Assembly (NCBI GenBank): GCA_016169945.1
Contig: JADLSH010000373.1
Coordinates: forward strand, 2,046,001 to 2,110,000
Source: Trachythela sp. YZ-2020
Taxonomy: Eukaryota > Cnidaria > Anthozoa > Malacalcyonacea > Clavulariidae
Length of the DNA stretch: 64,000 nucleotides
Direction: 5' to 3'
Shown here: one piece after another, positions 1 through 64,000 of the stretch
How positions within the stretch are numbered: position 1 is the first letter of the stretch
Layout: every line of letters starts with the position of its first letter
Notes under the pieces: model-generated
The model's database searches: none
What the model was told of the DNA's origin: nothing
Seen by the model: only the letters and a program-made list of their open reading frames with translations
Made by a program: the position numbers and the translations under genes

Positions 1-239
1 GTGTAGTCAGTGTTTACCTTTGATACAACTGGCAAATGAAATTTTAGAACATGGAATTTGTCAAGTGTCAAATCTCTTTCAGACATTATTCCCTAATGTT
101 AAGTATCAATCTGACAAAGCGATCCGAAAACTTATGCAACTTCCTGTTGTTATCTTTGAACTGGAACTTCAAGGTCCAGGGTCACAAAAACTTTTTGTAG
201 CAGAGAGATATTCTGGGATGAATTACTTGTCTTTTCAAA
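1..239 (+). CDS. Possible exon entering from the left edge
   Basis: One frame is open from the left edge to a stop at 242-244. It reads about 79 residues, with a possible Cys-x2-Cys pair at the very start and a mixed helix/strand composition. Just before the stop lies AAAG followed by GTAGTT (exon end 239, donor 240), which resembles a splice donor in phase 1. The downstream PHD exons of the neighbouring gene also use phase-1 boundaries, so this could be an upstream exon of that gene or the end of another gene. I do not recognise a family. Real coding status is uncertain. Confidence 0.35.
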
Positions 240-388
240 GGTAGTTCAACAGTTTCTTTTATTACGAAACATGGGGAAAAGCGATAGAAAGATAACAGCT
301 AACATGCCAAAAGAGAGCCTGCTACTGTTATAACCTTGCATCGTCAGAAGCTGACCGATTACTAATTAAGTACACTGCTTGTAAAAGC

Positions 389-2953
389 ATGGGTCTCTCA
401 GCAAAATCTGCTAAGACATTATATGGATTTCGAGACCTTCATAAACAAGAGGAGAGGATTATGGATGCTATTGAAACAACATACGTCATCAGAAAAACCA
501 TAGCAGAATTAGCTAAGGCAGAAAGCACAGCATCTCTTAATGCACTTGGAATCCATGTTCCAGATGATTCTGAATCAGATTCTGATAGCATGGAAGAATC
601 AGAATGCTGCGTGTCCAATGACTTTGAAGAAGATAATTCCAAGCAAAGCAACTCCGATAGTGATGAAAGAAAAATAATGGAATTTAATGAACAGCCTGAC
701 CACACAGCCCATACTAGCTTGTTAACCGTTGACCAAGCTAACACCAGCCAGCCTCTTAAAGAAAGCCAAGGCATTCAGCTTCTCCCTACACTGAATCATA
801 TGTTGTCAATTCTTCGTAGAAATAAGCTGAATTGGTTTGCACTTGTCGAAGAGTTGAACGTTTTAGCTAGGGAATGTTCTCCAGAATCAATTGATCAACT
901 ATTGACTGATTTTGCACTTTTTCTGTCGAGCAGTGATGCGACAGTCGAAGAAAAGAAGTTGATTGAAGAATCCAGGCAAGCATACCTTGAAACAGAAAGA
1001 ATAAGATACAATTCTGAGGATTCGGAAGATATTCAAAGTGATAGTGACAGCGATGTTGTAAATCCGGATGACTGGCTGAATATCACTGAGTTAAATTCAG
1101 AAGCAGCCAAAGAGATGATTATTAAACAACGAAAAATCTACAAGAGAAAGAAAAAAAGAAGAGCTATTAAAGTAGCAACAAATGCTCGCATTCTCCGACG
1201 GCGACTGCCAAATCGAGTAGCTAGTATTCTTTTAAAATACCCTAACATAGGAGAAGACATAGAGACATTTGTCAAAGAACGAAAAGTTGGCGCAGACGCG
1301 TGGAGAAGAACTGGAGTTCTAACTTTCACTTATGGTAAGACTTCTCAAGTTTCTGGGCAGAAAGTTACGTACGGTCGGATCAAGAAATTCCTTGAAGACA
1401 AGTACGGGACTAATTTTGGTTATGGTACGATTGTGCAACTGTGTGTGGCAAGAAATCGTAGAAGATTATCTGCAAAGCGTTACAAAGGCGTAGCTAAAAT
1501 AACCTGTCGGAAAGCACGTAAAGGTTTCTCGGTTAAATTTAATCCGGACGCGCATTACAGCTCAGCAATGTACCGCGGTCTTGATTACCTGCAGTTAAGA
1601 GATGGTACTAAATCATTAACTTTGAATAGAGACGATGCTGCTGGTTTCCGACTTGACACGACATTTACCCACAAGCAGCATGCGTCCTTTTCAACATGTG
1701 ATGAACCCGAGAAGACAACTAGATCTGATTATCTGAACAAATATACATCCATCTTACAAGTATCGTCATATATGTTTATGTCTACTGAAACAACAAAGGA
1801 AGTGTGCGGTGGAGTGGTAAAGGCTCATAACCTGTTCGATAAAAGTCCCGCGCAACATGCAGCAGATCTGCAAATGTTGGAGGAAAAATCAGAGTTTAAA
1901 TCACTCTTTTGTGATAAACAGGTTGAGTATGTCCGTGTCGATGGAGGTTCTGATGAATCTCCCTCACATAAGGAAGTGCAGTTTTATTGGACCGAACGAC
2001 ATCTTATCAAGGGAAACACAAGCATTGTTTTGACAACCCGTCATAGTGGTGGATCGTATCTTAATAGAGTCGAACTACTCAATGGCTGCTTGGCAGTGGC
2101 CCACTGCAATCTCTTCATTCCATCTACTCTTGGAGGCCCGTGTTATACCAAAGAAGGGTTAGACAAGGAACAATTAGCAAAAAATTTGGACTTAGCTACG
2201 GATGTTTACATAAAGAAAGTTAATGGCGCACCATGTGCCCAACAACCAGTGACGCTCGTCAAAGGTGCAAGTGGAGTACATGCAAAGTATTTGGCAGAAA
2301 GACGTCCAAAGTTGCTCACTTATCTAGGTGGCAAGAAGATCGAGAAGCAGGCCCTGAAAGAGAACGATGCGACACTGTACAACTACTTTGAAGAGATTTG
2401 GGGTGTCCGCAATAGACACATGGTGAAAAATCTGTCACAACCTTACGTCTTCATGCTACTACCATGTAAAATAAAAAATTGCCCTCATCCAAAGTGTCAA
2501 CCCAATGCAGAGGATTTTGACAACACCTGGTTTCCCGCTGGTCCAAAGTTAAAGTATTTTCCCGTACCGATTGCGGACCCAAAACGACCCTGGGGAGGCC
2601 CTTGTGAAAAGTGCAGTGGAAAGTGTGCTGGTCACTATCTCAACCCAAAAGACCATTACCTGCATTACCAAGCGCATGGGGAAAAGGGGATGATGTTTAA
2701 GCCTCCATCTGTAGTTGTTTCCGAAGCACGGATGAGTGCTGAAAGGGAAGGGAGAAGTTTTTCAAGTGAAGATATTGTAGAACTAGCGAAGGAAACACTA
2801 TTAACTGAGGAAGAAGTTCAAATGTGGCTACAACACGTTTCTGATGTTGCTACAAGGAGGAAAGCAGGGGCAAAACAAGCAGCCATTACAAGACGTCAGA
2901 AGAAAACCAGCGCTGCGATCGACAAGGAGTCGTCCAAAGGTGAGATAAACTAA
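389..2953 (+). CDS. DDE-transposase-like nuclear protein, main exon
   Basis: An intact 854-codon frame. The N-terminal third is acidic and Ser/Glu-rich, followed by a Lys/Arg-rich block near residues 250-275. The central and C-terminal part looks like a DDE nuclease fold: an Asp in GFRLDTTFTH, a second in VRVDGGSDESP and a Glu in SGGSYLNRVELLNG. A Cys-rich segment with CKIKNCPHPKC and CEKCSGKC pairs follows. The frame is open upstream to 296, so the true start may be earlier, through a 5' exon. Near the 3' end, AAAG|GTGAGA at 2939/2940 is a good phase-1 donor, and splicing there replaces the last four codons with the PHD exons downstream. The family is not recognised; transposase-derived is inferred from the D-D-E spacing and from the mobile surroundings. 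It is either a domesticated gene or an undecayed transposon gene. Confidence 0.6.
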   Translation: MGLSAKSAKTLYGFRDLHKQEERIMDAIETTYVIRKTIAELAKAESTASLNALGIHVPDDSESDSDSMEESECCVSNDFEEDNSKQSNSDSDERKIMEFNEQPDHTAHTSLLTVDQANTSQPLKESQGIQLLPTLNHMLSILRRNKLNWFALVEELNVLARECSPESIDQLLTDFALFLSSSDATVEEKKLIEESRQAYLETERIRYNSEDSEDIQSDSDSDVVNPDDWLNITELNSEAAKEMIIKQRKIYKRKKKRRAIKVATNARILRRRLPNRVASILLKYPNIGEDIETFVKERKVGADAWRRTGVLTFTYGKTSQVSGQKVTYGRIKKFLEDKYGTNFGYGTIVQLCVARNRRRLSAKRYKGVAKITCRKARKGFSVKFNPDAHYSSAMYRGLDYLQLRDGTKSLTLNRDDAAGFRLDTTFTHKQHASFSTCDEPEKTTRSDYLNKYTSILQVSSYMFMSTETTKEVCGGVVKAHNLFDKSPAQHAADLQMLEEKSEFKSLFCDKQVEYVRVDGGSDESPSHKEVQFYWTERHLIKGNTSIVLTTRHSGGSYLNRVELLNGCLAVAHCNLFIPSTLGGPCYTKEGLDKEQLAKNLDLATDVYIKKVNGAPCAQQPVTLVKGASGVHAKYLAERRPKLLTYLGGKKIEKQALKENDATLYNYFEEIWGVRNRHMVKNLSQPYVFMLLPCKIKNCPHPKCQPNAEDFDNTWFPAGPKLKYFPVPIADPKRPWGGPCEKCSGKCAGHYLNPKDHYLHYQAHGEKGMMFKPPSVVVSEARMSAEREGRSFSSEDIVELAKETLLTEEEVQMWLQHVSDVATRRKAGAKQAAITRRQKKTSAAIDKESSKGEIN

Positions 2954-3110
2954 AAATTGCCAATGTACAGTACTTTATTTTCGTGTTTTAACCGTGACAT
3001 TACTAGATCGTGTTTTAGTTCATCGACTTGCTTGTCTTAGCTATAAATGCTTACGGTGGCAATAAATGATCATGTTTGTTCCTAAAAATGATTTCTTAAT
3101 GGTTTTATAG

Positions 3111-3254
3111 ATGTGTTCTGTTTATGTCGGCAAGGCAAGTTTGGCAAGATGATTGGCTGTGACAACCCTACCTGCACAGTGAAATGGTTTCACATGGAGT
3201 GTGTTGGACTATCTTCTGCTCCAGATGGTGACTGGATTTGTACGATTTGCAAAG
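3111..3254 (+). CDS. PHD-finger exon 1 (spliced to the DDE-like gene)
   Basis: A 144-nt exon preceded by an acceptor (ttttatag, ending 3110) and followed by donor AAAG|GTGCGC at 3254/3255. Joined in phase 1 to the exon ending at 2939, it encodes a complete C4HC3 PHD finger: FCLC, GCDNPTC, WFHMEC and ICTIC carry all eight ligands. The pattern resembles ING-type PHD fingers, which read histone H3 tails; methyl-lysine binding here is inferred. Both ends are phase 1, so the exon can be duplicated or skipped without a frameshift. Confidence 0.65.
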
Positions 3255-3531
3255 GTGCGCGCAAACACCTTTTATCAACGATTTTGGTCATTTTCTCGAA
3301 TTTAATACTATTAACCCCAATAACCATTAACGTGCAGGACTGTTCCCTTTTATTATTAAAATGGTCTGACGTTAGACACAGTAAAATGATTAAGTAGGAC
3401 GCATGCTGGTTACACGCCGCATTGCATGTTGAAGGGTTAAAATTGTTGTTTTTAGATGCTACTTCTGGGAAATGGTTGCATTGTCTACATAAGCACTAAT
3501 CACGTAACTTTCTTTACCGTTGTTTCTTTAG

Positions 3532-3678
3532 GTGCTGACGTGTTTTGTTTATGTGGGCAAGAGTATGGGGATATGATCGGCTGTGACAGCCCCACTTGTC
3601 CAGTCGAGTGGTTCCATATAGGTTGTGTTGGATTATCGTCTATACCAGAGGGTGATTGGATATGCACTTTCTGTAAGG
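3532..3678 (+). CDS. PHD-finger exon 2, followed by a two-codon terminal exon
   Basis: A 147-nt exon after acceptor tttcttta|g (AG at 3530-3531), ending with G|GTATGT at 3678/3679. It encodes a second full C4HC3 PHD finger (FCLC, GCDSPTC, WFHIGC, ICTFC) closely similar to the first, again in phase 1. The next acceptor, ttttcag ending 3786, would complete GGT and then give TAA at 3789-3791, so the predicted protein ends just after the last zinc ligand. The exon may come from exon duplication. Whether both fingers are used together or alternatively cannot be told from DNA. Confidence 0.62.
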
Positions 3679-3791
3679 GTATGTAAGCAATATCCACTGT
3701 TTATCTTTCTAAGTCCGATCCACTGCTTATCGTTTCTGACTCCGATTTAGCCTTCTAACTAATTTGATACCATATTATGTTTTCAGGTTAA

Positions 3792-6700
3792 CGATGACCA
3801 GGATGTAAAGGAAACAAATTAGTTTGCCAAATGAGATCGTTGTGCAGAACTTATTTCATAACGTAACCTATACTATAGGTGTATTGTATAGTACATTCTA
3901 AAACCTTGCTAATATATGTATAGGAAACTACACGGTTCGAGAAGTACTGAAACATCGCACGCTTGTTTGGCGAAATACTTATAATACCGTGCGGCATTAT
4001 AAATATTTCGCCAAACACAAGCACATCGAGAACAAGTGTAACTTCCTATTAATATAATTTTATAGTCAATTTTACACGAGCAATCAATCATAAGAAACAC
4101 ATTAAGGTAGTCAAGCGAGCACAGCCATACGTAATTTCTGACATTAATTTTCAATTCATATCAGTGAAAAACTGTGAATAATCTTTATTTCTGCTTTATC
4201 TTTAATATTTAAACATACTTAAAGAGTTCATTGCAAAACAACAGCTCAGAAAATATAAATTTTCAAGTTGTTTATTTATATTTTGAGATCTTGTGTATAA
4301 TGCACGCGGGCTCGTATCCGTGCCGTTTAATCTTTAATCGGCACACCTGTGGATTAATGTTAACCAATCAGAATCGAGTAAATTGACTAAATTGATATTA
4401 ATAGTGTAATTCAACTAACAACTAACATATCAGGTGATAAATGTTCATTATCACATTTACTGTACTGTGTTTCAGTGTTCAGTTCGATGTAATAAAAGAA
4501 TTAAATTGAACCTGTATTAAATTTATCACATTACCATTTTTATTATCATCTTGATGCGATATTACAAATATGGAATTTATATAAATCAGCCTCCACTGCA
4601 CGCATGCAAGGCAGCACTTCACTTGCGATAGTAATTTCTAGTTTGGAATATTTTGCAAGCTATCCATCTCAAGAATACAATCCATAGCAGTTCATTGCAG
4701 TCCATACATAATTATTTGAAACGTAAACTGTTTTAGCAGTATTTAATTAAAAAGTCTTCATTTCTGGGCGAAGGCCCCAGGTACAGGGGACATTTTTTGA
4801 CATTCGGAACCTTTGATACTCCCCATGATGTGGGGCATTTGCGAATATTAGAACAAGGTCAAAGTCAAATCCCCACTCTGGCCCGGGGTGGGGGGGGTCG
4901 GGGTTTACATTGACTCATGCATAAGCTATATAAATAGATTCTGTATTTGCAGGCTAGGTTCATCATCCATTACAATTATTTAATCCTATTCTAATTTTGA
5001 AATAATATTTTATAGTTAGTTGAAAATTTGAATACCAATTGAATATTTAAAAAATACATTAACCTAAGCTACACCTCGAGTTACACTTATTCAGAAAGTA
5101 CTATTTACAATTTGATTTCAATACACAATATGTACAGTAAATAATTTACAGACTACCTTTTAATATTGAATTAATACTGTGCAAAAGGTTTAATAATTTA
5201 TAAACAGAATTTAACTATGACTTAATACCTGACTGTAATGCTAAAACTTCAATGTATCTGATGCATAAATGCTAAAACTAAAATCCTGCTGCTTTTTAAA
5301 CCTATTTAGAGTGTGTTTTATGACTTAGAATTTAAAAAAACCTACTGTTTACTTGTAGAATGAAAGAACCAAGGCACTCCAAGTAGAAAAACATTTGCAA
5401 AAACTGCTTTAACTCGTGCAAAAACTAGCAGATATGCAATTTAAATAATGCTTTTGTAAAATACATTAAATTTTGCCTAAATGCGACTCAAATTTTCGCG
5501 CCAAAACACAAGAGAAACTCTGTTCTTGTACGTCACAAAGGTCATTGTTTACAGCATTCTAGGGCAGTTTTTGTATCAATTTTAAGTCGCAAAATATGGC
5601 TATAAAACGTACGATCAATCGGTAAAAATACATGATCAGCATTGATAGACGACATGAGAATATTTCTAGAGCAAAATCGTTTACTGACGGTCTCTTACAA
5701 CATTACAATACCTGAAAACGTTGAGCAAATCGATTATAAAACGATGAATATGTTCGAATTGTGTTCACTCATGGCGTCCTTTCACGGCTGTTTTCTCCGT
5801 AATACGTGCAGCAAATTCCTTTTAATTTGCACAGAATTTAGCCAAGGCTTCTCTTTACACACAGCGATAAAAATAACAACGATCGCGACGTAGACTTGAT
5901 AGAAAATTAATAATTTGTTCTTTGAAACAAAATTGCCGCCATGACAACAAAATTTCTCGAAGAAGTGAATTTGATACCACTCTACCGGCATGCATTGCGC
6001 CAAAGCTCCATTAGGCAATAGGCCTATTGGTATAACCTAATTGTATCTAAACCGAGAACAAGACCATCACTCTGTATTTCTGTTTAATGTGTTTTGATTT
6101 TATAAAGATATATTTTAGTCTTATCACAAGTGTCAAATAGATAAACTATTCATATATAAAAACTTACTCGGAGGAACAGCATGTGTTGTTGTTGAAGGAA
6201 ACAAACACAGATGTTGATGTGATCGAATTTCCCATTGTGACTGTCAGTCTTGAGTGTTGCATACATTGGTTTGAACACAAACATCGCTAAAAGAAGCCAC
6301 ATCTCTTTTTATAATCACCATTTAATTTGACATCTCGCATATTTTCACAAAATATAATTTATATTATTATAGTACCTAGTTTCTTTCTTAGAGTTATAGT
6401 AGTTGTCCAACAAAAATACTGCAACGCCATCTCCAAAATTGATCGTAAATGCAAACCTTTTTGCCTATCTACTTTCCTTGAATTTTTTGGCAAGTGATTG
6501 CCTTTCCTCTACTTGCCTTGATGAGTCCACTCCTGCCGCCATGTTAGAAATTGATGCCAACTCAGTGAGACAGCCAGTTTGAGCAGTATTTTTTCGCAGT
6601 TAAGAGCACTATATTTACTGTAAAATATTTATTATAGGTATAGTTTTATATTCATGCCTGCTGGTCATACCATATTTATGGCTTGATATTGACAAATAAA

Positions 6701-7554
6701 TTGTTGCACTTATCTGGCTTCCGCCATTTACACACATTTTGTTTTAATTTCATGCAAGAACCAATTAAATAAAACAACAGCAATTTAACTAAACTTACCA
6801 TTTGAAATATCTTGCAGTCAAACAGAAGCCTTTCTTTCTCTCGTTTTCCCTCCCATTTGTTAAAACGAACTGCTTTGTATTTATTTTGTAAAATGCTGTG
6901 CGTTGTGTAAAGATATAAAAAACGACAACAAAGCAAACTATATTTACCTGTAAAAACCCTTCCTCCTTTTGTGCTTCACATTTTCAACAGTGTCTTGAGA
7001 ATAATTGTACGTATATGTAATGATATATATTAATTGGCAAAAATTAATTATTTAAAATTCAGCTTTTTCATTTTCAAAATTCCCGCCGCGTAGCTGTCTG
7101 TGAATTCCTCCCCTGGTTTTCGTTTCACAGGGAAATTTTATGATTTCAGCCAGCCAATCAGAGAGCTTAAAGTTGAGACGTACGGCAGGAACCAGTCATC
7201 CCGCATGAATTTTGACGAAAATCAGCTAAATTTGCTGAATTTTCGCAAAAATATCCCATTTTAATGTTGTTTAAACAAACAAAAATACGGTAAATGTTTA
7301 AAAGTTATTTCTGCTCATAATTTGTTAGTTTTTTTAAAGAATTTAGATGTATATGTATGTTATTTTTCGTGATTTAGTGTTTGTATACGGTGAGAGAGTT
7401 GCCAACCTTCTATAATTAATTATACATAAGACGTCAGTCATGACGTGTGCGCTACTTCATGTAATACCAATTATAGTTGATCTGACTTAATTTTAAGTGA
7501 TTTTGAGCGATTTTTTTTAAATAAAATACATTTTCGGGCTATTATGGTTCTGTG
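3792..7554. other. Gene-free AT-rich stretch
   Basis: No convincing coding frame, RNA gene or complete transposon is visible on either strand. The short open frames have no family signatures. Local features are an imperfect inverted repeat at 3922-4050, a small hairpin near 4319-4344 (gtgccg...cggcac) and a G-rich patch near 4880-4905. Confidence 0.5.
3922..4050. repeat. Imperfect inverted repeat, MITE-like
   Basis: Left and right arms of about 50-60 bp can pair; both contain TTTGGCGAAATA and a Cys-box-like cgag segment in mirrored order. The centre is about 10 bp (accgtgcggc). Arms differ by several small indels. It may be an old foldback or non-autonomous DNA element. No clear target-site duplication was found. 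Confidence 0.45.
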
Positions 7555-7561
7555 ACTTGGA

Positions 7562-7756
7562 CACAGTATAGAGACGACCAGTAGGGCCACTCGGCGATGC
7601 AACATGTAGCCGGCTTTTTATGCAAAAATATGCAGTTTACTGGCCAGGAAAGTTAGTCCAGCTTGCTTATTGGCCAGAAAAAGCAATTGCCAATGCGTAA
7701 TGAGAGGCCACACAAAATTTCAAATGAGTGGCCCTGCTGGTCATCTCTATACTGTC
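7562..7756. mobile_element. Short MITE with ~30-bp inverted ends
   Basis: The left end ACAGTATAGAGACGACCAG matches the inverted right end with a few changes, and the similarity runs about 30 bp to the GGGCCACTC core. ACTTGGA flanks it at 7555-7561 and 7757-7763 as a 7-bp direct repeat, possibly a target-site duplication of 7-8 bp. The interior lacks coding sequence. The TSD size suggests a hAT-type origin, by inference. Confidence 0.6.
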
Positions 7757-8776
7757 ACTTGGATTTCCCCAAGAATCCAGGGAAAACTGTGATCGGCTAA
7801 TCTATAACTAGAAATACATTCATGCTGAACCCCCTCGCCCATTAGAACCAAGCAATTAAACTCCCCAAAGGTTATTGTAACATGAAGTATTGAGTTGATC
7901 ACTGTAACCATGGTAACATGCAATTTGTACAAAATGGCAAAGTAGTGAGAAGGTTTGTACTTTAACTGTAAAATTATCAATTGTCCAAATATATAAAGTA
8001 GCTATGCTATTACGTACTCTTTTAGCTTTGATTTACTCACAAAACGTTTAAAAATTGTCATAAAATTTCAACTGTTTTTTAAAGTATTTTTATACTGTGA
8101 AGTTTTTGAGATTAAAATATGTTGTTTCTTATTTTATAACGCATTTGAATTAATATTAAAACACTTTAAGATTAATCAATGTTTGTATTGACCACACAGG
8201 ATGAACTACGCATTTTTAAAACCAAAAACTATAGTGATGCAAATTTGACGGCAAAACTGCAAAAGCAACTCTGCAAAAGCAAGTATGCAAAATAGACACT
8301 TACCCATTTAAAATGCTTTAAAACTCAAAAACCTTGTCCTTTTGACTGATTTCTTTTCCTCTACAAATTTTTCATTTATCTTGTTTTGAAGACTTTATTT
8401 CATTATTTTTCTGTGTTATTTCCAGACTCCTGAGTACAAAACAATGTACAAAACTATTTTTGGCCTAAACTTGCCCATGTGCATTAAGTAGAAACCGTCC
8501 ATGACATAGGGTCCATGACATCGCGGTGGACAACTTTAGATTTCGCTATGTTGTCACACCCCCGGGTGTAAATATCCAAGCAGAATTAGTGCTGGTTCTT
8601 GCGGTCAACTACATGACTGCTAGTTAATCCAGGGGTTTCAGAATGATTTGGAGTAGGCGGCTGTACCAAAAAAGTAGCCGGCTGTGACTGATAGTCTAAA
8701 AAACATGTCGGATTCGGGGGGGCCGGGGGGCCTTCGCTGCAAATTAACAATTAAATAAAATAGAGTAGGTGAAAAG

Positions 8777-8855
8777 ACAAAGTACAACAGAAGTGTTAAC
8801 ATATTAATTAGATGTGACATCTAATTAATATGTTAACACTTCTGTTGTACTTTGT
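8777..8855. repeat. Perfect 39-bp palindrome, 1-nt spacer
   Basis: Arms 8777-8815 and 8817-8855 are exact reverse complements with only G8816 between them. It lies inside the 3' end of the hAT element. Such a foldback can arise by template switching or be an assembly or amplification artefact. Confidence 0.85.
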
Positions 8856-9154
8856 TTATACGTTTGTAAGTGACAATGTGCACAATGCACTTGAATGTGC
8901 TAGCCTTTTAGTAGTATTTACTAGTAGTATTTTAATTTTTATAGCATGAGCTGCATCACAGCATGAACATAATGACAATGTATATTAATGAGTATGACTA
9001 TGAATATTATGAGTCTCAAAGCATAATCAACTAATGTTATATTTATGCACTAATACTAATTAACAGAACTTGTCTTTAAAATTGCATCATCACTTTATCA
9101 GTTTATCATAATTAATTAACTGTCAAATAAGTGAAAGTCACTTGAAAAACATGA

Positions 9155-12100
9155 TTACCATGGTAGATCTGACTCGTTCTCTGGGTCACTGTCAAATTCG
9201 GATTCCCCAATGCTTAAGTCACTTTCAGAGTCATCTTCCTGCTCAGGAAGATTCAGGGCTGCAACTACAGAGTCAATTTCATTTTCTGAGCAGTCTGTAT
9301 CAATGTTGCTGCCAGCAACTGTTAGTGACCCCTCTCCACTGACAAGTGTATCTTCAGGCTCCTCCACCAGACTGACCTGAACAACTTCTGCAGAAGCAGG
9401 TGCCTCATTGGAGGCAAGCGTCTTCCTTGCTTTTGCCAGTTTTTTACGTTTGGGTAACCATTTCTTCACAGCAGCATCAATAAGGGATCCACATTCATCA
9501 ATTCCTGGACCGTTGATCGAGACTTGCATCAGGGACTCCAACATGTCGTTCTTGAGAGTGCTGCGCAGACGAGTTTTTAACCTTTTTACAGCTGATGCAC
9601 CTCTTTCCGGCCAAGCATTGGATACTGGAAGAGACAGACAAACTTCTGCAATCTGTAGCAGCAATGGCATAAAGTGCTCGTACGTTGCACGTTGCGACAA
9701 CATTTGATGAAGAGCCCACTCTGTTGGAGTTGTGGAAACCAGATTTCTATTCTTAGGGGGGTGTAGAATGTGCTGAGGTATCTCATTTTTTAGTTGCAGC
9801 AGGTTGTATTTAAATTTCTTCCATTCGCATTCTAGCTCCTCTGCTTTCTCTTTTTGATCTGCATCAACTGCTTCCTGATAAAAATGGTTTCCCAAGGTCT
9901 TAATTTCTGCGACACCATACTCTGTGAAGGACAGATCTGATCTGTTTGGTACTGCAATTGGGTCGAACATCTTGAAGGCTGACAAAACGGGAAGGCTCTC
10001 AGAGAATCGATTGTTAATGTTGTCCTTTAGTGAGTCAGTGTATTTCACGGTAAGGTTTTCCAAATAAGACTCAGCTGTGGGTGTCAAAGAAATCTAGATC
10101 GTGGCAAGCCTGCCACCTTCACCAAGGTCCTTTTGTAATTTTCTCAATGGCTTCTTCTCAGCAGCGATTTCAGTAAGTTGATCAAGAGTGTAATCAATTG
10201 CTGGCTGGATAGCAGAAAACGATACAGTGCCTCGCTGAAAAGCTTTGCTCAGATGGGAAAGGGCAGGCAGAGCCTCGTGCAGGAGGTACACAGCAGAGAG
10301 GAACTGGATATTGCCTGTTTGCTTGAGCAAACCAATGGCCGTACTGTCATTTTCCAATTCTTTGTAAAGTCTGAGGGTTTGTGTTAAAGGCATAAAGTCT
10401 TCAAACACTCCTCTAATTGCCAGATCAGTTGACAGCCACCTTGTTCTACAGGCTTTCTTCACTTTCTTTGCGATAACTTTCTTGGTTTTATTATTCTGAA
10501 CCACCAGCGCCTTTGCCGCCACTGCTGCCTTGGCGTAGGCTGCACTTCGCTTTGCGGAGTTTTTGAAAAAAGTCCAAAGCTGCATCAACACCTTCTCGAC
10601 TGTCTTTACAATATGTAGCTAACGCGATCATTTGCATCACCACACGCAAGTGCTAGTCTGTGACATATGCAGTGAATATTCAACATGAGCTTGCATTCTC
10701 TACGCAACTGAACAGCTACTCCATTTCGCTTCCCAATCATAACACTGCAGCCATCAGTAGCAAGACCAGTTAGCTTTGTCTTATCAAGCTCAGCTGCTGC
10801 CATCTGCTTGATTAACATGCTCTTGATTGCATTGGAATTGGCAGAAGTAAACTCTTCAAGAACATCGTCAACTGCAAGAAATTTGACATCTGGCATGCCA
10901 GAGTGTTGATCAACGTACTGAACAAAACTGATCAGTTGCTCTTTGTTTGAGACGTCGCAAACTTCGTCACAAAGAATGCTGAAGAAGTTGGCTTTGCCTA
11001 CTTTCTGAAGAACTTGCTCTCTAATTGTTTCTCCGAGAATAAGAAACATCTCCCTCACAGAACCTGCCGACTTATGGTCAAAGTACTGGATATCAGGCAG
11101 TTTCAGTAATCGTACCAGTTCAATAAGTCGAACAAATTTGCAATTGGCAAAGTTCTTCTTTGGCAATCCAGTACAAAGACGTTATGATACATGTCCTCTT
11201 TTATCTCCTCTCTCTTGTCAATCTGCTTCTGGAATGTAGAAACCCTGTTCATTAGTTCAGCCTCCACAACTGCCAAATGTTGATCGGTATTGGCATGTTC
11301 TTCTACTGCTTTTCGTTTGTACCTAACTGAAGCACTTGAGTTAAACTTCTTTGCCTTGTTCTGGGGATTCGAAGTATCATGTTTTCTGCAGAGTAGGCAG
11401 AACATTCCGTTTCCCTCCTTAAACACCAACCAAAAAAAAACGGTTTTCTTACAGTAGCTCAATTCCTTGTCAAATATCCAGTGATGCTGAAATTTGTCCC
11501 TTGTCTTGATTCTTTCTTGCTAATATCTGTGCAGTGCTTTTCTTGGCAGCAATAGTAGCTATGTAGGTGGGAACAGTCTGCAAAAGAGGTTTCTAGGAGT
11601 CGTTGTGCATATTTTGTTGGAACAGGCTTGACACCAGCCTTCCTATTTGAATCACTAAACACCACAGTATTGCTTTGACTGGCTGATTCTAGCTTGTCAA
11701 TGTTATTTTCAGGTGCTTCCTTTGTGTTCTCACTTACTGACGAAGTTACTGTACTGCCTGTAGATTCAAGACTATCAACAACAGGCCCATTGTCGTTTTG
11801 CTCCACTATTTGCTCTAAAATTGGCCAAATCAATGTTCAGTTATTTCATATCTATAATGTGCATGAGGTAAACGGAATTTATTGGATTTACAATTATTCA
11901 GACTGTAGATTCTGACTTATCGTCGCCTGTAAAATGCCTATCATCACTGATGAGACCGTGGACCGGACGTGGTCTGTTTTTCTTTCAGATCCAGATTGCA
12001 TGTAGATTGCACTGATCCAAATTTCAAGCAAGATGAAGGATAAATTTCTGTCTTTAACACAGTTTATTATACAAATAATATCTTGAATATTAAACTATTT

Positions 12101-12579
12101 TCCCCCATACTTATAAGTTGAAGCGAAAACCCAATTCCTTACACTGCTAACTTATAGTCGTAACGCCTGTGAAACTTACACAGTCAGACAGTGACACACG
12201 CAAAACGTACAGTTGGGAAAAAAAACACTAACAATCAGGCCAAAAGGTACTGTAAGAAACTGCAAGTCTTCGGAGAGGCATGTGTTCAAAAGCTATACAA
12301 TTATAATAAATGCCTCTATATTCAAAAACATTGTTACTCATTAACCTCGGAGTTATCTATATTTAGCTCTGTAGTTTAGTCAACCGTAAATCCGCATTAG
12401 TTCGTTACACATTTAAATGCCCAATGGATAAAAGGCTCAATGAATAAATTATTGTCAAATAATTATAACCAACAATTATCCAAAGAATTTCTCATTCAGT
12501 TACCTGCACTGGTTCGTGGCTTTTTAAAAAAACCTGCAGAAAAAAGCGTATGGGTATGATTCTTCCTTTTATCTGCCAT
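9155..12579 (-). pseudogene. hAT transposase (ZNF862-like), two exons, broken
   Basis: A short first exon starts at ATG 12579 and ends at 12504 with GCAG|GTAACT. It splices in phase 1 to an acceptor TTTTAG, with exon 2 starting at 11814. Exon 2 encodes a Ser/Thr-rich tail, then a TTF/BED-like zinc finger (MFCLLCRKHD ... HANTDQHL), an RNase-H-like core with ILCDE and LATDG acidic residues and HCICHRLALA, and a C-terminal hAT dimerisation region (LSLPVSNAWPERGAS). The likely stop is at 9155-9157. Damage: a frameshift near 11460-11530, another near 11165, a break near 10600, and an in-frame TAG at 10094-10096. The protein would cut and paste its own element; this copy cannot. Confidence 0.75.
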
Positions 12580-13009
12580 TATTATTTTTCCGACGTTCAC
12601 TTGGTAACACGAGGGTTACATGAAGTGACTACTTTTCTCTTACTTCAACACCACTGACCATTTGTGTGAAATTCAAGATGGCGACGAAAAACGAAAAACA
12701 AAGAATGTTTTATTATATGAAGATAGCAACTTGAGAAAGCAAACGAAATTAAGGTAGCTGAAAGCAATTTTTTTCGGTACTATGTATATTCATCTTCCAA
12801 ATTAAGTGGTGTTTTGCTTCGAACATAACAAACATTTGAGTTGGTTTCCTCCTTAGTCCTTTTACCTTTGACTTTGTATAAATTTTTCCTGTGACCTAGA
12901 CGAAAAGTAGCCGGCGGTAAAACTTCAAGTAGCCGGCGGAACTCCACCGGCCGCCGGCTCATTCTGAGACCCCTGTAGTCACCATCTATTTTGCGAATTT
13001 TTGACAAGG

Positions 13010-13360
13010 ATGATCTCTTGGTATGGTATACTTGTTTTGTGTTTGGCAATATACCCAGCATTGGATCGTGAATCTCTGGAAAGTTGTTTTATCACTCAAA
13101 CGGCTGTGATTCACTGTACAAAGTCAACTTCGTGTTCCGCACTTCACATATGGAAGGAAACGAAGTGTGGTATGACTTTTGTTTCAATATGGTTAGTAAA
13201 GAAAGTTGAAGTATCTACTTTGATATTTCAATGTGGAGATATTCATTGCAATCCTGGACCTTATGGTAAATCAGAACATATTTGCGAGGGTTGTTTAAAA
13301 CCAGAGAAAGATCGAAATCCTTCGAAAGACATTGTCAGTATTAATCAGGGTTCAAAATAG
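13010..13360 (+). pseudogene. LINE 5' end fragment with 2A-like motif
   Basis: The frame opens at ATG 13010 and runs about 116 codons. The first ~20 residues are hydrophobic (ILVLCLAIYP), resembling a signal or anchor. At 13235-13261 it reads GDIHCNPGP, a degenerate match to the 2A ribosome-skipping consensus D-x-E-x-N-P-G-P. Two complete LINEs in this window (34.35 and 44.73 kb) have the same layout: hydrophobic start, a 2A-like motif, then an endonuclease. Here no endonuclease follows, so only the 5' end survives. It abuts the right end of the hAT element. Confidence 0.55.
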
Positions 13361-14609
13361 AAATTTTAAATATTGAAAATTTTGTAGGCTTTTTTGTAGA
13401 TGTACATTTTTTACCGGCTGTTTTCATCTTTGACAACGAGAGTGTTAGCGTGCGCCGTTAGACACAAGGGTTACCAGGAAAGCTTTGAAAGTTGGGCAAG
13501 TTACAAAACGCCAAATATTATTATCTTTTAATTTTTATTTTACTACATATAGTAAGTGATGTAAACAGCCTAAAATCTTTTATTTTTATTGTAATAACAC
13601 TGTTTTATAATATTCAATCTATTAAATATATAATCAACTACTTCAACTTATACTCTACGACCACAATATAAATTTGTTAAATTGCTTGAATATTCACTCA
13701 CCTAATAGTCACGTTTGAATGTGTTTTTTGTATTTTTGCTATTGTATTTTTGCTAAGTCTCAGTGCCCTTTGACCTTGAAAGAAGGACCTGCAATAAAAA
13801 ATGCCATAAAGCCATTAACAGTTTGACGGTTCGGCGTAAACAAATCTTGATAGAAACGTTTTGATTTCTAGTTGTACTGAACTTCTAGTGACACGCTTCA
13901 CACAAAAATCAAATAGTTATTGATCAATAACTAAAATGCAAAATAAATCTACCTTTCGCTTTAAAAATCCTACATTTCTCCCTAACTATAATTTGATCCA
14001 AGTTCTCACATAAAATAAAGCATAAGGCATATCTTAGCCTTAATTAATGCAGAGTTTAACCATGTGACAGAACAAGATTTTGCCCTGTGTAGACCTGTAT
14101 GCAGGTCTGTTGGTATGTTGTCACTCAATCATTTTCAATGTCCGAATCACTTGATGATTGTGTGAACTTGAAACCAATTCTGGATTAATGTTTTCAAGGG
14201 GTTATCCTCTTTCTAAGAGCTGGGAAATTCGATCAAATGAAGGGTACTGCTTTGTTTTAGATGGGTAATCATGACCATCAATGTGCGTTAAGTGCCTTTT
14301 ACATTTTTGCACTGTTCCATCAGGGTATTGGGATACAAACAATTCAATTGTGTGATCATATCTCTCAGGGAGAAGTCTTTGTCATCAAAGCAAAAAATTG
14401 CTGCAATTCCGATGACTGAATAAGGTGGATGAAGGGGGAGAACCCCCTCCAAGTTCTTAATTTTTTAATAGTACAACACAGGTTATATACTGCAAATACA
14501 TGTACATTATTATGACTGGTTCCAAATGTTACTATAAGTATTTACTCGTATTTGAAGCCAAATATTTGCTCTTAATTGAACTACTATTGCTTTGCTATAA
14601 TTAAAGCAA
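13361..14609. other. Gene-poor stretch with a small possible coding remnant
   Basis: Mostly AT-rich sequence without clear features. On the minus strand around 14205-14350 one frame reads QYPDGTVQKCKRHLTHIDG and continues to RISQLLERG before a stop; it looks protein-like but matches no family I can name. It may be an exon or transposon remnant. Confidence 0.3.
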
Positions 14610-14664
14610 TTAACTCTTTCTGGTCGGTCGCGTTTTAATTATGTTGTCGCAAGAGCACTTTGAG
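14610..14664 (-). repeat. End fragment of the TTAA-type repeat family
   Basis: TTAACTCTTTCTGGTCGG and about 35 further bases match the inverted right end of the TTAA element family seen complete at 36890-37886. Only this terminal piece is present. Confidence 0.6.
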
Positions 14665-15038
14665 TTTTAAAACATCATAGTTTTAAAATAGCAAGTTCAT
14701 TTTCACTTTATTGCCTTATAGCGTAAAATTTTTCTTTGCCTGGCGTTTGTCGTTTGACATATGAACACAAAGCTTAAACTCTCTAATTACACTACCATTG
14801 TTAGACACATTGAATTATTGTTTATGAATCCAATTATTTGATCCATATCAATCACGTTCTCGTACCCAGAGCCCGCCTTAAATCCAAACTGGATAACACA
14901 AAAACATGGTATCCGGTTAAACACAGCGCATGCTCCAAGACATGGCATGAATATAATTATATTAAAACCTCAAAGCAAAGTTTAGCTGAAAATAAATAAG
15001 CCCTGTGTATAATATAAATAATTATTCACTTATATATG

Positions 15039-15877
15039 AACTCTTTCTGGTCGGTCGCATTTTAATTATGTTGTCGCAAGTTGTCGCAAGAGCACTTTGA
15101 GTACGATCTCCTTTGCAAAATATTTACCCCCTGGCAATGAAATTAACAGCATTGGAATCCTTACAAAATAAGCTTTTTAACAGTGGGCTATTTTGCTGAC
15201 TACACATTACAGAATCAAAAAATACTAAAAGTTTAATCCCAAACATACCTCCAGTCATACTTCCGTTCAACTCAAACAATCTTTAATATCTTTAATATCT
15301 CCACAGACTTCTAATGGTCGAAATGTAGCTTTTTATCTGTGTCTTTATTCTGTAAAACTTGGCTGCGATATGGCGAATAGAAATATTTATTTTGATAATT
15401 TTTTTTTATCATCTATTTTCCAGCATGCACACGCTTGCCGTAGTTTGACTATATCCCGACAGTTATATTACTGTATTGTACCCTGGGGAATTCATTCCGG
15501 CCACTTAAAAAACCATAGCAACAGTCTTTGTTTGTCTTTTGGCCTTCTTAGGTTGTTTTTGTCTGAAAGTCCGGTTTGAAACATATACGCTACATTTCAA
15601 ATTTCGCCGTAACTTTGTAAATTTTTATTGTTTTTCTTTGAAAGTTGGTCAGTATGTACTGTTTTTAAAGCTCTATAAAACGGTGTATCACACTGGTTTT
15701 AAAACAGAAGTTATAAATGACCAAAGGTACTGAATATATAATTAGTTTATGATAATAATAAATATCAGATTACAAACGTGTTAACACTCACGGAGATCTG
15801 TAAACCAATGTGTTTGGCATTAGCCAAGAACAGGTGTGTTTGCTGAATCGATTGGTGGTATTTTAGTCTGTTTTGGA
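15039..15877 (-). mobile_element. TTAA-type (piggyBac-like) non-autonomous element, truncated
   Basis: An inverted copy of the repeat family complete at 36890-37886 and 40997-41955. Its right terminus (AACTCTTTCTGGTCGGTCGC) begins at 15039, with the expected TTAA changed to TGAA. The far end is lost where a hAT-like terminus begins at 15878. Open frames inside are by-products of the repeat, not genes. Confidence 0.65.
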
Positions 15878-16055
15878 CAGTGTTGTAAATACTCGTTACT
15901 AAAGTAACATGTTACTAATTACTTTTTGAGTAATTTTTCGGTAATTTGTTACTTTCTGTACGAAAGTAATTTTGTAACGTAATTCATTACTTTTTGAAGG
16001 TAACGAGTAACATTTTTCAAAAGTCATTTTGCGTTACTTTTGTGTACTTTCCAAC
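15878..16055. repeat. hAT-like terminal fragment rich in GTAAC/GTTAC
   Basis: Starts CAGTGTTGTAAATACTCG and contains many alternating gttac/gtaac words, a pattern typical of subterminal repeats of one hAT lineage. It truncates the preceding TTAA-type element. The opposite terminus was not found. Confidence 0.4.
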
Positions 16056-16090
16056 CTTACAATAGTTATTATCACTGATGAAGAAATTAT

Positions 16091-16530
16091 CTAATAATCT
16101 AAAGGCCTTCTATTGGCTTCATTCAACCAATTTATATTAAACTCACCTGTGAAAATATTAAATTGAGAAGTACATAACATCAAAACCTCACTTAATGCTG
16201 CTAACAGCTGCTGAACTGGAATTCTTGGTGATCGATATATACCTATAATGGTAACATGTGGAAGAATCATTACTTTCATAATTGTTATCTCAATGCCATT
16301 AATATTATAACAACGTGGATATCCAGGTAAAAATTCAACTCGACTAAAAACTGCCATGCCACCAAAAGGTCTTGAGGTTGAAGAGTTAATTTCTGAACAA
16401 GGTGTATCCATCAATATCATACATATTATCTGAGGTCATACTTTGTGTTTCAGAAAATATGTTGATGTCAGTGTTTGTAAAATTTAGATCATCAATATGT
16501 TTGTGCAATGATGGAGTGTTCAGGTAACAT
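16091..16530 (-). pseudogene. APE-type endonuclease fragment, probably Helentron
   Basis: On the minus strand the sequence reads NTPSLHKHIDDL, DINIFSETQS, IIGIYRSPR and FNINWLNEANRRPL. These are motifs of an APE/exonuclease-III-like endonuclease: the E of the SET motif, YRSP, and a GDFN-like motif changed to GEFN. A frame break separates the N-terminal part from the frame at 16091-16420. Read on the minus strand it follows a PIF1-type helicase remnant (18.3-19.4 kb). That order matches Helentron-type Helitrons, which carry helicase then endonuclease. A LINE fragment lies exactly between them. Assignment to a Helentron is an inference. Confidence 0.5.
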
Positions 16531-18056
16531 AATAATAACAAACTTTATTTAAAGAAGGTAAATTACAAAAACCAGTTTAGTAAAGCTAATCTTACACTGG
16601 GCCTTCTGTCCTATTATTATCTACTTAACTAAAATACATGTTAAACTTACATGACATAAACTAGTACAGTAACACACACAAAGTACAAATTGAAAAACTA
16701 CTACGTTAATCAATATTTTTCTACATGCTTGTACCTAAAAAGTATATGTACGCTTTTGTTTTAAAATAATTTAGAGTTGTTGATCGTCGTATCTCAAGTG
16801 GTAAACTATTATATAAGATAGCGCCACTGTGTGGCAAAGTCTTCTCTCTAATTGTTAGTTTAGTTCTCGGTATCCACAGATCACCACTCACTGAACTTCT
16901 AGTAACTCGTTTGGTCACTGATGACTTCAATCTAAACATGTTACTTATATATGTGGGGACCAAATTGTTCAGGGATTTGTATACCATTATAGCTGATCGT
17001 AGCCTGACTCTTTGCTGTATTGGTAGAACTCCAGCGGCTATGAATAGTGGACCAGAAGATGTTAGTCTTGGTTTGTCATAGATAACTCTCAGAGCCAACT
17101 TTTGCAGTTTATGTATGCGAGTAATATGACTTGATTGTCCCCAAACTGTGCAGCAATAGTCAATGTGAGGTTGCAAAAAGCATTTGTAATAAATTACTCT
17201 GTGACCAACGGGTAAATACTCCTTAATCTGTCTCAAAAGATGTATTCCTTTTCTCAGAGACTTTGCTACTTTGTCGATCTGTTGTTTCCAGGATAGATGT
17301 TCATTGATAACAACACCAAGTAATTTCTCATTGTTGGTATTTTTTAACTGAACTCCTTTAAATTCGACTTGTAAGTCTGAATTTAATGTGGCTGCACGCT
17401 GATAAGTTGTTATCATCATTGCCTTTGTCTTGCTGTTATTTACTACCATGTTGTTATTGGTACACCACATCTGAACGTTTGCCATATCCTCAGTTAATTT
17501 AACATTGAGTTCCTCGACTGTTCTAGCACTAGTAAGAATCGTCGAATCATCAGCATACATATGTGTTGGAGTTGACATACAGTGGAAGATCGTTGATAAA
17601 TGCTATGAACAACAGAGGACCCAGAATACTTCCTTGGGGGACACCATACTGGGACGATTTCTTTGATGATAAAGTTCCTCGGAACTGTACAAGTTGGTCC
17701 CTCTCTTGCAAGTACGACTTAAACCATGTTAGTGTCAGATCATCACATTTGTAGACTTCAAGTTTTCGTAGCAACAAATCTGTATCTACCATGTCGAAAG
17801 CTTTGCGAAGATCAATAAATACAACCCCATTTAAGAGGCCGCTCTCCATATTGGATGTCCACATATTTACAAGTTTGCATAACGCCGTTTCACACGAGTG
17901 ATTTCTCCTAAAACCAGACTGGGCATGATGTAATAAATTATGACCTGCAAGAAACTGATAAAAATGATTATGATTAATATGATTAATAACATAATTTAAA
18001 AGACAATCAGTAAATATCATACCATGGATAAATCATCTCATCAACAGCAAATCCTT
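16531..18056 (-). pseudogene. 5'-truncated LINE: reverse transcriptase fragment
   Basis: Two overlapping minus-strand frames (17550-18020 and 16721-17578) give RT motifs in order: GFRRNHSCETAL, VVFIDLRKAFD, YGVPQGSILGPLLF and YADDS, then a C-terminal region with YYKCFLQPHIDYC and a conserved tail. One frameshift near 17560 separates the GVPQGS and YADD segments. The 3' end carries ATT repeats (plus-strand aataataac at ~16531), as in CR1/L2-group LINEs. Endonuclease is missing, so insertion was 5' truncated. It sits in a gap between helicase and endonuclease remnants of a Helentron. Its 5' boundary coincides with a 54-bp palindrome. Confidence 0.7.
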
Positions 18057-18112
18057 CAAAGGATTTGCTGTTGATGAGATGATTTATCCATGGTATGATA
18101 TTTACTGATTGT
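18003..18112. repeat. Perfect 54-bp palindrome, 2-nt spacer
   Basis: Arms 18003-18056 and 18059-18112 are exact reverse complements around CA at 18057-18058. The left arm is the 5'-most coding part of the truncated LINE RT; the right arm is its inverted copy. This suggests snap-back synthesis at the end of reverse transcription, or an artefact. Confidence 0.88.
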
Positions 18113-18299
18113 TATTTCATTTATTGTTTAGCGTACTTAGATTGGAGTACAAAACCTTGTAGTTTTGTTCTGGTTAAAGTCATATCTTAATTGATATATA
18201 TTTGTATTCGTTGAGGTTTTTCGACACGCGAATATTCACAAATATTGTTCTAGAAGGTTTCCTTTTAAACATCACGTCATTTGACTTTTAATTTGTTTA

Positions 18300-19390
18300 T
18301 TATAATTTAAAAGAGACTTGTCTTTTCCTATAAATAGGAGTAACATTAGATTTCAGTGCACATTCGTTCCTCAACAATTCCATTTCAACTGCAACATGAG
18401 GATTGACAGCTATCTTTTCTTCACAAAGGTTAGTGATAAGAAATCCTTCAATTTTTGTCACCCTGCTCAAACCAACATAATGTATATGAGGTGTGGCTCT
18501 TCTTGTGTTAAAATTGACAACAATTTTTTGTTCATTGCCAGCTTGTGATTGATGAATTGTCTTAATGGAAACTGTTTTCTTACAACTTGTACAGTTTGGT
18601 TCCCGCCAACAGCAAACTGAGTAGTAATTGGTTTTATTGGAGTCCATGTTGACTCAATACCTTGAACATAAAGATTTCTATTTTCATATCTGGTTTTCTC
18701 ACCAAGTTGAAGGTTCTTCTGAAAGTTCAAGGTTCGAAGCAATTTGTTTTGTTTTCGTTGGATCATCTGGTATTTGACTCAAAATGTTATCTCTCCTGTG
18801 AGCAGAATTAGCTCCTATGACACTATCCACTGCTTTAATGGAAACGTTTTCCCCAGTTGCTACATTATGAACTGTTTCATTAAATTAATTAACCTTCTTG
18901 TTTTGTATGAAGAAATGAGGCACATCCATTGGGTCAGATATATAGGATAGATAGATGTTTAATGAAACCCTTAATAGAAGTAAAATTACACTGAATTGCT
19001 AAGGGAAATGTACATAGTTCGTGAAAATAGAAGAAAGCATTATTTACATCAATAATTTAATCAGTAAAAATTAAAAAGGATAAAAAACCTTGTTGTTAAG
19101 ATGTATATTAAAAATCCTTGTACATTTGTTCTAGAATGTGTCTCGGAATCTAGTTGTCAGTCATTGAGACTATCATATTTTATTAATCTCTCTTTGAGTT
19201 TCAAAATATCATCCTTGGTATGCTTGCCTTCTCTAAGTCTGTTTAATATTTCTGCAAATCTCTCTCTCTCATACAAATTTTCAAGTTCAGCTACCGTTCT
19301 GTGTAACGCTTTATTAAACCAGATGCATAGACCTCATCACTTAGTGCAATTAAGTTATGGCTCCAGCTCATTTTGCAAAACATATACAAA
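18300..19390 (-). pseudogene. PIF1-like helicase remnant (Helitron/Helentron type)
   Basis: Near 19140-19330 the minus strand reads FAEILNRLREGKHTKDDI, typical of the region between PIF1 helicase motifs. Near 18770-18860 it reads SIKAVDSVIGANSAHR, then PIKPITTQFAVGGNQTVQV and VRKQFPLR. The C-terminal signature YVGLSRVTKIEGFLITN lies near 18440-18490 (helicase motif VI). A frameshift near 18570 and others upstream break it. Such helicases drive rolling-circle transposition of Helitrons; no Rep nuclease domain is left here. Confidence 0.65.
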
Positions 19391-19493
19391 AATCTGATTT
19401 CACAAAGTTTATTTGAGCATTCTTCACCAAACTGTGCAAGTTGTTAGATCAGCCTAATGTTAACAATTATGACACATTGGCTGCCATAGCAAC

Positions 19494-19652
19494 CAGTGGC
19501 GTAGCCATCCTGCAGATTTGGTCCCGCATTGGTCGCAATACAAATTTCAAATCATCATTATTCGTTTCTTTAGAAATTAATTGTTTTCACCTTCAATGAA
19601 CACTAACAAATTTGCATAGCAGGACTAAATCGGTAGGCTGGCTATGCTACTG
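19494..19652. mobile_element. hAT-type MITE, family copy 1
   Basis: Begins CAGTGGCGTAGCCATCCTG and ends with the inverse of CAGTAGCATAGCCAGCCTAC. Flanks are atagcaac (19486-19493) and atagcaaa (19653-19660), an 8-bp duplication with one mismatch. The interior is non-coding. It is related to copies at 20396 and 30743. Confidence 0.8.
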
Positions 19653-19779
19653 ATAGCAAATGTCATGTGACCCTGCAAATTGTAATATTGCACAGCTCAT
19701 CTTTATGCCATCGGTAGATGGGTCTGGAAGCAATGTCACAGATTGAGATTGTCTGAATTAGTAAGCATTTATATTGAGT

Positions 19780-19910
19780 CCAACTGGAATGGGTGTCTCA
19801 AATAAAAAATTAAGGAGCAAAAGAAAATTGTTTTCAAAATTAGTATTTTTTCTATTTTCTTTCTCTATTTTATGTACTTTAATGGTTTAGAGGACACCCA
19901 TTCCAGTTGT
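19780..19910. repeat. Short inverted-repeat element
   Basis: CAACTGGAATGGGTGTC at the left is repeated inverted as GACACCCATTCCAGTTG at the right (one or two differences around it), with an AT-rich non-coding centre. Probably a MITE; no clear target-site duplication. Confidence 0.55.
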
Positions 19911-20395
19911 ATCTAAAATAAACAGCTAGAAAGTAAGTCCTCGTCATGTAGAAAGTAATTGAAAAAAGTATGTCTCCCAAGTCTGTTTGAATCACATTGA
20001 AGCACATTTTATTGGTCAAGTACGTGTTTCTCATAGGTTTTTTACCATTTTCATCTACAGTACACACTTTTTAGCTTAGCTGACGAAAAATCTAGACCCT
20101 TTTTTTCTTAAAAGTTTTGTTTTAAGTTGTAATTTCACTGGTAAATAGGCATTATTCTCAATTGTTAAATGTTAATTATTGACTGTCATTTTGAATTCTA
20201 ATTATTCTTGTCTCCATGGAAACAGCAAACACAGCAAAAACGTCAGGGATTTCAAAGTTTGTTTTGCATTTTAAAAATAATTATTAAAAAGCACTCCAGT
20301 TTTACGCCAAAGAACAGGTACATTGACGGGATGTATTTTTGTTATAAATATGCAATTTACGCCATGATTTCACTGATACAAGATTCGATTGAGAA

Positions 20396-20542
20396 CAGTG
20401 GCGTTGCCAGCCTGCCGATTTGGTCCCGCTATGCAAATATCACATCATCATTAATTTCTTTAGAAATTCATTGTTTTCGCTGTCAATGAACACGAAAACA
20501 TTTGCATAGCGGGACTAAATCGGCGGGCTGGCTACGCTACTG
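20396..20542. mobile_element. hAT-type MITE, family copy 2
   Basis: Starts CAGTGGCGTTGCCAGCCTG and ends with its inverted counterpart GGCTGGCTACGCTACTG. An exact 8-bp duplication, attgagaa, flanks it at 20388-20395 and 20543-20550. It is non-coding. The intact duplication implies a fairly recent insertion. Confidence 0.88.
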
Positions 20543-21844
20543 ATTGAGAATCGATTTTCTGTTGAGAAATCTGGTGACTAGTGATAAATTGTATAAAATA
20601 TTGTACACAACACAGTGATCCTTTCCAGAATCACACTGTCCTAACGATTATTTCAAAATTTAAGTTTGCTTTTAAATGTATTTTATGGAATGCCAGCATA
20701 ATTAAAGCAGAACTCTTGTAATGTAGAATAATTTAGATACTATCGGAGTATTTCCCGGCACCGGAAATATGTACGAGAGACCCCTAAACTATTAAAACAG
20801 AATGTGCTTGTTTAGGATAATTCTACAAGGTCCTTCAGAGTCGGATATGAGCACATAGCGAAGAAATGAGCGAGGAAATTGACGTGAAACGTGTGAAGAG
20901 ACAGCAACAAGGTCACAGAAATTATTGCGAAGAAAATTTGCGAAAAGGTAGACAGTTTGTTGGCAGAATTTAGCGAAGAAAACCAAGGTAATGCGAAGAC
21001 ATTTAGATGTTTTAAACGAGAAACCTGGAGTACTAAGCGAACTAGTGTCATCAATTTTTAGTAAAATTGGCGACAAAGATCTTGAGAAAGAAATCAACGA
21101 AACGAGCGAATTTAGGTGTGAAATTCAGTAGTGTATTGTAAACATTTAACTTTTTTTACCCAATAATGAAGCAGCAGATGTAGAGAACGCTTCAGTTTTG
21201 AGTAATCATTCGGAGACATCTAGCAAATGTAGTCAGTCAAAGGGGTTTAAGAATAATGTCAAGTTACCGAAGCTAGAAATCATTTCATGGTAAATATGCT
21301 GAATACCAAACATTTTGGGAAAGTTTCAAAGCAGCTATTGCCACAAATGAATCACTGAGTAACATTGAAAAATTGATCTATTTGAGATCATATTTAGAAG
21401 GTCCTGCTGCTGCATCTATTGCTGGGCTGTCTCTGACAAATGAAAATTATAAGATTGCAATTGACATTTTGAATGAAAGATATGGTAATAAGCAGCTTGT
21501 GATGGTAATAAGTTCTCACATGGACTCATTATTAAAGATCCCCCGGTAACAGATGTGAATGATAAGCGTACGAGAGCTCTATATGACCAAATTGAAATAA
21601 ATGTATGATGCTTGCAAGCTTTAGGTGTGAGTGCTGAGATGTATGGAAGTCTGTTGATCCCAGTGTTAATGGAAAATATTTCCATAGAACTTCAGTTAAT
21701 CATAAGTCGTCAAATGAAATATGACACTTGGGATATTGCCAAGTTATTGGATGTGTTAAAGGAAGAATTGGAGGCACGAGAGAAAACCAGAGAGGTCATG
21801 GGGTCTCCAGAAAAGTTTGGGTCAAGGGTTGGTAGATCTAAGGA

Positions 21845-21892
21845 CTTCCCCACTACAACAACTTCCCCACTACAACAGCTTCCCCACTACAA
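21845..21892 (+). repeat. Small tandem repeat CTTCCCCACTACAACA
   Basis: Three imperfect head-to-tail units of about 16 bp lie at the end of the gag region, just before the TTAA-type fragment. Confidence 0.6.
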
Positions 21893-22225
21893 AATAAATA
21901 TTTCTATTCGCCGTATCGCAGCCAAGGTTTACAGAATAAAGACAAATACAAAGCTAAATTTCGACCATTAGAAGTGTGTGGAGATATTAAAGATTGTTTG
22001 AGTTGAACTGAAGTATGACTGGAGGTATGTTTGGGATTAAACTTTTAGTATTTTTCATTCTGTAATGTTTAGTCAGCAAAATAGCCCACTGTTAAAAAGC
22101 TTATTTTGTAAGGATTCCAATGGTGTTAATTTCATTGCCAGGGGGTAAATATTTTGCGACGGAGATCGTACTCAAAGTGCTCTTGCGACAACATAATTAA
22201 AATGCGACCGACCAGAAAGAGTTAA
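21888..22225 (+). mobile_element. TTAA-type non-autonomous element, right-end copy in BEL/Pao
   Basis: Matches the right ~340 bp of the family complete at 36890-37886, ending GACCAGAAAGAG then TTAA at 22222-22225. The left part is absent, and so is retroelement sequence expected at the gag-protease junction. One deletion may have removed both. Confidence 0.65.
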
Positions 22226-24734
22226 TCGGAAGCGACTACTACTGGCACTTTGTAACTGGTGAGACGAGACGTGGAAGAAGCGGTGCTCCAGTAGCTAGAA
22301 CCCATTTGGGATGGGTGTTATCTGGTCCAATTTATGTACCGAGCCAGGGTCCTGTGGGAGCATCCGTATATCTGAACAATATGCATGTTTTGAGACTAGA
22401 CACTGAGGAGACAAGTGAACTGTGCTTAATAAGGAAAGGTCTCCAAATTTTGGGATACAGAATCAACAGGAATAGTTCCTGAAAATGAAGATGCAGTCCA
22501 TTTTTGGACAAGAATCAGATGAAAGATGGTCGATATGAAGTTTCCCTTCCATGGAAGGAAAGTCACCCTCGATTGGGTTGAACGTTGAGGCAGAGAACAC
22601 CAGAGATTCTATGTGAGTATGACAAGGTTATTAGTGATCAAGAAGAAAGAGGTATTATTGAAACCGTCAACCCAAGTTGAAACATCCGAGAAGATTCATG
22701 GCTTGCCTCACCAAGAAGTCATTCGAACAGACAAACAGACTACGAAATTGCGGATAGTCTTTGATGCATCTACTAAGAAGGATGGGCCATCCTTAAATGA
22801 TTGCATACATGCAGGTCCATCTTTGTCCCCTTGTTGATGGACATTATGCTCAGATTTCGTTGTTTTAGAATAGCGCTTGTGGCTGATATTGAAAAAGCCT
22901 TCTTGATGGTCGGGGTGGATGAGAATGATAAGGATGCCTTACGGTGTCTGTGGGTCGACAATATCGATTCTGACAAACCTAGTTTTTGGAGTATCCTGTA
23001 GTCCATTCCTACTCAATGCGACCTTGAGTTTACCATATAAACAAGTATGCAAAATGTGATCCAGAGTTTGTGGGGAGGTTTCTCAAAGCATTGTATGTGG
23101 ATGATCTTACAAGTGGAGATCAAAGTGTTGAAGGAGAATATGAGTTGTTCCTTAAATCGAAGTTGAGAATGCTCGAGGCTGGATTTAATCTGTGAAAGTG
23201 GTCATCGAATTCAGAGGAACTGATAGAGAGAATACGAGAGTCTGACTGCAGTGAAACTGTTGCCCAAGAAACGAGTACAGTTACAGAAGATGATAAAAGC
23301 TAAGCGAGAGCTACTCTAGGAATTGATCATGAGATTAATGAGGAAAGTGAGCACAAGGTATTGGGACTTTTGTGGAACCACAGCACTGATGAGTTGAGTA
23401 TTGATTTTAAACCTATTCTAGAAGTTTCGGTTAACTTGGGAGCAACAAAGAGAACAGTGCTTAAGCTTACAGCACAAGTGTATGATCCCCTTGGTTGGAT
23501 AACTCAGATAATCGTTGACATGAAAGTTCTGTTTCAGAAGATATGTGAGATGAAAGGTAATTGGGATGCCGAGCTAACCCCAGACTTGAGAGAATCCTAC
23601 AAACAGTGGTTGAAAGTACTGAACAGTGTTGGAACTATCAAATTGAACAGGTGTTATTTCAAAGTAGATGATCTTGGATCTGTTTCGGTAGAGTTGCATG
23701 GGTTTAGTGACGCCTCCTTGTATGCATATGCGGCGGCTGTTTACTTAAAGATTGTATATCCAAGAACTGTTCGTGTGGTGTTGGTGGCAGCCAAAACAAG
23801 AGTAGCCCCCCTTAGTGGTAGTACTATTCCACGATTGGAGCTGTTAGGAGCAGTTATCCTTGGAGACTGATAAGAAATGTTGAAAAAGCTCTGTCGTGGA
23901 AGCAGTTTGTACATAACAGGGTCCTGGATATTAGAGCTAAAGTTGATCCTAGCAAATGGAGCTACTGCAACACTAAAGTGAACTCTGCCAATTTGCCTTC
24001 AAGGAGTGAAGGCAACGTAACTTGTTGAAGCAGATATTTGGTGGAGTGGTCCAGAGTTCCTGACGTTGCCAGAAGATCCATGGCCAGTGAAATCACACGA
24101 GAAAACGCAGAGCGAAGACGTTATGAAGGAAGAAAAACAGAATCAAAGAATAGAGTTGTGTCAACTAGTACGAATTTAAAAACAAACGAGAATGTATGCT
24201 TGGGAAACTGTATTGGTCTAGAGCAATTTAGCAGTAGCAAGAAGTTGTTCTGAGTAACAGCTTACGTAGGTCGGTTTATTGCAAAATTGAAGAGTCTGCA
24301 TAATTCGAAAGAATCGCAGAAGCCAGCAGACGGAGCCTTGACGGTCGAGGAGTTGCAACATATGGAAACGCTTTGTAGCTGGTGACGAATTTGGTCAAGT
24401 TAGAAACTCATTGGGACTGTTTGTTGATGACTCAGGAGTTTATCGATGTAAAGGAAGGCTAGGGAATTCTACGCTTCCTTACGAGACGAAGTGTCCGGTT
24501 TTGTTGCTGCAAAGGAATCACTTGACATTGTTAATTGTTCGAGAATGCCATGAACGGGTAATGCATCGTGGAGTGAAGGATACACTGACAGAACTTAGAT
24601 CTCGGTATTGGACTATCAAGGGTAGACAAGTAGTAAAAAGAGAGATAACGGGCTGTTCGATGTGTATGAAGATCCAAGGACAGGTATGCAAACCTGTCGC
24701 CCCTGCAGAGCTTCCTGATTTTAGAATGGAGAAG

Positions 24735-24990
24735 GGCTGGAAACTCTCACTATCCCGTTTTGGTTTCATATATTCATTCATGTACTGGCTTTTCTTTTGC
24801 TTAGATGCAGCATTGGGTGTTGAAGGCTGGAAACGCTCACTACCCTGTTTTCATTTCATATGTTCATGCGTGTACTGTTTTGTCTTTTGCATAGATGCAG
24901 CACTCAGTGTTGAGGGCTGGAAACTGTCACCATCTCATTTTCTTTTTATGTATTCTCTCATATACTGTGTTTTCAGTTGTTTAGACTGAG
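24735..24990 (+). repeat. Three 90-bp tandem repeats, in frame
   Basis: Units begin GGCTGGAAAC at 24735, 24825 and 24915. Since 90 bp is 30 codons, the frame stays open and gives three hydrophobic 30-residue repeats, each starting GWK and containing aromatic runs and a Cys-(Ile/Leu)-Asp. They replace the rest of the retroelement integrase. Whether a protein is made is doubtful. Confidence 0.75.
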
Positions 24991-27492
24991 AGCTCTGTGT
25001 TGACTGTTCAGGATTCAGTCATATTTTTTTCTGTTACTAATACTTTGATTAATACTTATCTCAACATTTTTACTAGTATCTAATTGTTGAAGAGAATTTG
25101 ACTGATTATGACAGAGATTGTTGCTGTGTTGATAATACTGGTTGAATAATATTATACTGTATTCACAAAACCCTTCATGTGTCTCAGCAATAATAATTTT
25201 TAACTTAAGCTGGTCCGCTACAGCTTATATAATCACCCCATGTCCCTTGCATAGACATATTTAGGTATTCTAACCAAGAGTTTTCAGTATTACTTTCAAT
25301 TAATCTCCCAGGATTATATCATATATTCATACCAGCTGCTCTAACTTCCAAGTGTTGCTCAGGGTCCCTATATAACTGATGTGTGACACAGCTCGAAATA
25401 AACAGTCGCCATCACCACCAACATCGAATGGTCTTAACTGAAAGCATTTTAACCTTTGTTCTAACACTACATTTGATGGCAGCCTAATCAGACTGTTGTT
25501 TTGAACAGGACTTGTTTAAATTAGATGACTTTTCTTACTTATATAAAGTTTAGGCTTTTTTCTTTCTTGTGCTTTATAAAACGAACAGAAACAGGATCTG
25601 AAAATCGCGAAAAACATCACTCCCCACCATCAAAAAGGATTGACTGCGCATGTAGGGGACTGAAAATGTCTCGCTATATTGTCTCGAAGTATTATGGCAA
25701 AGATTGCCTGTAAACGCATTGCCATTATCCATAAAAATAATTTAACGTTCACAGACAATCATGTACGCAGTAACTCTACGTTATTTATGCACTGACTGAC
25801 CTCAAATGTCAAATGTTTTCCACATGGTTAAGAGCAATCTACAGATGCAAGTTCGACACACAGGGAATCGATCATGAAACATGGAGGGAGTTCAAGGATA
25901 GAGTTTCTAAAACATTGCTAGATACTTCTGTATATTTGTCAATAATTTACTATTAAGTACGCCCAGATGTGTTGGCGCAGTGATTGCTGGAAAGGGCTAC
26001 AGAACAAATACTAGTTTATTGATTAAACATGTGACATTGACATTGAGCTCACTACGAGACGGTTCTCACAACGAATCTCACCTAAATATTGACGCCTTAT
26101 ATGTGCTGTAAATTACTTCTTAGCAACTTATATTTAACAAGGTCGCTATGGAGGACTGATATCATGCATATCAGATATGCCTGCATGATTTTATAACTTT
26201 TAAGGACGATATAACCAAGTGATAGATGATTTTTGAGCAACTATTCTCACTTCTGTTATGAAGTAAGCAGTAAGATATCAAGTTATTTTACTGTTTTGTG
26301 GAGAGAACCGTTAAAAATAGACCATTATTTCCTATATATTTTGACTATACTAAAATAGTTTTACTATAACATTATTTTTGTAAACATTGTGTTATAGAAA
26401 TTAGCAAATATAAAAAGTATGTGCTTAAAACCCTGAGAAAAAGCTATATTTAAGAGCGAGAACCATGTGTGAGCCGAGTGAGCTTTGTTCACTAAATTGC
26501 TTGTTGACGGACAAGCATATGATTATCGCTAGTTATCTTATCCTGTCAGCATGTTATTGTTTGCTAATGTTTGGCATTCTTAAAAATAAGCTTCGCAAGG
26601 CAAGGACCACAAGGTTCGACTTGTTTTTGCTCATATTTTGGCATTTGACGATGTAATTTGAACATACGCCATCGGGCATCCATAATTTCAGTGTTGACCC
26701 TATCCACACTTGCCCCACTCACTAAGGCAAGAGGGGGGGGCGTCAATAGTTGCAAAAAAACGGTGTATCCTTCTCTAGCACAATAACTTTTTGCATGAAG
26801 TTCCACAATTTGCAAAAAACAATTGTAATCCATCTTTTATAAGCACAGTTTTACTCACAAGTAAAAATACTATAAGAAATGCCTACCCTCTCTGGGAAAT
26901 GACCTACATAAAGAGCACACAAGCTCCTCTGAAAGGAAAAAAACCTGTTCTTAGTTTCTAAAGTAATAAATATACTTTTTAAGTGAAATAATCTGACTAA
27001 GAAAATTATTTGACAACATTGAAACGGGTGGGGGGGGGGGGGAGGGGGGAGTAATTACGTTAAAAAATGTTATAACTATAATGCTTCATTGAAGCTATAT
27101 TGTCTCAAAGTATTATGGCAAAGATTGTAGTTCATTGGTGCAACCTTGTACCCAGGGCCTGCCCTGGTGTAATTGTTTTTAGTTTACGAGCTGTAACCAC
27201 ACTATCATTGCACAGTAAACTGTCCTGTAACCGGTCCTATATGGGAAGCTTGATAGGTCTGTATGGGAAGATTGATATTCATGTCAACCATATACCATTA
27301 ATATAACATTTATGTTATGGTGATGTTATTTAATCATTATAGTACCACACATAAACATAGTTTAGTTAATAGTGACTGAACGCTTTAAATAACAACTTGT
27401 TCATCTATTCATTCACAATTGTTAACACAGGACAGAATAATTTAAAGGTCTTACTCTTAGTGTCATACTCAATGTCAATTTATGTATGGGGA
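24991..27492. other. Gene-free stretch with a possible LTR end
   Basis: No supported gene. Near 25380-25490 a motif AATAAACAG followed some 85 bp later by ACATTTGATGGCAGCC resembles an LTR 3' end and primer-binding/leader region of a BEL or gypsy element; no matching second LTR was recognised. A ~35-bp sequence (TATTATGGCAAAGATTG core) is repeated at 25672-25710 and 27092-27130. A long G tract lies at 27030-27047. Confidence 0.35.
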
Positions 27493-28606
27493 ATGTTGTA
27501 TTCTATCAATGGTCTGCACGAATTCTGTGCGAATTTAAGTAGGATAAGGTATCAATATAGTGCCATTTTTATCCATGATTTTAATGTGTGCTGTGCGCAA
27601 AATTCAGGATAGTCATTTGTGAACTAAAAGAGATAAATTTATCGGGTCACCGATAAGAAAGTATATAGAATTGTAGAAATTTTTTTTAAGGATATACAGC
27701 ATACCATTGTAAACATTAGTTACGTCAAATAGAAAGATACATGACATTCTTTGTTACAATAGAAACTAATTATAGTAAATAATTTCAAACTTTCCCGAAC
27801 TCATTTGGGTAAATAAAATACTTCAAACTGTGAAAATCTGATAAGAACCTTCCACCAGGGGCAAATGATTCTACATAACTCAAGGTTCAATGATAAAGTG
27901 GTAATTGACATTGCACCAGTGCATGCTTAGGGCTTTGCCGTCAATCATTCTTGGGTATATTTTGTGCGGTCAAGTAATTATAATATTACTTCATCAGAAG
28001 CTTAGTTCGTTAAATTTTAGGTAAACTTAGGTGAAGTGGTTAAAGTGTATATGACACAAAAAATGTTGTATTCTATCAATGGTCTGCACGAATTCTGTGC
28101 GAATTTAAGTAGGATAAGGTATCAATATAGTGCCATTTTTATCCATGATTTTAATGTGTGCTGTGCGCAAAATTCAGGATAGTCATTTGTGAACTAAAAG
28201 AGATAAATTTATCGGGTCACCGATAAGAAAGTATATAGAAATTTTTTAAGGATATACAGCATACCATTGTAAACATTAGCTACGTCAAATAGAAAGATAC
28301 ATGACATTCTTTGTTACAATAGAAACTAATTATAGTAAATAATTTCAAACTTTCCTTAACTCATTTGGGTAAATAAAATACTTCAAACTGTGAAAGTCTG
28401 ATAAGAACCTTCACCAGGGGCAAATGATTCTACATAACTCAAGGTTCAATGATAAAGTGGTAATTGACATTGCACCAGTGCATGCTTAGGGCTTTGCCGT
28501 CAATCGTTCTTGGGTATATTTTGTGCGGTCAAGTAATTATAATATTACTTCATCAAAAGCTTAGTTCGTTAAATTTTAGGTGAAGTGGTTAAAGTGTATA
28601 GGACAC
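27493..28606. repeat. Tandem duplication, ~570-bp unit
   Basis: The segment starting ATGTTGTATTC at 27493 repeats at 28063 and continues to about 28606 with only scattered substitutions and a few short indels. It is non-coding: frames differ between the copies, and no family motif is present. High identity points to a recent duplication or a local assembly duplication. Confidence 0.85.
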
Positions 28607-28906
28607 AAAAAAAATTTTAACGCTTATACCCTGTACAGGGGTAAATAAAGCACAGTTAAGTAGAAATTCTGTAAAACCTAACAGAACACTATTTTTTTGG
28701 CCATAAAAGTCTCAAAATTTTAACAAAAATCTGTCCGGTTTAGTCAAGAGGACTGGAGCCGAATTTAGTGCTCAATGACGTCACATTGGTTGCAAGGATG
28801 TTTAGAATGATCGAATCTGTCTTTATTTGTATGCTACAAATATATTTACATACGCATATTACAGTTATTTTAACGATTTTTATAACTTCTAAATAAATCG
28901 GCGGCA

Positions 28907-29059
28907 ATGTCTAGTGATTCTGAATGCAGTGAATCGAATATTTCGTTTGATCGGGACAGTTCTAGCAAAACAGATACAGACTATGAAACTTACAACATCA
29001 ATTTTGAGCCTTATGAAGACAAACCCCTTGCAGATGATCAAGAACAAAACACAAATTAA
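28907..29059 (+). CDS. Small acidic 50-aa open frame
   Basis: ATG 28907 to TAA 29059, in a good start context after CGGCA. The peptide is Ser/Asp/Glu-rich, with an FEPYEDKPL motif. It resembles the acidic first exons of several multicopy invertebrate proteins (PYxFEP-type N-termini), but no downstream exon is recognised. It could be a genuine first exon left from a duplicated gene. Confidence 0.35.
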   Translation: MSSDSECSESNISFDRDSSSKTDTDYETYNINFEPYEDKPLADDQEQNTN

Positions 29060-29282
29060 ACCGAAAAAACTCCATCGGTTTTAGAACAACGCAGACACTC
29101 CAAGTCTCACGCATCTCGCGTGAGACTCACACATTTAGGACTCATCTCACGCTCTCACGCATGCTCGTGAGAATCTCACGCATTTCCGCAAATGTTGCGA
29201 CATCTTGCGTTGTCATGTTACCTGTGCTAACCAGAGCCTCAAATCGAGGGCCTGGGAGTTAGAATGAGATAAAAATTAGAAA

Positions 29283-29349
29283 ATGGCGGACACCGACAGT
29301 GCCGAAAATGGCATATTGTCAGAGATTCTGGATTTAAAAATTGTTAAAG
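29283..29349 (+). CDS. Possible first coding exon with splice donor
   Basis: ATG in the context aaaATGGCGGAC starts 22 codons (MADTDSAENGILSEILDLKI...), ending at AAAG|GTAATA, a plausible donor at 29349/29350. No later exon was identified in the next kilobases. It is probably a stranded 5' exon. Confidence 0.3.
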
Positions 29350-29908
29350 GTAATAGTGTCCGGAAAATTTTTTTTCACCCCCCCCCCCATCCCCCCCCCC
29401 GGCGACAAAAAAAGGATTAATGAACGAAAAATCGATGCTCATCTATAGGCCTCGGTATCTCACTCATTGGAACAATGCCACCATTGCAACGTTATGAGAA
29501 ATTAGTATGAGTTGATTCTTGGTAAGTTTTTATTATTAAGTATGTATCATATTTTTACAGACTCTAAGACTAAGCTGATATAAGTCATAACCACGTACAA
29601 TACGATAATCATGGAAGTATTTTGATTCCGCACTTAATTATGCTGCATAGACTTTCCATGTTATATCGGATTAAAATAAACACTTATATCTTAATAGTAA
29701 TTAGTGAATGGCACGCAGGTAATGTTGAGTGGTGCTAGGAATATTAATAAATTACAACGAAGAAGTTCCAGCAATTATACTTGCAGGTTGACAAATAGAC
29801 AAATATAAAGAGAAAATTACGAAAACTTTCGCAAATACCACACAACAAGCAAACGTGTCTATAATATTGATTATCTCATTTTCCTAACACAGAAAAAATT
29901 AGAGGTAT

Positions 29909-30520
29909 ATATATGGTGTATATAAAAAGTAATCCAACTTTACCATTTTGTCGTGCGTTTATTACTTAGTTTATAGATTTATTTTACATGCCAATAAAGA
30001 TCAATCTTTTAGCTGTCAAAATCTTTTAGCTGTTGGATCATTGCCATAAAAAATGTCCAACTACGATACGATTAAAAATTGACATTCGAAAAAGCATTTT
30101 TCCACCACTTCATGGCATTGGGAGCTGAGTGCAAAACTATTGTCTGCCTATTGAAATTATTCTCATTTCGAGTTCAAATTCAAGAATTTTAATAACATGG
30201 CGTAACCCATGGGCTATTTATCAAGTCTTGAGTGTTGGTAAATTTAAAGTAGGTTCAAATCGCGATTTAACAATAAAATTTGGTGGTTGAAACATTAACG
30301 AAACGGTTTAATTCCCAAAGGTAGAAAAATGTGATTTCGACCACTCTTTTTTATGAGATCCTATTGGGCTGTTATTGATCGCAGTGATACAGTAAAGGTT
30401 TCATTTAAAAGCTAACACAGCCTGATCAATATTTGTGTGAAAAGGTATATCTATAAACTAAGTATTATGCTCGCGATAGCATGCCAAAGTTGGATTACCT
30501 TTTTTTATACACTCTGTATA
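29909..30520. mobile_element. Non-autonomous Tc1/mariner-like element
   Basis: Near-terminal sequences GTAATCCAACTTT (left, ~29928) and AAAGTTGGATTAC (right, ~30486) are inverted repeats extending outward to TATA-rich ends (TATA...GTGTATA and TATACACTCTGTATA). The interior of about 560 bp has no intact coding frame. TA flanks fit mariner-type target choice. Confidence 0.5.
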
Positions 30521-30742
30521 GCAAATCTTAAACAGAATCATAAAGAGTGAAATACTAACATTCATAGAACGAGTTCTGGATAAAAACAAAAAAGAAACGA
30601 CATGTAGCTAGTCATTATTAGCTATTATTACTTTATAGGGCGGTGATCTGTTAGGGCGAAATCGGGGATTGATCCCTGAAAGTATTTTTGTTGTTGTATC
30701 CGACAAATAATATATATATAGCTAGAAACAATATACTTTGAT

Positions 30743-30895
30743 CAGTGGCGAAGCCAGCCTGACAATTTGGTCATGCTATGCAAATATTTGCATGTTCATA
30801 GACTGTGAAAACAATCAATTTCTAAAGAAATGAATAATGATAATGATTTAAAATTTGCATTGCATGACCAAATTGTCAGGCTGGCTTCGCTACTG
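30743..30895. mobile_element. hAT-type MITE, family copy 3
   Basis: Starts CAGTGGCGAAGCCAGCCTG and ends with the inverted counterpart GGCTGGCTTCGCTACTG. An exact 8-bp duplication actttgat flanks it at 30735-30742 and 30896-30903. It landed inside the left terminal repeat of another element. Confidence 0.88.
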
Positions 30896-31515
30896 ACTTT
30901 GATGTAATTACCTTATATATAATGCACAGTTATTTCAACGTATGAAAGATCAGAATCCAAAATGCCAATATCCTTTACCAAAATGCGAACAAACCAAAGG
31001 AAATCTTTAAGTTGAAAGTGGCGTTCAACACTCGTTGACGTAGTCTTGCTCTTGACTGTAAGGCTGCACAATTGCAATTGGAATAAAAATTGCGATATCG
31101 ACTCAATTTATGTAAAATTAGTGATATCGTAGCGGAAAATATGCAAATTAGAAAACTATTGAGGAAATAGCACTGCGTCAACGGGTTAACCACAGTCTTG
31201 TGCACGCCTATTTTTCTAGAACTTATGACTAAGGTAATATTTACCAAAATGTATTTTGCTGACTAATAAACAAAATAGTTAGGATAAGGCAGGAAACGAT
31301 TTTACGTTATTCGCTGAAGTATTTTATAACAGGCCACATTCTCCATAATCATGTCCAAAAAAACACACCTACACTTGACTAAATCTATCTAGAACGCATG
31401 CATGACGAAGGAAACATAGGCCTGTCTAAATAAAATAATGATAATAATAATATTTGGATTCTTATCTTTCATACGTTGAAATAACTGCATTATATATAAG
31501 GTAATTACATCAAAG
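30896..31515. mobile_element. Element with ~65-bp terminal inverted repeats
   Basis: 30896-30962 and 31451-31515 are inverted copies of each other (ACTTTGATGTAATTACC outermost, ATTTCAACGTATGAAAG inside) with a few differences. The interior has no coding capacity. A hAT MITE has inserted at the outer edge of the left repeat. Superfamily unknown. Confidence 0.7.
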
Positions 31516-31747
31516 TAATTCATGCACAATTATTATTTATTGTTATTTAATATTATTTTAAAACGGTAACTCTTCAGGGCCCTTAAGCACCTTTTTTCAA
31601 GAGGCCGTTTGATAGTAAAAAATTACACATAACATAAAGTTTACAATACAAGTTACACTCAAGCCGATTACTTACTTATATAAAAAAACTATTTACAATA
31701 ATATAAATAGTTACACAATACTTGAGTTTGATCATACGAACAAAATT

Positions 31748-32010
31748 TGAACCTGTCGACATGTCGACATTCAGTTCATTGTTACACAAAATTTAAACCT
31801 GTCGACATGTCGACACAGAGTTTAGTTATCCAAAAGCAAACTCGAAAGTCGAAACCTGTCGACATGTCGACACAGAGTTTAGTTATCCAAAAGCAAACTC
31901 GAAAGTCGAAAGCTGTCGACGTGTCGACACAGAGTTTAGTTATCCAAAAGCAAACTCGAAAGTCGAAACCAAGCAAACTCGAAGTCGAAACCTGTCGACA
32001 CTGGTGTTAT
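31748..32010. repeat. 57-bp minisatellite with nested GTCGAC palindromes
   Basis: Full units start at 31798, 31855 and 31912, each about 57 bp, with partial units on both sides. Each contains CTGTCGACATGTCGACA, a near palindrome with two GTCGAC sites. Since 57 is a multiple of three, both strands stay open (19-residue repeats); these frames are by-products. Confidence 0.85.
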
Positions 32011-32250
32011 TCAATACGGAACCTAACCGTCGAGAGCATACCACTGGTGACATAGCTGGTGATGTCTTACACGGCACATAAGCCGAAAAATATGCCTGAC
32101 CACGGTGGGATAGGTATTTTTTAAGGAAATTAGCAAATAATTCATTATTAATGAAAAATATTGACATTTGAAAAGTGTCAGGCACTAGATAATGTTACAG
32201 TCTGTAAGTATGCCAAATATCAACCTTCTGCAATGAATAGTCACAAGATT

Positions 32251-32294
32251 ACAGTGTCACAAAGATCACTAACAGTGTCACAAAGATCACTAAC
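32251..32294. repeat. 21-bp direct repeat pair
   Basis: ACAGTGTCACAAAGATCAC occurs twice in tandem with a 21-bp period. No other function is apparent. Confidence 0.7.
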
Positions 32295-32447
32295 ACTCGT
32301 CAAATTGCAAACAAGAGAAAAATTCAAGTTAAAGTTTTTATTCATGTTTTTCTTACATGATAATGGTTCAGAAGCTCCCAGCTTCATAAGTAACACCTTC
32401 AGTCAATGTACTTCTTTCTGAGGTGTCTCAAAGACTTTCTTCTTTTT

Positions 32448-34035
32448 TTAACTCTCTCTGAGCTCTGTGTGGCCGGATTGCTTGACCCTCGCTCGGTCGC
32501 AGTCGTTCGAACCTTTACGAGTGAAGAATTCAGGTGATATATCTAGATCTTCAAATATTTTCAGAAAAGAAATGTCCCCATCATTAAATTTCAGTACTGC
32601 TAAGTAGGTGGCAAGATCTACTGTTTCATGCTCTACATAAGTAGTCTTTGGACACCTGTCCCAGATGACTCCGTTCAAACATTCATTTGTATTTTGGGTC
32701 AAGCCATGTGTGCATTTCTTCAACAAGGCAGGTTTAGCCAAATCAGCAAATATAGGCTCAACCAACTCAACAATGGGCTTTGGTATACCATTCTTATGTT
32801 TGTATGTTTTACTATCTCTTTGATAGCCACACCAACTGTCCTTTTCTTTTGGGCAAAGATGATGCTGCGGTTTCTCATCTGTTGAAGCAACATGGAGAAG
32901 AGACGCTTTCGACATTTCGTTAACATCATTTAGGTTTTCTCTTATAGCCAGACCATAATAATTTTGCAGCACATCTATTTTATTATCAGTTAGACGACCT
33001 TTGCCAGAAATTCCTTTCCCATCTGAAAGCTTTCTACCCTTATTCAAACTCTTCAGTTTCCGTAGTCTGCTCCCAACTCGCTTCTGGACATGTCCGATAC
33101 ATTCCAGTTTATTTGGTACACAGTCTCCATAGGGCTTGCTTTCCACAACAGCACTATGTGTGGAATCACCATCGCCAAGCATATCTTTATATTTCAGCCC
33201 CCAGGTTGCGCAAGATATTTCAAAGATCCTCAGTGCACCAGCCGTCTCCATGCTACCAGCACTCCCTGTATGGTTGATTTTACACTGGTGGGTGGCTTTC
33301 CAGTCTTCATACTTTGGATCATTTTTTTTCATGTTCCACTTTAGACACTGCTGACACTTGTCAGATAGGACTTCCACATCAAGGCATTTCTTTGTGTTGA
33401 GAGAAATCGCCGTAACGACACCATTGTGGGAAGAAAAACCTCTCTTCTGCCAGGTGCCATCTATCGATACTCCACATTCTCCATTATCATTGTCAATCAC
33501 TTATTTCACATGCATAGCATTGTTTAACATGCTATCATTGGCACACTGCTTCACCACAGGCAAAAGCTTTTCATTTTGAATTTTGGTGAAGTTCTCACGT
33601 GTTGGTGGGGCAGGCATGTTGAGAACTTTGCTAAAAGTTGTCATGGCACTATGTCCTTTGCCAATTTATCTGAAGGTCAAGACTACTCGGACATTTACTT
33701 CGTAGGATTGTCCTTGCTTCTTAGAAGTATTGAAGCAATACTTCCAATCGCATCCCACACACTGTAAAACAATATAGTGGGAATATCCATGTTTTTTCAT
33801 CTTGTCGACATGTGAACTTATCATCTCCACAATCAGGACACTTGAAAATGTTATCAAATACACCAAATAAGATGGACAAATCCATAAACACTGTTCCTTC
33901 CCTTGTAGTGTCTATATTTTCGGAATTAACACCAAAATTTCCTGCCTGAGCGCCAATTTTTGCTCCGTAAGGTCCAGCTTCTTTGTCACAAGGTTCGCCA
34001 TTTTGATTTTTTTGTTGCCGTCTTCGAAGGCGCAT
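32448..34035 (-). pseudogene. Mutator-like transposase, broken
   Basis: The minus strand encodes a Mutator-type DDE transposase domain. An N-terminal zinc ribbon (FKCPDCGDD ... CVGCDW, 33760-33860) is followed by GKGHSAMTTFSKVLNMPAPP, VSIDGTWQKRGFSSHNG (first Asp), LGDGDSTHS (second Asp region), KLECIGHVQKRVGSRLR and CTHGLTQNTNECLNGVIW. These order and residues are well known in a large invertebrate group of mutator-like proteins. Defects: a frameshift near 33790 and in-frame TAA codons at 33666-33668 and 33501-33503. The start may lie at or slightly upstream of 34035. No flanking TIR was identified. Confidence 0.7.
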
Positions 34036-34352
34036 TTCTGACCGATTTTCACTTCTGTTTCAATTTTTGTTCCTCGGATTTCCCATTTATTACAATTCAA
34101 ATAACAAAAGGAATCTATGAGAAACTCAAACAGCAACTTTTCGACTTGGAATTTAAGAAAAAACTATGATTTTTGTAGACGATTTCACAGAGAATGCACA
34201 TGCGATCGATCACAGGACAGACAGAGACAAAGAAATCGCGTTGCCATGGCTCCCCAAAGCAACCAATCACAGTCTAGCTAAATCAGAAGACTCTAAATTA
34301 CATACACCAAAAGGAGAAAAAGAAATAAACTTGTTTGAAGACACAATAAAAA

Positions 34353-35381
34353 ATGGCGACCGGTTGCGTTGTCGTCTGCTCTATACTATATTGCAAAATT
34401 TTATTACTAATGTTCTTATTTACCGGTTTAAATCCGCGTACAAGTGATCTTTGTGGTTCTGTTTTGTCAATTGATGCTAAATGGGACCGTAAATACTATC
34501 CAGGAAGAAATACTGGCCTCGTACGAAAGTCGAAACTTAAAGGTATACCAACCAGTGTTTGGCTGACAAGGATAACGAATTTAACAGTGAACGCTTTATT
34601 AGCCATGTCTTTCGTATTGCTTGCTCGGGACATCAGTCCTAATCCTGGACCAATCGATGTTCTTAAAGCCTCAGGTGCTGGAAATGGTATATCGCTCTGC
34701 GAATGGAATGTTCAATGCCTTACTGATACTAAGTTTGAAGAGATCTCACATTGGCTCGGCGCCCAGGGTGACAGAAATAGAGCTGATATAGTCATTTTAA
34801 CTGAAACATTTCTCACGAAAAAGAAGCCGAATTCGATCTATAATATATCCGATTACGATTTATATAGAAGGGATAGAATCGGCAAAAAGGGTGGTGGCAT
34901 ATTGGTGTATGTTAATAATCGATTGATATCAAGACAACGCGATGATCTAATGTCAACGAATTGTGAAATATTGTGGCTGGAAGTGTTTCCCTATAAGTCT
35001 AAATGTCCGATCCTTGTGGGTAGTGTTTATAGACCACCTTCATCGAAACGGCAAGACGACATAAACATTGGTTCTAATCTAGAAAATGCTTATTTATTAA
35101 ACTTTGAAATGATTATTATGGGTGATTTTAATATCGATATCTTGAAGCCAGACCACAACAAACATAAACTTTTCAAATTTATAAAGAATTTGCATTTAAC
35201 ACAATTGGTCAATCAAGCGACAAGGCCGATTTCCGGTTCATGCCTGGATCATCTTTGGGTCAGTCATCCCGAGAGAATTGCCTCAGTTGAAGCTAAGTCA
35301 TGCGGTTTATCTGATCATCTTCCTATAACCGCTCTGAGGAAATACAATAATGGAAGCAAAGTCGTGAAAGAACATAAATGA
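34353..35381 (+). CDS. LINE N-terminus: hydrophobic leader, 2A-like motif, APE endonuclease
   Basis: ATG 34353 begins a 342-codon frame. Residues 5-28 are strongly hydrophobic. At 34629-34652 the protein reads DISPNPGP, a match to the 2A core N-P-G-P with a variant upstream part, again following a hydrophobic stretch (LLAMSFVLLA). The endonuclease follows: SLCEWNVQCL, ILTETFL, YRRDRIGKKGGGILVYV, GSVYRPPSS, IMGDFNID and SDHLPI. This gives the full set of APE motifs with catalytic E, D, N and H. The endonuclease would nick target DNA for target-primed reverse transcription. The frame stops at 35381, where the linker to RT has suffered frameshift and deletion. Confidence 0.75.
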   Translation: MATGCVVVCSILYCKILLLMFLFTGLNPRTSDLCGSVLSIDAKWDRKYYPGRNTGLVRKSKLKGIPTSVWLTRITNLTVNALLAMSFVLLARDISPNPGPIDVLKASGAGNGISLCEWNVQCLTDTKFEEISHWLGAQGDRNRADIVILTETFLTKKKPNSIYNISDYDLYRRDRIGKKGGGILVYVNNRLISRQRDDLMSTNCEILWLEVFPYKSKCPILVGSVYRPPSSKRQDDINIGSNLENAYLLNFEMIIMGDFNIDILKPDHNKHKLFKFIKNLHLTQLVNQATRPISGSCLDHLWVSHPERIASVEAKSCGLSDHLPITALRKYNNGSKVVKEHK

Positions 35382-35421
35382 ATTAAGTATAGGGATTTCA
35401 AAAACATGGATACTAAAGGCT

Positions 35422-36733
35422 TTGTTCAGTCTCTTGAAGACGCATCATGGGATACAGCATTTATATTTAATGGTTGATAAGAACGAAAATCACTATTCCG
35501 ATGACCAACAAATGGCTGATCTTTTAAATACTTTTTATGTTAATCAACCACGTGATCTATTTGAATTATCTTCACTGCTTTCTCCTGGTGGTTCTACTTT
35601 TACAACTGATTTTACCTGTTCTACCTTTAAGATTGAGCCTCTATCGATTCCTCACATATCTGAAGCTCAGGTTGAAAACCCAATCGGTTCGATGCCACTG
35701 CACAAGGCCACAGGTGTCGACGGCCTGTGTACAAAGATCCTTCAAATGTCCGCTCCTGCAATCTCACCTTCATTGGCAAGGATAATTAACTACTGTATTG
35801 ATAGTAGCTGCTTTGCATCGGCTTGGAAACTGGCCAAAGTCATTCCAATTTACAAAGGTAAAGGGTCCAAGTCGAACATGAGTAATTATCGGCCAATCTC
35901 GATTTTACCACTGCTTTCCAAAATATTCAAGAGACATATCCACACTGCATTGTATAATCATTTGAATGACAATAACTTGTTATACAATCTACAATCTGGA
36001 TTTCGCAAGACATACTCGACTGAAACAGCCCTTATTAGGCTGGTAGTTCATTGATTACAAAAAAGCATTTGACTTGATCGATCATAACATTTTATTGTCA
36101 AAGTTAGAACATTTTGGCATTGATGCGAAGGAACTTTTTCTCTTTAAAAACTACCTGAAAGACAGAACCCAATTTGTCCATTTAAATGGCAAAGATTCTA
36201 CTCTACTTTTGGGGCCGCTCTTGTTCCTCGTGACTATTAATGACCTACCCAATGTTGTTACTAAATCACTGGTTGACATCTACGCTGATGACACGACTCT
36301 GAGTGCGTCCGCGTCCATAGCTCATCCTTCAGTAATCCAAAACCACCTTCAACATGACCTCGACCAAGTTCTAACCTGGTCAACTACCAACAAGATGATC
36401 TTAAATCCATCTAAAACCAAGGCGCTCCTGGTAACCGGTAAAAGACTGGGGGGTAGGTTGGATTTGCACCCTCTTAACCTTACGGCTAATGGTCTCAATA
36501 TAAATCAAGTCAATTCAGAAATTTTACTTGGAGTAATACTAGACAGTAACTTGAACTTTACCAGCCACATTGATACATTATGTAAGAAAGTGTCTCAAAG
36601 AATTGGCGTCTTAAAAAACATCAGAAGAAATCTTCATATTAAAGAACGAATTTTGTTCTTCAATTCAATGATCAAGCCCATTATGCTATATGGCAGTCCA
36701 GTTTGGGACTCCTGCTCACGTGAAAACATCTAA
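35422..36733 (+). pseudogene. LINE reverse transcriptase, internally deleted
   Basis: The first part (to 36054) carries KATGVDGLCTKIL, VIPIYKGKGSKSNMSNYRPISILP and LQSGFRKTYSTETAL. The second (36074-36733) carries KKAFDLIDHNILL, YADDTTLSAS and the C-terminal thumb region. The segment before YKKAFD is shortened with a frameshift at ~36050. The VPQGS motif before LGPLLF is missing through a short in-frame deletion. A larger deletion lies near 35463 between endonuclease and RT. These losses would abolish activity. Confidence 0.75.
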
Positions 36734-36889
36734 AAAATCCTCAAGTTACAGAAAAGAGCTGCCCGTGTAATTTTGGAAGCAGATATCCGTGAAAGTAGCG
36801 ATGCTCTTTTCAAGCAACTGAACTGGTTAACAATCTATGACGAAATGGAAATTAGGAAATGTTGTTTAATATATAAGAGAAATAATGGC

Positions 36890-37886
36890 TTAACTCTTTC
36901 TAGACGGTAGCGTCGAATATCAGCTTCCAAAAGCGGATGACTTTGAGCGCTTGTATCTTTGGCGCCCCTCACCCAAAACGGACGAAAATACCACCAATCG
37001 ATTACAAATCGATTCAGCAAACACACCTGTTCTTGGCTAATGCCAAACAAATCGCTAACACATTGTTTTACAGATCTCCGTGAGTTTTAACACCTTTGTA
37101 ATCTGATATTTATTATTATCGTAAACTAATTATATATTCAGTACCTTTGGTCGATTATAACTTCTGTTTTAAAAACCGTGTGATCTTCGCTAATACACCG
37201 TTTTATAGAGCTTTAAAAAAGTACATACTGACCAACTTGCAAAGAAACACAATAAAAATTGACAAAGTTACGGCGAAATTTGAAATGTAGCGTACGGGTC
37301 AAACCGGAAATTTCAGACAAAAACAACCGGAAAAGGCCCAAACACAAACAAAGACTGTTGCTATGGTTTTTTAAGTGGCCGGAATGAATTCCCCAGGGTA
37401 CAATACCCTATATAAGATATTTTTGTCGGGACTGAAGCGCGTGGGCAAACCATATATAGTCAAACTACGGCAAGTGCGTGCATGCTGGAAAATTCCCGAT
37501 AAATAAAAAAAAATTCAAAATAAATATTTCTAAAAGCCGTATCGAAGGCACGTTTTACAGCCTAAACAAACAGATAAAAAGCTAAATTTCGACCATTAGA
37601 AGTCTTTCAAGATATTAAAGATATTAAAAGATATTAAAGATTGTTTGATTTGAACTGAAGTATGTATGACTGGAGGTATGTTTGGGATTAAACTTTTAGT
37701 ATTTTTGATTCTGTAATGTTTAGTCGGCAAAATAGCCCACTGTTAAAAAGCTTATTTTGTAAGGATTCCAATGGTGTTAATTTCATTGCCAGGGGGTAAA
37801 TATTTTGCAAAGGAGATCGTACTCAAAGTGCTCTTGCGACAACTTGCGACAACATAATTAAAATGCGACCGACCAGAAAGAGTTAA
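36890..37886 (+). mobile_element. TTAA-type (piggyBac-like) non-autonomous element, complete
   Basis: TTAA at 36890-36893 and 37883-37886 flank a 989-bp non-coding element with inverted ends CTCTTTCTAGACGGTAGC and CTCTTTCTGGTCGGTCGC. TTAA duplication with ends beginning C-rich/T-rich fits the piggyBac superfamily, by inference. It sits inside the RT C-terminal coding region of a LINE; excising it with one TTAA restores the reading frame. Confidence 0.8.
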
Positions 37887-38304
37887 CTCCAAATTATTTA
37901 AATAATATGTTAGTAAGGAACGCTGATACTCATTCAAGATCGACTAGACTTTGTAATGTAAACTTGGTCTGTCCTAGGTACAAGAGAGAAATGGAAGGAG
38001 GCAGAACATTTCAGGGACAAAATTATGGAATATGATACCAGTAGACATTAGGAAGAAGGAATCGTATAACTCGTTTTATAGAGCAATCCGGACTCATTAT
38101 TATAACAAATAGATACTTTTTATCTGCATGGTTTGCATATCTTGTTTATGCACCTATAATATTTATCTATTTATATTGTAAATTTTGTATATAGCTTTAT
38201 TGCATGTAAAATTATTATAATACTCTATATATTTGAGGGCCACGTGTTTATCAGTGTAAACTGTTCAGTGTAACCCTCTTGAAATAAAGTTGATTATTAT
38301 TAAG
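37887..38304 (+). pseudogene. LINE C-terminal region and 3' UTR after the TTAA insertion
   Basis: Immediately after TTAA the frame continues as a typical RT C-terminal tail (PNYLNNMLV, HSRSTR, NLVCPRYKRE, GGRTF), then frameshifts near 38000 and ends. The 3' UTR holds AATAAA near 38282 and an ATT-rich tail. This is the 3' part of the LINE starting at 34353. Confidence 0.7.
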
Positions 38305-38530
38305 TGATTTTTGGACCAAATTTCGGGCGAATTTTGTACCTAAATGCGTTGCTAGGGCGTTGCTATGGGGTAAATTTTTAGAAAAGGTAATTTAATTTTT
38401 AATATAATTTTTTAATTTATTAGCTTTGCCATACATGAAACACTAATACATAAATAAATAAACTAACAGACAGACAACGGAAAGAGAAACTTAACAATTA
38501 CAAAAAATGGCAGGGTTACCGCAACAGGAG

Positions 38531-38582
38531 TACCCAATTACTGCAGGCCCCTACTGTACCCAATTACTGCAGGCCCCTACTG
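38531..38582 (+). repeat. Perfect 26-bp tandem duplication
   Basis: TACCCAATTACTGCAGGCCC plus six bases occurs twice head to tail (38531-38556, 38557-38582). No associated gene. Confidence 0.85.
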
Positions 38583-38810
38583 TAACTTTGAGATCTTGTT
38601 TCACCAAGAGTAAATTTTTGTTGAGAAAATCAACCACGCAGTCTTAATGTACAATAGGTTAGGGACTCAAAGTAAAAAACAGCTGATAAGAGGGGATGAG
38701 TACCATGTATTATTTAATTGTACGTTATGTTCAATTGTTGTAGGGGGAAATCATCTTCCTTGAAGAATGCACCTTTCCGAATACTTACTACCCAACTCAA
38801 TGTATGCAAT

Positions 38811-39880
38811 ATTTACAGCCACAGCAACAAAAAGCACAAAGAGAACAATATTTGATGTGCTAGACAGAACACTTTTTGCATAGAAAAAGAACCAACAAGA
38901 AGTAACAACAGTTACCATTTCATTTATGTGGATAAGAATCTCCCCCTTGAGACAGTTTTTGATGAACTAATAAATGAGCTGAAAGTGAAAAAACAACAAA
39001 CGAAAAGGACTATCATTTTTTGCCAGACCAGGAAACAATGTTCCTTAATTTACAGAATGTTTGCCGTAGCTCTAGATAATTTATTTTATACCACTGAAGG
39101 ACATGATCCAGATAAACGTTTAGTGGAAATGTACCATGCAGGTACACCAGAGTCAGTAAAGTGTCATGTAGTTAATGAAATACGCAAATTTGGCAGTCCC
39201 CTGAGGGTTATTGTTTGTAGCGTGGCATTTGGAATGGGAATAAATTGCAAAGATTTGTACCGTAGTATCCATTTTGGTCCACCTAAAACAGTTGAAATAC
39301 TTGTGCAAGAATGTGGACGAATTGGAAGAGATGGGACACAATCAATTTGTTATATTTTACACAATGGATTTCTGACTAGCTACAGCAATGAACATATGAA
39401 AGAATTGACTAACTCTACATGTTGCCGCCGACAGTGTATTTCTAAGTTGTTTTGTGGTTCGTGCCCAGAATTACCTATTGAAAGCAGTCAGTGCTGTGAC
39501 AACTGTTCTCATCCAGTTGATCTAATGGGATTTGGCAAGAGTGACGAAGAAGTGCAAAGTCGTGAGGCATCAACAAGAAAACGAGAAGTTAGTGATGTTC
39601 AAAGACAGAGTTTGCAAGAGAAGCTTGTTCAATACAGGAAATTATTGCTTCCAAAAAATGTAATGGAATTCATGCCTGTGGAGCACCAAATACATTTTTT
39701 GAATTTTTGAATTACCAAATTGAACAAGTAATGAAGAATTGTGATGACTTGTTCACAATGGAGGATATTTTATCTAAAGTAGAAATATGGAGACATGTTC
39801 ATGCAAATAATGTCTATGCTATACTTGCTGAAACATTCAATGATATGAGTGAAACTACATGGAGGTACTCAGATGTGTGA
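38811..39880 (+). pseudogene. RecQ-like DNA helicase, C-terminal half
   Basis: Starts inside the helicase with TATATKSTKRTIFDVL (motif III region). After a frameshift near 38880 it continues at 38928-39710 with RTIIFCQTRKQC (motif IV), VICSVAFGMGINCKD-type sequence (motif V), IHFGPPKTVE and VQECGRIGRDG (motif VI). The zinc-binding CCRRQCISKLF ... CCDNC segment characteristic of RecQ proteins follows. A second frameshift near 39690 leads to FLNYQIEQVMKNC to about 39880. The N-terminal ATPase motifs I and II are absent. It converges on a DUF6589-type gene. This type of RecQ is often multicopy in invertebrates, so mobile origin is plausible but inferred. Confidence 0.65.
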
Positions 39881-40195
39881 AGACGAATTTCAGGAAATGG
39901 AAATTGTAGCTGAGGAGTGGGAATGTATTAGATGACTTGTCCTTTAGTTCAGATGTTGACATGTCAACCCAGTCTAACATGGATACCTCTGTTGAAACCA
40001 GTCTTCTAGAGAGTTCAACATTTGGTAAACATATTAGTGGGATAATTAATTCTATGGTCCATAAACTTGATATGGATATCAGCAATGGTTAAGTAATACA
40101 TTATTTCATGTATTGTAATATATTTACAGTTACTAGACTAGTATAAAATGGAGTGATAGAGCCTTACTTGTTTTACTGTGACATACTTGACCTGT

Positions 40196-40333
40196 GTATA
40201 GACCTTTATAAAAATGACGTAGTTTGCGGATAAAGGAAGACCCTGCACGGCTATTCCCTGTGCCTGATTGGCTAAATTGCTGTATTTATCCGCAAATACA
40301 TCACAAATCGGACTTTTTATAAAGGTATATATA
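40196..40333. repeat. Short inverted-repeat MITE
   Basis: CCTTTATAAAAA and TTTGCGGATAAA near the left end recur inverted at the right end (TTTATCCGCAAA, TTTTTATAAAGG). The interior is about 60 bp. No coding. Confidence 0.6.
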
Positions 40334-40371
40334 AACCCTATTATTGGAATACCATTGACACAATTTATTTC

Positions 40372-40553
40372 TAAAGCCCCTTACACACATTTTTTTCTCA
40401 TCTGTATATGTACAATCATTTGTCAAACTTTTTGTCAAATTGTTCTATGAAAAATGCATATTTTTCTATGAACGTTCAATGCATAAGCGATGAACAAATA
40501 AAATTTGTAAAACAAACTGTGATAAAAAAATTTGCTTGTCTCTAAGGGGCTTC
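40372..40553. repeat. Inverted-repeat element with AAGCCCCTTA ends
   Basis: AAGCCCCTTACA at the left pairs with TCTAAGGGGCTT at the right, enclosing ~160 bp of AT-rich non-coding DNA. Probably a MITE. Confidence 0.5.
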
Positions 40554-40833
40554 AACCATAGACTGTCAACATGTTATTTCTATTCACCGAGACCAATGTG
40601 ATTGTGACAATCTTGTAGCAAAAAAAAACAAAATAAAAAATCACTAAAACCTTAAAATTTGACATTGTCATTAGTCAACTATCCAAATCTTTCAGTAGTC
40701 CATGGTAGTCCAGAAAGCCTGCAACATAGGCTATATCACACTGCAGATTAATTACTTGCTGCATAACTGTAAATCCTGTAATTATGGCATATAAATAATT
40801 TATTGTACAGTACTGGTACTGTAAACTCAATTG

Positions 40834-43800
40834 TCAACGTGCACATCTACTAAGAAACACATTTTTCTTGTGCTCATTAATCCACTTGAACATCTCGGAT
40901 GCATTCAAATTTTCTAATAAACTTGATGCCATCCCACAAAAGTGCTTGTAACTTCTGCCATCAGTGAACACAAAAGCTTCATTGTCAATGAGTCCTTTAA
41001 CTCTTTCTAAACGGTAGCGTCGAATATCAGCTTCCAACGCATGATGACTTTGAGCGCTTGTATCTTTGGCGCCCCTCACCCAAAACGGACGAAAATACCA
41101 CCAATCGATTCAGCAAACACTCCTGTTCTTGGCATTAGCCAAGCAAATCGCTAAACATATTGTTTTACCGATCACCGTGAGTTTTAACACCTTTTTAATC
41201 TGATATTTATTATTATCGTAAACTAATTATATATTCAGTACCTTTGGTCGATTATAACTTCTGCTTTAAAAATTGTGTGATCGCTAATAGACTGTTTTAT
41301 AGAGCTTTAAAAACAGTACATACTGACCAACTTGCAAAGAAACAATAAAAATTGACAAAGTTACGGCGAAATTTGAAATGTAGCGTACGGGTCAAACCGG
41401 AATTTCAGACAAAAACAACCGGAAAAGGCCCAAACACAAACAAAGACTGTTGCTATGGTTTTTTAAGTGGCCGGAATGAATTCCCAGGGTACAATACCCT
41501 ATATAAGATCTTTTTGTCGGGACTGAAGCGTGTGGGCAAACCATATATAGTCAAACTACGGCAAGCGTGTGCATGCTGGAAAATAAATTAAAAATAAATA
41601 TTTCTTTTAGCCGTATCGCAGCCAAGTTTTACCAAATAAAGACACAGATAAGAAGCTAAATTTCGACCATTAGAAGTCTGTCGATATAATAAACATATGA
41701 GAAGATATTAAAGATTGTTTGAGTTGAACTGAAGTATGACTGGAGGTATGTTTGGGATTAAACTTTTAGTATTTTTGATTCTGTAATGTTTAGTTGGCAA
41801 AATAACCCACTGTTAAAAAGCTTATTTTGTAAGAATTCCAATGGTGTTAATTTCATTGCGGGGGGTAAATATTTTGCAAAGGAGATCGTACTCAAAGTGC
41901 TCTTGCGACACATTGCAACAACATAATTAAAATGCGACCGACCAGAAAGAGTTAACAACTTTGATCAAGTAATTCCTGTTTGATTGTTCGATGTGACGTC
42001 CTGATCTTCTTGCAATATTGCACATTTCATCAAGGTTGTCCAATAACTGTTTGTTTGTGGCCAATGCTTTGCAGTGCCGATTTACAGCATTCTTGTTGAG
42101 ACCATTTGCACCCATATTTCTGATTAAAATCTTGATTAGCTTGTTAAAATGCTCCAAAGCCAAGTCGAGGGGTATATTGCAGCCTGAACCACATTTAGAC
42201 TTGAAAAATCTGTTCCAGATTATTCGATGAGCAGCACGTGGACTCAAAAGTGAGTTGACTTGATATTGTAGGTATAAGGCTTCTAATGCATACTTTCTAC
42301 TACTTGCACCTTTAGATACTGTAGCATAAACTTCCAGCAACGCACGACTCGCAAACCATCGCCTTCAGAAACTGCAGAGATTTCAAAAACTGCTGTTTTT
42401 CAGCTCTTGGTGCACTGCATCTGAACTTGGATGACCATCAATTTCTTTACAGGCAGCTACAATTCTTGCATCCACCTCCAACATGATAAACTTCTTTGTG
42501 GCATTCACATTCTTGCTCACATCTGTTGACACATTTCGTCTGTTTATCAGATTTCTGTCACAGTAGAGAAGATTACCTAAAAAAAGTATTTTGTGTAACA
42601 ATGAGGATGATCTGGACAATGTGTCCATGTAGTGTTTGTGGATTCAAGCTCAACTAATTCAATAGAGTTGTTTTATATTGTATCAATGATACTATATGTG
42701 GAATGCAGAGATGTACTGTATAATAAGCTATTATGCTTCAACACAATACATCTTTTTGAATTCCGATAATTACATCACAGCTAAACATGCTGTAAGCAGC
42801 TTCCTTTTGACTCCATATGGCCAGGCCCCTCAGCCTTAGATTCATGCAGTTGTCAGTAGTTGCAGTTGTATTTGTTATTAATATCATAAAGTGTCCTAAC
42901 CTCAAGAAACTTCATTCCTCCGTGAAAATCTGCAGCCTCAAAGTGCAATCCTTCATTCCTTTCTTTTGGTGTAAAGCCATTTGATACCTCCATCAAAGAA
43001 TTTATACCACGCTCAACCTTTAACTGATCGCCAACCACACCTTGTTCACAGCATTTAACTTTATTTCGGTCTGAGTAACTGGGGACATACTGATGTAAAT
43101 GTTGTAGTATTTTCTGCATTCCATAAAAGTGGGTGCTGTTCTTGCTCAAATCATTAATTAAAGGCACAGTAGCACATTTTGAGTGATTTCGTTTGCCCAT
43201 TAAAGGCAATACTATCCCCTTATTCAGTAATGTCATTTGGCAAGTTGGCAACTTAATGAATAAACAAGACACCCAGGCAGATTGTATGTTTAACCTATAA
43301 AGTATAAGAATCTCACCTTGAAGAGTGAAATATATTGTCTGGCATTAAACAAAGTAACAGACTTGGGCACTAGGTGTATTACAGCTTAACAGGTTAAATT
43401 AATAAGCACCCTACAGTACATTACAACCTAGTACATACTGTTCTATCTACACTCCCTCTTGCTGAACAAACGTAAAGTTTAATAAGCTGGTTACTTACTT
43501 GTCAACCATTTCTATAAATACTGTACGTAGTAATATCCCAAAATCCCTTAGGATGTCACATGACCAGAAAATACTAGGGTTCTTTTGTAGCAAGGGGGAG
43601 CGTAGTTAGAGCACTAAGTACTAGGTTCCTGCAGTATAGACTACAGTCGGGGTTTCCACAATATATTTGCATATGATTCATGTCACTAGGGGGGAAGGGG
43701 TTAAGGGAAAAACAAAGACAATTGAAAGCCCTTTTGAAAAGAATGCATAAAATATGGTGTAATTATTGGTCCCTCTCCCTGTAGTAACGGCTTTTGGAAG

Positions 43801-44709
43801 GAAATTTCCTTCCAAAGTGGAAAGGCTGACTACAGTAGATCTACAGGTAAATTAACCCATTAAGCTCCAGAGCTCCCCCATTGACAAGTAAAATCGTCTG
43901 GCATTTGTCAAAAAATTACATAGGGTGCACTGGGGTGCATTGCAGCTTAATGGGTTAAATATGTGCCAATGAAACAACATTAAAACACACTCTTTGAAAG
44001 GTGCTACAGTGTCTTCCCAATGATGAGTCATAAGCTGAAAAAATTATATTATGTAATGTTCTTACGGTATCGGTTGTTTGTCGCATCTCTTTTGAATACA
44101 TATGAGGTATACAATACACAGCAACATCTTTCAGGAAGTTTAAACAAGGCAGTTCATTAGTAATCACTCTTGACACAAGATGAATATAATTTTCCCATTG
44201 CTGACTGTGCTCTGATTTGCTAGGGCAACATTTACCATTTTCTAAGTCATTTAGATCACATATTGGTTTCTCATCAGATAGGTGGTTGCCAATTACCCTG
44301 TTCTCTGTAGACATAAGGCTACAATAATGTGCATCAGGGTTCTGATGTTGTTCAGTCATGTCATGTGTTATTTGATGCACATCCACGTTGTCTAAAACAA
44401 ACTTTCTACCAGTGTCACTTGGGTAAAGCGTAGCATTACCATGGTGTTTGCTGGGTTTGGTAACTTCGCAAGTATTTGCTGAGGATGTTTCACCATGTAT
44501 TTCTGGTTGGTCATCGAGATTACTATTCATCTTCCAGTGTGGAAATACTATGAGATGTTTTGGTGGTGATTGAAAGTGTTCCTGGCAATCTTCATTCTGG
44601 ATCCGAGCAAGAGATTCTAAAATCCTATCTCTCGTAACGGTGGCTGGATTCTCAGAGCTTGGGGCAACAAAGGTGGTGCAGTTGACGGTGGGATCTTGTG
44701 TGCTGCCAG
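40834..44709 (-). pseudogene. DUF6589-type gene, multi-exon, interrupted
   Basis: Exons on the minus strand, 5' to 3': 44709-44067 (LDNVDVHQITHDM), 43581-43499 (ILRDFGILLRTVF), 43294-42901 (GDQLKVERGINS, FTPKERNEGLHFEAADFHGG), about 42590-42383, 42340-41955 (AAHRIIWNRFF, NIPLDLALEHFNK), then, after an inserted TTAA element, 40997-40834. Phases agree for the first three: ACC|GTAAGA (0) to AAAAG|AAC, GACAA|GTAAGT (2) to TATAG|GTTA, GAG|GTTAGG. GDQL...ER, ERxEGL and the W/DLxLEHxN motifs are diagnostic of DUF6589. The biochemical role is unknown. A frame break near 42360 and two transposon insertions (TTAA element, LINE at 44.7 kb) kill this copy. Confidence 0.7.
40997..41955 (+). mobile_element. 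TTAA-type non-autonomous element in a DUF6589 exon
   Basis: TTAA at 40997-41000 and 41952-41955 bracket 951 bp, closely similar to the copy at 36890-37886, with the same inverted termini. The flanking minus-strand coding sequence rejoins in frame when one TTAA and the element are ignored (NYLIKVV then GLIDNEAFVF). Confidence 0.82.
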
Positions 44710-44731
44710 GTTATCATTTATTTAATATGTG

Positions 44732-45915
44732 TCATGGCGTCCGGACATGTCCTGAAGCTCTCGCTGATATTATTGTGTCTTACACTGATAAGCATCTATC
44801 GAAATCAATATGAAAGAAAATACCGACAGGATATCGTTTATGCGATATCGTTGCCTGTTCTTTTACCACCAAACTACCTTACGAAAAGTAGAGATAAGTC
44901 GAACAAATGTATTAACAAAATAAAGTGGTCGTACACTCGAGTGGCGTATTACTCAAACACAACTGCTTCTAGACAGATGTTGCTGGTCTGTGGAGATGTA
45001 GAGAGTAACCCTGGCTGGGAGACTAATGCGTCGGGAACAAACAGTATGGACTATCTGCAAAATTTCGCAGAGGGAATAAGCCATTGCAAGAATAATATGA
45101 ACATAGCACATGTTAACATACGAAGCTTGAGAAACAAAGTCGACGAGGTAAGATTACTATTAAAGATTTGCCGGTTTGATATCTTGGCTTTAACTGAAAC
45201 ACATTTAGATAGCAGTATATCGAACCAACAACTGGAAATTGAGAACTATAAAATTGCACGAAGAGACAGGAAAGGTCGACAAGGAGGGGGATGTCTTGTT
45301 TATATTGTGAACTCAATATGCTCAACTAGACTGAGATCTCTTGAAAGCGGATCAGACATTGAGCAAATATGGCTAAAAGTTATGACAAATACTAAAGCGT
45401 TTATTGTTGGAGCGATATACAGACCACCGTCAGACACCTCCTTTTATGAACACTTTGATAAAGTTTTAGAACATGTTTGGGTAAAATATAAAAATATAGT
45501 TATCGCTGGAGACTTCAACTGTGACCTTACACAAACGGAAACGGGAATAATTACATCGCCTTTGGGAATTAGATTATTCAACTCATTAGCTCAATTCAAT
45601 TTTGCTGTCGTAAACAAACAAGCAACTAGAATTACAAATACATCATCAACATTGATTGATCTTATTGTTACCAATAACGAAAGCCTGATTTCAAAAACAA
45701 GAACTTTAGATCTCGGGATTTCAGATCATATGTTGGTTTATGCTGCGGTAAGAACAAAAATTAGAAGGCCCCCACCAAAAATTATCAGGTCTCGGAATTT
45801 TAAATGCTTCAATGCGGGAATGCGGGAGACTTTGTACGGGACATTGAATCAGCTCCTTGGTCGGTTTGTTCTATATTTGAAAATCCTGATGATAGCTATT
45901 GGGCATGGCAGATGA
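44732..45915 (+). CDS. LINE hydrophobic leader, 2A-like motif and APE endonuclease
   Basis: The best start is ATG 44732 (gtcATGGCG). Residues 6-22 are hydrophobic (LSLILLCLTLISI). At 44977-45018 the protein reads MLLVCGDVESNPGW, a near-perfect 2A motif whose final Pro is Trp. The endonuclease follows with NIAHVNIRSLRN, LALTETHLD, RRDRKGRQGGGCLVY, GAIYRPPSD, IAGDFNCDL and LGISDHMLV, all expected catalytic residues present. Coding becomes garbled after ~45810 through a frameshift; the RT continues in another frame. The first product would be released at the 2A site if it works. The terminal Pro-to-Trp change makes skipping doubtful. Confidence 0.8.
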
Positions 45916-47453
45916 TTTTCAATGATATATGTGACAAACATGCTCCTTATAGAGATATAAAATTGAGAACACAGTCACTCCCTTGGATAAATGACGAAAT
46001 AAAGCACAAAATGAATCTTCGGTTAAAAACTTTACGATTAGCACAACAGACTAACAATCCTGAAATGTGGGCTCGGTATAAAGAACTCAGAAACCAGATT
46101 ATGGCTCAGGTAAGAGCGGCTAAATGCAAATATTACAAAGGACTGTTTGACGAGGTAAAGGACTGTAAGTCCTATTGGTCTTTGATAAAGAAAGATACAG
46201 AGAAAAACCGGATCCGCCCTATTCTAGGGATTAGGAAAGAGAACGGCGGAATTGAAATTAGTGATAACGGTAAAGCAAACATCTTAAATGAGCATTTCTC
46301 GTCGGTTGGCAAGAAATTAGCTAATGAATGCATGACGACTCACATCCAGAATTCAGCAGCTTATATAAACCGTATTACCCCGACTATCATGAACATAGAT
46401 GTAAGCCAGGATGCAATAGCACAGTCTTTGAATAAATTAAAAGCGAACAAAGCTTGTGGGCCAGATGAAGTTTCGCCAAAGTTGTTAAAGTATGCAGGGG
46501 ATGCTATTTTGCCTTCTCTTACATCAATGTATTGTATTAGTGCCACAACACATAAAGTACCTGATATATGGAAAAAGGCAAAGATATCTGCTATATACAA
46601 GAAAGAAGATGAGACAGACAAAAACAATTACCGTCCTATATCATTATTGCCTGTACCGGGAAAAGTTATGGAAGCATGTGTAGCAACAACCTTAACATCA
46701 CACTTGGAGCAACACAACTTACACAGTCGGCACCAGTGGGCATATAAAAAATACCACTCCACAGAAATGTTAATGGTAAAGATGACAGAGGATTGGAGAA
46801 GAGCATTAGATAACAGATACGTTGTTGGTGTTCTATTCATAGATCTCAAGAAAGCGTTTGATTCAGTATCACATCCTATACTGCTGAATAAGCTTCATGG
46901 ATTGGGGATTTCTGGAGATATATGGTCTTGGATTAAGGACTATCTATCAAACCGAACTCAAATAACGGTGGTAAATGGCTGTCATTCAAAACAAATGAAA
47001 GTTAAATTTGGAGTTCCTCAAGGCTCTGTACTTGGCCCCACTTTATTTTCCATATTCTGTAATGACCTGCCTGAAATTTTCTGTGGGGATGATGATACAG
47101 AATTGGAAATGTATGCGGACGATACAACCTTATATGTTATCGGACCAACTGTAGATATTGTAACTATTAGACTTGACGAAGTATTGGGTAAATTTTACAA
47201 TTGGTGTAGAATTAATTCCCTCACACCTCACCCAGGAAAAACGGAATATATGCAGATCGGAAGGAAAAAATTCATTGGACCACTCAGAGGAATAATGTTA
47301 GGAGATTATTGCATCAAACGAGTTCACTCCAAAAGATGTTTAGGAATGGAAGTAGACGATGAGCTAAAATGGGTCAAGCACATATTGGAGTTAACACAAT
47401 CTTTCTCACAGAAAATAAATCTATTAAAATTTTTTGTATTTTTTACCAACTAA
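45804..47453 (+). CDS. LINE reverse transcriptase
   Basis: A long frame with linker helices, then KANKACGPDEVSPKLL, KISAIYKKEDETDKNNYRPISLLP, HQWAYKKYHSTEML, VLFIDLKKAFDSVSHPIL, KFGVPQGSVLGPTLF, MYADDTTLY and HPGKTEYMQIG. All core RT motifs including YADD are intact. It makes cDNA at the nicked target. The frame is lost at a T run near 47437 and resumes at 47434-47940. No domain is missing. Confidence 0.85.
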   Translation: MLQCGNAGDFVRDIESAPWSVCSIFENPDDSYWAWQMIFNDICDKHAPYRDIKLRTQSLPWINDEIKHKMNLRLKTLRLAQQTNNPEMWARYKELRNQIMAQVRAAKCKYYKGLFDEVKDCKSYWSLIKKDTEKNRIRPILGIRKENGGIEISDNGKANILNEHFSSVGKKLANECMTTHIQNSAAYINRITPTIMNIDVSQDAIAQSLNKLKANKACGPDEVSPKLLKYAGDAILPSLTSMYCISATTHKVPDIWKKAKISAIYKKEDETDKNNYRPISLLPVPGKVMEACVATTLTSHLEQHNLHSRHQWAYKKYHSTEMLMVKMTEDWRRALDNRYVVGVLFIDLKKAFDSVSHPILLNKLHGLGISGDIWSWIKDYLSNRTQITVVNGCHSKQMKVKFGVPQGSVLGPTLFSIFCNDLPEIFCGDDDTELEMYADDTTLYVIGPTVDIVTIRLDEVLGKFYNWCRINSLTPHPGKTEYMQIGRKKFIGPLRGIMLGDYCIKRVHSKRCLGMEVDDELKWVKHILELTQSFSQKINLLKFFVFFTN

Positions 47454-47940
47454 AGCTAGGTTAGATTTTTACTATAAAGTGGTTTTTCCCTCGGTAACTT
47501 ATGGTTTAGTAGTGTGGGGATCAACTAACAAAACGCAATTTGACAATCTTGAAAGGATGCATGTGAGAGCAGCCAAATTTATATTTGGCTTAGATTGGAA
47601 TACTCCAACTGAAGAAGTACGAACAAAATATAATTGGAAAACATTGAAAAGCACGTACTTAAAGTTATTAGTAATATTAGTACACAAATGCTATTATAGT
47701 AATGCTCCAGTCCCAATTCAAGAATTATTTGCTAAACGATCAAGCACATACAATCTTAGAAATGAAAGCTGTTTATCCTTGCCAAGACCTAAAACGGAAG
47801 TCATGAAGAAATCCATAACTTACAAGGGATCAGTGTTGTGGAACAATCTTAACAATGAATCCAGGAAATTAGAATCCTTGGACACTTTTAAAAATACTGT
47901 TGCCAAACAAGAATTCTTGAGTGATACAATGTTCGACTAA
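47434..47940 (+). CDS. LINE RT C-terminal region
   Basis: Continues the RT in a different frame after a one-base slip at an A/T run near 47440. Contains YYKVVFPSVTYGLVVWG, LERMHVRAAKFIFG and a basic tail ending at TAA 47940. This is the usual carboxyl terminus of CR1/L2-group LINEs. The 3' UTR follows. Confidence 0.8.
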   Translation: MYFLPTKARLDFYYKVVFPSVTYGLVVWGSTNKTQFDNLERMHVRAAKFIFGLDWNTPTEEVRTKYNWKTLKSTYLKLLVILVHKCYYSNAPVPIQELFAKRSSTYNLRNESCLSLPRPKTEVMKKSITYKGSVLWNNLNNESRKLESLDTFKNTVAKQEFLSDTMFD

Positions 47941-48012
47941 TTATTAATATCTAGAAACACTGCATGGTTCTTAAAACTGAAGTGTAAATAATAACACTAA
48001 CTTATTTATATA

Positions 48013-49872
48013 CCGGGTGTCCCAAAAAAAACTTGCGCTGTTTGATTTCATGTAACGTAAAAACTATAAAAGCTATTACACTCAAATAAGTTTTATTGTA
48101 TTCAGAAAGGGCTAACTTAGATTTTGATATATAACATTTGAATGTCCGTGCAACATTGACTGAGCTATCGATGTTTTAAATCGAATAAGCATATTTGACA
48201 ATTCTAAAAATTAGCATAAAATGCCATATCAAATATTAATTGGTTAAACTTGATATATAGTTTTATTGTGGTCAAAAGAACGAATGAAAAACATAATTGT
48301 TTGATAAACATTTATTCATTCATCAGAGAAAGTATGTCCTCTTGCACGTATACAACGTCTTGCACGGGAAACCATTGCGTCAAAGGAACGTTGAATCATT
48401 TGCTGTTCCAAAGATTCGCACGCCAATACAATTGCATCACGAAGCTGTCTCACATTTATTGGCTGCTGCTCATGAGGGACGTTCCAGATTTGTTGCTTTA
48501 AATAGCCCCAAAGAAAGAAATCACAAATTGCCAAATCAGGAGATCGAGGGGGCCAGGGCCAATCGCCACGTTTGCTCATTAGCTTTCCGGGAAATTGTCC
48601 TCGAAGGTAATGCATCGTCGCATTGCTTGTATGGCAGGGAGCGCCATCTTGCTGCCACCACATAACATGCCTGTTGATATTGTGTATTCGAAAATCACGT
48701 TGAATGACATGATAGCGTATAATTCGTAAATACTCCCGGCTGTCGAGATTCCTTTCAGCAAAATGTGGACCCAGGACAACACCTTCTCTTGTCAAACCAA
48801 CCCATACCATTACTTGGTCGGCACCTTGAGCAAATTCAACATAATGATCAGGCGGATGGCCATTGCCGTGTTCTGCGTATTCAATAACATTACGGGAATT
48901 TATTTCAGAATTGAGGCTGAAAACCGATTCATCTGAAACTATTAATTGGTCGAGAAATCCAGGATTTGCCACAACTGTGTTCACCAATCGGTTGCAAAAC
49001 GCAAGCCGTTGTGCTGGATCGCCTTCTCTTAATTCCTGCCTCCGTATTAACACGTACGGGTGAAATTTTATGTCAATTTTAACAATGCGATGGAACGTGC
49101 TTCGGCTTAATCCAAGACCGTTTCTCCTCGTAGAACGCCGTCCGTTTTCTTCCAGGGATTGCCGAACAAAGTCGATGTTTTCCCTCGTTCTGGCAGTTCT
49201 CATACGTCCACTTCGTCCTTTATTAAGGTTGAGGCACGTGCCTTCTCTCAAGAATTTGTCAAACGTTGTTTTTATTGCTTGCCTACTCGGGGCAGGAACA
49301 TTACCCCAACGTCCTGGCCATCGCCTTCTAACTTCTTCAGCATTATCCGTTCTAGCACATTCAATACAAACCCAAACTCTTTGATCTTTTGTTAATCGAG
49401 GCATATTCGAAAGGCGAAGGCATATTCGAAGACCAACTTTTTAATACGAACTCCCAAAGGACATCAAATATGCTTTCGAATATTTTTGTCAAAGTTTTTA
49501 AATGTTTCATGCTTATTTCGTTTCCCAAGAGGCACGAAAGGCTAAATAAATATTAAACTTACTAGGACATTACTCGAAATTAAAGTTAAGTTGAAATGCT
49601 AAAATTGAAATTGTTAATCTTTGTGGAAAATGGCAAATGTTTTCATATAAATTTGATCCGCCGTTTTTCTTGATTTTTTTACTCATTTTTAAAGCGTGCG
49701 CCAAATTCAAACATTTGTATCTCACGTAATATTACATGAAATGTTTAGGGCTGTATATCAAGATCTAAGTTAGCCTTTCCTCAATACAATAAAACTTATT
49801 TGAGTGTAATAGCGTTTATAGTTTTTACGTTACATGAAATCAAACAGCGCAAGTTTTTTTTGGGACACCCGG
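48013..49872 (-). mobile_element. mariner-type transposon with ~110-bp inverted ends
   Basis: Ends begin CCGGGTGTCCCAAAAAAAAC on both sides and are inverted over at least 100 bp (TTGATTTCATGTAACGTAAA inside). The target duplication is TA (48011-48012 and 49873-49874). The single transposase gene is intact. The element sits in the 3' UTR of a LINE. Confidence 0.9.
48316..49404 (-). CDS. mariner-type transposase, intact
   Basis: 362 codons from ATG 49404, matching the full size of the family. The N-terminus holds two helix-turn-helix units (about residues 1-110; SRQAIKTTFDKF, RSTFHRIVK). Catalytic motifs follow: VSDESVF (first Asp), QQDGAPCHTS (second Asp) and PPRSPDLAICDFFLWGYLK (third Asp). 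I count 36 residues between second and third Asp, not the 34 of classical mariner. No stop or frameshift is present, and the TIRs are well preserved, so activity is possible. It catalyses cut-and-paste at TA. Confidence 0.9.
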   Translation of the reverse strand: MPRLTKDQRVWVCIECARTDNAEEVRRRWPGRWGNVPAPSRQAIKTTFDKFLREGTCLNLNKGRSGRMRTARTRENIDFVRQSLEENGRRSTRRNGLGLSRSTFHRIVKIDIKFHPYVLIRRQELREGDPAQRLAFCNRLVNTVVANPGFLDQLIVSDESVFSLNSEINSRNVIEYAEHGNGHPPDHYVEFAQGADQVMVWVGLTREGVVLGPHFAERNLDSREYLRIIRYHVIQRDFRIHNINRHVMWWQQDGAPCHTSNATMHYLRGQFPGKLMSKRGDWPWPPRSPDLAICDFFLWGYLKQQIWNVPHEQQPINVRQLRDAIVLACESLEQQMIQRSFDAMVSRARRCIRARGHTFSDE

Positions 49873-49987
49873 TATTTGTTTTGTAAGTGTAATTTTTAAT
49901 TTTAATTGTTAGGATATAACTACACGACCCCATCAGCTCATGCTGTAAATACCTATCGTGTTAAAATAAATGCTATTATTATTATTA

Positions 49988-50255
49988 TTATGCAGTGGTG
50001 GTGATGGTGGGACTCTCCTGCACTTCCAGGGTATGATGCATGATAGGTGTTTCAGTGGTGGTGGTGATGGTAGGATTCTCACATGGGTCATTGGTGTTGA
50101 ATAGAAACTTTGCAGCTTGGGCCTCTTTTCGTCTGCCTTCATTTTCTACTTTCATCAAGATCTCTTTGTCATAGTCCAAGCCAAACTCATCAAGTTTTTT
50201 ATAAAAATATGTATGTGATGGCATAAGGCAAAGTGCTTGCATTCTCTTCATTCTG
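49988..50255 (-). CDS. DUF6589-type gene, 5' exon cut by the LINE
   Basis: After acceptor GATTACAG (minus strand, exon starts about 50254) the frame reads RMKRMQALCLMPSHTYFYKK and on to a Thr-rich, Pro-rich end where ATT repeats of the LINE tail begin. Beyond the LINE, at 44709, an open frame starts PGSTQDPTVNC and leads into the DUF6589 exons. The two halves probably formed one exon. More 5' exons must lie above 50255. Confidence 0.5.
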
Positions 50256-50259
50256 CTCT

Positions 50260-50920
50260 GTAATCAAGATAATCACAGCTGTTATTTAGTTTTAGTACAT
50301 AATGTATTATTATCATCAATTTTATCCACTGAGCTTATAACATGACTGGATGAACTTAAAGTCAATGATAATATACATTATGCAATGGACCTTTACTATG
50401 GTGGCCCATTGTTCTCATAAGAAAATACAGATTTAAGTGAAGTTATTAGAAAAAAATATCAAAATAATAAAAAACAAAAATAGTTACTAGTGTTTTTAAA
50501 AATTAAATAAATAAAAAAATAAAAGAGAGAAAAAAAACCCCAAAAAATATCAATTAATAAAAAAAATAAAAATAAAACATGGGAAATATAGTTTGAATTA
50601 AACATTGGAAATAACAAGCAATTCGAAAGCCAAAATCCGAAAACAAAGTGAAATTAAAATGAGATATCGTTACGGAATAATTATGAGAACACTGGGGCAC
50701 GCACTGGCCCATTGTTCTCATAGCGTTTCAAATCAAAACTGAAATAATGTTTCACTGGCCCAGTGTTCTCATAGTCCGCGACATTTTTGGTCAGCAGATG
50801 TTCCCCGCGCAAAAGATCGCGTTTCTTGTTTCACATATAAACTAGTGCACTTCGAGCCTGGAAATTGAGAGAAATCTTAGTAAATTTAAGCTTCCATATA
50901 CTTGTGAAGAACCATGGCCG
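50260..50920. other. A-rich intergenic stretch with a thrice-repeated motif
   Basis: No gene. TGGCCCATTGTTCTCATA occurs at 50402 and 50705, and as TGGCCCAGTGTTCTCATA at 50757. Between are A-rich runs. It lies just beyond the 3' end of the U2 fragment. Confidence 0.5.
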
Positions 50921-50924
50921 AGGT

Positions 50925-50995
50925 CCAAAAATCAGTTTAATATATGAGTTAGGCATTGCCTAACATATCAGATATTAAGCTGATAAGAACAGAAA
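50925..50995 (-). ncRNA. U2: U2 snRNA, 3' portion up to the Sm site (split gene)
   Basis: The minus strand from 50995 reads TCTGTTCTTATCAG, CTTAATATCTGATAT, a short stem (TTAGGCAATGCCTAA), ATATATTAAA and TGATTTTTGG. This is the U2 order from about nucleotide 38 through stem-loop II to the Sm site, with the IIb stem replaced by a different but still pairable one. Similarity to known U2 fades beyond the Sm site, so stem-loops III-IV are divergent or lost. The 5' 36 nucleotides lie at 56094-56059, on the other side of the retrotransposon. U2 pairs with the branch point; this copy cannot be made intact. Confidence 0.75.
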
Positions 50996-53900
50996 TATTT
51001 ATTAGAAATAAAGAACTTATTTACATTTAGTGTCCTAACAAGCTGATATAATACTTAAATTTATATAGTAAAATTTTTATATATACAAAAACTGGTACGT
51101 GTAATCTTAAAAGATTATTCAGTTCGTAATGTTCAATAAAATATCATAATATTATAAAAAGTTGAAATTGGAATGAAATATAAGTCACAAATTTAGAAAT
51201 ATAAATGTTTGTTTTACTTTTATGTTTGTTCATATTTGTGGAACACCAGTTAGATGTTCAACATAAATGTTTCGTGAACCTTTGATTGCATCCGCACAAC
51301 AAAGTTTTCGAAATAGAGTTCTATATCTTCTGCTTACAAACAGTTCATCAAGTACTTGATCATTATCCGTAAACCAACCTCCGAGAGGACCAACAACGAA
51401 ACCGAATACTTTAGCATGCATGTTGATTGATTCAAAGTAGTCGACTAGATAGTTATATTTCGTCTGTTTTCTTTCTGCAGCAGATCTCAGTGCATCTTCA
51501 CCATTTTCAAACGGGCAGGTTACATCAATTATGGTTACTTTGTTGCCATCCGTTACTACTATGTCAGGTCTGTTACTACCAGGGGCTCCAGGAACTATTT
51601 TATCAACTGTGAAGGTGCCTCGATGAATAACATTACTAACTCTTTTAAGGATGCTATCATGTCTCTTTGTTATTGCTGTCATGTTCGGTTTGCAATGACA
51701 TATAATATGCGGAAGGGTTTCAATGTCCGTGTTACTATGACATTTTCGACATTCTGATGAATTGCCATTTGATAACCTACTCTTCACCGCGTTAGTGGGC
51801 AGGGTATTTGTTCTCGCTCTGTGGATGAAGCGCCAATCACAGAAACTTAGTCCTGTACCGTCATAGCACCAGCTATTTGTGGATGGAAATTTGGATGTTT
51901 GGAGACATCTAGCTACTTTGCCTTGATCGGGTAGGGACTTGAGGTCGTTGGCGTGTTTCTGTAAACGATGACGATGGAGATATGACGCTACAGCTTTGGC
52001 ATTTGCCGATGATGCATTATCAACACTAACTTCTGGATTCGTCATAGCATTAGTGATTTTCACATGTAATCTTCTAGTTGCGATTCTACAACAAGACCAT
52101 AATGTTTGACAATTATTAGCACTGCTGCGATTCTTAAAATCATCTTCATATGAGCCCGATAGAAATGTATCAATTTCCTCATTAGTTGCGCTACGTTTTA
52201 AACACCGATCTACTACTGATTTTAATTGACCACGCGTAATTTCCTGAATGAACGGGTCCGATGAAGACAAGATCTTTATGGTGTGGACTACTTTTTGTAC
52301 ATGTCTTTCATCGTAGGGGTCTTGAAGTCCTAGGCAACCAACTGACTTATCTGCGAAAAAATATACTTCTACTAATTTCTTACGGTAACTCTCTAGCGAT
52401 TTCTTCGTGACAGGACACGCACGTAGGGCATATGTTAATCCAGGTTGTATAAACGTTCGAATTGCGTCCAACTTTTGCCACGGCGTTAGTAGCAAATCGC
52501 GTATCTTTCCCAGGTCTTTAATTAACTTATCAGTTATTGATAGCATATCTTCAGAGTTATAAAGTAATCCTATAGGGACACCCAAATACTTATAACATTC
52601 TTCTTTCATTAAGAAGGGGATATCTTTATTTTGAACTTGAAACATATGTTCACTTACTCGACATTTCTCTTTCCTCGCACAGGTTAACGATAAGGAACAA
52701 CATTTATCGGGACGAAAGGATAGGTTTAGAATGTCAGCCGCTGAAGATACTTCTTTTAGTATATCTTGAAGCCCTTCTTTTGTTTTACTGATCAAGACTA
52801 AGTCATCGGCATATGCCAATATGGAGATTTTTTGTCCATATAATTCAAAAGCAATCTCATCGTTATCATTGCACTTTGATACAACGGATCTAATTAGAAG
52901 CTCAGTTGTGAGGTTAAATAATATAGGGCTGATTGGACATCCTTGTTTCACGCCTGCATTTATATTTATTGGGTCTGTTTCCTCTGTTTTTGATGTTTTA
53001 ACGGTAGTTGTTGCGTCCGTGTAAATGTCTTTAATCAAATCAATTAAAGATTGAGGAAAACCCATATGACTTAGTGTGGTGTAAATAGCATCATGTGGTA
53101 CACTCCCAAACGTTACATGAGATCTAACCAAGCAAAGTAACAATTATGTTCTTTTCTCTTACATTCAGCTATTATTGATTGTAAAGAAAATGTGTGTTCA
53201 TGACATCCTTCTGATGGTCTTGCGCATTTCTGTTGCGTGGACATCAATTCTTTATCAATAGCGAACTTGGAAACGCGCGATGATAATAAGGAAGTGAGTA
53301 ACTTGTATATGCAGGACATCAAAGCAATTGGTCTAAAGTTACTTGGGTCACTGCTGTCTCCTTTTTTATAGATGAGTATTGTGGTAGCTTGCTTCCATGC
53401 ATTTGGTATTCTCTTTTCAAGAAGGCATCTATTAAAAACTAATTGTAATAAGGAGCCATTAGGGTCTACAAGTTTTAAATGACGATACTCCACTTTATCT
53501 CTCCCGGGAGAAGAGTTCGACATTGCTTTCAATTTGCGTTTAATTTCTTTATCCGAGAACAGGGCCATAAGGTTTGGATCTTGCGCAGCAGTTGGAACAT
53601 GTTCAGTTAAGGAATCTACAAGTTCATCAATATCAATGTGTTTTTCAGCAAAGGTTTCCGAAAAATAATTCTGAGCGCTTTCTTTAGATCCTGTGTATGT
53701 AACATTGTTACTAGGGTCTTTATGGTTTGGACGATTGGATGCTTGTCTTGGTGTACCTTTTCTACCAGAACTTGTATTTGACATTTCTTTCCCTTTGTCA
53801 ACCACCGCCGATGCCAAATCTTCACATGTGTTACAAAACTCACTAAAATCCGTAGCAGATGTTATCTTGCTAGACCATACTCGAACAAATTCGGGGGTGT

Positions 53901-56058
53901 TTTCGACATCAGGGTTGGGATGAAAAGGAATTCCACTATTTGTTGAACCAGGTGTAATGGTATTTGTTGCATCATCTTCCATAGAAGGGATTGTTCTCTC
54001 TGAATCAATTTGACTTTCCTGATACGTTGAATAATTATGATTATCTGAAGTAGATGGAAAGGAATCATGATGTTGTTGGTCAAATGATTGAGAAGGACTT
54101 TCATAAGAGTTTGAACTCAATAAGGTTTGTGGATTATTTGGGATTAAGGTGTGTTCTTGAATTGGGTCATTATTATCCTCAACAGTACAATCACTTAAGA
54201 AGACCGTTGATTAAAATACTTGTTGATGGTGTATATTGGTGTTAGGGATTGGGTCACTATTATTCTCAGTTTCCAATAATTGTTGACGGAAGGAGTTGCT
54301 ATTAGGGATTGGATCACTGCTATTCTCAACAGTACAATCACTTAAGACGACCGTAGATTCAAGCCATTGTTGATGGTAATTATTGATACAGGATTCAGGT
54401 CTTGGAGGGGAGGTACAATTGGTGTCATAATCTTCATCAAAGTCACAATCATAAAGTATAGGTTGATGATGTTTGGGAGTTAAATCATAGCTATCCTCTG
54501 TATTGCAACCAGTTAAGGTGACCGGCGATTCAACTAAATGATGTTGAATGGTTTGATCATCATCAGGGTTATAAACTTCATTTGTGTCTACTTGAGGTGT
54601 ATAATGAAAATTTGAAGGGTTATTTGGAGGGGTAGGACTGGAAGGTACTTGGGTCATATGTTGGGATGATGTTGGGGAATGGTTTTGGGATGGAAGGTCT
54701 TCGGGGATATTGGATTTAGTTGCGGATATATACGACTGTATTGGTGTAGGGGATTTAGGTGCCCATTTCTTCTGATTCTTTTTGGAAATTCCATGCACTA
54801 CTTTACAATGGACACTCACACCTTGAGCCCCTTTAAACTTTCTTTCACTACAAAGTGTGCATTCTGCATCCGATAACAATTCAACATGTGAATGTTTCTC
54901 TTTAAAATGTCTCTTGAAATTGGGAAAAGAGCTGATTATAGTGTTACATAGACAACAATTAAACTTTTTTCCTTCAGGATATTTACGAATTACAGTTACA
55001 GACAGAACATTCTCCATATTGTCACATTTATGCACTTTCCTATGACCATTTATACCTCTTATTGAATCAGACGTAAATGGACATTCCGAGCATTTAAACT
55101 CCACTGACTCCATCATTTAAATTTATAGGAAAGTCATATGAAAACCATAACTGAAACGAACACTCTACTTAAACTGCAACAATGACACAATAACCACGAT
55201 AATGAATTAAAGTTCACCAAGAAACGGGAATTCCCCTTATAATCGACGTTTAGTAAACTTGAATAATAATTAGCCGGGAGGCTAATTTAAAGTGACAGTT
55301 GGAAAAAGATCTAAAATCCTTGTAGTTTGAATTCCTTTAACGATATTGTAACGAAACTCGCTGGAGCTGTTATAAACCGTGATATGTATGAACAGGCCAA
55401 TTTTCAGCTTTATAACTCCAAAGACACAGACGATATAGGCAAATTATTATTCCGACGGGATATAAACAAAATTACTACAGACTGTACGCAACAAACTCCA
55501 AAGTACTAATATATCACGAACTAAACAACAAACCAGTATGAAATATATATTAAAATGTTCGCATCAACGGGACAAATACAGTCATAACACTTAAATCCAC
55601 AGATAAGTTACCCGCGACGATCAATTGACAAGCAAAGATGATAATAACACAAGTGTTCCAGACTTAATTTAATTCCAAAATATACCAACGGTCAAATGTA
55701 CAAATTCAACAATAACAGAACAACCATACCACTTGCTAACTCCAGACTTTGACACAATGGAACAAATATAAATCACTAGACACGGAAAAATTTCCAAATA
55801 AATCTGACCAGTAGTTCCGAGGATATAATAAGAAAGCCAAAGTTCCAAGTACGTAGCGGACGACACAATAATGACAGCAGACACAACAATATAATACAAA
55901 TAACTCTTTCCACGTTCAGGATACAATATAACAGATTAGATAATTACAATCACCACGTCTTAATCTTTCTTTTGATATGTATTTTGTGGAATAGAATTTA
56001 AATTTTGCTCATTTATTATTTGATTTACACGGAGCGTACTCAAACGTGAACCAGCGAT
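50996..56058 (-). mobile_element. U2-snRNA-targeted RLE retrotransposon (Utopia-like)
   Basis: A ~5.06-kb minus-strand element precisely flanked by the two halves of a U2 snRNA gene. It encodes N-terminal C2H2 zinc fingers, a reverse transcriptase and a C-terminal restriction-like endonuclease in what was one ORF. This architecture is that of the R2 superfamily (NeSL/R2 type); Utopia is the described lineage of this kind that targets U2 genes. The 5' UTR is ~940 bp (55117-56058). The 3' UTR is ~230 bp, ending in an AT-rich run without long poly(A). One nonsense and one frameshift are the only visible coding defects. Confidence 0.82.
51230..55116 (-). pseudogene. Zinc-finger/RT/RLE polyprotein of the U2-targeted element
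   Basis: Starts ATG 55116 (MMESVEFKCSE). Three C2H2-type fingers come first (KCSECPF...HRKVH, CCLCNTI...HFKEKH, CTLCSER...HCKVVH), probably for target recognition. A Pro/Ser-rich linker with repeats (STVVLSDCTVENSSDPIP) follows. RT motifs: TTILIYKKGDSSDPSNFRP, NAGVKQGCPISPILFNL and YADDLVLIS. At the C-terminus a CCHC knuckle (CRKCHSN ... HIICHC) precedes an RLE core (RPDIVVTDGNKVTIIDVTC). The total is about 1,290 codons. An in-frame TAA at 54211-54213 (GAA to TAA by comparison with the linker repeat) and a frameshift near 53113-53143 interrupt it. The enzyme would nick the U2 gene and prime reverse transcription there. Confidence 0.82.
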
Positions 56059-56094
56059 CTACACTTGATCTTAGCCAAAAGGCCGAGAAGCGAT
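56059..56094 (-). ncRNA. U2: U2 snRNA, 5' 36 nucleotides (split gene)
   Basis: The minus strand from 56094 matches the first 36 nucleotides of metazoan U2 without a mismatch (ATCGCTTCTCGGCCTTTTGG and on to GTGTAG). This includes stem-loop I and the branch-point-recognition segment GTGTAG. At 56058 identity stops and the retrotransposon begins. Confidence 0.88.
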
Positions 56095-56843
56095 GCCTTT
56101 TTTCGCTTTCGCCCTCCATCTTTATAGGAAAAGCAGGCGTTTTGAAACCGCGGTGACCACGCGCGAGAATAGGACGTCAACAAAGGCTTGATTGCTCGTG
56201 AAGTTCGTCGTTCTAATTGGCGACTAGAGAATTTGCTCGCATGCATTTGCACGCGCTCGAGCATTGCGTGTAAATGGCATGGGAACGAAGGTGGCGATGT
56301 GTTCGCCTCTTGTCGAAGTTGCCGTTTTCGGCATGGCGATAATTGTGAGCATAAGCGTATCGTATTTCACGCCAGGAGTATGTGGGATGAAAAGGCAAGC
56401 GATATTGTTGTGACCCGGAAAGCGTTCGGGTCACGCTTCTTGATTTAGGTGTTATATTTTGGCCATTTTGAGGCTTAATCGTTGCTAGGTATGCGATTGT
56501 ATGTTTCGCCTGCGTTTGAGTGACGTGTGATCGGCGCTTGGAATGTACGTGTGACGAGTTGCATTACATCGCACGCTATATCTCAATTCACTAGACGACA
56601 TGACATGTGATGGAAGTAATCGTTTACGACTAAACCGGCACGCTATATTCATTAGCTGAAGTGACCATATATTATCGGAGAAAGATATTATAAAACACTC
56701 GCCTTGTTTGTTTGTATGCTGGTGGCGATGAGACGTACAGGCCGGTTTGCACGCTGTCCACCGCTGTAGTTGTGTGTTGTTGACATACTGTAAAGAAAGA
56801 GAATTAGTACATGATCGATTTATGATTTGTTTGCAAAATAAGA
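56095..56843 (-). promoter_or_regulatory. Spacer between U1 and U2 genes, including the U2 promoter
   Basis: About 750 bp between the U1 3' end and the U2 5' end, less AT-rich than its surroundings. The first ~90 bp above U2 carry a TATA-like run (minus strand TCCTATAAAGATGG, 20-40 bp upstream) and GC-rich boxes. The proximal sequence element must lie here, but no consensus can be assigned from one copy. No protein frame is convincing. Confidence 0.45.
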
Positions 56844-56844
56844 A

Positions 56845-56880
<36 letters not shown>

Positions 56881-57007
56881 ATTATACGCTCGAGTTACCC
56901 ACATTAGGGGTAATCGCAGGAGTCAACCCAGTCTAAGTGCAATGAAAGGGCCTCATCCTGAGAGGACCTCCTAGTTGATCAAGGTGCCTCTCGCGTCAGG
57001 TAAGTTT
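56844..57007 (-). ncRNA. U1: U1 snRNA gene, full length
   Basis: 164 nt, the standard U1 length. The 5' end (57007) reads AAACTTACCTG, so the 5'-splice-site-pairing segment ACTTACCTG is exact; nucleotide 2 is A instead of T. Further matches: ATTGCACT in the stem-loop II loop (U1A site), CTCCTGCGATTACCCC ... GTGGGTAACTCGA for stem-loop III, the Sm site ATAATTTCTGGTAG, and the terminal stem (GGGGACCTGCGTTCGCGC...CCCC). The loop of stem-loop I (U1-70K site, usually GATCANGAAG) reads GATCAACTAG, a departure that may weaken binding. It may be a functional variant. Confidence 0.9.
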
Positions 57008-57300
57008 ATGTTGGATAAAGGTCAAATCCTTTCCCAACTGGGGAAAATGCAATGGATTTGCCAGAATCAAGGAGAGTGCACCCGCACGCAAACGACTAGG
57101 GAGTCGAACCCTATCTCCTCATTAAATACACCGCCCATTTATTATTATTCTGACGCGGGCCTGTGGTGTATTTAAGCTTAATTGTATATCTATTTATGTG
57201 TGTTTAGTTAAAAAAGTATTCAATTAAAAGAAAGCAACTACCTACAAGAGACAGAAGCAAGAAAAACCTAATGTATAAAACAAAAGTAATTAAACTAAGT
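57008..57300 (-). other. U1 upstream region and LINE 3' end
   Basis: On the minus strand the first ~60 bp above the U1 start should contain its proximal element; none can be named. At 57084-57115 TAGGG-TTCGACT-CCCTA forms a perfect tRNA-like T arm, but no matching acceptor or anticodon arms are seen. At 57121-57176 AAATACACC and GGTGTATTTA form an inverted repeat around an ATT run, perhaps the LINE's 3' border. Confidence 0.4.
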
Positions 57301-59971
57301 TAAAAAGAGAAGACCAGCTCCTCACCCTCGAAGTGTCCCAAGATGCCCCTTGCAAGCCAATCGCGCTCAAAAGATCGAAACTGAGCGGGCGATCTACATT
57401 TGCGGGCCGTAAGGCAAAGCACAAATTTGATTTTGGCAATGGCCTTCTTCAAACACTCCGACTCCACCGGCACCTTTGCACGGAAACGGAAATCGCAACG
57501 AGCAACCCAGATTACATGCTTTACAACATGTAACATCCAGATGATAAGAATGAGGATGTTGCGACGCCGTTCCTCAGAAAACCCAAAGAGCAACTCCTCG
57601 ACAACAAAGGGACCGGCAGAAGGATCAACCAAAAGAAGATTGACGTACACCCAACCGTACATCAACCGAGCAAAATCACAGTGGTAGAAAAGATGCTCCA
57701 ACGTTTCCTCCGCTTCACCGCAGAAGCAGTTAACGTCCACGTTGGCCATGTGAAATTGCCTAACCAACCTAGAAGCAGTATAGAGAACACCGTGTGCGAG
57801 CTGCCAATTGAGATCAATGACAACACGGTCAAAAGATGTAGCGTGCAACTGATCCCAAGTTTGGGGCCAGTGCAAAGGACCGTACTCAGGTTCAAACTTA
57901 CTTATACAATGCGGCTCTTTATATGTTTTAGTTCGGATCAGATTAGAGACCGATCGCGAACTTATAGTGCGCGCAGGTATTGGGTTGGCAGAAGATGCCA
58001 ACAAAGAAAACTCGCCATTAGCCTTACCCCCGCATAGCATCCGCCAAGTGCGGAATAGCAGTTCATAATAGGGCGGAAGGGATGACAGTTGACGACGAGA
58101 AAATTGACATAGTAACGCCTCATCGGGCGTTAAATCAAGGCAGCAGGATATATAATATTTAAAGAAATCTTTCCACTTTGCCCTGGGGTCAGCCAAGTAA
58201 CGTTTGACCCATTGCAAAGAGAAAGCCTCGGCCTTTTGTTTATAATTAATAACTCCAAAGCCGCCCTGCGACTTTGGAAGACACACCGTGGTCCTGGCAA
58301 CAAGATCCTTCTTACCAGACCAAAAGAAAGACCACACGGCCTTACTAATGCGTTTCTCCGCCCAATCGGGAATAATAAAGACGTGACACAAGTGCCAAAT
58401 CTGAGAAAGGGCTAAGAGATTTATAATTGTAGTTTTGCCTTGGAAAGAGAGCTTACGGCCTTGCCAAGCGGACAAGCGCTGCTCGAGCTTAGCAACAGGC
58501 TTCTCCTAAGTTAATTTGGTATAGTCAGAGGTGGAAAAAGTAGCACCTAACAAAGGAAGCTCCTTGACCCACCGAACACCAAAGGGGGTGTCCGTACGGT
58601 CTTTCCAGGACCCCAACCACATTCCTTTTGATTTACCTCGATTGAGGCGCGCCCCAGAAGCCTTCTCAAAAAGAGAATAAATATCAAAAACTTCCGTCAT
58701 GGACTCGTCTGTAGTGACAGCAATCGTCGTGTCGTCCGCATTACCCCGAGCACTTAAACTGCTCCAAGGAATCCGGGAGGAAAACGCCGTTGACATCTGG
58801 CGAACAACGAATGCTGACTGCAAGAATCTCAATGCAGAGCACATACAAAAGAGGAGAAAGTGGGCAACCTTGACGCACGCCACGAGACGGGCGAAAAAAA
58901 GAAGACGTCCAACCGTTTACAACAACGGCGGACTCGACTTCATTATAAAATAGTTTAATCCAATTCCGGAAACCAGCACCGAAATTGAATGTGGCGAGGA
59001 TGCGTTGCAGAAAGTCCCAATCAACACGATCGAAAGCTTTCTCCTGATCTAATGAAAGGAGAGCGATTGGAAGATCCTCTCTTTCCGCATACTCGATCAG
59101 ATCCCGAACGAATGCAAGATTTTCAGAGATGGTGCGACCCGGAACACCACACGTTTGATCCGGGCCCACAACAACATTCATCACGTTCAAAAGCCGACCG
59201 GAGATAGCCCTGGTGGCGATCTTATAATCCACGTTTAGGAGACTGATTGGACGCCAGTTCTTCGTCTCCAAACGATCGTCTTTCTTATATAATACTATAA
59301 TAAGGCCACAACGCTGAGAGGTCGAGAGTTGGCCGCAATCGTAAGCAACGTTTAGAATGCGTACCAAATCAGCGCTGAGAACGGGCCAAAAAGAAAGATA
59401 AAATTCCATGGGAAAACCATCGGAACCCGGTGTTTTCCCATGAGCCATACCCTGCAAAGCCGCAAAGCATTCGGCGACGGTAAGATAACCGTCACACGAT
59501 TTGCTCTTGGCGTCAGAGAGGCAACGAGTAACCTTGGCAAGCATCTCATCTTGCGCAGCGGGGTCACACTGTTCAGCTGTAAAGAGCCCTTGGTAGTACC
59601 GCTGCCAGACACCTAAGATGTCGATAGGGTCGTGGCAAACGATACCGGACTGTGGGTCTCTAATAGCAGTGACCGCCTGCTTTGCCCGATGCTTGGATTC
59701 CAAACCAAGGAAAAAAGAGGAAGAAGACTCTCCCTCCTCCGCCCACCTGCAGCGAGATCGAATTTTTGTGCCCCACGTGCCTCATTCAAATGAATGGCAC
59801 GCAACTCTTCCTGCACGGCACACAGCTGAGCAAAGGAGGAAGAATCCCCCGAATTAAAAAGTTGCTGCAACCTACGCATCTGCGTAGTCAGCCGAGATTT
59901 TTGTTGGCGATTGGCAACAGCCTTACCCTGGGCATACGAGCGCGACAGCGCACGCAGATAGTATTTGCCCT
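57300..59971 (-). pseudogene. L1/Tx1-like LINE ORF2, 5'-truncated copy A
   Basis: Covers the linker, RT and C-terminal zinc region of ORF2 and ends with its natural stop (ELVFSF, 57300-57302). RT motifs: PGSDGFPMEFY, KKDDRLETKNWRPISLLN, LLSLDQEKAFDRVDW and GVRQGCPLSPLLYVLC. The C-terminus has the VDVNCFCGEAEETLEHLFYHC knuckle. Damage relative to copy B: two extra T near 59765, an extra base in the YADD motif near 58741 and a Trp-to-stop at 58506. It starts abruptly at a GATC (59972-59975), where copy B ends. About 97% like copy B by eye. Confidence 0.8.
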
Positions 59972-62534
59972 GATCTACATTTGCGGGCCGTAAGGCAAAG
60001 CACAAATTTGATTTTGGCAATGGCCTTCTTCAAACACTCCGACTCCACCGGCACCTTTGCACGGAAACGGAAATCGCAACGAGCAACCCAGATTACATGC
60101 TTTACAACATGTAACATCCAGATGATAAGAATGGGGATGTTGCAACGCCGTTCCTCAGAAAACCCAAAGAGCAACTCCTCGACAACAAAGGGACCGGCAG
60201 AAGGATCAACCAAAAGAAGATTGACGTACACCCAACCGTACATCAACCGAGCAAAATCACAGTGGTAGAAAAGATGCTCCAACGTTTCCTCCGCTTCACC
60301 GCAGAAGCAGTTAACGTCCACGTTGGCCATGTGAAATTGCCTAACCAACCTCGAAGCAGTATAGAGAACACCGTGTGCGAGCTGCCAATTGAGATCAATG
60401 ACAACACGGTCAAAAGATGTAGCGTGCAACTGATCCCAAGTTTGGGGCCAGTGCAAAGGACCGTACTCAGGTTCAAATTTACTTATACAATGCGGCTCTT
60501 TATATGTTTTAGTTCGGATCAGATTAGAGACCGATCGCGAACTCATGTTGCGCGCAGGTAATGGGTTGGCAGAAGATGCCAACAAAGAAAACTCGCCTTT
60601 AGCCTTACCCCCGCATAGCATCCGCCAAGTGCGGAATAGCAGTTCGTAATACGGCGGAAGGGATGACAGTTGACGACGAGAAAATTGACATAGTAACGCC
60701 TCATCGGGCGTTAAATCAAGGCAGGAGGATATATAATATTTAAAGAAATCTTTCCACTTTGCTCTGGGGTCAGCCAAGTAACGTTTGACCCATTGCAAAG
60801 AGAAAGCCTCAGCCTTTTGCTTATAATTAATAACTCCAAAGCCGCCCTGCGACTTTGGAAGACACACTGTGGTCCTGGCAACAAGATCCTTTTTACCAGA
60901 CCAAAAGAAAGACCACACTGCTTTATTGATACGTTTCTCTGCCCAATCTGGGATAGTGAAGACGTGACACAAGTGCCAAATCTGAGAAAGGGCTAGGAGA
61001 TTTATAATTGTACTTTTTCCTTGAAAGGATAATTGACGACCCTGCCAAGCTGACAAGCGCTGCTCGAGCTTAGCAACGGGCTTCTCCCAAGTAAGTTTAG
61101 TATAATCTGAGGTGGAAAAGGTAGCACCTAGCAAAGGAAGCTCCTTGACCCACCTAACACCAAAGGGGGTGTCCGTACGGTCTTTCCAGGACCCCAACCA
61201 AATTCCTTTGGATTTACCTCGATTGAGGCGTGCCCCAGAAGCTTGCTCAAAAAGAGAGTAAATAGTAAACACTTCTGTCATCGACTCGTCTGTAGTGACA
61301 GCAATCGTCGTATCGTCCGCATACCCCGAGCACTTAAACTGCTCCAAGGAATCCGGGAGTAGAACGCCGTTGACATCAGGCGAACGACGAATGCTGACTG
61401 CAAGAATCTCAATGCAGAGCACGTACAATAGAGGAGAAAGTGGGCAACCTTGACGCACGCCACGAGACGGGCGAAAAAAAGAAGACGTCCAACCGTTTAT
61501 AACAACGGCGGACTCGACTTCTGTATAAAATAGTTTAATCCAATTCCGGAAACCAGCACCGAAATTGAATGTTTCGAGGATGCGTTGGAGAAAGTCCCAA
61601 TCAACACGATCGAAAGCTTTCTCCTGATCCAAAGAAAGAAGAGCGATTGGAAGATCCTCTCTTTCCGCATACTCGATCAGATCCCGCACGAAGACGAGAT
61701 TTGATCCGGGCCCGCACGTTTGATCCGGGCCCACAACAACATTCATCACATTCAAAAGCCGACCGGAGATAGCTCTGGTGGCGATCTTATAATCCACGTT
61801 TAGGAGACTGATTGGACGCCAGTTCTTCGTCTCCAAACGATCGTCTTTCTTATGTAATACTATAATAAGGCCCCGACGCTGAGAGGTCGAGAGTTGGCCG
61901 CAATCGTAAGCAACGTTTAGAATGCGTACCAAATCAGCGCCGAGAACGGGCCAAAAAGAAAGATAAAACTCCATGGGAAAACCATCGGAACCCGGTGTTT
62001 TCCCATGAGCCATACCCTGCAAAGCCGCAAAGCATTCGGCGACGGTAAGATAACCGTCACACGATTTGCTTTCGGCGTCAGAGAGGCAACGAGTAACCTT
62101 GGCCAGCATCTCATCTTGCGCAGCTGGGTCACACTGTTCAGCTGTAAAGAGCTCCTCGTAGTACCGCTGCCAGACACCTAAGATGTCGATAGGGTCGTGG
62201 CAAACGATACCAGACTGTGGGTCTCTAATAGCAGTGACCGCCTGCTTTGCACGATGCTTTGATTCTAAGCTAAGGAAAAAAGAGGAAGAAGACTCTCCCT
62301 CCTCCGCCCACCTGCAGCGAGATCGAATTTGTGCCCCGCGTGCCTCATTCAAATGAATGGCACGCAACTCCTCCTGCACGGCACACAGTTGAGCAAAGGA
62401 GGAAGAATCCCCCGAATTAAAGAGTTGCTGCAGCCTACGCATCTGCGCAGTCAGCCGAGATTTTTGTTGGCGATTGGCAACAGCTTTACCCTGGGCATAC
62501 GAACGCGACAGCGCACGCAGATAGTATTTGCCCT
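57391..62534 (-). repeat. Tandem duplication of a ~2.57-kb LINE segment
   Basis: 57391-59971 and 59972-62534 are head-to-tail copies, each beginning at GATC. The third GATC, at 62535, continues into unique endonuclease sequence (GATCCCACC). The junction GATC at 59972-59975 is shared by both parental sites. Confidence 0.85.
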
Positions 62535-63411
62535 GATCCCACCAGTCCAGACCCGAAGCATAGATGGTATTTGCTTCCTGGGACTGCCAGAAGGACCAAA
62601 ATGCACGAACTAGCGCACAATATTCCTCATCTGCCAGCAGAGAGGTGTTAAATTTCCAGACCCCTGGACCACGTGCAAAGGAATCATCAGTGGTGAACTT
62701 GACCAGCAAGTACTGATGATCCGAAAGGAAGGAAGGATAGTAATCACATTCCTTAATGCACCGTTTCATTGCCACGGGAGCCCAAACCATGTCTATCCTT
62801 GAAGCAAACTCTCCCGAACCATGCGTCCAGGAGTAGGCAGTCTGCGTAGGATGGAATGTACGCCAGACAGGAAAGGTTTGCGTGTTGGACAGCAAGGATT
62901 GGAGAGCAGGACCACTCTCCTGCACCTTTGAACATTTACTACCGATGAAGGAGGAACGCCGCAGACGATCAGCGTCCTCGTTTAAAACAGAATTGAAATC
63001 GCCACACACAAACGTGGGGCGGCTCAGATCAATTAAGTCGGATACAGAGGTGAAAAAACGATTACGCTCCGGGTTCCTATTCGGAGCATACAAGCAGGCA
63101 AAACCTAACGTTTCCTCACCGAGCTGAATGATGGCCTGAACAAACCGGCCCTCCTCATCACGAGAGACCTGCTTGACAGTATAGGTATCCTTATATAAAA
63201 TAGCAGTGCCACACCGTTTGTTGGAGATAGATGATGACACTACTCTAAACCCAGAATTTGCAAACCAGCGACGAATTGATTCGTGCGAAGGGGCATGTGT
63301 CTCTTGTAGACAGACGACATCCGCCTTCATACACTTTAACCAATCAATAAGTGCTGTTCGCTTTAAACGGTCACAAAGACCATTAACGTTCAAACTGAGG
63401 AGGTTGAACAT
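59923..63411 (-). CDS. L1/Tx1-like LINE ORF2 (endonuclease-RT), copy B
   Basis: 1,162 codons from ATG 63411. The APE endonuclease occupies residues ~1-245 (LSLNVNGLCDRLKR, CLQETHAP, CLYAPNRNPERN, VCGDFNSVL, SRIDMVWAP, SDHQYLL). RT follows with KTPGSDGFPM, NWRPISLLN, DQEKAFDRVDW, GVRQGCPLSPLL and YADDTT at ~697-702. A CFCGEAEETLEHLFYHC knuckle lies near the C-terminus. LSLNVNG and the Cys/His end fit the L1/Tx1 group. Two defects: the last ~25 residues are replaced by readthrough across the duplication junction at 59975, and a small rearrangement near 61700-61730 replaces about ten residues between motifs 2 and A. ORF1 overlaps its start by 29 nt. Confidence 0.85.
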   Translation of the reverse strand: MFNLLSLNVNGLCDRLKRTALIDWLKCMKADVVCLQETHAPSHESIRRWFANSGFRVVSSSISNKRCGTAILYKDTYTVKQVSRDEEGRFVQAIIQLGEETLGFACLYAPNRNPERNRFFTSVSDLIDLSRPTFVCGDFNSVLNEDADRLRRSSFIGSKCSKVQESGPALQSLLSNTQTFPVWRTFHPTQTAYSWTHGSGEFASRIDMVWAPVAMKRCIKECDYYPSFLSDHQYLLVKFTTDDSFARGPGVWKFNTSLLADEEYCALVRAFWSFWQSQEANTIYASGLDWWDQGKYYLRALSRSYAQGKAVANRQQKSRLTAQMRRLQQLFNSGDSSSFAQLCAVQEELRAIHLNEARGAQIRSRCRWAEEGESSSSFFLSLESKHRAKQAVTAIRDPQSGIVCHDPIDILGVWQRYYEELFTAEQCDPAAQDEMLAKVTRCLSDAESKSCDGYLTVAECFAALQGMAHGKTPGSDGFPMEFYLSFWPVLGADLVRILNVAYDCGQLSTSQRRGLIIVLHKKDDRLETKNWRPISLLNVDYKIATRAISGRLLNVMNVVVGPDQTCGPGSNLVFVRDLIEYAEREDLPIALLSLDQEKAFDRVDWDFLQRILETFNFGAGFRNWIKLFYTEVESAVVINGWTSSFFRPSRGVRQGCPLSPLLYVLCIEILAVSIRRSPDVNGVLLPDSLEQFKCSGYADDTTIAVTTDESMTEVFTIYSLFEQASGARLNRGKSKGIWLGSWKDRTDTPFGVRWVKELPLLGATFSTSDYTKLTWEKPVAKLEQRLSAWQGRQLSFQGKSTIINLLALSQIWHLCHVFTIPDWAEKRINKAVWSFFWSGKKDLVARTTVCLPKSQGGFGVINYKQKAEAFSLQWVKRYLADPRAKWKDFFKYYISSCLDLTPDEALLCQFSRRQLSSLPPYYELLFRTWRMLCGGKAKGEFSLLASSANPLPARNMSSRSVSNLIRTKTYKEPHCISKFEPEYGPLHWPQTWDQLHATSFDRVVIDLNWQLAHGVLYTASRLVRQFHMANVDVNCFCGEAEETLEHLFYHCDFARLMYGWVYVNLLLVDPSAGPFVVEELLFGFSEERRCNIPILIIWMLHVVKHVIWVARCDFRFRAKVPVESECLKKAIAKIKFVLCLTARKCRSGQILSACAVALVCPG

Positions 63412-64000
63412 TAGAAGTAGTTATAGTAGAGTCTGGAGCTGAGATAATGGCACTAAAGGCCACATTTGATAGGTCAACACCCAGAAGAAAATCCTCATTT
63501 TCAGCCACCCTGGTGGTCGAAGATGGAACTGAGGATGAATATCCGGCCTCGGTACATTCCAAGAACATACCTTCGGAATCGGAAATAGAGTCAAAAATGC
63601 TAATGCCCAGAAGGGAATCGCAATCCGAATGGAGCGGATCCACACTTCTGGGCGCGGAACTGTTGGGCGAGTTCGCAGACATTTCATAGCTCGCAGAGGG
63701 TTGAGACTCTGCTACAGAAGGAGAAAGAGGAACATCCGTCACCGACGGCTGCTGTTCGTCAGATGGTACAGACGGAGCGTCACGCTCGGGGGCAATTACC
63801 TCAAGGGAAACAACCGGATCTATAACATTCTGACCATCAAGACAATCCTCCTCCATGTCCATGCTATCAGTTAAACTCGCAAACCGATTAAGGTGGACGA
63901 ATGGCGACTGAAGTAGCATGGCTGGTGTTACACAAACGTCACTCTCAGACTCGCTCGATGTTCGAACGTGTTTATAACGTTTAGGTCGAGAGTGACGTGT
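63383..64000 (-). CDS. LINE ORF1, C-terminal part (continues beyond the window)
   Basis: The frame is open from the right edge, through Met at 63919, to the stop at 63383. The visible ~205 residues are acidic and Ser/Pro-rich (SVPSDEQQPSV, SSVPSSTTRV) with no zinc finger or RRM, so nucleic-acid-binding domains, if any, lie further upstream. It overlaps ORF2 by 29 nt in a different frame, so ORF2 needs reinitiation or frameshifting. Confidence 0.65.
   Translation of the reverse strand, partial: TRHSRPKRYKHVRTSSESESDVCVTPAMLLQSPFVHLNRFASLTDSMDMEEDCLDGQNVIDPVVSLEVIAPERDAPSVPSDEQQPSVTDVPLSPSVAESQPSASYEMSANSPNSSAPRSVDPLHSDCDSLLGISIFDSISDSEGMFLECTEAGYSSSVPSSTTRVAENEDFLLGVDLSNVAFSAIISAPDSTITTSNVQPPQFER

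What the first reader, a model, noticed from the sequence alone, without database searches (positions are those of the whole stretch)
50925..56094. U2 snRNA gene split by a zinc-finger/RLE retrotransposon (Utopia-like)
Seen: nucleotides 1-36 of U2 match exactly at 56094-56059, and U2 resumes at about nucleotide 38 at 50995. A 5.06-kb element with C2H2 fingers, RT and RLE lies between, in the same orientation as U2. Known: Utopia-type R2-superfamily elements target U2 genes. Inference: this is such an insertion, with only a few bases lost or changed at the junction. Just one nonsense codon and one frameshift make it a young copy and a useful source for target-site and 3'-end structure.
Basis: partly seen in the sequence, partly recalled or inferred. 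Interest (0 to 1): 0.88.

Follow-up and report, generated by a model that had tools for sequence, protein, structure and literature searches.

The report
Utopia retrotransposon inside a U2 gene
A jumping gene sits exactly inside a U2 splicing-RNA gene in what looks like a soft-coral genome, where most U2 and U1 gene copies outside one tandem array are split at fixed positions by such jumping genes.

Summary
U2 nt 1-36 lie at 56094-56059 and U2 resumes at nt 39 at 50993; a 5,065-bp RLE retrotransposon with three N-terminal C2H2 fingers lies between, same strand. It is Utopia-like by site, domains and 3' junction; the RT tree alone cannot name it. In the held 578-Mb genome a second copy, 98.3% identical over 3,454 sites, sits in another U2 gene with the same 5' junction. 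Of 77 U2 3' halves, 26 are unbroken at nt 39 (25 on the array contig); 45 of the other 51 follow an element end at nt 39. Two top-strand modes coexist (2-bp loss; 20-bp duplication), and one family of the same clade sits in (TAGTG)n. Unexpectedly, the window's U1 gene is also split: an APE-type LINE is joined at U1 nt 3 with a 16-17-bp duplication; 25 of 32 non-array U1 copies have such a LINE end. Two literature searches listed no U1-specific non-LTR element.

The parts
56059..56094 (-). U2 snRNA gene, nt 1-36 (5' half)
   Evidence: exact match; Rfam U2 42.5 bits, below gathering; 92% match to genomic U2-U1 unit across 57005-56059
50994..56058 (-). Utopia-like non-LTR retrotransposon, 5,065 bp
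   Evidence: between the two U2 parts; second copy on C101 98.3% identical over 3,454 sites
55117..56058 (-). 5' untranslated part of the element, starting directly after U2 nt 36
   Evidence: same 5' junction GTGTAG|ATCGC in the C101 copy
54214..55116 (-). first reading-frame piece (301 aa) with three C2H2 fingers by eye; ends at a nonsense codon 54211-54213
   Evidence: the C101 copy is open here
53116..54210 (-). second piece (365 aa): linker and N-terminal RT; carries a 102-bp in-frame deletion near 53706; frameshift near 53119
51233..53143 (-). third piece (637 aa): rest of RT, zinc knuckle, RLE; 42-bp in-frame deletion near 52364
   Evidence: Pfam RVT_1 2.4e-22; R2 structure 9nl2 1.3e-35; alignments
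52802..52813 (-). RT catalytic YADD
   Evidence: alignments A1/A2
51458..51571 (-). RLE motif RPD-x12-D...K
   Evidence: aligned with relatives and with R2
51692..51751 (-). zinc knuckle CRKC...H...C before the RLE
   Evidence: Cys and His columns invariant in A2
50994..51232 (-). 3' untranslated part (with stop codon), ending ...AATATT at U2 nt 39
50912..50993 (-). U2 nt 39 to about 120 (3' part; stems III-IV missing)
   Evidence: 98.8% to array U2; Rfam 52.3 bits
56844..57005 (-). U1 snRNA gene from nt 3 (Rfam 57007-56844), upstream neighbour of U2 as in the genome's tandem unit
   Evidence: Rfam 151.3 bits
57006..64000 (-). APE-type LINE joined to U1 nt 3; continues past the window to about C124:2112794 (about 9.8 kb in all), where its 5' end follows U1 nt 3-18 (16-17-bp duplication)
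59926..63420 (-). LINE ORF with Exo_endo_phos, RVT_1, zf-RVT (1,165 aa)
   Evidence: Pfam; zf-RVT below its curated cutoff

Best explanation
50994-56058 is a dead copy of a Utopia-like RLE retrotransposon that inserted into a U2 snRNA gene by target-primed reverse transcription. Inferred mechanism: the zinc fingers and RLE recognise the U2 sequence around AAGTGTAGTA|TCTGTTC; the RLE nicks the bottom strand between nt 38 and 39; the RT copies the element RNA from that nick; the top strand is cut near nt 36, so nt 37-38 are lost. Shown: both junctions, the domains, a second copy of the family at the same site with the same 5' junction, and many related families of this genome joined at nt 39. 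Inferred: the nicking order and which domain reads which bases. The family belongs to a set of U2-inserted elements that interrupt almost every U2 copy found outside one tandem U2-U1 array, in a genome whose elements are most like those of octocorals.
For: U2 halves and exact junctions. RT, RLE, knuckle. Paper: Utopia resumes at nt 39, no duplication in arthropods, one to three N-terminal fingers. Own genome: C101 copy 98.3% identical, in U2, same 5' junction. 3' halves: 77, of which 51 are not part of an intact core; 45 of the 51 (window included) are element ends at nt 39. 5' halves: 64, of which 39 are interrupted, 24 of them at nt 35-39. Related families with uninterrupted ORFs in the same clusters.
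Against: No named Utopia sequence (Repbase) was available, so the RT tree places the element in a clade with octocoral proteins (100/100), apart from the turtle and most insect proteins, but cannot name it. One family of the same clade lies in (TAGTG)n and not in U2, so the clade as a whole is not strictly U2-specific. The window family has only two copies among the scored matches; the C101 copy is truncated, so its 3' junction is not seen, and its U2 half carries an extra 37 bases. A 5' U2 stop at nt 36 could also arise by deletion, but it recurs in several families.
Confidence: 0.95

Rival explanations
1. The element landed in U2 by chance or entered by recombination between repeats, without sequence-specific targeting.
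For: Only two copies of this exact family are among the scored matches.
Against: Both copies are in U2 with the same 5' junction; 45 of 51 non-intact U2 3' halves are element ends at nt 39, from several families.
Confidence: 0.01
2. A Keno-like (APE, Tx1-type) element inserted in U2 at the same site.
For: Keno shares the 3' flank (PMC4640811). An APE element precedes U2 in this genome in L010; L042 has a similar A-rich end, its coding part not seen.
Against: The window element has an RLE and zinc knuckle, no APE domain in the three pieces scanned, and aligns with R2 over RT and RLE.
Confidence: 0.01
3. The element is an RLE lineage outside Utopia (its own octocoral clade) that acquired U2 targeting separately.
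For: Octocoral-type rows form a 100/100 clade apart from turtle, ant, bee and flea rows.
Against: Same nt-39 3' junction, fingers and RLE as described for Utopia; the paper shows several deep lineages and names the group by site and RT affinity.
Confidence: 0.1

Closest known systems
Utopia non-LTR retrotransposons (Kojima and Jurka 2015, PMC4640811; parts 1-4 of 5 read, figures not seen)
   Same: U2 target, 3' junction at nt 39, RLE, N-terminal zinc fingers, several families sharing few U2 genes, intact genes outnumbered by broken ones
   Different: Cnidaria is not in its Table 1. In this one genome both the no-duplication mode (given there for arthropods) and the 20-bp duplication mode (given there for reptiles) occur. 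A family of the same clade sits in (TAGTG)n.
Keno (Tx1-type, APE; as described in PMC4640811)
   Same: same U2 3' flank
   Different: APE endonuclease, no RLE; not this element, but possibly the APE element in L010
R2 (28S rDNA), solved structures 9nl2, 9dou, 8gh6
   Same: RT, knuckle and RLE homologous in order
   Different: 28S target (recalled); only distantly related in sequence
Dada-U1 DNA transposons (PMC3706591, search listing and start of abstract; PMC8869645, passages)
   Same: U1 snRNA gene as target
   Different: DNA transposon with 6-7-bp duplications; the window's U1 insertion is an APE-RT LINE with a 16-17-bp duplication

Membership tests
Utopia | insertion in U2 with the 3' flank starting at nt 39 | tested here: met
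   window 50993 = nt 39; other families at nt 39 genome-wide
Utopia | C-terminal restriction-like endonuclease with zinc knuckle | tested here: met
Utopia | one to three N-terminal zinc fingers | tested here: met
   three C2H2 patterns by eye in 54214-55116; Pfam zinc-finger hits below curated cutoffs
Utopia | single long ORF | tested here: inconclusive
   broken here; related copies L020 and L021 have one open frame of 1,350 and 1,413 aa
Utopia | RT groups with named Utopia/NeSL families | tested here: inconclusive
   no Repbase sequences on hand; nearest named rows are octocoral proteins
Keno | apurinic-like endonuclease | tested here: not met
   no APE domain in the three pieces scanned; RLE present
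R2 | insertion in 28S rDNA | tested here: not met
   the target is U2
U1-specific APE LINE (the neighbour at 57006-64000+) | 3' end joined at U1 nt 3 in many copies | tested here: met
   25 of 32 non-array U1 places; 16-17-bp duplication around the window's LINE
Tx1 clade | RT tree position | not tested
   assignment recalled; only pairwise comparisons were made

The most novel reading that the evidence does not exclude
In this genome U1 genes are the home of a lineage of APE LINEs not described before (several families joined exactly at U1 nt 3, one of them in this window). Their RNA 3' ends carry a conserved stem with a bulged AUUGCAC, the U1A-binding heptamer of U1 stem-loop II (recalled), so they may reach U1 loci by borrowing a U1 snRNP protein. 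In parallel, U2-specific Utopia-like families share one bottom-strand nick, differ in the top-strand cut, and one moved from U2 (GTGTAGT) to (TAGTG)n repeats that keep that half-site.
Probability: 0.15. Interest if true: 0.85.

Novelty: new variant of a known kind. Interest (0 to 1): 0.66.

Why it matters
It extends U2-specific RLE elements to what looks like a cnidarian. It shows one genome in which nearly all U2 and most U1 copies outside a tandem array are occupied, and gives natural contrasts for target choice: two top-strand cleavage modes on one site, and a switch from U2 to a microsatellite that shares the half-site. U1-joined LINEs would add a new target for non-LTR elements. Site-specific RLE elements are of interest as insertion tools, and the junctions here hint at which bases matter.

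Tried and rejected
Chance match of U2 halves: rejected by exactness and genome-wide recurrence. Hidden U2 stem IV elsewhere in the window (12-base pattern recalled from memory, up to 2 mismatches): 6 matches against 5.59 expected, so nothing. HDV-like ribozyme at the 5' end: no Rfam match up to E = 3 in 50400-64000. 3' UTR structure: not above shuffles. Relatives in viral contigs, bacterial/archaeal contigs and plasmids: none by protein. U2 DNA patterns: 0 in viral contigs, 1 contig in bacterial/archaeal genomes, L001, with an intact U2. First idea that the host U2 was a truncated variant: rejected, host U2 is complete elsewhere. First idea that five C82 U2 cores were intact genes: rejected, they are cut at nt 58. 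The P0222 and P0223 ORFs as pieces of the Utopia-like proteins compared: no match better than E = 0.13. An ATCGCT at the element's 5' end that repeats the start of U2 was not pursued.

Counts and their limits. Junction classes were read by eye from printed flanks. The 51 non-intact 3' halves: 45 element ends at nt 39 (two of them, C82:339006 and C82:1405961, with A instead of T at nt 39); 3 carry U2 nt 22-38 (nt-25 insertion); 2 carry GTA after an A-rich tail; 1 (C100:10758) is near intact. For most of the 45 only the end was read, so their coding type is known only where a long locus was fetched. The 39 interrupted 5' halves: 24 at nt 35-39, 12 at about nt 25-27, 3 other (C82:1399123, C370:2051264, near-intact C100:10773). 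Of the 25 intact cores on C100 only 20 also have the U2 start within 2 mismatches; at least one (C100:37061) lacks the U2 start. C82 and C370 clusters share near-identical copies, so some counts may be of alleles or duplicates. Of 83 protein matches (69 of 1,842 candidates scored) I looked at 3' flanks at nine places without a listed U2 half: three long copies lie in (TAGTG)n; one (C123:3181013) is followed by U2 nt 39-58 with one mismatch; five gave no recognisable 3' end. Only one array unit on C100 was read in full. The fold of LINE 3' ends used 18 of the 25 joined copies; its 3 pairs with changes on both sides separate two family groups, so they are few independent events, and the window's 3' end alone folds no better than shuffles (z = -0.87). 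The first tree used 51 of 221 fetched proteins, chosen for names and length.
Full report
Observation. U2 nt 1-36 are exact at 56094-56059 and U2 resumes at nt 39 at 50993, on the same strand, with 5,065 bp between. U2 nt 37-38 are missing. The downstream part matches U2 to about nt 120 and then stops; most other U2 3' halves read in this genome continue into stems III-IV, and a few others are also cut short. Upstream, U1 and the spacer to U2 nt 36 match the genome's tandem U2-U1 unit at 92%, so the locus is an isolated piece of that unit.

The element. Three reading-frame pieces carry three C2H2 fingers (by eye; Pfam below cutoff), RT, a zinc knuckle and an RLE; RT and RLE align with R2 proteins of solved structure. 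Lesions are a nonsense codon, a frameshift in RT motif A (motif name recalled), and in-frame deletions of 102 and 42 bp in conserved stretches. So this copy is dead and not notably young.

Relatives. The closest named protein is from Paramuricea clavata (60% over 84% of the query), with unnamed environmental proteins nearer. In a 55-row tree with three R2 rows as outgroup, the element lies in a 26-row 100/100 clade with Paramuricea, Xenia, Dendronephthya, hagfish and sea-spider rows, apart from turtle and most insect rows; dragonfly, barnacle and spider rows are unresolved. A second tree of 48 rows with 16 rows of this genome (window included) and no R2 agrees. Host identity as an octocoral is inferred from this and from an 89% match of one family to Paramuricea; no host gene was tested.

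Genome test. The window is C124:2046001-2110000 of a 578-Mb assembly. The protein search gave 83 matches (69 of 1,842 candidates scored). One other place is clearly of the same family: C101, 98.3% identical over 3,454 aligned sites, in a U2 5' half, same junction GTGTAG|ATCGC. It lacks the window's stop, frameshift and 102-bp deletion, has its own damage, and its U2 half carries 37 extra bases. Pattern searches (up to 2 mismatches) gave 77 U2 3' halves and 64 5' halves. 26 of 77 3' halves are joined to an intact core: 25 on contig C100, within a tandem array of 1.46-kb U2-U1 units in its first 37 kb, and one on C370 with a 1-base loss near nt 17. Of the other 51, 45 are element ends at nt 39. 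25 of 64 5' halves run into the core, but the five on C82 among them stop at nt 58; 39 are interrupted before it, 24 at nt 35-39.

Two cutting modes. Families d (four copies) and f (one) on C82 resume at nt 39 but keep nt 39-58 on the 5' side as well, a 20-bp duplication (five of five). The window family, L021, L015's and c copies stop at nt 36 on the 5' side; L020 and b run to about nt 39. The paper gives no duplication for arthropods and 20 bp for reptiles. Here both occur in one genome, and d and f group together inside the octocoral-type clade, so the mode probably changed more than once (inference).

A target switch. Three copies of family g (C380 and two on C351) are not at U2; all three have (TAGTG)n-type repeats on the 3' side, and both 5' flanks examined have them too. 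U2 nt 31-37 read GTGTAGT, so the repeat keeps one half of the U2 site. Inference: recognition of that half is enough for insertion. That the repeat is partly the element's own tail is not excluded, but its presence on the 5' side argues for a target.

A second U2 site. APE-type LINEs interrupt U2 at about nt 25: 12 of 39 interrupted 5' halves stop there, and 3' flanks start at nt 22 in three of three seen, a short TAAG duplication. The APE coding was shown in L011; L013 shows RT and a separate frame with a zinc knuckle.

U1. The window's U1 has no normal promoter: the LINE of 57006-64000+ is joined at U1 nt 3. Its 5' end, near C124:2112794, follows U1 nt 3-18, so the LINE is flanked by a duplication of 16 bp (17 if a shared A is counted), and upstream of that lies the 3' end of another such LINE. 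Of 58 U1 places, 26 are on C100; of the other 32, 25 have a LINE 3' end joined at nt 3 and 7 keep the normal promoter, one of these with three extra bases. In the fetched loci 14 places show the promoter and U1 nt 1 to about 15-18 followed by a LINE 5' end. The U1 LINE, the nt-25 U2 LINE and the L010 LINE are 34-38% identical. PMC4640811 lists only Dada-U1 for U1. Searches for U1 snRNA gene with non-LTR retrotransposon (3 papers) and for Keno/Tx1/retrotransposon/snRNA (8 listed) showed no such element by title or abstract start; most of those papers were not read. Repbase was not searched.

3' ends of the U1 LINEs. 18 copies share two helices around a bulged AUUGCAC (or near form), with 3 of 9 predicted pairs showing changes on both sides between family groups. 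The motif equals the U1A-binding heptamer (recalled); mimicry is possible but untested, the window's own copy reads AUUGCAU and one group AUAGCAC, which speak against it.

Verdict. By itself it is a new, cnidarian-type member of Utopia-like elements; the listings (25 of 1,736 shown; 2 papers) held no paper with the word Utopia on cnidarians. Its setting, nearly all dispersed U2 and most dispersed U1 copies occupied by several retrotransposon families with fixed junctions, is the larger find.

Noticed in passing
window 57006-64000 and on to about C124:2112794: An APE-type LINE is joined to U1 nt 3, with a 16-17-bp U1 duplication and a second such LINE upstream; 25 of 32 non-array U1 copies in the genome have such a LINE end.
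   Followed up: yes
L127, L129, L130, L141, L142: A family of the Utopia-like clade sits in (TAGTG)n microsatellite instead of U2; the repeat shares GTGTAGT with the U2 site.
   Followed up: partly
L011, L013-L014, L017, L019, L060, L065, L066, L116-L118, L146: LINEs (APE type where coding was seen) interrupt U2 at about nt 25, a different site from nt 39, with a TAAG duplication.
   Followed up: partly
L018:2970-5242 (also L016): A 2.27-kb element in U2 has one 567-aa ORF without RT or Pfam domain; 17 homologues including Paramuricea. A second RT-less ORF (P0223), not similar to it by BLASTP, precedes U2 in L018 and L013.
   Followed up: partly
window 57391-62538: A 2.58-kb stretch of the U1-joined LINE is tandemly duplicated at about 95% identity.
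   Followed up: no
window 9158-10093, 32451-33500, 34350-35378, 44686-47450: Other transposon remains: hAT, Mutator-like, and APE-RT LINEs.
   Followed up: no
window 296-2950: An 885-aa open frame without a Pfam match.
   Followed up: no
L001 (JAOZOU010000036.1): A contig of a bacterial MAG carries eukaryotic U2, U1, 5S and histone genes, so it looks like contamination.
   Followed up: partly
P0171: An RT of this kind named Providencia heimbachae (MAG) is probably animal contamination.
   Followed up: no
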